IMG/VR virus record: IMGVR_UViG_3300035701_000127 | Coordinates: 1-36,999 of that record | Direction: 5' to 3' (one strand) | DNA length: 36,999 nt | Source of the DNA: a virus | Shown here: piece after piece, positions 1 to 36,999 of the stretch | Layout of the letters: every line of letters begins with the position of its first letter | How positions within the stretch are numbered: position 1 is the stretch's first letter | The notes under the pieces: model-generated | Database searches by the model: none | The model's input: the letters and a program-made list of their open reading frames with translations, nothing else | Told to the model about the DNA's origin: nothing | Made by a program: the position numbers and the translations under genes

Positions 1-126
1 TAGCAACAGCGTCGTGCCCGGTAGGGTCTCCCTCGGGGGAGCCCAAGAGTAGATCAGGTCGTAGCGTGCGGCGATCTCGGGCGGCATCTGACGTCCCGGA
101 AGAAACCATGCGGCGTGTCGTTCCAT
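1..126 (-). CDS. Partial unknown phage protein (N-terminal 42 residues)
   Basis: The frame opens with ATG at 126 and stays open to the left edge, so the C-terminus is missing. A very strong purine-rich ribosome binding site (AGGAGGAGGAG) sits directly upstream, overlapping the end of the two-helix membrane protein gene at 139-330. The visible part starts MERHAAWFLPGRQMPPEIAA, is not obviously membrane-bound and has no motif that I recognise. It belongs to the same leftward transcription unit as its neighbours. Confidence 0.6.
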   Translation of the reverse strand, partial: MERHAAWFLPGRQMPPEIAARYDLIYSWAPPRETLPGTTLLL

Positions 127-138
127 CTCCTCCTCCTC

Positions 139-330
139 CTAGTACGCTTCTGCGTACCGCATCGCGAACAGCATCCATCCTCCTACCATCAGCACGAGCG
201 CGCCACCTGTGAGTCGCCAGAACACCTCGCGCGGCGCGGCGCCCTTGCCCATCGCCGCTCCGAACGTCCCGGCGCCGGCCAGCATTAGCGCCATCGCGGC
301 CAATAGCACCGGGTCTCTTAGGAGCTGCAC
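139..330 (-). CDS. Small two-helix membrane protein
   Basis: This 63-residue protein has two hydrophobic segments, about residues 7-25 and 42-57, joined by a basic loop, so it is a predicted double-pass inner membrane protein. The start is GTG at 330 with GGAGGAG about eight bases upstream, and the gene overlaps the end of the preceding gene by 13 bases. The size and topology would fit a small holin or a superinfection-exclusion type membrane protein, but no family is recognisable. The probable lysis peptidase is some 8.5 kb away, so a holin role is only a possibility. Confidence 0.6.
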   Translation of the reverse strand: MQLLRDPVLLAAMALMLAGAGTFGAAMGKGAAPREVFWRLTGGALVLMVGGWMLFAMRYAEAY

Positions 331-566
331 GTTCCCCGCTCCTCCTGTTCCTGCTTCTCCTCCTGACGCCCTGCTGCGACGTCGAATGCCAGCGTACCCG
401 GCGGCATCTCTGCGGCGGTTCTCCAGTCGGCGCGCTTCATCCGGCGTTCCAGCTCGCCCTTATGGCGCTTCATCCGTTCGTCCTGCCTATGCAGGAACCG
501 TCCCAGCTGGATCGCTGCGCTCGTGTATAAGGCGACTGCTCCTAATACCCCCAGCATCTCGATCAT
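318..566 (-). CDS. Membrane-anchored charged helical protein
   Basis: This 82-residue protein has an N-terminal hydrophobic segment (about residues 3-23) followed by a long, highly charged, probably helical tail rich in Arg, Lys and Glu. The start is ATG at 566, giving an ATGA overlap with the upstream zinc-finger gene. Longer in-frame starts upstream lie inside that gene and lack a ribosome binding site. The layout of one N-terminal transmembrane helix plus a charged domain resembles phage spanin-like or membrane-tether proteins, but no specific family is recognised. Confidence 0.6.
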   Translation of the reverse strand: MIEMLGVLGAVALYTSAAIQLGRFLHRQDERMKRHKGELERRMKRADWRTAAEMPPGTLAFDVAAGRQEEKQEQEERGTCSS

Positions 567-799
567 CTTGCCTCCTTCTCGCGCGTTCCCGGCCGGCGCC
601 TCCAGCGCGCCGCTTGTGGGCACGTTGCGTAGTGCGACGTCATCCGCTTCGCGTCGAACATCTCGATAACTTCTTCCCGTGGCAGGCTGCCGACGTCTAC
701 CGGCATGGTCGCGCCGCTCCGCGTCGGCAGGAACACGATCCTCGCCCCGCAGCTCCGGCACGGCGTGACGTGCCGTTCGATCGGGTTCTCCGTGCTCAT
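563..799 (-). CDS. Small zinc-ribbon phage protein
   Basis: This 78-residue protein has a CRSC pair (residues 14 and 17), a following GARIVFLPTRSG stretch and MPVD, and a C-terminal H/C pair in HYATCP. The pattern is that of a small phage protein family with one zinc-binding site, seen often in siphovirus early regions and of unknown function. The start at 799 makes an ATGA overlap with the upstream gene. The role is unknown; binding of nucleic acid is inferred only from the zinc-ribbon look. Confidence 0.65.
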   Translation of the reverse strand: MSTENPIERHVTPCRSCGARIVFLPTRSGATMPVDVGSLPREEVIEMFDAKRMTSHYATCPQAARWRRRPGTREKEAR

Positions 800-1032
800 C
801 TCTCGATCCTGTCCGCGAACCCGCGCATCTCGCTCGCCAGCTTCGCCCGGCCCTCCGCGTCCCCGAGAAAGTCCGCCTGCATCTTCAGCTCCACGATCAG
901 CCGCGCTCCCCCGAGAATGTGCAGCACGCTCTCGCTCAGGTCGTCGAACTCCTCCGCCGTTCCATTGCCGCGGCGCGCGTCGTCCAGTATCGCGATCACG
1001 CGCTGCTTCAGCTCCTCGTGCTTCGTCGCCAT
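796..1032 (-). CDS. Hypothetical helical protein
   Basis: This 78-residue acidic and helical protein starts MATKHEELKQRVIAI and has no cysteines, membrane segment or recognised motif. The ATG at 1032 has AGGAGG upstream. It lies 15 bases after the small membrane protein gene at 1048-1356 and overlaps the next gene by ATGA. Its heptad-like spacing of Leu and Ile suggests a small oligomeric or accessory protein. No function can be assigned. Confidence 0.6.
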   Translation of the reverse strand: MATKHEELKQRVIAILDDARRGNGTAEEFDDLSESVLHILGGARLIVELKMQADFLGDAEGRAKLASEMRGFADRIER

Positions 1033-1047
1033 CTCTCCGCCTCCTTC

Positions 1048-1356
1048 CTACGCTCCGAACCGGACCGCGGCGTAGATGCCCGCGGCCGCTCCCGCGATCC
1101 ACGCGATCAAGTCGATCATGCTCGCCCGCTCCTTCCAATCGCACCCATGCGCGAGCCACCATCCCATCTCCCATGCCCAGCCGGCGCCCGCCGCGACGAT
1201 CCATCCCAAGACCGGCGTCTCCTGCATCGTGCTCGCCCACGGCGCGCCGGCGAGCAGCGTCGCCAGCCCGATCGCCGCGCCCCATGCGCAATGCGCGCTC
1301 CGGTTCACCGGTTTTCTGAGCCGGCGCTCCTCCTCCAGCGTCAGCCATGCTTTCAA
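1048..1356 (-). CDS. Small multi-pass membrane protein, TTG start
   Basis: The protein is 102 residues with three hydrophobic stretches (about 24-41, 48-66 and 80-98). I chose the TTG at 1356 because it forms a TTGA overlap with the upstream stop and has GGAGGAG about five to eight bases before it; longer in-frame starts lie inside the upstream gene. The segment from KERASMIDLI to AGIYAA resembles a class of small phage membrane proteins with a conserved acidic or basic loop and a final DLxA helix. The function is unknown. Holin-like activity is possible but unsupported. Confidence 0.6.
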   Translation of the reverse strand: MKAWLTLEEERRLRKPVNRSAHCAWGAAIGLATLLAGAPWASTMQETPVLGWIVAAGAGWAWEMGWWLAHGCDWKERASMIDLIAWIAGAAAGIYAAVRFGA

Positions 1357-1901
1357 CGGCGCTCCTCCTGCTTCCACCCGGCCCGGATCTGGAAATGCCC
1401 TTCCGGCGTCCGGCGCACCGGCAGTGTCGCCATCGGTCTCAGCTCCGCCTGCGGCACGTGGAAGCACGGGTGCCCCTCCCGACAGAGCGTTCCCCACCAT
1501 CTCGGGTCCTTCGCCTCCGCTCCCGGCAGCCATCCCCGCAGGTAGTAGATTCCCTCCGCGCCCGTCACGAGGATGAACGGGTCATCGTCCTTCTCATCCG
1601 GATACACGAGGAGCTGTCCCGTGTCCCATCTCGTATGCCTCACCTGGAGGAACCCGCAGTCGTATGGCTCCGCGCCGGCGGCCCGATCGTGCCACGGCAG
1701 GTCGTAATAGGCGGCGACGGCGCACTCCGCGCACGCCGCCTCCTCGTCCTGGTACGGGTTCAACACGGCTCCATGCCGCTGCCTCGTGCGGCGTGCCAGA
1801 TGCAGGAGCTGGCGTTTAAACCCGATGTAGACTGCGTACTCGTACTCGTCCAGCTCCAGCTCGACCTCGATCCACTCCGGGGTTGCTAGCGCGCGCGGCA
1901 T
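1353..1901 (-). CDS. PD-(D/E)XK-like phage protein, possibly degenerate nuclease
   Basis: This 182-residue protein carries the block YDCGFLQVRHTRWDTGQLLV (about residues 89-108) followed by DDDPFILV and a GW-containing segment. From memory this layout belongs to a phage family with a PD-(D/E)XK nuclease-like core, in which D-x(n)-(E/Q)-V-(K/R) forms the putative active site. Here Gln stands where the catalytic Glu is expected. The start is ATG at 1901, with GGAG about 12 bases upstream, overlapping the previous gene by 16 bases. It may be a nuclease or a nuclease-fold DNA-binding protein. Confidence 0.55.
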   Translation of the reverse strand: MPRALATPEWIEVELELDEYEYAVYIGFKRQLLHLARRTRQRHGAVLNPYQDEEAACAECAVAAYYDLPWHDRAAGAEPYDCGFLQVRHTRWDTGQLLVYPDEKDDDPFILVTGAEGIYYLRGWLPGAEAKDPRWWGTLCREGHPCFHVPQAELRPMATLPVRRTPEGHFQIRAGWKQEERR

Positions 1902-2200
1902 CGGTTTCTCATTCTCCGGCGCCCGTCGCCCGGCGTCCTGTAGGAGGGCCACCGCGGCGGAATGCCCGGCTCCCAGCGTACCCATCCCTCGCGCGTCTCC
2001 GTCGCCACGCTCGCTTCTCCCGGCGCGCTCCACTCCAGGTATGCGCGTCCCTCCGCGTTCCGGCGCAGCAGCGTCACCCGCCCGTGTCCCGGCCTGCGCC
2101 GGCGCGGCCCCCACGCTTCCCGGCAGTCGTTCGTGACCTCTACGCCGTCCAGCCAGATGCGCCAGTGGTCTCGTCCCGCCATCAGGTGCCTGAGCCGCAT
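1886..2200 (-). CDS. Hypothetical basic protein
   Basis: This 104-residue, Arg- and Trp-rich protein starts MRLRHLMAGRDHWRIW. I chose ATG 2200 because AGGAGG lies just upstream; the ATG at residue 7 is an alternative. The high positive charge and several Trp residues suggest nucleic acid contact, but there is no recognised motif. It overlaps the preceding zinc-finger gene by 19 bases and the following gene by 16, so it is part of the same translationally coupled string. Confidence 0.55.
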   Translation of the reverse strand: MRLRHLMAGRDHWRIWLDGVEVTNDCREAWGPRRRRPGHGRVTLLRRNAEGRAYLEWSAPGEASVATETREGWVRWEPGIPPRWPSYRTPGDGRRRMRNRCRAR

Positions 2201-2394
2201 CGGTCCTCCTGCCGCTCGATCTCCCGTCGGCGTCGCCTCCAGTCTCTCATGTAGTGCGGGTGTTCCACGTGGAACCTTCGCATCTGCTCCCTCTGGCGCT
2301 CCCGCGCGCAGCGCTCGTCCCGGCAGTACCGTTGCATCGCCGTGCTCGGCACGAATCGTTTCTGGCACCGCCCGCACCGTCTCGCCCGCAGCAT
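2182..2394 (-). CDS. Small zinc-finger protein, basic tail
   Basis: The protein is 70 residues with a Cys4 zinc finger: the CGRC pair at residues 7 and 10, then C24 and C29 (RYCRDERCARER). It continues into a long Arg-rich helix. This looks like the short phage proteins derived from HNH-type or transposase zinc ribbons that lack the catalytic part. It lies nine bases downstream of the DUF1064-like nuclease gene, so a helper role in DNA processing is possible. The function is unknown. Confidence 0.6.
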   Translation of the reverse strand: MLRARRCGRCQKRFVPSTAMQRYCRDERCARERQREQMRRFHVEHPHYMRDWRRRRREIERQEDRCGSGT

Positions 2395-2403
2395 CCTCGC
2401 CTC

Positions 2404-2787
2404 CTACGTCGGCACGGTCAGCCACGCGCCGTTCCGTGCTCGCGTGATCCAATGCCAGCTCGCCCAGCCGCTGTATTGCTCCGCGGCGATCTTGAACTTT
2501 GCGCGCGCGTCGTCCCGACAGAACCCGCCCTTGACCTCGTGGAACTCCAGCCTCACGCGCGGCTCCCGCGGCTGTCCCGGCGTCCACCAGGTCGGGTCCG
2601 GCAGCGATCGGATGACGAGAAAGTCCGGCGTGTACCACGTGTTCCTCGCCAGCCGCAGCTTCACGGCCTCGTACTTCCACTCGACGATCTCCCCGATCCC
2701 GCGTAGAAGGTCGAGATGCGTTCCATACTGGCGCTCCAGCCCGTTCATCCGCGTGCTCGGCTGCGTCCAGACGAACGCCGTGGTCAT
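2404..2787 (-). CDS. DUF1064-like PD-(D/E)XK nuclease, possible junction resolvase
   Basis: This 127-residue protein has the ordered nuclease elements E18 (GLERQYG), D55 (WYTPDFLV), and E84 with K86 (EFHEVKGG), followed by a basic RDDARAKFK helix. That is the PD-(D/E)XK layout of DUF1064 and related small phage nucleases, which are thought to act on branched DNA. The start at 2787 overlaps the replication initiator stop as ATGA. The neighbourhood (initiator upstream, recombination genes before that) supports a role in resolving replication or recombination intermediates before packaging. Structure-specificity is inferred from the family. Confidence 0.65.
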   Translation of the reverse strand: MTTAFVWTQPSTRMNGLERQYGTHLDLLRGIGEIVEWKYEAVKLRLARNTWYTPDFLVIRSLPDPTWWTPGQPREPRVRLEFHEVKGGFCRDDARAKFKIAAEQYSGWASWHWITRARNGAWLTVPT

Positions 2788-3809
2788 GCCTCCGCCCCCT
2801 TCCGTCCGTTCCGTATCCCGCGCCGGCGCTCGTCCTCCAGCGTCCGCTCTACCACGGCTTGCGCGTAGGCGATCGGGTCCGCCGGTTTCGCTTTCAGCGT
2901 CGCTCGTAGCGCCTTCCGCGCCACGTCCGATACCAGCTTCTCGTCCGCCCAACGTCGGACTTGTTTCATGATCGGCGCGTTCGGGTATTCCGCCTGCATC
3001 CGGCTCAGCAGTCTCTGCAACTCCGCCTTCTCCGTCTCCGCCCCATCTCCCCCCGCACCCCCCTCTCCCATTCCCAAACCCAAACCCATTCCCAAACCCA
3101 CTCCCATTCCCAAACCCACTCCCATTCCAGGGTCTGCGCCCAGCCCTGGCGTCAGCCCTGGTGCCAGCCCTGGCGTCAGCCCTGGTGCCAGCCCTGGTGC
3201 CAGCCCTGGTGCCAGCCCTGGTGCCAGCCCTGGTGCCAGCCCTGGTGCCAGCCCTGGTGCCAGCCCTGAGCCTAGCTCTGGCTCTAGCCCTGATTGCAGG
3301 TCCGGCGCCAGCCCTGAGTCCCTCCGGCTCCTATGCCTTCCGTCTGGTCCGACCCCGAACACCGGTCCGAATACCTCCTCGAACGTCCCTACGAACGCTG
3401 GTCCGCGCTTCGCCATCGCCTCTGCGATCTCGTGCAGAATCCTGCTCCTCAGCTCGCACGCCGGCGCCCGTCCCAGCTCCCGCGGCCAGGTTCGCATGAC
3501 GTTCTGATTCGCCGGCGGGTTGTAACGCAACGCGCGCGGAATCCAGATAATCCGCGCGCGCCAGTCGGACACGGCCATCCCGCGTCCGGCGATCTCCTCC
3601 CAGCAGCGTCCGAACTCTTTATTCGTCCATCCCAGCGCCTCCGCCGCTGCGCACTGCCCGGTCAGTATCAGTCCCGGCACCTGCGTTGTCGCGGGTCCGG
3701 TCAGCAGCCAGACCCACAGCCATTGTCCGCTCGCCGGCGGCGCGCTGAGCGCTTGGAACTTCTCGTCCCCCCACATACAGACGTCGATTCGTCGATAGAA
3801 AGACCCCAT
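2784..3809 (-). CDS. Replication initiator-like protein with repeat linker
   Basis: The protein is 341 residues. The N-terminal 120 residues (starting GSFYRRIDVCMWGDEKFQ, with TGPATTQVPG and RALRYNPP) resemble the winged-helix N-terminal domain of phage replication initiators and replisome organisers. Residues about 163-223 are a Gly-Leu-Ala-Pro tetrapeptide repeat, and residues 229-248 alternate Gly with Leu, Met or Val. The last 80 residues form a helical domain (LQRLLSRMQAEYPNAP onward) of the kind found at the C-terminus of such initiators. The start is ATG at 3809, 31 bases after the helix-turn-helix gene. The repeats may double as the origin at DNA level (see repeat features). DnaA-like or helicase-loading roles are inferred, not shown. 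Confidence 0.65.
   Translation of the reverse strand: MGSFYRRIDVCMWGDEKFQALSAPPASGQWLWVWLLTGPATTQVPGLILTGQCAAAEALGWTNKEFGRCWEEIAGRGMAVSDWRARIIWIPRALRYNPPANQNVMRTWPRELGRAPACELRSRILHEIAEAMAKRGPAFVGTFEEVFGPVFGVGPDGRHRSRRDSGLAPDLQSGLEPELGSGLAPGLAPGLAPGLAPGLAPGLAPGLAPGLTPGLAPGLTPGLGADPGMGVGLGMGVGLGMGLGLGMGEGGAGGDGAETEKAELQRLLSRMQAEYPNAPIMKQVRRWADEKLVSDVARKALRATLKAKPADPIAYAQAVVERTLEDERRRGIRNGRKGAEA
3067..3123 (-). repeat. Ten-tract G-run array with exact 6-base period (G-quadruplex prone)
   Basis: On the + strand, CCC occurs at 3067, 3073, 3079, 3085, 3091, 3097, 3103, 3109, 3115 and 3121, always with three-base spacers. The coding strand is therefore (GGGNNN)10. It lies inside the replication initiator gene and encodes alternating Gly and Leu/Met/Val. 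Four successive GGG tracts with three-base loops meet the usual intramolecular G-quadruplex pattern, and here there are ten. The codons are unusual for this phage: Leu is TTG rather than CTG, and Gly is GGA or GGT rather than GGC, as expected if the DNA sequence itself is selected. Confidence 0.85.
3142..3321 (-). repeat. 12-base tandem repeats inside initiator gene (candidate iterons)
   Basis: Fifteen units of 12 bases run head to tail. The + strand consensus AGCCCTGGTGCC is exact in eight units (3154, 3178, 3190, 3202, 3214, 3226, 3238 and 3250), and the outer units diverge. They encode the Gly-Leu-Ala-Pro repeats of the initiator. Lambdoid and several other phages place origin iterons inside the initiator gene itself, so these repeats are plausible initiator binding sites. 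A purely protein-level flexible linker is the alternative. Confidence 0.8.
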
Positions 3810-3840
3810 CCCTGAGCCTCCTTCTGCTCCTCCCTGCTCC

Positions 3841-4095
3841 TCACGGCCGCAGTCCCCGCTGCCAGATGGTCCGCGTCACCCGTTTCGTCCGCCTGCTCTT
3901 CCCCCGTCCGCGCAGGAACGCCGCCACCGCGTCCGGGTCGATCAGGTATCCCCTACTCGTCAGCGTCCACGCCGTCCGCGGCACGTACCCGTGCCTCAGC
4001 CAGTAGAGGAGCGTTCCCCGCGCGACGCCGAACTGTCGCGCCACGTCCGGCGTCCGTAGCATCCTCGCCGGCGCCGCCGTTGCTCTCGCACTCAT
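3841..4095 (-). CDS. Helix-turn-helix DNA-binding protein (MerR/excisionase-like)
   Basis: This 84-residue protein has a helix-turn-helix at about residues 13-35 (RTPDVARQFGVARGTLLYWL), then HGYVPRTAWTL, and a wing with YLIDPDAVAAFLRGRG, the layout of MerR/excisionase-type winged helices. The C-terminus is strongly basic. The start is ATG at 4095 with GGGGAGGAGG nine bases upstream. It precedes the replication initiator and may regulate the replication genes or assist DNA bending. No excisionase partner (integrase) is present in the window, so a regulatory or replication role is favoured. Confidence 0.75.
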   Translation of the reverse strand: MSARATAAPARMLRTPDVARQFGVARGTLLYWLRHGYVPRTAWTLTSRGYLIDPDAVAAFLRGRGKSRRTKRVTRTIWQRGLRP

Positions 4096-4199
4096 CGTTC
4101 CGTCCTCCTCCCCGTCCTGTCCGTCTCGGGCGGCGGCGCCGCAGGTTCGCGGCAGAAGGAGGTTCAGACCCGCTCCCCCACGGCGCCCCTCCGCCTCGT
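4096..4199 (-). promoter_or_regulatory. Leader of the helix-turn-helix gene with an anti-Shine-Dalgarno element
   Basis: This 104-base non-coding leader carries ACCTCCTT on the coding strand (complement of 4156-4163), matching the 3' end of 16S rRNA. It is complementary to the GGAGGAGG ribosome binding site of the gene at 3841-4095 (complement of about 4103-4113). A short GCCGC/GCGGC stem lies between them. Pairing could hide the ribosome binding site and set translation of the regulator. No promoter consensus is visible in this GC-rich leader. Confidence 0.35.
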
Positions 4200-5291
4200 C
4201 TACTCCGCGCGCTCCAGCTTCACGGTATGGCGCATCGCCTTCCCGCGGTACTTCTCGCGCACGTCCTTCGGTACGTCATAGACCGTGGTCTCGCCTATCA
4301 GGTGCCGCGCCTGTCCGATCCCGTCTGCGATCCAGACCGCCGGCTCCTCGATCCCTGCTCCCTGCTCCAGCACCCATGCGCGCACGGTCTCACGCGCTTT
4401 GTCGTACTCCTTCGCCGTTGGTTCCAGGCGCAGCGCCGTCGCCATCGCCTCCAGAATCCGCGGCTCCGTCACGATCCCTCCCCCTTGCCCGCCGCTCATC
4501 GGCGGGTGACAGATCCCCGCGAAGTCGCATCTAGCGCACACCGCCGGCTGTCCCTCCAGGCGCGCCGGCATCAGCTCCTCGCGGTCCGCCGCCGTGCTCG
4601 CCTTCGGCCACAGCTCTATCCGCGCCTCCACGTCCTCCAGCTTGACCTCGATCGTCCTCCACTCGTCCTCGTCGAACGGCGCCGGGATGCACTTGATCGC
4701 CCCGCTCAGCTTCCCCATGAGCACGAATAGCCCATCGCACGCGGTCCATCCATTGCGTGCTCCGGCCAGCTCGTAGCTCCAGATCTGCGCCGGATAGCTC
4801 TGCCACCACGGCTCCGGTCTCGCCCGCATATCCGCGAGCGTGTCCACCTGCTCCATCACGTGGTCCGAAATGCCTTTGATCTCCACGATCAGCGGCTTTG
4901 CCGCGCGCCGGCCGTTCTCCCGCGGCGGTTCCAGCAGGCGGTCCACCTTCCCGCTGATGTTCGGCTCCAGCGTGAACCGGTTCATCTGCTCCGGCAGCTG
5001 GCAGAGGGTCCAGCCCGTGCCGTCCAGCGCCGCTTCCAGGCGGCGTGCGGCCACGGTCTCGAGCGCGCGCCCTAGCGCGAAGATCCTCGACAGCCGCGCG
5101 TCCGGCGGCGTCTGCTGATCCTGGTGCGTCCGGCGGTAGAAGATATGCCTCGCGCACGGGTGCCCCACGAAAGACGGCCAGTTGCTCCGCGCCGGGTAGC
5201 TCGTAGCCTCCCGAATCGCCAGCTCCTGCTCCGCTATTCGTAGCGCCGCGGCCGCGGTCTCCCCGTCCATCCGTTCCGGTTCCGCGTTCAT
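4200..5291 (-). CDS. Cas4/RecB-like PD-(D/E)XK exonuclease
   Basis: This 363-residue protein shows the RecB-nuclease motifs in order: E78 (GRALETVAARRLE), D117 (ISGKVDRLLE), E137 and K139 (LIVEIKGIS), and Q169 (YPAQIWSYEL). Cysteines C46 and C252, C255 and C261 (CARCDFAGIC) match the four ligands of the iron-sulfur cluster in Cas4/AddB-type nucleases. The catalytic residues all appear intact. The gene overlaps the preceding Cys-rich gene by ATGA and lies downstream of a probable single-strand annealing protein. Together they suggest a phage recombination pair in which the nuclease makes single-stranded ends. There is no CRISPR array or Cas1, so a spacer-acquisition role is not suggested. Confidence 0.8.
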   Translation of the reverse strand: MNAEPERMDGETAAAALRIAEQELAIREATSYPARSNWPSFVGHPCARHIFYRRTHQDQQTPPDARLSRIFALGRALETVAARRLEAALDGTGWTLCQLPEQMNRFTLEPNISGKVDRLLEPPRENGRRAAKPLIVEIKGISDHVMEQVDTLADMRARPEPWWQSYPAQIWSYELAGARNGWTACDGLFVLMGKLSGAIKCIPAPFDEDEWRTIEVKLEDVEARIELWPKASTAADREELMPARLEGQPAVCARCDFAGICHPPMSGGQGGGIVTEPRILEAMATALRLEPTAKEYDKARETVRAWVLEQGAGIEEPAVWIADGIGQARHLIGETTVYDVPKDVREKYRGKAMRHTVKLERAE

Positions 5292-5587
5292 CGGGTCGCC
5301 TCCTTCGCAGCGTCGGCATCGTCGCCGTTGCTTTGCCGCTTGTCAATGTCCGATTCCTTCTCCTGCTCGTCGCACGCCGGGCAGGTTTCCATCTCCACCG
5401 CGCACGGCTCGGGCGCCTCGATCTTCAGCGCGCGCCTCACCTGCTTCGCCAGCTCCACGTCCGGCCGTATCACCCCCTCCGCCTTGCACGTCCGGCACCG
5501 GAAATGCACGCCTCCCGCCGCCACGAGCGCGGCGTGCTCCGCCCGCTCATCCCGGCACTTCTTGCGGTGCAGGCGCAGCTCCTTCAT
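5288..5587 (-). CDS. Cys-rich small protein between annealing protein and nuclease
   Basis: This 99-residue protein has two CxxC pairs (FRCRTCKAEG near residue 31 and ETCPACDEQE near residue 69) plus a His/Cys-containing N-terminus (HRKKC). The C-terminal 25 residues are very acidic and probably disordered. It is coupled by ATGA overlaps to both neighbours, so the three proteins are probably made together. The zinc-ribbon appearance and the context suggest a nucleic acid-binding accessory of the recombination genes. No named family is recognised. Confidence 0.65.
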   Translation of the reverse strand: MKELRLHRKKCRDERAEHAALVAAGGVHFRCRTCKAEGVIRPDVELAKQVRRALKIEAPEPCAVEMETCPACDEQEKESDIDKRQSNGDDADAAKEATR

Positions 5588-6525
5588 GCCGCCTCGCCCG
5601 CCGGCGGCGTGCCCAGCGTCGCCGGTACCGGCGCCGGCGTGTACGTCCCGGCCAGCTCCGCCGCCTCCATCGGTCCCATCGCCGTCAGCCGTCCCAGCAT
5701 CGCCGCGGCCGCTCGATCGGTCAGCCCGAGGATGCTCCTCCGGTCCGGGAACTTCCCCGTCGGGTCATGCGTCAACTTCGCCAGCGCGTCCGGCCAGAGC
5801 GTGCGGTCTGGGATCAGCTTCGCCAGCCGCGCCCTCAGCTCCCGGTGCGCCGTGCTCGCATTCTCCAGCTGGGACGTCGTCTCGCTCCCGGCGTCGGGGT
5901 ACTTCGTCCCCGTCGGTCCGGCGCGCCGCTCGATCTTCCTGACCCCGTCGATCCACCCGGCCGGCGTCAGCGCCTTCAGGTCGTCTATCGACAGTCCCCG
6001 CAGTCCCAGCGCCGCGGTGATTGCCCGCCGCTTCCACGCGCTCTCCGCCGCGGCTTTCACGTCCAGCGGGTCGATCTCCTCGTTCCTCCCCTTCGCCCCG
6101 CTCCTGAAGAAGCCGTCCGCGGCGCGTCCGGCCTGGATCCCCTCCAGCTCCACCGGCGGGAACCCCGGAATCTGCACGGAGATGTTTCCCGTCACGATGT
6201 ACCCGAACGGCGGCTCGTGAGCCGGCCACTCCTGGTATGCGACGTCCGTTATCTGCATCTTCCACCGCAGCGGCAGGCGCGTGAGCAGCCGCTCCGCCCC
6301 CACTCCCTGGAGCAGAATCCCCGTCCCGTCTCCCGCGACGTCGATCCAATCCTCCGGCCGCGTAGCGCGCACGGCGTACCGGCGCAGCACGTCCAGCAGC
6401 TCGATGTGCCTCTGGAGCGTTCGGTCGGCCTGCTCCAGTGAGTAGTCCACGCGCTTCTGCACGTCGACCGGCATCTCCATCTCCCCGGCCAGCAGCTCCA
6501 CGCTCCGTTCCCCTTGCTCCGTCAT
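5584..6525 (-). CDS. Probable single-strand annealing recombinase
   Basis: The protein is 313 residues, starting at ATG 6525 (ATGA overlap with the small gene upstream). The central part (about residues 70-185) has the beta-rich GYIVTGNISVQIPG region, a charged GAKGRNEEIDPLDVKAAA stretch and a helix ending ITAALGLRGLSIDDLKALTP. Helices of this type, ending in GLR-L, are typical of phage single-strand annealing proteins, though I cannot place it in Erf, RecT or Rad52-like groups. The C-terminus is Pro- and Ala-rich. The gene order annealing protein, Cys-rich protein, RecB/Cas4-like nuclease strongly supports a recombination role. The residue-level assignment is an inference. Confidence 0.55.
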   Translation of the reverse strand: MTEQGERSVELLAGEMEMPVDVQKRVDYSLEQADRTLQRHIELLDVLRRYAVRATRPEDWIDVAGDGTGILLQGVGAERLLTRLPLRWKMQITDVAYQEWPAHEPPFGYIVTGNISVQIPGFPPVELEGIQAGRAADGFFRSGAKGRNEEIDPLDVKAAAESAWKRRAITAALGLRGLSIDDLKALTPAGWIDGVRKIERRAGPTGTKYPDAGSETTSQLENASTAHRELRARLAKLIPDRTLWPDALAKLTHDPTGKFPDRRSILGLTDRAAAAMLGRLTAMGPMEAAELAGTYTPAPVPATLGTPPAGEAA

Positions 6526-6650
6526 CCTTCGCCTCCTTGCCGGCCGGCCGGCTGCCACGGTTTTACGCTTAGCGTCGCATCGTGCATCCCGGCCGGCCCG
6601 TTGTGCGCGAACATCGCCTCGCCCAGCGCGGTCCTAGCTATCGCGTCCAT
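6522..6650 (-). CDS. Small unknown protein, 42 residues
   Basis: This short frame runs from ATG 6650 to a TGA at 6522 that overlaps the next ATG as ATGA. It overlaps the end of the upstream gene by 17 bases. AAGGGAG lies about eight bases before the start. The protein begins MDAIARTALGEAMFAHNG, with no membrane segment or motif. The tight stop/start coupling on its downstream side and its own ribosome binding site are the reasons to call it, and it fills an otherwise empty 108-base gap in a fully packed operon. Confidence 0.5.
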   Translation of the reverse strand: MDAIARTALGEAMFAHNGPAGMHDATLSVKPWQPAGRQGGEG

Positions 6651-6921
6651 CGTTTCGCTCCCTTCCTCGTAGCAGCTTCCTCGCCTCCTCGTACTCTCCG
6701 GCGTCGATCAGCCGGATCACCTTCTCCGCCATCGCCCCGTTCGGCGCACCGGCGCCGTGTCCGATCTCGACCCGCACCCCCTTTCCGAGTCCGATCGTGA
6801 TCGCCCCCATGTCCTTCGGCATCGCTTTCCCCGCGGTCAGCAGCCTCCGGCCCTTCTCGACCATCTCCAGCGGACTTTCGTACCGCTCCCCGTCCTGGTC
6901 CCCCAGGTCGATCAGTCTCAT
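6634..6921 (-). CDS. Hypothetical protein
   Basis: The protein is 95 residues. A central Gly-rich beta segment (GAITIGLGKGVRVEIGHG) is followed by a charged helical C-terminus (AEKVIRLIDAGEYEEARKLL). ATG 6921 has AAGGAGG seven bases upstream. There is a 40-base gap after the preceding gene. No family is recognised. It belongs to the block of small genes behind the promoter at 8725-8753. Confidence 0.6.
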   Translation of the reverse strand: MRLIDLGDQDGERYESPLEMVEKGRRLLTAGKAMPKDMGAITIGLGKGVRVEIGHGAGAPNGAMAEKVIRLIDAGEYEEARKLLRGRERNDGRDS

Positions 6922-6961
6922 TCCGTCGCCTCCTTCTCCGTCGCCATCGGGATCGAGTCAG

Positions 6962-7294
6962 CTACGCGCAAAGGTGGCAGGCTCCCGACCCGTGCTCCAG
7001 GTTCGGCGTGCACGGCGTCGCCTCGCACTCCGCACCCGCCAGCATCGCCCGGATGTACCCAAGCGCCTTCTCCTCAGTGCACCAGGAGAACGTGATCGAC
7101 TCCACTTGCTTTCCGTCCCGAATGATCCCCCACTCGCCCGCTCCATCCTCCGAGGACGAGTCATTCAAGAACAGCACGCCGGCCAGACGGAACCCCGTGC
7201 ACAGGGTCCACGAATGCTGCGTCAGCTTCTCCGCCAACTCCTCCGGCGTCGCCACGTCCGACACCTGATACCGCCTACGATTGCCAAACATCAT
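6962..7294 (-). CDS. Hypothetical protein with Cys-rich end
   Basis: This 110-residue protein has seven Cys or CxxC-type positions, including a C-terminal CHLC. Its middle, AGVLFLNDSSSEDGAGEWGI, looks like a small alpha/beta fold. GGAGGG lies seven bases before the ATG at 7294; the second codon is also ATG, so the start could be 7291. It overlaps the upstream gene by 20 bases. The function is unknown, and zinc binding by the C-terminal Cys and His residues is possible. Confidence 0.6.
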   Translation of the reverse strand: MMFGNRRRYQVSDVATPEELAEKLTQHSWTLCTGFRLAGVLFLNDSSSEDGAGEWGIIRDGKQVESITFSWCTEEKALGYIRAMLAGAECEATPCTPNLEHGSGACHLCA

Positions 7295-7625
7295 CTTCCC
7301 GCCCTCCAGCTTGTGAGGCCGCCAGTCCTAGCCTCCATCCCTTGGAAATCGCCCCGTATCCGCTCCAATCCCAACCTTCTACCGTCTCAAGCGTCCCGTA
7401 CCGATACCCGTAGTGCGGCACGCCGTAGGCTTTGATCCCGTAAATCGTCCCGTCAGCGTCCACCATGTACTTGCCCGAGGTCCCAACGTCTACCTTCACC
7501 CAACGCTTTCCCACCTTCACCGTCACGCGCGGCGGCTCGCACCCCCCATACTTTCGCCCGTACCGCTCGCCCTGCTCCCGCTCTACCAACGCCCGGAAGC
7601 GTTCTAGCAACTCTGGCGTCCTCAT
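7275..7625 (-). CDS. Hypothetical protein
   Basis: The protein is 116 residues from ATG 7625, chosen because GAGGG lies upstream and because it starts just after the stop of the previous gene. An upstream in-frame start at 7652 would run into that gene without a ribosome binding site. The N-terminus is helical (TPELLERFRALVEREQGERY). The rest is beta-rich with many Tyr and Gly residues (KYMVDADGTIYGIKAYGVP). The stretch VDVGTSGKYMV followed by YGIKAYGVP recalls small single-domain phage proteins that accompany early genes. No function can be given. Confidence 0.6.
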   Translation of the reverse strand: MRTPELLERFRALVEREQGERYGRKYGGCEPPRVTVKVGKRWVKVDVGTSGKYMVDADGTIYGIKAYGVPHYGYRYGTLETVEGWDWSGYGAISKGWRLGLAASQAGGREDDVWQS

Positions 7626-7629
7626 CCCC

Positions 7630-7881
7630 TCAGCCCTCGACGCACACCGCAAGCCCGCCCTCGGCCATCCGCGCCACCACCTCTTCTACGTAGCGCGCCT
7701 CAACCCCGAACGACTCGCCCAACCACTGCCACCCATCGAGCGCTAGATTCTCCAGCGCCCAATCAACCGCCCGCTCGCTCAAACACTCCACCTGCACCAC
7801 GCTGGCCCAACGCCCGCGCGGTTTCCTAAGCCTCGCGTCCGCTCCATCCCTGCGCGCCTTGCGAATCTCACCCTTCGTCAT
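7630..7881 (-). CDS. Hypothetical protein
   Basis: The protein is 83 residues from ATG 7881, which has GGAGG seven bases upstream. The N-terminus is basic (TKGEIRKARRDGADARL), and the C-terminal half is predicted helical and acidic (WALENLALDGWQWLG onward). The next gene follows after four bases. The charge split and small size resemble phage early proteins that bind host factors, but this is only a size-and-context argument. No motif is recognised. Confidence 0.55.
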   Translation of the reverse strand: MTKGEIRKARRDGADARLRKPRGRWASVVQVECLSERAVDWALENLALDGWQWLGESFGVEARYVEEVVARMAEGGLAVCVEG

Positions 7882-7910
7882 CGTCCGGCCTCCTTCTCGA
7901 TTTCGACCGC

Positions 7911-8366
7911 CTACTCCGTCTCGCACTTCGGCCGCGGCTTGCTCCACCATTCCGCGATCTCGTCGCGCAGCGCCTGTTCGTACTGGTCTCCGCGCCAGCT
8001 ATTCGTCGCGCTCTCGATGTCGCCCTCCGCCAGCTGCGTGACGTTCAGCACCGCGATGTGCTTCCGCTCCTCGAACACGATCCCGACCATCTGCATCCCG
8101 TCCGACGCGCGGAACAGGACGACGTGGAACGGCTCGCCCGTGATCCCGTTCCGGTGGTACTGGATGGTCTCGACGTTGAACCGCAGCGCCAGCTCCCGCG
8201 CGCGCCGCACCCGTGCGACGTGGTAGGGAACCGGTCCCGCCTGCTCCATCTCCTTTGCGGCCAGCGCCGTCGTCTCTCCCTTGCGCCTAGCGCTTCGCGC
8301 CGACCGCGCCGCATTCAGCTCGCTGCGTAGTTTCGCCGTGACCCTGACCGGTCTCCCTCCGTTCAT
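7911..8366 (-). CDS. Hypothetical protein
   Basis: The protein is 151 residues. The first 60 residues are very basic and helical. They are followed by a compact alpha/beta region (PFHVVLFRASDGMQMVGIVF, then HIAVLNVTQLAEGDI) and an acidic C-terminal helix. AAGGAGA precedes the ATG at 8366. No known family is recognised. The basic arm suggests contact with nucleic acid. It is the second gene after the promoter at 8725-8753, so it is probably expressed early. Confidence 0.6.
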   Translation of the reverse strand: MNGGRPVRVTAKLRSELNAARSARSARRKGETTALAAKEMEQAGPVPYHVARVRRARELALRFNVETIQYHRNGITGEPFHVVLFRASDGMQMVGIVFEERKHIAVLNVTQLAEGDIESATNSWRGDQYEQALRDEIAEWWSKPRPKCETE

Positions 8367-8379
8367 CGTCGTCTCCTTC

Positions 8380-8676
8380 TCAGCCGGCGAACGCGAACAG
8401 CGCGTCGATCGCTTCCGCGTCCCCGTTATCGCCTTCCGCCATCGCCCGCTCCGCGGCCGCGCAGTAGGTCTCCGGCAGCATCGTCTCGAACCCGTACCAC
8501 CACCCGCGCCGGCACCACCAATAGCGCGCCAGCTTCAGCTCCGCGCGCGTCGCCTCGTCCGGCTTGGCATCGAACACGATCTCGACGAACCCTTCCCCGC
8601 CCGGTCGCAGCGTGTAGCCATCGCATCTCAGCTCCCGCCCGATCCAGCGGCTCCGGTTCTCCGCGCGCATCGACAT
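8380..8676 (-). CDS. Hypothetical protein, first gene of the left operon
   Basis: The protein is 98 residues from ATG 8676, with AAGGAGG seven bases upstream. A longer frame reaches into the promoter and is therefore not credible. The centre is Trp- and Arg-rich (RYWWCRRGWWYGFE), and the C-terminus is acidic. It is the first gene after the promoter at 8725-8753, with an untranslated leader of about 40 bases. First genes of phage early operons often encode host-takeover or anti-defence proteins; that is an inference from position only. Confidence 0.6.
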   Translation of the reverse strand: MSMRAENRSRWIGRELRCDGYTLRPGGEGFVEIVFDAKPDEATRAELKLARYWWCRRGWWYGFETMLPETYCAAAERAMAEGDNGDAEAIDALFAFAG

Positions 8677-8724
8677 CGCTACGCCTCCTTCGTCCGAACC
8701 TCTCGTCTCCTCTGGCCAAGGTGA

Positions 8725-8753
8725 AGTATCGGCCTTGCCTTGCAATATGTCAA
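8725..8753 (-). promoter_or_regulatory. Sigma-70 type promoter for the left operon
   Basis: Read on the minus strand, the -35 box is TTGACA (complement of 8748-8753, a perfect consensus), the spacer is 17 bases, and the -10 box is GATACT (complement of 8725-8730, four of six consensus positions). AT-rich sequence lies directly upstream, which is striking in this GC-rich genome. Transcription would start near 8718 and enter the gene at 8380-8676. The palindrome at 8744-8757 overlaps the -35 box and may be an operator. Confidence 0.8.
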
Positions 8754-8757
8754 TATT
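8744..8757. promoter_or_regulatory. Candidate operator palindrome overlapping the -35 box
   Basis: AATAT and ATATT arms flank a four-base centre, giving a perfect 5+4+5 inverted repeat that covers most of the -35 box at 8748-8753. A repressor bound here would block the polymerase. The arms are AT-only, so chance within an AT-rich promoter is a real alternative. No repressor gene is evident in the window apart from the helix-turn-helix protein at 3841-4095. Confidence 0.35.
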
Positions 8758-8776
8758 ATTTATCGGCCCGCAAGTC

Positions 8777-8793
8777 CTAGCAGCGCGCTAGGT
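8777..8793 (-). other. Small inverted repeat between lysis gene and promoter
   Basis: CCTAGC and GCTAGG arms with a five-base loop lie between the end of the lysis peptidase gene (8817) and the promoter of the left operon. It could form a short hairpin at the end of the late transcript. There is no T-run after it, so it is not a standard intrinsic terminator. Confidence 0.3.
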
Positions 8794-8816
8794 TCGCGGA
8801 CCGTCCTGGCGGGTAG

Positions 8817-9230
8817 TTAGGCTATTGCGTCGGGTGATGGACGCGCCACCGGCCCCTTGCCCGGCGGCGGTACTTGCAGGTGCAGGTGCTCTCCCAGCGC
8901 GGCGTCCGGCTCGTTCACGGCCACGAGGAAGGCCGGCCGCGCCGGGTCGTAGACCAGCCGCGCGTTCATCTCGTCGGCCAGCCGTTGCGCCACGTCGGCC
9001 GGCCAATCGCGCGTGCGGATATCGGCGCCTCGTCCCCAAGCATGAACGCTCGTCCGCGGCGCCGGTCTCAGAAATGAAGTGATCGTCAGCGGCATGGGCA
9101 CGCCATGCCCGGTCGCGATCCTCGCGAGCAGCTCTACCACCTCGACGAGACGCGGGTCGGCGTGCGCCGGCCATGCGCGCTTGTCGGCGTCGTTCTTGAA
9201 TCGGATCGCGTCCATCCGTCCTCCCGTCAC
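8817..9230 (-). CDS. M15-type peptidoglycan peptidase (probable endolysin)
   Basis: This 137-residue protein has the zinc-peptidase signature of the M15/VanY D-Ala-D-Ala carboxypeptidase and L-Ala-D-Glu endopeptidase fold: ITSFLRP, then SVHAWGRGADIRT with H63 and D70 as zinc ligands, and GEHLHLQV with H117 as the third ligand and E114/H115 near the catalytic position. It has no signal peptide, so release would need a holin. The GTG at 9230 forms a GTGA overlap with the upstream membrane protein; an internal ATG at 9215 with GGGAGG just before it is an alternative start. It is the last gene of the late operon. It presumably cuts cell wall peptides at lysis, although a virion-associated role is possible. 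Confidence 0.75.
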   Translation of the reverse strand: MTGGRMDAIRFKNDADKRAWPAHADPRLVEVVELLARIATGHGVPMPLTITSFLRPAPRTSVHAWGRGADIRTRDWPADVAQRLADEMNARLVYDPARPAFLVAVNEPDAALGEHLHLQVPPPGKGPVARPSPDAIA

Positions 9231-9616
9231 GGCCGCGCCCCTGCTCTAAGCAGCCGTAGCTCGACTTTGATCTCCCGCAGCGCCTCCTCGATCGCCCCCA
9301 GCCGCGCTTGCGTGCTCCCGGTCGACTGCGCCTGAGCCGTCCAGTCCGTGCCCTGGCGTTCCGTCGAGTTCTGCATCTGCAGCGCCAGCGCGGAGACCGC
9401 CGCTTTCGTGCCGGCCATCTCCATGCTGAGGGACGCCAGCTGCGCCGTCACCGGAGCGATTGCCTCGGACACCTTCGCGTCGACTTTGCTGTCCACCATC
9501 TCGCTCATGCGCGACCAGCCGAATGTCGCCACTAGGACCAGCACCGTTAGCGCGCCCACGAGCGTGCTGCCGACCCATCGCAGGAACTCCATCCCGTTGC
9601 CGTACCTCACTGCCAT
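9227..9616 (-). CDS. Membrane-anchored coiled-coil protein of the lysis region
   Basis: This 129-residue protein has one N-terminal transmembrane helix (about residues 13-33, VGSTLVGALTVLVLVATFGW) followed by an alpha-helical, coiled-coil-like region to the C-terminus (AIEEALREIKVELRLL). It lies just before the M15 peptidase with a GTGA overlap, which is typical of phage lysis cassettes. It may be a holin-like, pinholin-like or spanin-like protein, or a tethering factor. The single clear membrane helix and long soluble coil do not match classical multi-helix holins. GAGGGGG lies 10 bases before the ATG. Confidence 0.6.
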   Translation of the reverse strand: MAVRYGNGMEFLRWVGSTLVGALTVLVLVATFGWSRMSEMVDSKVDAKVSEAIAPVTAQLASLSMEMAGTKAAVSALALQMQNSTERQGTDWTAQAQSTGSTQARLGAIEEALREIKVELRLLRAGARP

Positions 9617-9637
9617 GTTTCGCTTTCCCCCTCTTGC

Positions 9638-9949
9638 CTATCTCTCCCCTAGCGCGGCGACGTGGAGCACGACCATTTTGGAGTACCCCTTGTATGTCCC
9701 CTTCTCCGCGTATGCGTGTATCCGGTAATCGCCGGCATCCGGCAACGTCGCCGCGATGCTCACGAACTCAATGCTACTCTCGCCACCCACGCTCCCGAGC
9801 GTCGCGTTTCCGGTCGTCGGCCACCGGACGATCGTTCCTCCCGACGGCTTGTACGCGTAGAGGCAGTAGACGGTCGCGCTCGTCAGGTCGCCCAGGTTCG
9901 TCAGCGCGATCGTGACCCCTTCCGCTCCTGGATAGATCGGGTCATCCAT
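9638..9949 (-). CDS. Small beta-rich accessory fibre protein
   Basis: The protein is 103 residues, nearly all predicted beta strand, with an immunoglobulin-like pattern (GVTIALTNLGDLTSATVYCL, then PDAGDYRIHAYAE, a classic F-strand D-x-G-x-Y motif). It sits after two fibre-region genes, so it is probably a fibre or baseplate accessory protein. Immunoglobulin-like domains of this type often decorate phage tails and bind host surface sugars. No exact family is recognised. Confidence 0.6.
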   Translation of the reverse strand: MDDPIYPGAEGVTIALTNLGDLTSATVYCLYAYKPSGGTIVRWPTTGNATLGSVGGESSIEFVSIAATLPDAGDYRIHAYAEKGTYKGYSKMVVLHVAALGER

Positions 9950-9953
9950 CTGC

Positions 9954-10712
9954 TCAGCCCTCCCTCGTCGGCAAGTCCGGCAGCCAGCCGCTCTCCAGCT
10001 CCCGCCGTAGTGCCCGCTCGCTCTCCAGCTCCCGCCGTAGTGCCCGCTCGCTCTCCAGCTCCCGCCGTAGCTCCCGCTCGCTGTCCAGCTCCCGCCGTAG
10101 CGCCCGCTCGCTCTCCAGCTCCCGCCGTGGCGCCCGCTCGCTCTCCAGCTCCAGCCGTGGCGCCGTCGCCATCCCGTAGGTGAGCCGGAGGGTCGCCCGC
10201 GCCACCGATGGGAGCCAATAGCAATCCGCGGATAATCCGGTCGTATAGTCCCTCAGCCGCATCCCGATCCGCGTCCTGGCGGCATTGAGGAGGACGGCGA
10301 CCTGGGGAGCCGTGAGCGTCCAGGTCAGCCCGATCGGCCGCGGGTTGATCGGCGTCGACGTAGCCAGCGTCGCCTTTGCAGCGCCCCCCCAGGCGCCAGC
10401 CGGGTCCGTCAGTACGCCGCCGGCCACCGCGTAGTCGATCAGCTCCAAGCCCATCCGGTATCCGTACGCCTCCTGGTCCCCATATCCCGTGATCCCCTCC
10501 AACGTGAGTCTCGCCGCCGTGATCGTCAGGATCGCCAGTTCCATCACGTTGTAGCTCAGCAGCCCTCGCAGCTCCGTGTCCAGCACGCCCAGCTCCGTGA
10601 ATCCTGCGCGCGCCGCGGTCTCGGCCAGATGCCCCTCAGCGGTCGCGCCCCCGTCCTCGCTCTGGACCCATCCACTCTCGCCGCCGGTCGGCAGCACATC
10701 GGCCCAAGCCAT
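9954..10712 (-). CDS. Tail-region protein with charged decapeptide repeats
   Basis: This 252-residue protein has a globular N-terminal part (about residues 1-180) that resembles phage tail proteins of unknown role. The C-terminal section from about residue 181 to 241 is six copies of a 10-residue unit close to RRELESERAL. The repeat is strongly charged and helical, with Leu spacing that could form a coiled coil or a long single helix. The gene lies between the fibre gene and the small beta-rich protein, 3 and 4 bases away. It is probably a structural or fibre-associated protein. Confidence 0.6.
   Translation of the reverse strand: MAWADVLPTGGESGWVQSEDGGATAEGHLAETAARAGFTELGVLDTELRGLLSYNVMELAILTITAARLTLEGITGYGDQEAYGYRMGLELIDYAVAGGVLTDPAGAWGGAAKATLATSTPINPRPIGLTWTLTAPQVAVLLNAARTRIGMRLRDYTTGLSADCYWLPSVARATLRLTYGMATAPRLELESERAPRRELESERALRRELDSERELRRELESERALRRELESERALRRELESGWLPDLPTREG
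9991..10170 (-). repeat. 30-base tandem repeat, six copies, in a tail gene
   Basis: Six adjacent 30-base units start at 9991, 10021, 10051, 10081, 10111 and 10141. The first two are identical, and the others differ at one to a few positions, with the last diverging at its end. They encode the charged decapeptide repeats of the gene at 9954-10712. Head-to-tail units without spacers, in frame with a protein, argue against a CRISPR array. Copy number may vary between relatives by slippage or recombination. Confidence 0.9.
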
Positions 10713-10715
10713 CGG

Positions 10716-11972
10716 CTATGTGCCTCCTTCGATCCCGACCTTCCATGCCTGGATCTCGGCATGGTACTCGTTCCCGCTCCCGTCCCCGATGCCCGTCGCC
10801 ACGCCGAAGCCGTTCGTCGCGTTCGCCGTCGTCACGTACTGATTAAGATACAGCTCCCATGCGGTCGCGCTCGTGAACCGGCCCGACACTGAGACGTGCC
10901 CAAAGACGTCCAGCGCCGTCGGCGCGTACCCGGCAGTCCCGTAGCAATAGGTTCCGTTCGTCGCATCGTATAGGCGCAGGCGCGTGAACCCGATCTTGTA
11001 GCCGTACGCGCGTCCCTGCACCTGATACGTCCCGGCCGGCAGGTACAGCCGGCTTCCGCCGACCACCGTGCAGATCCCCGCCGTGTCCACGTATTCCGCC
11101 AGCGATGCCCGAAGCTGCCAGCCCGTCGACGCCGCGCCGATCTGATTCGCGCTCGCCGCGACCGCGCGGACGACGACGTGCGGCCGCTCGGCCAGTGCCA
11201 CGGCGTGCAGCCCGTCCAGCGTGTCGCCGTCCAGTGTCGATCCGGCTCCGTCGTTCGCCTCGGTCCAGACCTTCCACGGTTGGGTGCCCGCTTTGACGTC
11301 CGTCCCGTCTCCCTGCGGGTTGAGCGTCATCAGCGTCGCAGCGTCCGCGGCCGTCAGCGCCTGGAGCGAGGACGGTCCCAGCCGCATCTTCGCGGCGCCC
11401 GCGTCCCCCAGCTGGAGCGTGTTCGCCGCCTGCGTCAGCAGCGCGCTCGGTCCACGGAGGCTGCCCGTGAAGATCGGGCTTGCGGCCGGCAGCACGCCCC
11501 AATCCGTCCGGAACTGCGCCAGCCCGGTGCTCGACCCGTACGTCCGCGCCAGCTCCTGCCACATCCCCGTGCTCGCCCGGTACAGCAGGATCTGATGCTG
11601 GAGCGTGTCCATCGTGAAGTCCTTCGCGCCGGCCAGATTCATCCGGCCATCCCCGCTCCCGGTCGCGTGCTTCACGACGATCGTCCGCGCGTCGTTGTTC
11701 GGCCTCAGCACGACGACGTGCCCCAGCTGCGCCGTCGTCCCGATGTTGACGAGATTCCCGGTGCTCGCGCTCGCGTTCGTGTCGACCACGTGGTACGCGT
11801 TGTCCACCTGGATCACTCCCGCGCTGTTGTCGCTCAGCGTTTTCAGCGAGTAGGAATCGCCTCCAGGGTTCGTCCGGATGACCTCCAAGATCACGTCCAG
11901 ATTGTCCCGCATGACGGCGTTCGTCGGACTCGTATGGAAGAACCCTGCGGACGGCAGTACGGTGACGCTCAT
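10716..11972 (-). CDS. Tail fibre / receptor-binding protein
   Basis: The protein is 418 residues. The N-terminal half has beta-rich fibre-like sequence with Asn/Thr/Ser, including the motif DTLDGLHA (about residue 250), a signature of phage tail fibre and side-fibre connectors. The C-terminal 150 residues (PHVVVRAVAASANQIG onward) look like a compact beta-sandwich of the C1q/TNF-like type seen at fibre tips. It follows the tail tip J gene by nine bases, the usual place for receptor-binding proteins. It probably contacts the host surface. The host receptor cannot be inferred. Confidence 0.7.
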   Translation of the reverse strand: MSVTVLPSAGFFHTSPTNAVMRDNLDVILEVIRTNPGGDSYSLKTLSDNSAGVIQVDNAYHVVDTNASASTGNLVNIGTTAQLGHVVVLRPNNDARTIVVKHATGSGDGRMNLAGAKDFTMDTLQHQILLYRASTGMWQELARTYGSSTGLAQFRTDWGVLPAASPIFTGSLRGPSALLTQAANTLQLGDAGAAKMRLGPSSLQALTAADAATLMTLNPQGDGTDVKAGTQPWKVWTEANDGAGSTLDGDTLDGLHAVALAERPHVVVRAVAASANQIGAASTGWQLRASLAEYVDTAGICTVVGGSRLYLPAGTYQVQGRAYGYKIGFTRLRLYDATNGTYCYGTAGYAPTALDVFGHVSVSGRFTSATAWELYLNQYVTTANATNGFGVATGIGDGSGNEYHAEIQAWKVGIEGGT

Positions 11973-11981
11973 CGTTCCCTC

Positions 11982-14900
11982 CTAGAACCCTCGGACGACC
12001 AGATCGACCGTCCCCGTGCAACGCGCTCCGGCGTCGTTATACCCTTTCAATAGAATCCCCGTCGTCGCGTCCATGTCCACGATCCGCACGTACGCCAAGC
12101 TCCCCGCCTCGCGGATGCCCACCACGCAGCTCAAGATCGCGAAGTACGTCTGCGTCAGCGGTATCCGGTCTCCGCCCGCGGCGGTCGTCAGCTCGACGCT
12201 GCTCACGACCTCGCGGATCGTCTGCCCCTCGTACGCCTCGGCGATGCGTTCCACCTCCGGCCGCACGGAGCCTCCCGTCGCGCGAATCCGCCATCGGACC
12301 GGTGCGTTGCTCCCTTCTCCCCCGATCAGCTCCACGCGTCCAGGGAATGGCAGCTCTCCGCTCCGGTCCGTCAGATCGGTCGGGAGTCCCGGCCCGCGCT
12401 GGTACGTCATGATCGGTTCGCCTCGCGCCATCGTCGGCGTCTCCCGCAGGTACGGATGCACCGCGAATCCCCAATACAGCCACGGCACGTTCGTCGTCAC
12501 CCATTCCACGTCCCCATAATAGGTACTCGTGCTCCAGAACATCGCCCCATCGGCTCCGAAGAACGGCTCGTACTCGTCGCCCCAAAAAGGCGCGTTTTCT
12601 CCTCCCGCCGTCTCGATCCCCCGGATGTTCCCCGTGATCGCGTCGTACTCTCCCTGAATCAGCGTCCCGTCGTACCACCCGGAGCCGTGGTACTCGTAGG
12701 TCAGCATCGTCACCGTGTCGTACGCCGGGTTCCGCTCGATGTAGCAGCTCACGGCGTTCGCACTCTCGATCCCGCTTGTGTCCACGGTCTTGAGCAGCAG
12801 CGTCAGCGGTCCCTCCGGCAGCTGCTGGATCGGGAACCCCCACGCGTTGATCAGCCCGTCCCCCGGTATCGCCGGGTTCGCGCCTTCCCATTCCGTATTC
12901 GCCGCTTGTCGGTAGCGCAGCCGGACGCCGGCGAAGTCGATCGCCATCTCGTCCAGCGCCCATCGGATCGTTCCGTCGTCGTCCACGCCGATCCAGAACG
13001 GGTCGGCCGGCGGAGACGTCTTTCCGATGACTTCATGTCCCGTGCAGGCCACGACCCATCCGCTGACCAGTCCCCACGCGGAGACCGTTTGCAACTGGAC
13101 GTCGTACTCCTGCCCGTCCTGTACCGGCATGACCCACGCCTCGGTCGCCATCCCCTCGAACGCCGCCATCGGTATCCACTCGTTCTCGATCCCGACGATC
13201 GTCTGCCGATACCGCACCATCAGCCTCACGGCCGGCGAGAACGTCCCCGTCTCATACACCACGCCTATCACGATCCGGCTTTGCCAGGTCCCGTCCGTCC
13301 CGCGCAACAGACAGCTCTCGTCCGATCGAACCGCCATCGCGCGCGGCGCCGGCGGGTACAGATCCTGGAGCCGCGGTCGGACGCTGATATGCGGGTCGTA
13401 CGGTGGTACCGGTCCCGTCGCGTGAACCTCCGGCGCGGCGTCCAGCGCCGTGATCAGCGCCGTCATGTCCTCGCGCGGCGTAATGTCCTTCACGATCAGC
13501 TGTACCGTCTCGCTCCCCAGCTGCCCGAACACCACGAGATCGTCCTCGTGCGGGTGCAGAATCGCCGCCTTCCCAATCGCCGGCAAGAACTCCAACGTCG
13601 TGTAGAATCCCACGCCAGGGTTGGCGACCTCGCAGCTCAGCACCTCCCCCACGTGTCCGGCGTTCGTCAGCCGTATGCGGACGCCGTAATGCGCGTTCGC
13701 GTCGTCTATCTCGACGGCGTTGTTGAGGGTGATCCCGCGGTACTCCCCTGGACTCTCCGCGAAGTCCACCTCGAACACGACCGTCTTGATCCGCCCGAAC
13801 CCGATCCCGAACATCGGGACGTCATGGGTCAGCTCTACCGTGTCTCCGCGCGTGAAGGTCAGGTGCTCCACCGTCGTCTCGAACGTATGCACCTCCGGCC
13901 GCAGCCGGTTGCAGAGCAGCAGGTATCGCCCCTGCTTCCACGCCTGCTCGTAGGATGTGCAGCCGGGTAGCGTGACCTCCTCGTACCGCGTCGCGGCGAC
14001 GGTCCCCGGCTCATCTCCCAGCTGGCTATACCCATCGTCGAACGCGTAGACCAGATCCTCCAGGTAGTCGTACTCCGCGTTGTCGAACCGAATCCGCAGC
14101 GCGTGCGGCCGGTCCGCGAACGCCTTGCTCCCCCGGTAGTTTCGGCTCGTCATCGGCGTGAACACGTTCGCCGGCGTCGCGCTCGGGTTGTCCATCACGA
14201 TCGAGAACTTGCCGTCTATCTCCGCCGGCGTCGCGCGCCCGCAAGCTGCGATCAGCGCCAGCGCCTCGCGCGGTCCCATCTCCCGTCCGAACGCGTAGTC
14301 CACCGTCCACGCGTTCACCGTGCACCGCGCTGCCCAAGTCTCGAACCGCTCCAGGTCGATCCTCGCGTCCGTCAGCCCGTATTCCAGTCCTCCGCCCTTG
14401 AGGATTCCCATGTACGCCCACGCCGGATTCCGCCCGTTTTCCACCGTCGCCGCTGCCCATCCCCCGCCCGTGCTCCAGCTTGGTAGCGGCGCGCTCACTA
14501 GCACGCTCACATTGTCCAGCATCCCGCCCAGCTGATCCGTCGCTTTGATCCTCAGCGCCAGCGTCGCGATCGGCCGCGCCATCGGCCCGAGAATCTCCGC
14601 GTTGTCCGCCTGGATCGGATCTTCGTTATGCACGCTCCTCAACGCGGTCCAATAGCAGTCCGCGGCCGCGGCGTACGTAGGCCAGTCCCCCGTCTCCTCC
14701 GCGATGTACCCGATCCCGACGTCGTATCGTTGCCCGCTCCCGCCCGTCATATGCGCGTCCAGCCATCCCTGCGTTATGCGGAACCCCTTCCTGAACGGAC
14801 TCGCCCGCAGCTCCCGCACGAGCGATTCTCCGGCTCCTGACGGCCAGTAGTGCCAAGCCTCCTGCCCGGCCACGCTCACCCGAATCACGACCACGACGAG

Positions 14901-15827
14901 CAGCGCTGCTCGGTCTATATTCCCTCCTGCTTTGGCTATGTGCCAGATTCCGCCCGGCCACGTCGTCTCTACCACGATCTCGTCCGTCTCGATCTCCGTC
15001 CGCTGCACCGTCCAGGTGTAAACCTGCGGGTAGTCGAATGGTAGCAAGATCTCCAGGTCCAGCGTCCGCTGCTGATTCGTGTATAGCTCCCGCGGCGCGT
15101 CGGTCGCCGTGCCGTTGCGGATCTCCTTCGTCACGCTGCCGAAGTAGCTCAGCGGCGTGTCCCCGATCTGGATCGACGCCTCGTCCTGCACGACCTCGTT
15201 CATAGCCACGTACATCAGGGTCCGCAGGTACTGGTCCTGTCCCTCGAACTCCGTATAGGGCAGCGCGGCGTGCGGCGGGTAGATCCTCACGGTCCCGACG
15301 ATGTACGGAATCGGCGCGTACGGCGCGACGGCGTTGCTGGTCCCCGAGAGGCTGTATAGCTGCTCGTCGTCCAGCTTCTGCTCCGGCTTCGGCGGAATGC
15401 GGATCAGCTGGGAGACTCCGGCGGCGCCTATCAATGACAGCAGCCCGGTGACGAACGGCGTCCCGAACTTCCCGCCTATCCCTATCACGCCGGCCAGTCC
15501 CGGCGCAAAGGCGAGCGCGGCACTCGTTATCACCAGCATCGCCAGCAAGCCGACGATCTGCTTGTTCCCCTCCTTATCCCCTCCCGCCACGCACGCGCGG
15601 AGCACGAGCAGGTCTCGGTCCTCCAGCACGGTCAGCGCCCATTGCTCCGGCGTCAGCGGCCGGCCGTTGAGCGTGATTGCATAGTGCACGCCGTCCCGCG
15701 GCGCGCCCAGCAGCGCGAGCACGTCGGGTATCGGCGTCCCCGCCGGCGGCCGATGCTCGACCCGCTCGACGGCGAACGGGTTCAGGCAGGCGACGACCCG
15801 CGGCGTGCTTTCAGCCGGCGCTTCCAG
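11982..15827 (-). CDS. Tail tip / host specificity protein (J-like), CTG start
   Basis: This protein of about 1281 residues is the largest in the window. It opens with VVACLNPFAVERVEHRPPAG, typical of the tail-tip J N-terminus, then a hydrophobic stretch (about residues 90-145), a phage_tail_3-like region near residues 610-720 (TSYEQAWKQGRYLLLCNRLR) and fibronectin-III-like sections. I place the start at CTG 15827 because GGGAGGG lies seven bases before it, TGA closes the frame two codons upstream, and no ATG, GTG or TTG lies between that stop and GTG 15722. The GTG at 15722 would cut off the conserved NPF segment. It forms the tail tip and probably controls DNA ejection and host recognition. 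It overlaps the end of the gene at 15811-16098. Confidence 0.75.
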   Translation of the reverse strand: MEAPAESTPRVVACLNPFAVERVEHRPPAGTPIPDVLALLGAPRDGVHYAITLNGRPLTPEQWALTVLEDRDLLVLRACVAGGDKEGNKQIVGLLAMLVITSAALAFAPGLAGVIGIGGKFGTPFVTGLLSLIGAAGVSQLIRIPPKPEQKLDDEQLYSLSGTSNAVAPYAPIPYIVGTVRIYPPHAALPYTEFEGQDQYLRTLMYVAMNEVVQDEASIQIGDTPLSYFGSVTKEIRNGTATDAPRELYTNQQRTLDLEILLPFDYPQVYTWTVQRTEIETDEIVVETTWPGGIWHIAKAGGNIDRAALLVVVVIRVSVAGQEAWHYWPSGAGESLVRELRASPFRKGFRITQGWLDAHMTGGSGQRYDVGIGYIAEETGDWPTYAAAADCYWTALRSVHNEDPIQADNAEILGPMARPIATLALRIKATDQLGGMLDNVSVLVSAPLPSWSTGGGWAAATVENGRNPAWAYMGILKGGGLEYGLTDARIDLERFETWAARCTVNAWTVDYAFGREMGPREALALIAACGRATPAEIDGKFSIVMDNPSATPANVFTPMTSRNYRGSKAFADRPHALRIRFDNAEYDYLEDLVYAFDDGYSQLGDEPGTVAATRYEEVTLPGCTSYEQAWKQGRYLLLCNRLRPEVHTFETTVEHLTFTRGDTVELTHDVPMFGIGFGRIKTVVFEVDFAESPGEYRGITLNNAVEIDDANAHYGVRIRLTNAGHVGEVLSCEVANPGVGFYTTLEFLPAIGKAAILHPHEDDLVVFGQLGSETVQLIVKDITPREDMTALITALDAAPEVHATGPVPPYDPHISVRPRLQDLYPPAPRAMAVRSDESCLLRGTDGTWQSRIVIGVVYETGTFSPAVRLMVRYRQTIVGIENEWIPMAAFEGMATEAWVMPVQDGQEYDVQLQTVSAWGLVSGWVVACTGHEVIGKTSPPADPFWIGVDDDGTIRWALDEMAIDFAGVRLRYRQAANTEWEGANPAIPGDGLINAWGFPIQQLPEGPLTLLLKTVDTSGIESANAVSCYIERNPAYDTVTMLTYEYHGSGWYDGTLIQGEYDAITGNIRGIETAGGENAPFWGDEYEPFFGADGAMFWSTSTYYGDVEWVTTNVPWLYWGFAVHPYLRETPTMARGEPIMTYQRGPGLPTDLTDRSGELPFPGRVELIGGEGSNAPVRWRIRATGGSVRPEVERIAEAYEGQTIREVVSSVELTTAAGGDRIPLTQTYFAILSCVVGIREAGSLAYVRIVDMDATTGILLKGYNDAGARCTGTVDLVVRGF

Positions 15828-16098
15828 CGCTCATCCCTCCCGGCATGTAGATCGGCGTGCTCGTGATCCAGTACGGTCCAACCGGCCACGGCGCCTTGCC
15901 TGGATACTGCGGCATCGTCATCGGCCACGCCGGTCCGATCGGTCTCCCGCACCCCGGGCAGACCAGGCCTCCGCATTCTGGACACGTCGCCGGCGGCGGC
16001 GTCCCCGGCATCGGGATGGTCGTCGTCCCTCCGTCCGTAGTGCTCCCCACCGTCACGGTTCCCTCCGGCGGGTTCGGCAGGCTGGTATCTTGGTACAC
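15811..16098 (-). CDS. Small Pro-rich zinc-ribbon tail-module protein
   Basis: This 95-residue protein starts at GTG 16098. It has a CPECGGLVCPGCG cluster (Cys4, zinc-ribbon-like) and an unusually Pro-, Gly- and Thr-rich remainder (TIPMPGTPPPATCPECGG, then PGKAPWPVGPYW). It sits where lambda gpI, a tail assembly factor, lies between K and J. It overlaps the J gene's proposed start by 17 bases. The position suggests a tail-tip assembly role. The sequence itself is not recognisable as gpI, so the role is inferred. Confidence 0.6.
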   Translation of the reverse strand: MYQDTSLPNPPEGTVTVGSTTDGGTTTIPMPGTPPPATCPECGGLVCPGCGRPIGPAWPMTMPQYPGKAPWPVGPYWITSTPIYMPGGMSAGSAG

Positions 16099-16101
16099 GG
16101 C

Positions 16102-16344
16102 TCAGTCCCCCTTCTTCGTCGGCCCGTTCCGCAGCTCGGTGACGATCTGTCCCGCCACGCGCCGGCCTCCGATCGCCATGATAACGACTCCGATCGCGAT
16201 AATCGCGGTCGTGATCGGATCGACCAGCGCCTCGTCCATGTGCAGCAGCTTCGCCGCCAGCTTCACGACGATCCCGATCAGCGCCGTCCACGCTCCCGGC
16301 AACGTCCAGCTCCCGCCGTTCGGCTTGTCACTCAGCAGTCCCAT
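16102..16344 (-). CDS. Small membrane protein in the tail module (holin candidate)
   Basis: This 80-residue protein has two hydrophobic segments (about residues 14-32, WTALIGIVVKLAAKLL, and 39-54, ITTAIIAIGVVIMAIG), separated by an acidic turn and followed by a basic, polar C-terminus (residues 55-80). ATG 16344 has AGGAGGG six bases upstream. The length, two helices and charged tail fit a class II or III type holin. Its place between the NlpC/P60 peptidase and the tail tip is unusual for a holin, so a membrane or tail-assembly role is equally open. Confidence 0.55.
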   Translation of the reverse strand: MGLLSDKPNGGSWTLPGAWTALIGIVVKLAAKLLHMDEALVDPITTAIIAIGVVIMAIGGRRVAGQIVTELRNGPTKKGD

Positions 16345-16762
16345 CTCGGCCCTCCTTCCCCAGCTTGGCCTCGTGCCTGTAGAACCCGACCACTCGCCCC
16401 TTCCAATGAATCCGGTGGTAGTCCTCCCGCGTCGTCGTCGCGTCGCATTCACAATGCAGCATCAGATGATCGCCGACGACGATCCCCACGTGCGCCGGGA
16501 ACCCGCGCGCGCGTAGCAGAATCACATCTCCCGGCTCCTCGTCCCCGGCTGCCACGGCCTGCCAGATATGGTCCCGATGCCTCTCCTCGCTCACGAGCAG
16601 CGCCACCTCCGCGGCGTCCGCTGCGTTCGGGCACCGCGGCCCGTACGTCGGCAGCTCGATCCCGAACTCTCGCGCGTAGATCTCCCGCGCCAGTCCCCAG
16701 CACGGCGTCACCTCGTCGTAGCTCCTGCCCACGTACCGTCCCGCCCACGGTGCCAGCGCCAT
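16328..16762 (-). CDS. NlpC/P60-family tail peptidase (lambda K-like)
   Basis: This 144-residue protein has the NlpC/P60 layout: catalytic Cys at residue 21 (PCWGLAREIY), GDVILLRARGFPAHVGIVVG with catalytic His near residue 91, and a third polar residue near 103 (MLHC). The family cleaves peptide bonds in peptidoglycan. In lambda, K performs this role in the tail tip. The start is ATG 16762, six bases after the preceding gene. It is likely carried in or assembled with the tail tip and helps it cross the cell wall. Confidence 0.8.
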   Translation of the reverse strand: MALAPWAGRYVGRSYDEVTPCWGLAREIYAREFGIELPTYGPRCPNAADAAEVALLVSEERHRDHIWQAVAAGDEEPGDVILLRARGFPAHVGIVVGDHLMLHCECDATTTREDYHRIHWKGRVVGFYRHEAKLGKEGRDGTAE

Positions 16763-16768
16763 GTCCGC

Positions 16769-18394
16769 CTACCTCAGCTGCACCCAACGCGCGCGGTCGA
16801 AATAGATGTACTCCTTGATCGTCCCGCCCGTCTTTACCGCGAAGATCAGTTTCATCGTCGTCGCATCGGGCAGGTTCGTGGCCCACGATGCCACGTTCAC
16901 GCCATTTACGTAAGCCGTCACGCTGGTATTGCTGGTCACAATGAAGCCCAGGCGGACGAACGTCCCACTGACCCGCGTCCCCACATCCGTGTCTGTGGTC
17001 TGGCTCGCGCCATCCGAAGTCTCGAACTGCCAGACCGTGCCGCCGTCGACCTTGAAGAAGCCGATGCCATCGTAGCTTGCCGCCGGACCTGCGCCGTTAT
17101 CCTGGAGGAAGTTGGCAAGTGCCGCTTGATCGGTCAGCCCGAACCAGGCGTTGCAGTCGTCGGTATTGCCTTCAATGATCTCGAGATTCGCTTCGCACCA
17201 GACGGATTTCGTAGCGGCGAGAGCGAAGACGCCGGGCGCGGCGTAGTAACCTTCGTCGTTGTCGCCAACCGTAATGTCCGTCGCGTCGATTCCGTAGGCG
17301 ATGTACGGATACCCCACGAGCGGCCCGATGATGGAGCCCGCATCCGTGAGCGTAGATGTCCAGCCGTTGTGAGCCGTCGCAGTCCAGTTGAAATCCTCCT
17401 GCCAGAAGAAGCCCGTCGCCGGATCGGCGAGAATCGCCAGGAGGGGACAGCTGCTCCACATGGAATAGGTAGGGGATGTCGCCGCAACCGCCAGATGCGT
17501 CTCACTCACCACGCCGGCTTGGAGCGTTGCGATGCCATCATGCAAGATCACGTTGCCCGTGCTCTCGTACTGTTGGGCCAATGCGCTGGAATTGCCCTGG
17601 ATCAGATAGCCATGCGTGAGGGAGAAATCCCCACCGTCGAACGTGATATCCGTCAGGTCGAGATGATGGTCTTTGATCGAGGCGTTTGGGATGTTGAGCG
17701 CGCTCGTGGCCGTGAGCGTCCCCGCGCTCACCGCCACCGCGCCCGTGATCGTAGCCGTGTTCGCGTAGATCGTCGTGCCCGAACGTCCGATCAGCGTGTC
17801 CATCGCTGCGCGGCGGAATGCCCATTGCTGCGCCGCATCCACGTCGGCCGGTAGCAGCGTTCCGTTAGCCACGGCTGCGGTCCCGATGCTGCTAGCGGGT
17901 ACGGTCAATGTGGTCGCCACGGCCAGCGAAGGAATCACGGCTTTCGCAGCATATAGGGAATCCGTCACCGCCGCCGTGTAGGCGTTGATGCGCAGGAATG
18001 CGTAGGTGCTATCGTCGTGGACCATGCTCGGCGGCACCGTCGGCCCGAGTATCCCCACCGAGTCGACCATCAGGGTCGCGCTGCTGTCCGTGTAGCACCA
18101 GATATTGTAAAGACCGCTCGGCAGGCTCGCGTACCAGCTGCTGTCGGCTCGGATCGTGTCGAACGGCGCGCCGTTGCCGGCCGTGTCCGCGCCCAAGTGC
18201 ACGTTGTACCCGTAGATCCTCCAGTCGTGCGTTGCGTCGGGAAACAGCACGGTCAGGCTATCGGTGTAGAACCTCCAATAGCTCCGGCTTCCGCTGTAGT
18301 CCGACCCCTGCCAACTCGCTCCGGCCAGCACAGCCACGATGAGCACGAGCGCGGCCGCGGCTCCAGCCCGTCGCGTCCTCAGACGGTTCTTCAT
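16769..18394 (-). CDS. Signal-peptide-bearing, lectin-like fibre protein
   Basis: The protein is 541 residues from ATG 18394 (ATGA overlap with the DUF1833 gene), with GAGGGGGAGGGG upstream. The N-terminus is a classic secretion signal: basic KNRLRTRRAG, hydrophobic AAAALVLIVAVLAGA, then a polar region. The middle (about residues 150-320) has Ser/Thr/Ala-rich fibre-like segments. The C-terminal part (about 328-541) is a beta-rich domain resembling concanavalin A-like lectin/LamG folds (LEIIEGNTDDCNAWFGLTD, then FVRLGFIVTSNTSVTAYVNG). A signal peptide on a phage tail-module protein is unusual. The coding strand's purine bias is weaker here than in neighbouring genes, as if the gene was acquired separately. 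It may be a displayed or secreted receptor-binding or exclusion protein. Confidence 0.6.
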   Translation of the reverse strand: MKNRLRTRRAGAAAALVLIVAVLAGASWQGSDYSGSRSYWRFYTDSLTVLFPDATHDWRIYGYNVHLGADTAGNGAPFDTIRADSSWYASLPSGLYNIWCYTDSSATLMVDSVGILGPTVPPSMVHDDSTYAFLRINAYTAAVTDSLYAAKAVIPSLAVATTLTVPASSIGTAAVANGTLLPADVDAAQQWAFRRAAMDTLIGRSGTTIYANTATITGAVAVSAGTLTATSALNIPNASIKDHHLDLTDITFDGGDFSLTHGYLIQGNSSALAQQYESTGNVILHDGIATLQAGVVSETHLAVAATSPTYSMWSSCPLLAILADPATGFFWQEDFNWTATAHNGWTSTLTDAGSIIGPLVGYPYIAYGIDATDITVGDNDEGYYAAPGVFALAATKSVWCEANLEIIEGNTDDCNAWFGLTDQAALANFLQDNGAGPAASYDGIGFFKVDGGTVWQFETSDGASQTTDTDVGTRVSGTFVRLGFIVTSNTSVTAYVNGVNVASWATNLPDATTMKLIFAVKTGGTIKEYIYFDRARWVQLR

Positions 18395-18984
18395 CGTCCC
18401 CTCCCCCTCGTCGTCGGTCTGAACTTCGGCCACCCGCGCGCGGGTCTCCGCGGCGTCGTCGCCCCTCCGATCCTTTGCGGCGGCACCCACTCCGCTCCCG
18501 GCGGTCGGCTCCCAAATAGACCCGGCGACGTGATCGGCGTCATCGCCAGACATGGAAATCGCAGCTGGTAGATCCTCTCGAATGACAGCGTCGCCTCGAC
18601 CACAACCTCGTCGTAGGACGCGTCCCGCAGCACGAACGGTATCGGCCCGATCTCCACCGTGTCCGGGTCGCTCGCCAGCACCACGGATACGTTCATCGTC
18701 GGCGGCGTCTCGATACTCCTCAGCGCCTGCGTGATCCGCAGGTCCGCGTTGCCGAATCGCACGGTGGTCTTGGGGATCTGCTCGTTCGTATCCGGTGGTA
18801 GGGCAATCTCGAACGGGTACGCCGTGTAGAGGTTCCCCCCGCTCATCAGGTCGGCGCCGTTGCTCGTCAGACGGATCGGTGCGTCCAGGTCGTCATGCGT
18901 GATCTCCACCAGGACCGCGAACACCTCGCTCGTGCCGCTGGCGAACCCGGCCAGTTTCAGCGTCTCGCTCAGCGGCCGGGTCAC
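18391..18984 (-). CDS. DUF1833-family minor tail protein
   Basis: The protein is 197 residues from GTG 18984 (GTGA overlap with the preceding gene). Its features are HDDLDAPIRLTSNGADLMSGG, YTAYPFEIALPPDTNEQ, MNVSVVLASDPDTVEIG and PCLAMTPITSPGLFG, the layout of the DUF1833 family found next to tape measure and NlpC/P60 genes in phages. The family is thought to form part of the distal tail, in the position of lambda gpL. The C-terminal extension is basic and Pro-rich. The function is inferred from family and location. Confidence 0.75.
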   Translation of the reverse strand: MTRPLSETLKLAGFASGTSEVFAVLVEITHDDLDAPIRLTSNGADLMSGGNLYTAYPFEIALPPDTNEQIPKTTVRFGNADLRITQALRSIETPPTMNVSVVLASDPDTVEIGPIPFVLRDASYDEVVVEATLSFERIYQLRFPCLAMTPITSPGLFGSRPPGAEWVPPQRIGGATTPRRPARGWPKFRPTTRGRGR

Positions 18985-19346
18985 GGGAGCTCCAGCAGCC
19001 CGAAGGATGCCTTGTACGTCACGTCCGCGGCGCTCGGGTTCGCGTCCGTGATCTGGACTTCCCCCTGGAACATGAACGTCAGCGCCGCTCCGGTCCGCGG
19101 GTTCGTCAGCCCGGTGAAAGACAGGCTCCCTCCCGCGCAGTCGGAGTTATAGAACGCGAGCAGGCTCGCGGCTTGCGCCGTCGTCACCGAGAAGGACACC
19201 TGGAACGGCCGGACGACGGCCGTGCTCCGCCGGCGCCTCATCGGCGCCCCGACGGACGGCTGGAACTCGACGTAGTTCGTCGGCTCCGTCTCCGCCCATC
19301 CCTGGTAGAGCGGCGCGGTAGGCAGCGTCTCCGGCCAAATCGGCAT
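18981..19346 (-). CDS. Minor tail protein
   Basis: This 121-residue protein begins PIWPETLPTAPLYQGWAE and has RRRRSTAVVRPFQVSF and TTAQAASLLAFYNSDCAGG. The Pro/Trp-rich opening, the RxRRRxT motif and the final FGLLELP resemble a small distal-tail protein family that follows the tape measure in siphoviruses, in the position of lambda M. It starts right at the end of the tape measure gene. It probably caps the tail end around the tape measure. The match rests on remembered motif patterns. Confidence 0.65.
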   Translation of the reverse strand: MPIWPETLPTAPLYQGWAETEPTNYVEFQPSVGAPMRRRRSTAVVRPFQVSFSVTTAQAASLLAFYNSDCAGGSLSFTGLTNPRTGAALTFMFQGEVQITDANPSAADVTYKASFGLLELP

Positions 19347-19347
19347 T

Positions 19348-21654
19348 CTAGTAGCTCCTCCGCGGCGTCATGCCGAAGCGCTGCGCGAACACGTCGTCGA
19401 CCTCCCCGGTCGCCACGGTCCCGCGCACCATGTCTCGGATGTATAGCTCGACGGTCCGTTTCCCTCCGGCGCCGGTCACCTTCGTCTCGATCGGCTTCGC
19501 GCCGGGCGTCGTCCGCTGGTCGTAGACCGTGATCGTCGGCCCGACTTCGTATGGCGTCCCCGTGGGCAGCGTCCCGCGGCTCCAGGTAGAGATGAACAGG
19601 TTGCCGAACGCGTTGCGGATCGGGTTCAGCACGGCCAGCTCGATCGCCATTTTCAGCAGCGCCGCCATGATGTGCTTGAGCAGCTTGTCCCATTCCACCT
19701 TCGCGCCCGCGCACATCTCGACGAACGCGTCCGCCAGCGGCTCGAAGATCCGGTCCGCCACGGCCATCCCCATCTCGCGCAGATCCTCGATCATCCGGCG
19801 CGCCGCGGCCACGCCTTCCTTCACGCCCTTGAGCGGAACGACCTTCACGCGCCGTTCCGCGTCGAACGACAGCAGCTGCTTCAGCTCCTCGCCCGCCGCT
19901 TTCGCCTGCGTTTTCCAGCGCGCCAGCCGCTTCTCATACTCCTCCGCTCCGCGCACGAGCATAATCGTCCCGTCGCTCAGCACCTTGAACGACAGCTCCT
20001 CAGCCTCCATCCAGATCCGCGCCTCGTTCCGCGCCCGCTCGTACTCCATCTCCAGCTCTACCAACCGCGCGATCGCCTTCTCCTTCTCCTCCTCCGTCGG
20101 CGCCGGCTCTGGATGCTCCTCCGCGTGCTCCGGCGTCTCCCTCTCCAGCCCGAACGTCAGCTCGCCGTTCTTCCCCACCTTGAACGTCGGCGTGCCGTAC
20201 GCCTCCCTCAGCCGGTCCGCGGCCTCTCGCGCGCGTTGCGCCGTCGTCGTCATCTTCCCGTTCAGGGTCTCGACGCCCGAGGCGAGCGCGCCCACGCCTA
20301 TCGTCGCCGCCGTCAGCGCGGCGATCAGGCCAATCTGAATGATGGCGGTCCAGTCTCCCGCCGCCAGCCGGCAGGCGAGAATCGCCCGCGCCAGCGCGAT
20401 CGCTCCCGCCACCAGCTTCGCGATCGGTCCCGCCAGCGCCACGAGCAGCACGAACCCGAGATACAGCTTCTGCACGGCCGGCGGCAGCTCTCCGAATCCC
20501 CGCGCGACGCGCCCCAGCCATTCCGCCACGGGTTTCAGGAACTCGACGATTGCTTTCACGGCCGGCAGCAGGTTGTTCCCCACCTCCAGCGCCACGTCCT
20601 TCACGGCGTTCCAGAGCGTTTTCAGCTGCGCCGCCGTGGTCTTATAACGCTCGCTCGCCTGCTTATCGAGCGCGCTGTTCGCCTTGTATTCCTCGCGCGC
20701 TTTCGCCAGCATCTCGTTGAACAGCTTCCCGGCGCCGGCTCCGCGCAGCAGGGAATCCGCCACGCGGATGTTGTCCATCTCCAGCTCGCCCAGCGTAGCG
20801 AACAGGTTCGTCCCCTCGTCTCCCATGCGCCGCAATCCCTGGACGAATGCGATCAGCGCCTCCGCCGGGTCCGCCTTCCATGCGGCCGCGAAGTCCTTCG
20901 CGCTCATGCCCGCGATCGTGGCGAACTGCTCCAGCTTCTTCCCGCCGGACGCGGCTGCGTTCGCCAGCTGCCACATCACCTTCGAGAACGCCGTGCCTCC
21001 GCTCTCGGCTTTGATCCCGACGCTGGTCAGCGCGGCGGCCAGACCCATGACATCCGCCTCCGTCATGCCGACCTGCTTCCCGGCTCCGGCGAGCCGCATC
21101 CCCATCTCCATAATCTCGCCGGCGCTTGCGGCGCTTGCGGCGTCCAGTCCGGAGAGCGTGCTGCCCAGGTTCCTCACGCTCTCCGCCGCGCTTTGCATGA
21201 TATTCATGAACCGCGCGAGCGATTGTGCTCCCTGCTCTCCGGCCAGATCGGTCGTCGCGCCCAGGTCCAGCACCGTTTTCGTGAAGTCCATGATTCCGGC
21301 GCGCTGTACGCCCAGCTGTCCCGCGATCTCGACGACCTTGGCAATCTCCGTCGTCGCGTACGGCACCGCCTTCGCCAGCTCCCGGATCTGCCCCTCTAGC
21401 TGCTTGAACTGCTCCTCGTTCGCCTGCACGGTTTTCCGCACGCCAGCGAACGCCCTCTCGAAGTCGATCGACGTCTTGATTGCTCCGGCGGCCATCGCCA
21501 CCAGCGGCAGCGTCACGCTCCGGGTCAGCGAATCCCCGATCTTATTCCATTGCTTCGCCTCGCGTGCCAGCTGAGCGCGTGCGCCGCGGAGCGTTTTCTG
21601 GAAATGCGTGTCGTCCGCTTTGAGAAGCAGGTTCAGAACGCCGAGAATCGCCAC
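19348..21654 (-). CDS. Tape measure protein
   Basis: This 768-residue protein starts at GTG 21654. The first third is rich in coiled coil and contains the conserved core of TP901-type tape measure proteins (FAGVRKTVQANEEQFKQLEG, IAGQLGVQRAGI, MGLAAALTSVGIKAESGGTA). Hydrophobic segments lie at about residues 393-425 and 434-457. The final 200 residues include an acidic and coiled section and a C-terminal assembly domain ending RFGMTPRRSY. The length predicts a tail near 115 nm at 0.15 nm per residue. The hydrophobic segments may insert in the host membrane during DNA entry. It follows the G/GT chaperone genes as in lambda-like tails. Confidence 0.85.
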   Translation of the reverse strand: MAILGVLNLLLKADDTHFQKTLRGARAQLAREAKQWNKIGDSLTRSVTLPLVAMAAGAIKTSIDFERAFAGVRKTVQANEEQFKQLEGQIRELAKAVPYATTEIAKVVEIAGQLGVQRAGIMDFTKTVLDLGATTDLAGEQGAQSLARFMNIMQSAAESVRNLGSTLSGLDAASAASAGEIMEMGMRLAGAGKQVGMTEADVMGLAAALTSVGIKAESGGTAFSKVMWQLANAAASGGKKLEQFATIAGMSAKDFAAAWKADPAEALIAFVQGLRRMGDEGTNLFATLGELEMDNIRVADSLLRGAGAGKLFNEMLAKAREEYKANSALDKQASERYKTTAAQLKTLWNAVKDVALEVGNNLLPAVKAIVEFLKPVAEWLGRVARGFGELPPAVQKLYLGFVLLVALAGPIAKLVAGAIALARAILACRLAAGDWTAIIQIGLIAALTAATIGVGALASGVETLNGKMTTTAQRAREAADRLREAYGTPTFKVGKNGELTFGLERETPEHAEEHPEPAPTEEEKEKAIARLVELEMEYERARNEARIWMEAEELSFKVLSDGTIMLVRGAEEYEKRLARWKTQAKAAGEELKQLLSFDAERRVKVVPLKGVKEGVAAARRMIEDLREMGMAVADRIFEPLADAFVEMCAGAKVEWDKLLKHIMAALLKMAIELAVLNPIRNAFGNLFISTWSRGTLPTGTPYEVGPTITVYDQRTTPGAKPIETKVTGAGGKRTVELYIRDMVRGTVATGEVDDVFAQRFGMTPRRSY

Positions 21655-21658
21655 CGGC

Positions 21659-22215
21659 CTATGCTCCCGCCGCTCGTTTCATGTGGTCCTCCTCCGCCTG
21701 GATCTCGAAGTACGCGGCGTATCGGGTCAGGTGGTAGCTGGCGAGCGCGTACGGGCCGTGTTCCAGCATCGTGATCGGCACTCCCAATCGGACGGACAAC
21801 GCGTACAGGTACAGCGTCGGTCCGTCCGCTCTCAAAAAGCCTTCGCGGCCGCCACCGACGCGTCGGTCATACCGCTCAGCTCCATGATCTTCGTGACGAT
21901 CCGCTGCATCGTCATCGCCGACTTCTGCTCCAGCGCCTCCGCGTCCTCCTCGGTGAACACGAGCGCGCGCGTCTCCGGATCTCGCACGCATCCGATGACG
22001 ATCTTCGTCATGTCGTCCATCAGCCGGTGCGCGGCCGCGGCGTCCCCGCCGGCGCTCGCGTCCAGCACGCCGCGCATCACCCGCCGGTAGGCGCGCGTGT
22101 CGAACCCGCAGACCAGCACGGTCAGCGGTTTCCCTTCCGCGTCCGTCCACTCCGGCAGGGTCATCAGCTCCTCGGGCACGTCCTTCGCGTTGAGGATCAG
22201 CTCTCTCAGGTCCAT
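21659..22215 (-). CDS. Tail assembly chaperone GT fusion (via -1 frameshift)
   Basis: The G frame (21832-22215) meets TGA at 21832, but the reading frame one base back stays open to 21659 and encodes about 58 more residues (TLYLYALSVRLGVPI and YHLTRYAAYFEIQAEED), typical of T-type extensions. The slip site is a run of five T's followed by GA, with TTT in the P-site and TGA in the A-site. The fused product is about 185 residues. A -1 frameshift making a minor GT product is the standard way tails of this type make their chaperone pair. No independent ribosome binding site serves the T part. Confidence 0.7.
21832..22215 (-). CDS. Tail assembly chaperone, G-type
   Basis: This 127-residue protein begins MDLRELILNAKDVPEELMTL. 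It carries YRRVMRGVLDASAGGDAAAA and a helical C-terminus, the pattern of lambda gpG-like tail assembly chaperones. It lies between the tail tube and the tape measure, the invariant location for this gene. ATG 22215 is preceded by a purine-rich GGAGAAGGCGAG. It ends in TTT TGA at a five-T run and so serves as the zero-frame partner of the GT fusion. Confidence 0.75.
   Translation of the reverse strand: MDLRELILNAKDVPEELMTLPEWTDAEGKPLTVLVCGFDTRAYRRVMRGVLDASAGGDAAAAHRLMDDMTKIVIGCVRDPETRALVFTEEDAEALEQKSAMTMQRIVTKIMELSGMTDASVAAAKAF
21834..21838 (-). promoter_or_regulatory. Slippery site for -1 frameshift
   Basis: The coding strand has GGC-TTTTT-GA here. The last sense codon TTT can step back one base onto TTT, and the new frame reads TTG AGA GCG onward. 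A stop codon follows directly in the zero frame, which favours a pause. Five T's are a weak but adequate slip signal for tail chaperone genes. Confidence 0.55.
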
Positions 22216-22243
22216 CGTCTCGCCTTCTCCGTTTCATGCCGCG

Positions 22244-22275
22244 GCGCCGGCGCGCCGTTGTTGGCACGCCGGCGC
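22244..22275 (-). other. Strong intercistronic hairpin after a tail tube gene
   Basis: Arms of 13 bases (22244-22256 and 22263-22275) flank a six-base loop. One pair mismatches on the + strand but becomes a G-U wobble in the minus-strand RNA, which suits a structure acting in the transcript. There is no T-run after it, so it is not a standard terminator. It lies between the stop of the tail tube gene (22301) and the tail chaperone start (22215). It may protect the upstream mRNA end or lower downstream expression. Confidence 0.6.
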
Positions 22276-22300
22276 TCGCCGCGCTTCTCTCCTGCGTCGC

Positions 22301-22711
22301 CTAGGTCGGGTCGCCGCGGGTCAGCGTGTCGCTTCCCTCGAAGTGCACGGTCGACTTGATGACTTCCCCGTGCGACGCGTTCAGCGGCTGCCAGCCCGTG
22401 AGCACGGCGTTCCCGCTATACTTCGGGTTGTCCGCGCTCGCCGTCGTTCCGTTCGGATAGAACTCGACAGCGCACAGCGTCCCGACCAGCGGGAACAGAA
22501 TGTCGTCGATCGCGGCCGCGCTCACGTCGTTTACGATCCCGACGTCCGCGTTCCAGTCCTTCACGCCGGCCAGCTTGACCTTCGTGGTCTTTCCGAACGT
22601 CGTCGCCTCCGGCGCTTCCGCCGAGTAGTTGACGACGATGCTCGCCGCATACGCGCTCCGGTCCACCGTCGCCAGCTTGAATCCGCCATTGGTCATGACC
22701 ATCTGCGCCAT
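22301..22711 (-). CDS. Major tail tube protein (short paralogue)
   Basis: The protein is 136 residues. It begins MAQMVMTNGGFKLATV, then YSAEAPEATTFGKTTKVKLAG, and ends with STVHFEGSDTLTRGD. The TTFGKTTKVK stretch and nearby Asp are shared with the longer gene upstream, so these are paralogous tail tube-like proteins. Tube proteins are made in the largest numbers among tail genes. AGGAGGAG precedes the ATG. Its position just before the G/GT chaperone genes supports the tube assignment. Which of the two forms the main tube is uncertain. Confidence 0.7.
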   Translation of the reverse strand: MAQMVMTNGGFKLATVDRSAYAASIVVNYSAEAPEATTFGKTTKVKLAGVKDWNADVGIVNDVSAAAIDDILFPLVGTLCAVEFYPNGTTASADNPKYSGNAVLTGWQPLNASHGEVIKSTVHFEGSDTLTRGDPT

Positions 22712-22730
22712 CGGTAGCTCCTCCTCCTCC

Positions 22731-22744
22731 GCCGCGCCCGCGGC
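22731..22744 (-). other. Short hairpin after the long tail tube gene
   Basis: GCCGC, a four-base GGGC loop and GCGGC follow immediately after the TAA of the tail tube paralogue (22745) on the coding strand. It precedes the GGAGGAGGAG binding site of the next gene. It resembles the hairpins after the major capsid gene and after the short tail tube gene, though it is much smaller. Confidence 0.45.
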
Positions 22745-23494
22745 TTACTCCGATTCCCCGCCGCGCGTGCGGCTGCCAATCCAAATCCCCGCCAGATACG
22801 AGCAGCTCGTACCCGTGATCGCGAAGTTGACTCTCCAGTACGTGTCCGTCGTCGCGGTCAGGTAGCTCTTGATCTCCGCGCCCGCCGCGGTCAGCGTCGT
22901 CATCGTGAGCCGGTCGCTCCAGGTGTCGGTCCCATTCGGACTGCTCTGGAACTTCACGAGGAGCGACGTGCAGCTCCAGTCCCACGCGTGCAGCACGCCC
23001 AGCAGCTCGCTCGCGGCCGGCAGCGCGACGTACTGATACGCCGTGCCATTCCCGCTCCCGTTCCCGGCGATCGTGTAGCGCAGCGTCGGCCCTCGAATGA
23101 TGTATCTGCTTCCCTCTGCGGCCAGCTCCCACGGCGACGTCTTACCGTGCTCCCCGAGGATCTTCCAGTTGGAAAGCGTCCCCTTCAGCGTGATGAACCG
23201 GTCCCCGATCGTGCTCGGTTTCGCGGCGCTCACGGTGATGATATTATTGGCGGTCCCGATCAGCGCCCACAGATTCTTCTCCGGCTGCGAGTAATTCGGC
23301 GTCGTGTCATAGTCCATGTACCCGCCGGCGCTGATCTTCGAGTCGCGCGCGCCCGGATTCTTCACCTTCGTCGTCTTACCGAAGGTCGTCCCGTCGTCGA
23401 ACTCCGCGCTCATCTCGACGCCCACGCGGTTCGCGTAGCTGTCGATCTTCACTCCGTTGACCAGTATCAACGCGTCGGTCAGGACCAGTCCCAT
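22745..23494 (-). CDS. Major tail tube protein (long paralogue)
   Basis: The protein is 249 residues. It begins LVLTDALILVNGVKIDSYAN, has EFDDGTTFGKTTKVKNPGA, and adds about 110 extra residues in its middle and C-terminal half (WDWSCTSLLVKFQSS, then LTMTTLTAAGAEIKSYL) relative to its downstream paralogue. The shared TTFGKTTKVK block links the two proteins. The extra domain may be an exposed decoration of the tube. The start has GGAGGG just upstream. Confidence 0.65.
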   Translation of the reverse strand: MGLVLTDALILVNGVKIDSYANRVGVEMSAEFDDGTTFGKTTKVKNPGARDSKISAGGYMDYDTTPNYSQPEKNLWALIGTANNIITVSAAKPSTIGDRFITLKGTLSNWKILGEHGKTSPWELAAEGSRYIIRGPTLRYTIAGNGSGNGTAYQYVALPAASELLGVLHAWDWSCTSLLVKFQSSPNGTDTWSDRLTMTTLTAAGAEIKSYLTATTDTYWRVNFAITGTSCSYLAGIWIGSRTRGGESE

Positions 23495-23495
23495 C

Positions 23496-23735
23496 TCACC
23501 CTCCTACCGGCCCGGCCTCGAACTGCGTCCCGCACTTCGGGCATCCCAGCTTCCGGCGCGCGGCGCCCATCGTGGTCATGTCGTTCAGATCCGTCTCGCC
23601 GCAGGTCGGGCAGCTCGGATCGTTCAGAACCTGGTCCAGCGCCTCCTGCTCCAGCACCGCGGCGCGCGCTTCGCATTCCGCCGCTTTCAGCCGCAACGCG
23701 CGCGCGGCGGCGATCATCTCCCTCGGCTTAGACAT
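23496..23735 (-). CDS. Small zinc-ribbon protein of the tail module
   Basis: The protein is 79 residues. The N-terminal part is a basic, Ala-rich helix (KPREMIAAARALRLKAAECE). The C-terminal part has two CxxC pairs at residues 42/45 (SCPTCGETDL) and 65/68 (GCPKCGTQ), a zinc ribbon. ATG 23735 overlaps the tail terminator gene by eight bases, and GAGGAG lies upstream. Proteins of this type are not standard tail parts. Its conserved position between the tail terminator and tube genes suggests a role in assembly or in nucleic acid binding. Confidence 0.6.
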   Translation of the reverse strand: MSKPREMIAAARALRLKAAECEARAAVLEQEALDQVLNDPSCPTCGETDLNDMTTMGAARRKLGCPKCGTQFEAGPVGG

Positions 23736-24138
23736 GGCTCGGCTCCTCGTACCACACCGTGAACTCGCGGCGCTCCCGCCATAGGCGCGTCTCCGGCTCA
23801 AACTCGTTCCCGCTGTCCTCCAGAAACGCGTGCTGCACCACGACCCCGTCCCACGTCCCCCATTGCCGGCTCAGCGCCTGCTCGACCTCCTCCGCCAGCG
23901 CCAGCGCCGCGGCGTTATTCGCGGCCCAGCTGTCCACCTGGATCGTCGCCCCCACGAGTCGGCAGTCGGCGCCGCTCAGGTGTATCCGCTGCTGCGCCGT
24001 CTGCGAGACGACGACGTTCGGTGCGGCCGTATTCTGCGGCGCGACCACGCGCCACACGCGCGTCCCGATCAGCTGGGCCGTCCCGGCGTACGCCAGCAGG
24101 CGCGCGATCACGGCCGTCTCCGCCGTCGGATTAGGCAC
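23728..24138 (-). CDS. Tail terminator-like protein (DUF3168-type)
   Basis: This 136-residue protein starts at GTG 24138. The sequence has AYAGTAQLIGTRVWRVVAPQ, then PNVVVSQTAQQRIHLSGAD, TIQVDSWAANNAAALALAEE and an EFTVWYEEPS ending. This matches the DUF3168 family, which caps the growing tail tube and joins it to the connector, as lambda gpU does. It overlaps the gp10-like gene by eight bases and precedes the zinc ribbon and tube genes. Confidence 0.8.
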   Translation of the reverse strand: MPNPTAETAVIARLLAYAGTAQLIGTRVWRVVAPQNTAAPNVVVSQTAQQRIHLSGADCRLVGATIQVDSWAANNAAALALAEEVEQALSRQWGTWDGVVVQHAFLEDSGNEFEPETRLWRERREFTVWYEEPSHV

Positions 24139-24595
24139 GTCCCACCTTCTGCTCTATCCAGAGCGTTCCCGCGGCCGCGGCTGCATTGATCGCCTCGTCC
24201 GCCTTCTCCACCAGCGCCGGTCGCATGAACGGCCGCGCCCCCATCCGGCTCGTCCCCCACTCGACGAACCTCCCGTACCACGCATCGTGCGCTTCCTTCG
24301 GCCCCTGCTTCACGCGCACCAGCACGAGCGGGTCGCCCGTCGTCTTATCCTTCCGCATCACCACGCTGATCGCGGCTTTCAGGTTCCCCGGCGTGACCGT
24401 GACGACGCCGTACTTCTTCGACTTCCGCACATACGTCCGCTTCCCCGTCGGCGCGTTCTGCACCGCTGCGTCCTTGATCGGTTTCGCGCCGGCGCGCAGC
24501 ATCGCGAGCAGCATTTCGCGCTCCTGCATCTCGGTGATGTACCGCAGCCGGCGCCCGATCGACGGGTCCGCCTGTACCTCGAAGTACGTCCTCAC
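24131..24595 (-). CDS. HK97 gp10-like tail completion protein
   Basis: This 154-residue protein starts at GTG 24595 (GTGA overlap with the head closure gene). The features KPIKDAAVQNAPTGKRTYVR, then YGRFVEWGTSRMGARPFMRP and ALVEKADEAI are the hallmark of the HK97 gp10 family (the FVEWGTSxxxARPFMRPA motif). Such proteins complete the head-tail joint. Family and position agree well. Confidence 0.85.
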   Translation of the reverse strand: MRTYFEVQADPSIGRRLRYITEMQEREMLLAMLRAGAKPIKDAAVQNAPTGKRTYVRKSKKYGVVTVTPGNLKAAISVVMRKDKTTGDPLVLVRVKQGPKEAHDAWYGRFVEWGTSRMGARPFMRPALVEKADEAINAAAAAGTLWIEQKVGRA

Positions 24596-24918
24596 GCGAT
24601 CTCCCAACAGGTGAGCACGGTCCACCGGTGCTCGTCCCCTGGATCGTCCACCCCGACGATCTCCAGGGTCCGCGTCCCGAACGTCACGCGCATCGCCTGC
24701 GTGATCCCGGCGTCGTACCGGAGGCGCAGCCGCCAGGGAGTCCCGGCCCGAATCTGTTGCGCGAGCAGGTACTCCCGGCCAGCGAGCGGCTGCGCCTCCG
24801 CGTACGCGGTCCCGTACGTCGTTCCCGGCCACGGCGTGACCCCCCCTTGCCCATCGCTCGCCGTCCCCGGCGTGCTCAGGGTCACGAGCGTTCTCATCGC
24901 CCCGATCGGGTCCGTCAC
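24592..24918 (-). CDS. Head closure / head-tail adaptor protein
   Basis: This 108-residue protein starts at GTG 24918 (GTGA overlap with the connector gene). Strand-rich with LVTLSTPGTASDGQGGVTPW, AEAQPLAGREYLLAQQ, LRYDAGITQAMRVTFG and RTLEIVGVDDPGDEHRW, it matches the SPP1 gp16/HK97 gp7-type head closure family. It plugs the connector after packaging and links head to tail. The order connector, closure, gp10-like, terminator is standard. Confidence 0.85.
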   Translation of the reverse strand: MTDPIGAMRTLVTLSTPGTASDGQGGVTPWPGTTYGTAYAEAQPLAGREYLLAQQIRAGTPWRLRLRYDAGITQAMRVTFGTRTLEIVGVDDPGDEHRWTVLTCWEIA

Positions 24919-25529
24919 GGCGAATCGTCCTCGTCGTCATCCCCGCCCAGCCAGATCACCCGGTCTAGATCGGCCAGCGCGGCGTACGCCGTTTCTCCAG
25001 CCATCGGCTGTCCCGGCCGCTCGGTCGTATCCGTCCGGTTCTCCCACAGCGCGCCCAGCAGCAGCAGCAGCGCCTCTTGCATCTCCGCCGGCACATGGTC
25101 CGGCCCGTCCCCGTACCCGGCCGTGAACTCCACGCTCACCGCGTTCCGGCGCCCATACGTGGTCGGCCAGCTCGTGCCGTACGCCGGCCAGACCTCCGCG
25201 GGCTCCGTATAGAGATCCGTCTGGTAGGCGGCGGCGTCCAGCGTCCGCTCGACGTCGTTCTCGTCCCGGTACTTCACGGCGGCTACCACGGTCACGGGTC
25301 CGGCCGGCAGGCGCATCGGCCCGTCATCGACCGGGAACGCGTGCCTCCGGTAAACGCACGCGCTCGTAAGGAGAATCCGGCTCGTCTCCTGCTCCAGCTT
25401 CCGGCGCGCGGCGTCCAGCCGGCGGCGTATCCCCACGTCGTCCGCCGTGCCGACGATCCTCAGATGCTCCCGCGCATCCTCCAGCGCGACGGCCGGTCCC
25501 GGTGCCGTGTTCGTGACCGAGAGGCTCAT
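24915..25529 (-). CDS. gp6-like head-tail connector protein
   Basis: This 204-residue protein starts at ATG 25529 (ATGA overlap). It has PAVALEDAREHLRIVGTADD, RRRLDAARRKLEQETSRILL, MRLPAGPVTVVAAVKYRDEN, and VSVEFTAGYGDGPDHVPAEM, matching phiE125 gp8/HK97 gp6-type connector proteins. It forms the ring under the portal. The C-terminus is very acidic (GGDDDEDD). Confidence 0.85.
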   Translation of the reverse strand: MSLSVTNTAPGPAVALEDAREHLRIVGTADDVGIRRRLDAARRKLEQETSRILLTSACVYRRHAFPVDDGPMRLPAGPVTVVAAVKYRDENDVERTLDAAAYQTDLYTEPAEVWPAYGTSWPTTYGRRNAVSVEFTAGYGDGPDHVPAEMQEALLLLLGALWENRTDTTERPGQPMAGETAYAALADLDRVIWLGGDDDEDDSP

Positions 25530-25891
25530 TCGATCCCCCTCGCTCCAGGGAACGGCGGCGGTATCGCCGGTCCCCTGCTGGCAGGCGGCGGCTTGCGCCG
25601 GCCCTTCCGGTCCGCCGCGGCCGGCGGCGCCGGCGTCTCCTTCCGCTCCCGCGGCGCCTTCTCCGCCCGTAGCGCCTCCCGGTCCCCCGCTCGCTTGATC
25701 CGGCGGTCCACGGCTCCCGGCTTGGCGGCGTACGCCTTCTCCTCCGCCGGCGTCATCTCGCGCACCGCGTGCGCCCTCAGCAGCGCCGGCAGCTCCGCCT
25801 CCGGAATCCAGGTCGCTCGCCCGGCCATGAATCCCCCCCACGGCGCGCACCCGGTCGTCACCGCCATCACTACCCGGCCCGGTCCGCTCAC
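25526..25891 (-). CDS. Small Pro- and Arg-rich protein of the head region
   Basis: The protein is 121 residues from GTG 25891, chosen because it forms a GTGA overlap with the upstream gene and has GGGGAGG before it; an earlier in-frame GTG at 25906 would cover that binding site. The N-terminus contains TWIPEAELPALLRAHAVREM, and the C-terminal 60 residues are Lys-, Arg- and Pro-rich and probably disordered. It does not match a family I recognise. It may be a minor head or scaffold-linked protein. Confidence 0.55.
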   Translation of the reverse strand: MSGPGRVVMAVTTGCAPWGGFMAGRATWIPEAELPALLRAHAVREMTPAEEKAYAAKPGAVDRRIKRAGDREALRAEKAPRERKETPAPPAAADRKGRRKPPPASRGPAIPPPFPGARGIE

Positions 25892-26244
25892 GCGGCGCCT
25901 CCCCACACGTGCGCCGTGAACGTCACATCCTTCGTGGCGGTCACGTTCGCGCAGACGATCTTCAGCCGCTCCCCTGCGATCGGTACGCCCATCGCGTACG
26001 GGTTCGTCGCCGTCGGTCCGGTCAGATCCTGCCCCAGCACGTAGCTCGTCGTCGCCGTCACGCTCGTCTTTGCCGCCAGCACGGTCACGCCGCTCGTCTC
26101 CCCCGTCACCGTGTAGTCCGCGCTTGTGGCGGTCGTCTCCGTGTACGTGAACCTCACGACCAGCCCATTCACCGGCCCGAGATAGACCGTGACGTTTCCC
26201 GACCCGTCCGCGGTCCCGACGACGGTATGCGTCTGTAGATACAT
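25888..26244 (-). CDS. Head-region virion protein of unknown function
   Basis: The protein is 118 residues, nearly all beta, with VVGTADGSGNVTVYLGPVNG, then VRFTYTETTATSADYTVTGE. The pattern matches a small protein often seen between capsid and connector genes of siphoviruses and considered a structural or decoration protein. It overlaps the preceding gene by one base (TGATG). The exact role in the virion is not known. Confidence 0.6.
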   Translation of the reverse strand: MYLQTHTVVGTADGSGNVTVYLGPVNGLVVRFTYTETTATSADYTVTGETSGVTVLAAKTSVTATTSYVLGQDLTGPTATNPYAMGVPIAGERLKIVCANVTATKDVTFTAHVWGGAA

Positions 26245-26468
26245 CAGCTCCCCTCCCGGCGCCTTGCGGCGCGGTCGATCAGCTGCCTCAGCAGCTCGAT
26301 CTTGCCCAGCTGCGCGTTCGCTGCCGCCAGCGCGCGCTCGTACGCCGCCTCAGCCGCGCGGATCTCCTCGCCCAGCTCCTCGATCGTGACATGCTCCCCC
26401 GGCGGCGCCGGCGGCGTCCCCTCTACGCCGCCGGCCTTACCCACCGCTCTCATCCGGTCCCGCTTCAT
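26244..26468 (-). CDS. Small helical protein of the head region
   Basis: The protein is 74 residues from ATG 26468, with GAGGGG upstream. A long frame in the same register extends further right but has no start signal. The protein has a Pro/Gly-rich spacer and then a long charged coiled coil (IEELGEEIRAAEAAYERALA onward). It overlaps the next gene by one base. A small helical head or assembly protein is plausible. Confidence 0.55.
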   Translation of the reverse strand: MKRDRMRAVGKAGGVEGTPPAPPGEHVTIEELGEEIRAAEAAYERALAAANAQLGKIELLRQLIDRAARRREGS

Positions 26469-26479
26469 GCGCCCCTCGC

Positions 26480-27169
26480 CTACGAGCAGGTCGTCCCGGC
26501 CGTCAGGTAGTGCGTGACTCCGTCGATGAGGATTCTCACCCCCTTCGCCGTGCCTCCCACCGTGCCCGCGACCACGCTCGCCGCGTTCGCTCCCTCCAGG
26601 CTCATCCAGTTGCGATGCGTCGCCTTCCCCGTCCCGTCGCCGTCCACGAGCAGGCGCAGACAGGAATGCGCCGCGCTTGCCACCGTGCCGCTTGCGCTGT
26701 CGAAATACAGCTCCGCCTGCGTCGCGGCCAGCGTACCCGTCGCCGTGTTCGCCACGTGCAGCGTGTTCCGGCTCGCGATCCCCTGCCCGCTCACGTACCC
26801 GCTCGCCCCGAACCCTAGACTGATGTGCGCGCCGTGCGCCGTTCCGACGCTCGCATTCACGCTCGTCATCGTTCGGAACGACTCCCCGCCTCCGGTGCTG
26901 GTCAGGTACAGCCGGTTGTAGATCCCCCGGTTGTCCCCGCTCGCCATCGCACCCTTCCACCGGAAGTCCATGAAATGCGTATCCGCGACCGTGCTCGCGA
27001 CCGGGGTGCTCGCGTTGCCGGCTCCCATGTAGAGCGCGTTCGCCGTCGGGTCTTGATCCCCCAGCAGGATCATCGCGTTCGGGTCGACCACCATCGTCGC
27101 TCCCCCGGCCGCTCGATGCACCGTCCCCACCGGCTTGCCGGCCGTCAGGTCCGCGATCGTTCTCGTCAT
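26480..27169 (-). CDS. Beta-rich virion protein
   Basis: This 229-residue protein shows YNRLYLTSTGGGESFRTMTS, VNASVGTAHGAHISLGFGAS and TQAELYFDSASGTVASAAHS. I recall this pattern (fibre-like repeated beta strands with HGAHISLxFG and ATxAELY) from phage proteins near the capsid gene that are annotated only as structural. It may be a capsid decoration or spike. AGGGAGG lies about ten bases before the ATG. No homologue with a known function is recalled. Confidence 0.6.
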   Translation of the reverse strand: MTRTIADLTAGKPVGTVHRAAGGATMVVDPNAMILLGDQDPTANALYMGAGNASTPVASTVADTHFMDFRWKGAMASGDNRGIYNRLYLTSTGGGESFRTMTSVNASVGTAHGAHISLGFGASGYVSGQGIASRNTLHVANTATGTLAATQAELYFDSASGTVASAAHSCLRLLVDGDGTGKATHRNWMSLEGANAASVVAGTVGGTAKGVRILIDGVTHYLTAGTTCS

Positions 27170-27294
27170 CCGTCCATACCTCCCTGGATCGGGCCGGACG
27201 GGACCGGTCGTAGATCAGCGGTCTCCCGTTGCTACCCTGGCGTCCCGTCCCACAGCTCACTCCAGCCGCGCCCGATTCGGTTCGACCCCTTCGC
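27170..27294 (-). other. 125-base spacer with long inverted repeat
   Basis: No coding frame is visible. Two 9-base arms, GGACGGGAC at 27196-27204 and its complement at 27242-27250, could form a hairpin with a 37-base loop, downstream of the gene at 27295-27723. A GGTTCGACCCC string at the far end resembles a tRNA T-arm, but nothing around it folds as a tRNA. A promoter cannot be recognised here. Confidence 0.35.
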
Positions 27295-27723
27295 CTACGC
27301 CGTGCCTTCCGCCGGCGCCGCGAACAGCTCGCCGGCCGTTCCGGTCGGCTGCGTCACCAGCGGTCCGTTGTGGCAGTACTGGTAGTACGTCAGCGCGGCC
27401 AGTGCCGGCTGCGTCGCGTTCAGAATCACGCCTCGGACGTACCGTTCGCGCGGCTGGTACAGGTCGATGTAGAACACCTTCCCGTCGTCCGCGTCCGCGA
27501 TCGTCTGCGCCGTCCCCTCCAGGTCCGCGGCCGTGCCCATGCCGCTCGCGGTGTCCTGCTGCGCCTTGATGCTCGTGACGGCGCCGGTCGTGATGACGCC
27601 GAACTCGAACACCATCAGCACGCCGTCGTACCCGGCCATGTCCAGGATCGCGCCGTTCGTGTTCGTCGCCACGCTCACCGGCGCGATCCCCTTCGTCATC
27701 TTCACATGATTCGACAGGTTCAT
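27295..27723 (-). CDS. Probable head decoration or minor capsid protein
   Basis: The protein is 142 residues. It begins MNLSNHVKMTKGIAPVSVAT, with GYDGVLMVFEFGVITTGAVT and then RERYVRGVILNATQP. This pattern is typical of a small protein that follows the major capsid gene in many siphoviruses and is thought to decorate or stabilise the head. Its position, strong ribosome binding site and beta-rich character support a virion role. The exact function is an inference. Confidence 0.6.
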   Translation of the reverse strand: MNLSNHVKMTKGIAPVSVATNTNGAILDMAGYDGVLMVFEFGVITTGAVTSIKAQQDTASGMGTAADLEGTAQTIADADDGKVFYIDLYQPRERYVRGVILNATQPALAALTYYQYCHNGPLVTQPTGTAGELFAAPAEGTA

Positions 27724-27747
27724 CGGTCTCCGTCCTCCTGCTTCATC

Positions 27748-27777
27748 GGCGGCGCCGGTTGTCGCGCCGGCGCCGCC
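27748..27777 (-). other. Strong hairpin after the major capsid gene
   Basis: A perfect 11-base stem (GGCGGCGCCGG and its complement) with an eight-base loop lies 33 bases after the capsid stop. No T-run follows, so it is not a normal terminator. It may stop 3' exonucleases and so keep the capsid message abundant. Confidence 0.6.
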
Positions 27778-27810
27778 TTCCCCCTCGCTCAGCTCAGCTC
27801 CGTCTCGGTC

Positions 27811-29034
27811 CTACGTTCCCATCTTCATCCGACGGAACGCGTTCCCCCACACCGGCGCGCCATCGACCTCCAGGCGTCCGATGAACCCCACCTGATTCGT
27901 CTCCGCGTACAGCTCCGCGAGCCGCTGCACGGTCATGCTCAGCACGTCCACGATCCAGTACCGGCTGTAGTCCCCGAACAGCGCCACGTACTGCGCGCTC
28001 GTGAACGTGTTCGGCGCGTACTCGCTCATGTAGACCGGGAACCCCAGCAGCGTGTTCGGCTGTCCCGCGACCAGCGACGCCGACCACATATACCGGCTCT
28101 CCCCGTCCTTCAGCTTGCTCACGCGCTTGACCCAATCCCGGTGCCCGACCCACGCCGCCTTCGGCCAATACTGCGGTGGCAGCCCGTAGATCACGTCGAA
28201 CAGCGTGTCGGCCGCGATCTCCGTCGCCGTATTGCTCCCGGCGATGTCGTACGTGGTCGCGATCCCGTCGGTCGACGCCACGAACAGCCCCAGCGGCTGC
28301 GAGGCACCCGTTCCCGTGAGGAAAGCCTTCTCCTCCGTGACGGCGAACTTGTACCCCAGCCGCTCCCTCACGATCGCTTCCACGGGCAGCGCGGCTCGCT
28401 GGATCAGCGTGTTCGAGACCTTGATCCGCTTCGCCAGCGGGTGCGGCCGCATATCCCGCTTGCCGAACGCCATCGTCGCGTCCTCGCTCCCGGTCAGCAG
28501 CTCGCTCGTCCAGTCCGCGTCCGCCGGGTCCGCCGTCAGCATCGGCACACCCAGCGTGTCCCCGACGGTCAGCGTCTGCACGGTCGCCAGCCGGCGAATG
28601 AAGGTCGCGTTGTCCAGCTCCTTCAGCAGCGTCGTGATGAACGTCTCGGGCGCCAGCGCGCCTCCGCCCGTCTCCACGCCCCAGCTCAGCGCGCGCCGGT
28701 CGGGAACTTCGCCCGTGCGCAGATACCCCTTGAACGCTTCGCCGTACTCCTTCGTCGACCGCGCTCCCAGGCGCCCCTCGTTCTCCGGCGTCAGCGGGGC
28801 CGGCGGCACGCGCGTTTCCGTCGGCTTGCCCAGCGCCGTCATCGTCCGCTCGTGCGCCTCGCGCTTCTCGATCTGCTTCGTCAGGTCGGAGACGCGCTCG
28901 AACATCTTGTCGTACGTCCCCTCCTCCTCCGCATTCAGCGCGCGCTTCTCCGCGCTCGCCTTCTCCATCAGCGCGTGCATCTGCTCCGCGAGATTCGCGC
29001 GCTCCTCGATCCAGGTCTTGACCAACGTGTCCAT
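27811..29034 (-). CDS. Major capsid protein (HK97 fold)
   Basis: The protein is 407 residues from ATG 29034, with GGAGGAG about 12 bases upstream; an in-frame start at 29091 would overlap the protease gene without a better site. The first 80 residues are a charged helical domain that fits the HK97 delta scaffold (LAEQMHALMEKASAEKRALN). The HK97 fold follows (GGGALAPETFITTLLKELDN, AVTEEKAFLTGTGASQPLG, YMSEYAPNT, GRLEVDGAPVWGNAFRRMKM). The delta domain would be removed by the upstream protease. This is the most abundant virion protein and is followed by a hairpin. Confidence 0.9.
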   Translation of the reverse strand: MDTLVKTWIEERANLAEQMHALMEKASAEKRALNAEEEGTYDKMFERVSDLTKQIEKREAHERTMTALGKPTETRVPPAPLTPENEGRLGARSTKEYGEAFKGYLRTGEVPDRRALSWGVETGGGALAPETFITTLLKELDNATFIRRLATVQTLTVGDTLGVPMLTADPADADWTSELLTGSEDATMAFGKRDMRPHPLAKRIKVSNTLIQRAALPVEAIVRERLGYKFAVTEEKAFLTGTGASQPLGLFVASTDGIATTYDIAGSNTATEIAADTLFDVIYGLPPQYWPKAAWVGHRDWVKRVSKLKDGESRYMWSASLVAGQPNTLLGFPVYMSEYAPNTFTSAQYVALFGDYSRYWIVDVLSMTVQRLAELYAETNQVGFIGRLEVDGAPVWGNAFRRMKMGT

Positions 29035-29039
29035 CGTCG

Positions 29040-30062
29040 TTAGCTCCTCCGTCTTGCGTGCAGGTCTGCCAATCTCAGCATCCTGCTCCACCTATCCGCC
29101 TTCCATGCGGCGCCTTCGTCCCGCGTCTCCTCCAGGGTTCCCTCGACCAGCCGGCTCCGGTCCGCCAGGAGTAGATCGACGCGCGCCCGCAGCGCCCGCA
29201 GCGCGATGCGCTCGGCATCGTTCAGCAGGTCGGCCGCGGCGCTCCCACTCATCAGCGCCAGTATCTCGTCCTTCAGCTCGTCGGGATCGCTCGCCCCGAC
29301 CATCGTCAGCACCGATCTCAGCTGCGCCTCGGTCGCCGGGTATGCCGGAAACGTCGCGATCGTGATCTCCGCCAGCCGCACCTCGTCCAGCACGCGGATC
29401 TGCTCCTCGTTGTCCGTCTCGATATGGTCCCGCACCGGCCAGAATCCGAACGAACATTGCGATACGTCTCCGCGCCTCAGCAGCACGGCCAGATCCCGCG
29501 CGTAGCTGGTATCCGGCAGGTCATCGTCGAACGCTCCGCCTATGTCGTCCTCCCGCAGCCTCAGCGTTCCCTGCGTCGTTCGCCCCAGCACTCGGTTCGC
29601 GTCGTGATTTACCAGCGCCCGGATGTCGTCCCGCGCGATGGTCGCCGTGAACGCTCCCGGCGCGATCCGCTCCCGGCCCCACGGCACCCCGACGCTCAGC
29701 TCGTTGAACCTCGCGAAATGCCCCGTGGCGGTTCCCGGCGACGTCTCGCCCGCGTCCCCCACGGCGATCTCCTCCAGCGCGTAGGTCCGCACCTCGAAGT
29801 CATCCGCGGTCCGCGCGCCCTTCGGGAACGCCAGTACGAACGTGATCCCCTTCCCCACGGCTTTGTTCCGGTAGTTGAACTTCCCCGCGTCCGGGTCGAA
29901 CTGCCGGAACCGGTACGTATTCTCCATCTCGTCCATCCCGTCGGTGTAGTAGCCATGGCTCTTGCACCACGCGCGCGCGGCCGGCTCCTTCCACTCATCC
30001 TTCTCGAACACGATGCTTTGCTCGTGCGCCTTGTCCGGCGGCTTGCGCCCCACGTTCGGCAT
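29040..30062 (-). CDS. HK97-type prohead protease with an extra N-terminal domain
   Basis: This 340-residue protein is longer than the usual 200-220. The first 110 residues form an extra domain (HEQSIVFEKDEWKEPAARAW, then MENTYRFRQFDPDAGKFNYR) seen in some phage head-maturation proteases. The protease core follows with catalytic His 153 (RALVNHDANRVLGRT) and the Ser motif DVSQCSFGF with S201/S204 as candidates. The C-terminal 90 residues are helical. The start is ATG 30062, three bases after the portal gene. It should cleave the delta domain of the capsid protein during head maturation. Confidence 0.85.
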   Translation of the reverse strand: MPNVGRKPPDKAHEQSIVFEKDEWKEPAARAWCKSHGYYTDGMDEMENTYRFRQFDPDAGKFNYRNKAVGKGITFVLAFPKGARTADDFEVRTYALEEIAVGDAGETSPGTATGHFARFNELSVGVPWGRERIAPGAFTATIARDDIRALVNHDANRVLGRTTQGTLRLREDDIGGAFDDDLPDTSYARDLAVLLRRGDVSQCSFGFWPVRDHIETDNEEQIRVLDEVRLAEITIATFPAYPATEAQLRSVLTMVGASDPDELKDEILALMSGSAAADLLNDAERIALRALRARVDLLLADRSRLVEGTLEETRDEGAAWKADRWSRMLRLADLHARRRS

Positions 30063-30065
30063 CCC

Positions 30066-31826
30066 TCATTCCCTCCCGCGCTCGATCATGTCCAGCGCGC
30101 TCTCGAACGCCTGAACGAGCCGGTGCGTCCCGGTCTCGTGCGCCAGCCGGCGCAGCTGGTCCCGCTCCCAATCCGGCCGGCCGGCCGTGATGGTCACGGC
30201 TCCCCGTTGCCGGATGGTCTCCACCGCGGCGGCCGCGGCCGCTTGCGCGCGTGCCATCGCCTCGCTCGGGAGGACTCCCTCCTCCGCCAGCAGCATCGCC
30301 ACGCTCCCCGCGGCCGGCTCCATCTGCGCTCCAGCATACCGCGAGAACTCTCCTCCCGGCGCGTAGAACGACCGCGCCCACTCCTCATGTCCCCCGTTGC
30401 CGGCCGCTTTCCGCAGCGCCGCTTCCGTCCGCTCGATGGTGCGACGCCCCACGCGCTCCGCGATCCCGTCCAGCACCGGTCTCATCGAACCCAATCGCAG
30501 CCGCAGCGACGTCCGGCTCTCAGCTCGCGGGAGGCGATCGCGCGCGCCTTCGTCCGGCTCGTCGGCTGCGGCACCCGCGCGCCTGGTCTCCTGCGGTTTC
30601 GGCGCGTTGAACTGGTCCGCCGGTATCATGTTGCCCGGCACCATGTACGCGTCTCCTCCCTGCTCCGCCGGAATCCGCGGCCAGTTTTCCTTCGCCGCCC
30701 AATCGTTAGCGGTCATCACGCCGTTCCCGCGCGCGATCTGGAACGCTCTGAACCGGCTCTCCACATCCCCGCGTAGCAGATCGTCCACGAGGAATTCCGC
30801 GTAGAACCGGCCCGCTTGCGCCCCAGGGAACAGCCGGCGGTTCAGCTCCTGCTCGAACCTCCGCAGGTACGGCCGCATCGTGTAGGTAACGAACTCCAGG
30901 CTCTGCTGCTCGATGTTCGCGTAGGTCGCGTATTCCATCTCGCCCACTAGATGCGCCGGCACGCGGTACAGCCGTGCTATGTCGATCACGCTGTACCGGC
31001 GCGTCGCCAGCAGCTGCGCATTTTCCGGCGACACGCTCAGCGCGCTCAGCTTGGCGCCGCCATCCATGATCACCGTCGCGCCCGCCTTCGCGCTCCCGCC
31101 GTACTTCCGCTTCAGCTCCAGCTCCAGCCGCCGGCGCGCCTTCCGGCTCAGCCGTCTCGGTACCTCGATCTGATGCGCCGGCTTCATCCCGTTGGCGAAG
31201 AACGTCCCCGCGGTCCGGTTCACCGCCATCGCCACCCCGAAGGCCTCGCGCATGGTCGTCAGCGGGTCATACCCGACCAGGCCGTTCCAGCTCATGCCGC
31301 GGAAGTGCAGCATCTGCTCCGCGGCGCGGCGCGTCGTGCCGGGTTTCCCGGTCGTGGCGACCTCGTAGTAGAGCGCGCCCATGTCCCCCTCCCGCCGCAT
31401 CTCCACGCGCTCCGGCTCCAGCGGCCATAGCGCGGCCGGCTTGAGCAGCCCGTTCCATTGCACCTCCGCGTACCCGGCTCCGCGGAGGCAGACGTGCAGC
31501 GTCTCGGTCTCGAAGAACTGGAGCGCGGTCATCTCCGGGTTCGGCGCGTCATGCAGCAGGTGGTAGGCCGGATGCTCCGTCGCCCTCCGGCGGCTCCCGT
31601 CTCCCATGCGTTCGTAGGTCAGGCAGGGCAGGCTCGCGAGCGTCTCCGCGATGACCCTCACCGTTGCGAACACGGCACTCGTCTGGAGCGCGCTCGTGCG
31701 GTTGACGTCCTCGCCGGCGTAGCTTGTGGAGCCTCCCGAGAGGATTCTGAGCAGCTCGTTATCGGCGGTCAGCGCGCGCATGGCGATCGGTTCTAGCCAG
31801 CGCGTGAAGAACTTGGGCAGCGCCAC
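30066..31826 (-). CDS. HK97-family portal protein
   Basis: This 586-residue protein starts at GTG 31826 with GGAGG about nine bases upstream. The sequence fits HK97-like portals, with SAVFATVRVIAETLASLPCL near residue 50, EHPAYHLLHDAPNPEMTALQ near 90, then WPLEPERVEMRREGD and a long central helical region. The usual length for this group is about 400-450 residues. The extra C-terminal part beyond residue 430 is helical and charged, with an Ala-rich segment. The protein forms the ring through which DNA enters the head. Confidence 0.85.
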   Translation of the reverse strand: MALPKFFTRWLEPIAMRALTADNELLRILSGGSTSYAGEDVNRTSALQTSAVFATVRVIAETLASLPCLTYERMGDGSRRRATEHPAYHLLHDAPNPEMTALQFFETETLHVCLRGAGYAEVQWNGLLKPAALWPLEPERVEMRREGDMGALYYEVATTGKPGTTRRAAEQMLHFRGMSWNGLVGYDPLTTMREAFGVAMAVNRTAGTFFANGMKPAHQIEVPRRLSRKARRRLELELKRKYGGSAKAGATVIMDGGAKLSALSVSPENAQLLATRRYSVIDIARLYRVPAHLVGEMEYATYANIEQQSLEFVTYTMRPYLRRFEQELNRRLFPGAQAGRFYAEFLVDDLLRGDVESRFRAFQIARGNGVMTANDWAAKENWPRIPAEQGGDAYMVPGNMIPADQFNAPKPQETRRAGAAADEPDEGARDRLPRAESRTSLRLRLGSMRPVLDGIAERVGRRTIERTEAALRKAAGNGGHEEWARSFYAPGGEFSRYAGAQMEPAAGSVAMLLAEEGVLPSEAMARAQAAAAAAVETIRQRGAVTITAGRPDWERDQLRRLAHETGTHRLVQAFESALDMIERGRE

Positions 31827-31941
31827 CGGGATTCCTCCAGAGGCTGCGAGCTGCCGCAGGCGAGTCGCCCGTATCGGTCTTACGCTCGGTGCCGCAGGTC
31901 CGTCTCAGCGCGGAACCGTCTATCACGTTTCGGCGGGAAAG
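31827..31941 (-). other. 115-base gap between large terminase and portal
   Basis: No reading frame is seen. A TTGACT string at the terminase stop and a weak AT-containing string (GTGATAGAC) further on could be read as a promoter, but their spacing of about 14-15 bases is not the standard 17. The ribosome binding site of the portal gene closes the gap. I leave it as an unassigned leader. Confidence 0.4.
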
Positions 31942-33528
31942 TCAAGAGGCAGGTCGTAGCAGCGCGCGTACGGACGGGTCGATGAACGTCCCCTCCTCGC
32001 TATTCACCGCGGCTCGGTACACGGCCATGATCGACGCGACGATCCCGTCTATCCGCTCCCGGCTCTTTGCCTTCGTCGGCTTGATCGCTTCCGTCGGGTC
32101 CGTGTCGATCGCCACGTTGTCCGCGTTCCATCTCAGCGGAGGGTTCCCCCCGTGCCGCAGCCGGCCGCTCAGCACCGCGGCGTAGAACTCCTTCGCGGCC
32201 GGACTCATGTCCTTGAACCCCTGCCCATGCTGGACCATCGTGAACCCTTCGGCCTCCAGCGCCTCGACGAGCATGGCGCTCCCCCACCGGTCGAAGGCGA
32301 TCTCCTCGATGTCAAAGACCTCCCCCAGCGCCCCGATCGTCCGAAGGATATGCCCGTGACTCACCACGTCTCCCGGCGTCGGCTGGACGAACCCGTTCTT
32401 TATCCACCGGTCGTACGGCACGCGGTCCGCCCGCACCCTCCGGTCTATCCGCTCCGCCGGAACCCAATACCACACGAGCAGATACACCGGGTCTCCGGCG
32501 TGCTCCGGCGGGAATGCGAGCGCGAACGCCGTCAGGTCCGTGGTGCTCGACAGGTCCAGCCCTCCGTAGCACACCCGGCCTCGGAGCGTGCGCCAGTCGA
32601 ATGGCTCTCCGCACGCGTCCCACCGGGTCATCGGAATCCACCGCACCTCCTGCGACGTCCACTGATTCAGGTACAGCCGGCGGAACGTGTTCTCGAACGA
32701 CGGGTCCGCTTTCGCGCGCGCGCACTCCCCCCGCAGAAAGTCCTCCGACACGCTGATTCCCAGGTTCGGGTTCGCGCCCCTCCAGGTCTCCGGCGCCTGC
32801 CAGTCGGCATCCTCCGGCGCGGCGTAGATGCGCGCCAGCAGCCGGTCGTCCTCGTATCCGGCCTTCGGGTCCAGCGACCGCCGCGCCTGCTCGTGCAGGT
32901 TCCAGCAAAGGGTTTCGTGGCCCACTCCTGCGGTCGTGATCGCCCACGTCATCGGCTGCTGCCTGCTCCCGGTGCTGCTCGTGAGCACGTCCCACAGCTC
33001 CCGGTTGGGTTGCGCGTGCACCTCGTCGAACAAGATCCCGTGCGCGTTCAGCCCATGCTTCGTCGGAACGTCGGAGGAGAGGACGCGGTAGGTTGAGTAG
33101 GTGTGGGGCACGAAGATCGAATGCCGGACGGCGCGGCTCTTGGCGCTCAGCCGTGGCGACTGCGATCTCATCATCGCGGCCAGCGAGAACACGATCCCGG
33201 CTTGCGCCCGGTCCGCGGCGGCGCTGTAGATCTCCGCTCCCAGCTCGAAGTCCGAGAACAGCAGATACAGCCCGACCCCGGCTGTCAGCGTGCTCTTACC
33301 ATTCTTACGCGGTACTTCCAGGTAGACGGTTCTGTACCGGCGTGTCCCGTCCGCCTTCCGTTTCCAGCCGAACGCCTCGCGGAGCAGCTCCCGCTGCCAC
33401 GGCGCCAGCTCGAACGGTTTCCCGGACCACTGTCGCCCCTTGACGTGGCGCAGGTATAGCGGGAAGAACGTGCAGACCCGGTCCGCCTCCTCCTGGTCGA
33501 AGTAGTACGCGTCCGGTTCACAAGCCAT
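31942..33528 (-). CDS. Large terminase subunit (HK97-type)
   Basis: The protein is 528 residues. The ATPase motifs are clear: a Walker A-like EVPRKNGKST (residues 71-80), Walker B GILFDEVH (D168, E169) and the coupling motif TSSTGS near 184. The C-terminal nuclease has D325 (GGLDLSSTTD), D413 (AFDRWGSAML) and D494 (RERIDGIVAS), all present. It cuts and pumps DNA into the head. The start is ATG 33528, overlapping the small terminase gene by 11 bases. Confidence 0.9.
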   Translation of the reverse strand: MACEPDAYYFDQEEADRVCTFFPLYLRHVKGRQWSGKPFELAPWQRELLREAFGWKRKADGTRRYRTVYLEVPRKNGKSTLTAGVGLYLLFSDFELGAEIYSAAADRAQAGIVFSLAAMMRSQSPRLSAKSRAVRHSIFVPHTYSTYRVLSSDVPTKHGLNAHGILFDEVHAQPNRELWDVLTSSTGSRQQPMTWAITTAGVGHETLCWNLHEQARRSLDPKAGYEDDRLLARIYAAPEDADWQAPETWRGANPNLGISVSEDFLRGECARAKADPSFENTFRRLYLNQWTSQEVRWIPMTRWDACGEPFDWRTLRGRVCYGGLDLSSTTDLTAFALAFPPEHAGDPVYLLVWYWVPAERIDRRVRADRVPYDRWIKNGFVQPTPGDVVSHGHILRTIGALGEVFDIEEIAFDRWGSAMLVEALEAEGFTMVQHGQGFKDMSPAAKEFYAAVLSGRLRHGGNPPLRWNADNVAIDTDPTEAIKPTKAKSRERIDGIVASIMAVYRAAVNSEEGTFIDPSVRALLRPAS

Positions 33529-33988
33529 AGCGCGAGTGAATCGGGTCTCCCGCTTCTAGCGCGGCTCCCGCTCCCGCGGCGCGCGGCCGGCTCGTCGGAC
33601 TCAGCCCCAGCTCCCCGATCGCCCGCAGCATATCCCTGAACGTGCTTTGCACCGTGCTCAGATACGGGTTCTGGTACAGCCCTCCGCTCTTACTCTGGAT
33701 CAGCAGCACCGGCACGGCGCGCAACGCGTCCTCCGCCTGCACCCATCGGCCGTACGCGGCGCAGTACGCCGCCAGCGCGGCGCGGTCCAGCTGCGTCAGC
33801 AGCCCAGCCTCGTGCATCGCCTTCGCGATCCGGTTCCACTCCCTCCGCCCGTCTCCGTAGACGTGCCTCGGGCATCTCGGCAGCGTGATCCGCTCCGGCC
33901 TCGGGTCCGGCGGCACCGGCCGGTGCCCTGGATTGCCCTCCAGCAGTTTCAGCACTGTCGGTTTCGGTCTCCGTCCCCTTCTAGCCAT
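33518..33988 (-). CDS. P27-family small terminase
   Basis: This 156-residue protein starts ARRGRRPKPTVLKLLEGNPG, followed by ITLPRCPRHVYGDGRREWNR and YCAAYGRWVQAEDAL, a good match to the P27 small terminase family. ATG 33988 has GGAGGG upstream and overlaps the radical SAM gene by eight bases. It recognises phage DNA for packaging. Cos or pac cutting cannot be decided from this sequence. Confidence 0.85.
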   Translation of the reverse strand: MARRGRRPKPTVLKLLEGNPGHRPVPPDPRPERITLPRCPRHVYGDGRREWNRIAKAMHEAGLLTQLDRAALAAYCAAYGRWVQAEDALRAVPVLLIQSKSGGLYQNPYLSTVQSTFRDMLRAIGELGLSPTSRPRAAGAGAALEAGDPIHSRYGL

Positions 33989-35411
33989 CGGTCCCTCCGT
34001 CGATCCTCCAGAACGGCGTGCTCGCCGGCCGGCGCCGCTCCAGCCCTCGATACCGGTACGTCCGGTGCCCATCCTTCCAGCCGGCCGGCACGAGCGCTCC
34101 CTGGAAATAGCGCACGACCCCGCGTTCGCTCTGGAGCGAATCCCACGCCTTGTGCAGATGGTCCGCCCATCTCGCGTGCCGGCTGTCGAACTTCTCCAGC
34201 GGTCCGGCTCCGAACGCCACGATCCCCGCCATCTTCGCCTCGTGCGCCCAGGCTGGTATCGCGTCCGCGGCCGTCACCTCCCGGCCCGTGTCCCTCGCTA
34301 TGACCAGCGCGTTCGTCGCGTTCTCCGTCTGCCAGTTGCCGAACACGGGATCGGCCGGGTCGATCCCGCAGCAGCACCCGTAGTCGGTCAGTTGCTTCCA
34401 CACCGGGTCCGACACCCCGATGGCCATGCCCAGCTCGTGCGCCTTCTCCGCCACCGCGTGCATGATCTGCTCCGTCCATCCCGCGGCCGGTCTCGTGCAC
34501 GCCGTCCTCCGGCTGGTCCGGCCGTAGATCTGCCTCAGCGGTCTCCCGAGAATGCTCTCGATCTCCTCCCACCGCTGCCTCAGCAGCTCGGTCATGGCTC
34601 CCGGCATGAACGCGACCTCGTAGCTCACGGCGCGGGCTCCGGCGTCCGCGGCGCGTTCCAGCAGCTCCGCCCATGCGCGCGGGTGCTTCGGCGTCGCGTC
34701 GCTCGCTCCCGGCAGCATCGGCCGCAGCCTCAGGCTCGTCCGCACCCCCTCCCGGCTCAGCTTCTTCATCGTCGCCAGCCGGCGCGTCGCGTTCGGCGCG
34801 CGTCGGTCCAGCCGTTCCAGCAGCTCGTCGTCCGGCGTAATCAGCGAGAACGCCACCCATAGCAGGTCCGCCCGGCGCCGGATAACGTCCAGGTAGTCGC
34901 GCTCCAGCAGCAGGTCGCCCTTCGTGCTCATCCGCACCGGCTGCCCATACCGTTGCGCCAGCTGAAGGAACCCCAGCAGCCACCCCTGCTGCCGCTCGAT
35001 CGTGTCGCACGGGTCGGTCAGCGCGCCCAGCTGCACGGCCGTCGGGTATCCCCCCGCGTTCCGCCGGTCGTACCTCAGCGCGCGCCGGAACAGCTCCCCC
35101 TGCTTCCCGCCTCCTCCGGCGAAGATCCGCTCCAGCATCCGCAGCGGCGTCTGCCCGATCGGCTTCACCCTCGCGCTCCGGTGCTCCACCAGATTGTCCG
35201 AGAAGCAATACAGGCACCCGTAGGCGCACGCTGTATGACTGTCGATGCTCACCGGCAGCGCGCAGTCGAACCCGTCGCTCGTGAACCGGATGCCTCCATA
35301 GGCGCGCAGCTGTCCCCGCGCCGGCGCGCACCGGGTTCCGTCGGCGCACCCGTGGCAGGTCGCGCACGGATTCAGCCGGTCGGCCCGCAGGTCCAGCGGC
35401 GTCGTTCTCAT
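33981..35411 (-). CDS. Radical SAM enzyme, spore-photoproduct-lyase-like
   Basis: The protein is 476 residues from ATG 35411 (ATGA overlap). The SAM/iron-sulfur motif is C62-x3-C66-x2-C69 (HTACAYGCLYCFSD). After it come GALTDPCDTIERQQGWLLGF, STKGDLLLERDYLDVI and LRLRPMLPGASD, which resemble the radical SAM group containing spore photoproduct lyase and PA0069-like proteins. Extra cysteines stand at 16, 19, 22 and 28 and as a triple Cys at 346-348, perhaps for a second cluster or hydrogen-atom transfer. It is tied to the zinc-ribbon and small terminase genes. A DNA repair or base-modification role is inferred. It is not QueE-like, whose Cys spacing differs. Confidence 0.75.
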   Translation of the reverse strand: MRTTPLDLRADRLNPCATCHGCADGTRCAPARGQLRAYGGIRFTSDGFDCALPVSIDSHTACAYGCLYCFSDNLVEHRSARVKPIGQTPLRMLERIFAGGGGKQGELFRRALRYDRRNAGGYPTAVQLGALTDPCDTIERQQGWLLGFLQLAQRYGQPVRMSTKGDLLLERDYLDVIRRRADLLWVAFSLITPDDELLERLDRRAPNATRRLATMKKLSREGVRTSLRLRPMLPGASDATPKHPRAWAELLERAADAGARAVSYEVAFMPGAMTELLRQRWEEIESILGRPLRQIYGRTSRRTACTRPAAGWTEQIMHAVAEKAHELGMAIGVSDPVWKQLTDYGCCCGIDPADPVFGNWQTENATNALVIARDTGREVTAADAIPAWAHEAKMAGIVAFGAGPLEKFDSRHARWADHLHKAWDSLQSERGVVRYFQGALVPAGWKDGHRTYRYRGLERRRPASTPFWRIDGGTDG

Positions 35412-35632
35412 GCGCGCTCCTCCTCCTCGTCTACCTCGCGCTCCCGTTGCTCCGCATCGACCAGCCCGCGGCCGCGGAGGCAGACCCACTCCGTATCGCA
35501 GGTCTCGCAGATCCATATCGTCTGCTCCTTCTCCTCCTTCCCGATCGGCCGGTAGGTCTCGACCCGGCGTACCAGCCCGGTCAGCATCTCCCCGCAGGTC
35601 GGACAGCGCCGTTTCTGCTTCGCCAGCCTCAC
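35408..35632 (-). CDS. Small zinc-ribbon protein
   Basis: The protein is 74 residues. CPTC (residues 10 and 13) and CETC (residues 42 and 45) form a Cys4 zinc ribbon, and the C-terminus is strongly acidic and helical. GTG 35632 overlaps the ParB-like gene as GTGA, and the next gene starts with an ATGA overlap. The tight coupling suggests work in the same pathway as the radical SAM and ParB-like proteins, perhaps as a DNA- or protein-binding adaptor. Confidence 0.65.
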   Translation of the reverse strand: MRLAKQKRRCPTCGEMLTGLVRRVETYRPIGKEEKEQTIWICETCDTEWVCLRGRGLVDAEQREREVDEEEERA

Positions 35633-36309
35633 GCCTCCTCCACGCCCGCCGTCCGGCGCAGAGCGTCCAGCAGCGCGCCGGCGTGCAGCTCATGCGGCCC
35701 GATGAAGTAGCTCCTCAGCACCTCCCGCGCCTCCTCCCATCCCGCGGCGTCGCCGTACCACCGCGCGTAGATCCACGGCCGGTCATCCGGTGCCGGCTCC
35801 GGCGGCATCTCCCCGGCGGCGGCTCCCAGCGCGGTCGCCGGGTCCGGCTGCTGGAACTCTCCGGCCGCGAACAGCGCGAGCACGTCCTTCACGTCCGCCG
35901 GCGTGTATCCCGTCGCCGCCAGCTCGTCGTCCTTCCCCTCCAGCTCCCCGAACGCCTCGGCTAGCGCGGCTAGGTCCATCGTCGCCATCCGCGCGAGCGC
36001 GTTGTCGGCTATCAGGTCCGCGACCTCCTCCGCCTCCGTCGCGTATTCCTGCTCGTCGACCGGCACGGCCTCCAGCCCCAGCCGGCGTGCCGCCTCCAGC
36101 ATCCCGTGTCCCCTCGTGACGAACCCGCTCCTCAGGCTCACGACGATCGGCTTGCGCCATCCCTGGACGCGCAGCGCCAGCGCCAGCGCCTCCACCTGCT
36201 CCGGCGGGTGCGTATTCGGGTTCAGCGGGTGCTCCCGCAGGTCCGCCGGCGTGCGCATCGTCCCCCGCTGGCACTTCACCTGGATCCGGCCCAGCTCCGG
36301 CTCCCTCAT
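35629..36309 (-). CDS. ParB/sulfiredoxin-fold protein 2
   Basis: The protein is 226 residues. I place the start at ATG 36309 (ATGA overlap); longer in-frame starts are inside the paralogue. The core has PLNPNTHPPEQV (residues 29-40), GWRKPIVVSLRSG (50-62), RGHGMLEAARRLGLEAVPV (66-84) and ADLIADN (97-103), the ParB/Srx superfamily pattern. The Arg of the usual GHGR motif is Met here. The C-terminal block WIYARWYGDAAGWEEAREVL and GPHELHAGALLDALRR is shared with the paralogue. Such proteins can act as nucleases or as CTP/ATP-using DNA clamps. The substrate is unknown. Confidence 0.7.
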   Translation of the reverse strand: MREPELGRIQVKCQRGTMRTPADLREHPLNPNTHPPEQVEALALALRVQGWRKPIVVSLRSGFVTRGHGMLEAARRLGLEAVPVDEQEYATEAEEVADLIADNALARMATMDLAALAEAFGELEGKDDELAATGYTPADVKDVLALFAAGEFQQPDPATALGAAAGEMPPEPAPDDRPWIYARWYGDAAGWEEAREVLRSYFIGPHELHAGALLDALRRTAGVEEA

Positions 36310-36938
36310 GCTCCCCCCTCCGCGCGCCGCAGCCGGCTCAGCAGTCCCGGCCCGTCGACCTCGTGCGGTCCCCGCATCAGGTCGCCCAGCAGCCGGCGCG
36401 CCTCCTCGTACGCCTCCGGGTCGTCCTTCCACTCCGCGTAGATCCACTTCTCGTCCCCCGCCGCGCTCCCGCCGGTCCGCAGCTCCTCCGGCACGTCCGC
36501 CAGCAGCTCTCCCGCCGTCGGCGCCGTCCCCAGCCGCGCGCTCGGCACCGCCGTGGCTCTCAGCGCCTCCTCGTCCCCTGCGAGCGCGCCCAGCGCCTTC
36601 CCCAGCTTCACCGGGTCCATCACCGCCATCGACGCCAGCCGGTTATCCGCCAGAACGTCCGCCAGCTCCTCCGCGTCGCTCCCGTATTCTTGGCGGTCGA
36701 TCGGCACGCGGATCAGCCCCATCGCTAGCGCGGCCTCCCGCAGCCCGTGCCCGCGCGTTATGCAGCCGCTCCTCGTGCTCACGACGATCGGCTTGCGCCA
36801 TCCCTGGTAGCGCAGCACGTCCTCGAACGCCTCGCGCTGCTCCGCCGGGTGCCGGTTGGGGTTCCGCGGGTGCGGTTTCAGGGTCCGCGGGTCGGCTGTG
36901 TCCTCGTGCTCGCATCGGATCGGGATCTCCGTCGCCAT
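36306..36938 (-). CDS. ParB/sulfiredoxin-fold protein 1
   Basis: This 210-residue paralogue of the next gene has PRNPNRHPAEQ (residues 24-34), GWRKPIVVSTRSG (46-58), TRGHGLREAALAMGLIRVPI (61-80) and ADVLADN (93-99). The shared C-terminal block is WIYAEWKDDPEAYEEARRLL with GPHEVDGPGLLSRLRR. In the GHG motif the next residues are Leu-Arg instead of Arg-Leu, so the usual nucleotide-contacting Arg is displaced. GGAGGAGG precedes the ATG. It is the first complete gene of the cassette upstream of terminase. Confidence 0.7.
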   Translation of the reverse strand: MATEIPIRCEHEDTADPRTLKPHPRNPNRHPAEQREAFEDVLRYQGWRKPIVVSTRSGCITRGHGLREAALAMGLIRVPIDRQEYGSDAEELADVLADNRLASMAVMDPVKLGKALGALAGDEEALRATAVPSARLGTAPTAGELLADVPEELRTGGSAAGDEKWIYAEWKDDPEAYEEARRLLGDLMRGPHEVDGPGLLSRLRRAEGGA

Positions 36939-36999
36939 AATATCCTCCTCCTGGCGGTTTTGCCCCCCCCCTGGTAAAACGCGGTCGCGCGCGTCTAGG
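36939..36999 (-). other. Leader with eight-base G-run at the right edge
   Basis: The 61 bases before the first ParB-like gene hold a run of eight C's on the + strand (36963-36970), hence G8 in the transcript, between two imperfectly complementary arms (GCGGTTTT and AAAACGC on the + strand). AGGAGGAGG for the first gene follows. Nothing identifies a promoter, and the upstream gene is outside the window. Confidence 0.5.

Follow-up and report, generated by a model that had tools for sequence, protein, structure and literature searches.

The window, a 36,999-nucleotide stretch of viral DNA (positions 1 to 36,999 of IMG/VR record IMGVR_UViG_3300035701_000127), carries on its minus strand, in order, genes for two ParB-type proteins (ParB-A and ParB-B), a small CxxC...CxxC protein, a radical SAM enzyme (rSAM) and the small (TerS) and large (TerL) terminase subunits (Table 1). 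A preliminary description had proposed that the first four genes are coupled by ATGA, GTGA and ATGA overlaps and run into the small terminase gene by 8 bases. The coordinates confirmed this: ParB-A and ParB-B share 36306-36309 (ATGA), ParB-B and the small CxxC protein 35629-35632 (GTGA), the small CxxC protein and rSAM 35408-35411 (ATGA), and rSAM and TerS 33981-33988 (8 bases). TerS and TerL overlap by 11 bases (33518-33528). The cassette had also been called fused to the terminase genes; its rSAM reading frame overlaps TerS, but there is no fusion, and "overlapping" is the right word.

Table 1. Features of the cassette and the adjoining terminase genes in the window.
Feature	Position	Strand	Description	Basis
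Ribosome site	36944..36952	-	Shine-Dalgarno-like AGGAGGAGG, 5' of ParB-A; cassette start	Read from sequence
ParB-A	36306..36938	-	210 aa, ATG start; ParB N-domain and C-terminal W-[IF]-Y-x-E-[WY] domain	PHROG 498/620, paralogue and family alignment
ParB-B	35629..36309	-	226 aa; ParB N-domain and ~65 aa C-terminal partner domain	PHROG 498/620, AF2/Foldseek
Small CxxC...CxxC protein	35408..35632	-	74 aa, GTG start; probable zinc ribbon, accessory	Sequence; weak family matches
rSAM	33981..35411	-	Radical SAM enzyme, 476 aa	PF04055, Cys conservation, AF2/Foldseek
TerS	33518..33988	-	Terminase small subunit	PF05119 3e-22, phrog_83 5e-39
TerL	31942..33528	-	Terminase large subunit	PF20441 4e-42, PF03354 2e-23, phrog_9 6e-167

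ParB-type proteins and small CxxC protein

ParB-A and ParB-B are tandem paralogues with 49% identity. Both matched PHROG 498 and 620 (E = 1e-20 and 7e-18 for ParB-A, 1e-30 and 4e-26 for ParB-B), and a Foldseek search with the AlphaFold (AF2) model of ParB-B (pLDDT 84.5) returned KorB, ParB and Noc structures with a best E of 3e-7, including CTP/CDP-bound ParB. The PHROG and Foldseek matches together identify the N-domain fold of the ParB superfamily, in agreement with the ParB/Srx fold claimed earlier, although neither protein matched Pfam ParB_N. The stretches equivalent to the GERRxxA-type CTP motif are GHGLREAA and GHGMLEAA in the two proteins and are non-canonical. An IMG/VR scan with ParB-B as query found no relative; the second ParB is an accessory local to the window locus.

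The C-terminal partner domain of ~65 residues stands alone in three related loci (L017, L024 and L026), so the constant companion of rSAM is this domain and not the ParB fold. Its conservation pattern in the family alignment is that of a small folded domain, not of a leader or core peptide.

Family matches of the small CxxC protein were weak, and the name "zinc ribbon" in the preliminary description is therefore an interpretation of two CxxC pairs, which are indeed present. No homologue was found in other related loci; in L036 the ParB itself carries a fused zinc ribbon. From its sequence, the protein is probably a zinc ribbon accessory to the module.

Radical SAM enzyme

The rSAM protein matched PF04055 at 9.7e-8, above the cut-off, and its CxxxCxxC motif (C62/C66/C69) was invariant among 35 sequences, which places it in the radical SAM superfamily. 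Cysteine conservation in the same sequences marked an N-terminal quartet (C16/C19/C22/C28), C50, C305 and C346-C348 (GCCCG). The NCBIfam matches, to PA0069-like and further rSAM models, all fell short of the cut-off; the best was rSAM_PA0069 at 9e-26. Searches of PDB sequences by phmmer and profiles gave no meaningful relative, and tblastn found no match to the window enzyme in 50,697 phages.

Among solved structures, Foldseek with the AF2 model found spore photoproduct lyase (SPL) to be the closest fold (E = 6e-5, TM 0.39-0.53), a moderate likeness that rests on a model with a low-confidence cluster loop. SPL is an enzyme that acts on DNA. The earlier label of an SPL-like enzyme thus stands for the fold, but not at the family level, where the NCBIfam spore-lyase model gave no match. 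Profile comparison by hhalign detected a remote relationship to the M6-type phage rSAM over the rSAM core (E = 1e-7), and distant phage relatives carry the annotation "DNA repair photolyase". The rSAM of archaeal virus vir215, which lies near ParB and terminase genes, was considered as a second example and rejected as unrelated by hhalign; weak matches in the faecal phages MT835833 and MT835521 were likewise rejected, being shorter rSAM proteins outside the family.

Distribution of the ParB partner-rSAM unit

Of the 36 related loci, 34 have a ParB-type partner 5' of rSAM, adjacent or one gene away. The remaining two start right at the end of a contig, so that the partner is present in every locus with upstream DNA. 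A lack of co-occurrence in other phages would have counted against the preliminary description. Co-occurrence was found, but for a smaller unit of two genes, the ParB-type partner and rSAM; the exact four-gene combination is not repeated, the second ParB and the free-standing zinc ribbon being local to the window. The only neighbour families common to at least five loci were the partner, TerL, TerS, portal and Asn synthase.

The unit usually lies just 5' of the terminase genes, and in some relatives it stands beside replication genes (polymerase/clamp) instead. All rSAM pairs were alike (190/190, median 52%), but pairs of TerL in 42/190 comparisons only, and that of the window matched none of the relatives' TerL proteins. 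A single Pfam model for TerL failed on almost every relative; most were assigned with PHROGs. Some of the first large 3' ORFs in relatives encode a portal, amidoligase or methylase and not TerL. The ParB partner-rSAM pair is a mobile module that retains its genomic slot. The search for cellular relatives gave one match among 84,980 cellular species; partner and rSAM are co-inherited, and the rSAM family is almost entirely virus-restricted. No account of a ParB-rSAM-terminase module turned up in literature searches; the combination had looked undescribed in the preliminary description.

DNA-modifying genes near the unit

Cassettes of the relatives include CmoY-type Asn-synthase ligases, TAGT glycosyltransferases, GT/sugar-nucleotide genes and DNA methylases. 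Asn synthase (PF00733) was found in 5 of 28 records, both with and without a GATase domain, and TAGT (PF20691) in 2 of 28. All 7 of these genes lie within ~2.5 kb of rSAM, with a joint chance of ~9e-7 if genes are assumed to be placed uniformly at random. The Asn synthase of L018 had as its tied-best match among 50,697 phage records the S-B43 gene of the CmoY locus. CmoY is a proven DNA amide ligase that joins glycine to 5-carboxymethylcytosine in DNA, and ParBc proteins have been reported in CmoY-type neighbourhoods (PMC12783734). The AsnB of L006, from a ParB-AsnB-rSAM locus, is 50% identical to that of phage TurkishDelight, where the locus reads ParB-ParB-C5 methylase-AsnB-class I methyltransferase. 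The slot 5' of the terminase is occupied by a ParB-methylase in EJ-1, a ParB-methylase and SAM decarboxylase in ZRG1, and a ParB-TAGT in Javan291.

No recognised ligase, glycosyltransferase or methylase was found in the window, as in most relatives, and guilt by association therefore comes from the relatives only. TGT (PF01702) was absent from all 28 records, with controls matched in 14/14; a TET/JBP search gave no match, and its control also matched nowhere.

Interpretation of the cassette

We favour the reading, with a probability of about 0.64, that the cassette serves phage DNA hypermodification, with a ParB-guided rSAM installing a chemical handle on DNA bases before packaging. The ParB domain, perhaps a nucleotide-gated clamp, would bind viral DNA, and docking of rSAM on the C-terminal partner domain would bring the enzyme to it. 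Cleavage of SAM at a [4Fe-4S] cluster bound by CxxxCxxC would yield a 5'-deoxyadenosyl radical able to activate the base, most likely at a pyrimidine C5 or methyl position, and the enzyme would install or remodel a side chain whose handle is an acid or a hydroxyl. Zinc or at least one auxiliary cluster may be bound by the additional conserved cysteines. An Asn-synthase ligase in some phages would then amidate the handle, or a TAGT would glycosylate it; no such second enzyme was found in the window, so that the handle may itself be the finished mark there. Newly replicated DNA would receive the modification around packaging, which would conceal it from host nucleases.

The preliminary description had suggested a radical-based DNA modification, DNA repair or marking step tied to packaging. 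For modification, the relatives' ligases, glycosyltransferases and methylases and the remote M6-type rSAM give strong circumstantial support, though such genes are absent from the window. The tie to packaging is one of gene position 5' of the terminase, and some cassettes lie beside replication genes. Its parallel with 7-deazaguanine insertion is disfavoured because TGT is missing from the 28 records.

Repair, in which an SPL-like rSAM loaded on DNA by ParB would reverse UV photolesions before packaging, draws on the SPL structure matches and the photolyase annotations. We consider it quite unlikely, because ligases, glycosyltransferases and methylases make no sense for photolesion repair and no neighbour fits it; the best NCBIfam match, below cut-off, was rSAM_PA0069 and not a spore lyase, and what is annotated as "photolyase" in M6-like phages is the counterpart of an rSAM gene from a thymidine-modification cassette (PMC9476957). 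RiPP-style modification of a protein (the partner's WFYVEYY domain, terminase or another virion protein), with the Asn-synthase homologues acting on the same peptide, is unlikely. Peptides are indeed substrates of many rSAM enzymes and of some homologues of Asn synthase, and the constant partner is a small domain able to stand alone, but that domain does not resemble a leader or core peptide, and TAGT, DNA methylases and ParB in the cassettes indicate DNA.

Action on tRNA or a transcript, with borrowed RNA-modification enzymes as neighbours, seems very improbable: the unit adjoins terminase or polymerase/clamp genes, its partner is a ParB and no RNA-binding domain was found, even if the DNA-modification enzymes of phages have often been recruited from RNA modification (PMC12783734). 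The site 5' of TerS takes many different genes, as would suit ordinary moron genes, the ParB-like proteins being late regulators and the rSAM an unrelated metabolic enzyme, all hitch-hiking in a permissive site. Against this stand the overlapping reading frames and the pairing of partner and rSAM in 34 of 36 loci with mostly unrelated terminases, and we give it little credence.

Within the DNA-hypermodification reading, we tentatively suggest that the virus-restricted rSAM and its dedicated ParB partner act directly on the bases of polymeric DNA to carry out the primary, handle-installing step, replacing a methyltransferase or nucleotide hydroxymethylase, and that interchangeable amide ligases and glycosyltransferases decorate the handle. 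Known phage DNA hypermodifications mostly start from hydroxymethylated or carboxymethylated bases. A DNA-acting rSAM with a ParB partner would, if this is true, be a new type of first step; it would predict that many environmental phages contain bases still unrecognised, and would help account for the ParB-domain proteins beside so many phage DNA-modifying enzymes near terminase.

Comparison with known systems

In M6/YuA-type thymidine hypermodification, the rSAM of FP1 is of similar length and lies directly 5' of TerS, as in the window. The M6 enzyme reportedly acts on amino-acid-bearing 5-hmdU. It lacks the N-terminal Cys quartet and CCC motif of the window rSAM, and with these different Cys motifs the similarity is one of remote profiles, not orthology. 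The rSAM SN1_022 is listed in an M6-type cassette (PMC9476957). That pathway uses a thymidylate-synthase-like dUMP hydroxymethylase, whereas 27 of the 28 records here, which may be incomplete, are without one: PF00303 matched in a single record, not the window. SPL shares CxxxCxxC with rSAM, but identity is 16%, and rSAM has extra N- and C-terminal Cys motifs and no family-model match.

Dpd/7-deazaguanine and Dnd operons, like the module, include a ParB superfamily protein (DpdB/DndB) for DNA modification, but with other enzymes. The CmoA-CmoX-CmoY system of Synechococcus phage S-B43, which carboxymethylates and amidates cytosine (PMC12783734), also has ParB-type proteins nearby, and a CmoY-type ligase occurs in five relatives. 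There a C5 methyltransferase installs the carboxymethyl group, while the module has rSAM in that place; the window has no CmoY-like ligase, and a CmoX-type C5 cytosine methylase (PF00145) was found in one of 28 records (that of L010), not the window. The TurkishDelight locus is a look-alike of the module. Phage ParB-DNA methyltransferase fusions (phrog_498; Streptococcus phage EJ-1) have the same ParB sub-type in the same slot 5' of TerS-TerL, but carry a methyltransferase where the window has rSAM in a separate gene.

Results

Judged by sequence searches, the radical SAM protein (rSAM) is essentially a virus family, because 35 viral loci were recovered by pattern-plus-tblastn scans of IMG/VR, run first on the rSAM and later on an 11-sequence alignment, whereas that alignment found one contig only among 84,980 bacterial and archaeal species. 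A ParB-type partner was encoded directly or one gene upstream of the rSAM in 34 of 36 loci; in the other two, the contig starts at the rSAM. When neighboring ORFs were clustered, the only families present in at least five loci were the partner, TerL, TerS, portal and Asn synthase. The literature searched yielded no account of a ParB-rSAM-terminase module.

The domain assignments of the preliminary description (ParB, rSAM and terminase) were borne out, and successive genes of the cassette overlap by 4, 4, 4, 8 and 11 bases. ParB-A and ParB-B, which share 49% identity, are tandem paralogues, and the second ParB is a local feature of the window; second ParBs of other kinds are present in three related loci (L009, L025, L038). 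No homologue of the separate small CxxC protein was found in the other loci examined, although in L036 the ParB partner itself has a zinc ribbon fused to it. The window spans an entire IMG/VR virus record, which is possibly a fragment, since no end repeats were noted in its 36,999 bases. A weak PD-(D/E)XK nuclease match lies at 4200-5291, near genes at 2784-3809 and 5584-6558 that have no Pfam match.

Features of the cassette in the window
Feature	Position	Strand	Basis
Strong ribosome site AGGAGGAGG, cassette start		minus	sequence
ParB-A	36306-36938	minus	ParB by PHROGs
ParB-B	35629-36309	minus	ParB by PHROGs
CxxC...CxxC protein, 74 residues	35408-35632	minus	
Radical SAM protein, 476 residues	33981-35411	minus	over Pfam cut-off
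TerS	33518-33988	minus	certain domain call
TerL	31942-33528	minus	certain domain call

At its N terminus the partner has a ParB domain belonging to the sub-type seen in phage ParB-methyltransferase fusions, and the ParB-B model (pLDDT 84.5) matches structures of KorB, ParB and Noc, several of them CTP- or CDP-bound. A motif resembling nWFYVEYYgDe.rF..L....HEid..fF is present in the C-terminal ~65 residues. It is this C-terminal domain that consistently accompanies the rSAM, because it alone (88-109 residues) forms the partner in L017, L024 and L026.

Across 35 full-length rSAM sequences, the cluster cysteines C62/C66/C69, together with C50, C305 and C346-C348, are invariant, and an N-terminal quartet (C16/C19/C22/C28) is found in 32-34. 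The best PDB match of the AlphaFold model (pLDDT 79, pTM 0.83; residues 61-83 of low confidence) was spore photoproduct lyase, along with pyruvate formate-lyase activase, and the nearest family model was the PA0069-type rSAM family, below cut-off.

Of 28 records, 5 contain an Asn-synthase gene and 2 a gene for a TAGT-type glycosyltransferase (PF20691). All seven genes are located in the cassette, with a joint chance of ~9e-7 assuming random gene placement. A GATase domain is present in two of the Asn-synthase proteins and absent from three; homologues of the DNA amide ligase CmoY are reported to be of these same two kinds (PMC12783734). For the L018 protein, the tied-best match among phages was the S-B43 'asparagine synthase', which is the CmoY locus, flanked by class I and C5 methyltransferases. 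The L006 AsnB shares 50% identity with that of phage TurkishDelight, where the order is ParB-ParB-C5 methylase-AsnB-class I methyltransferase; L006 reads ParB-AsnB-rSAM, and no C5 methylase was found in its record. In L009 the order is ParB-rSAM-Asn synthase-ParB-TAGT-TerS-TerL. Directly upstream of ParB-rSAM in L007 (857-7359) are genes for a methyltransferase, an RGP protein, a sugar-nucleotide epimerase and two glycosyltransferases, a possible sugar supply for DNA glycosylation. An Amidoligase_2 gene and a class II glutamine amidotransferase (GATase) gene follow the rSAM in L010 (10377-12886). N6_N4 methylases occur in L024 and L026; in L026, a virus that also encodes a family B DNA polymerase, one follows the rSAM with a second radical SAM protein (9968-12251). 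In L024, an intein containing a LAGLIDADG domain interrupts the family B DNA polymerase (11256-14483).

For the 20 rSAM loci with TerL in hand, all 190 rSAM pairs were alike (median 52%) versus 42 of 190 TerL pairs, and the window TerL matched none of those compared; the module therefore moves among phages whose packaging genes are unrelated, keeping the same landing place. Also beside TerS-TerL are a ParB-methyltransferase fusion in EJ-1, ParB plus TAGT in Javan291, and ParB-methylase plus SAM decarboxylase in Pseudomonas phage ZRG1. In ZRG1 the ParB-N6/N4 methylase gene overlaps the S-adenosylmethionine decarboxylase gene just 5' of TerS and TerL (3992-5837), which suggests an aminopropyl-type DNA modification. 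Loci without adjacent terminase (L024, L017, L036, L031) have DNA polymerase, clamp-like or RecT genes among their neighbors. In the archaeal virus Caudoviricetes sp. vir215 (Methanomassiliicoccales), the rSAM found immediately ahead of ParB-TerS-TerL (2324-7078) is different from and unrelated to that of the window.

Discussion

Pairing, position, companions and fold class are shown by the analysis; beyond these, we put the probability that DNA is the rSAM substrate at about 0.64. The ParB part of the partner would contact DNA, and its C-terminal domain, probably the docking piece, would hold the rSAM. The 5'-deoxyadenosyl radical made by the rSAM would then install or remodel a base side chain, to be capped by a ligase or glycosyltransferase where present. 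An acid or hydroxyl handle is a tentative proposal, and a pyrimidine target is more doubtful still. The window product may be the simplest one, because no second-step enzyme was recognised there.

Profile comparison identified a remote relative of the rSAM in the Bordetella phage FP1 'DNA repair photolyase' (probability 94, E 1e-7), which shares 79% identity with a Pseudomonas phage M6 gene. In FP1 it is flanked by TerS and by a gene annotated as threonine dehydratase, and a thymidylate synthase is close by. The M6-type thymidine-hypermodification cassette includes an rSAM and a PLP enzyme (PMC9476957). The FP1/M6 rSAM has none of the extra cysteine motifs seen in the family of the window rSAM and is thus a cousin, not an orthologue. 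The M6 pathway was rejected for the module because 27 of 28 records lack a hydroxymethylase, and the CmoA/X/Y system because 27 of 28 likewise lack a C5 methylase, in viral contigs that may be partial. As far as tested in the same, possibly partial, contigs, the 7-deazaguanine system was rejected, TGT not being found. Although it fails their tested defining features, the module may work like the 7-deazaguanine, M6 or CmoA/X/Y systems.
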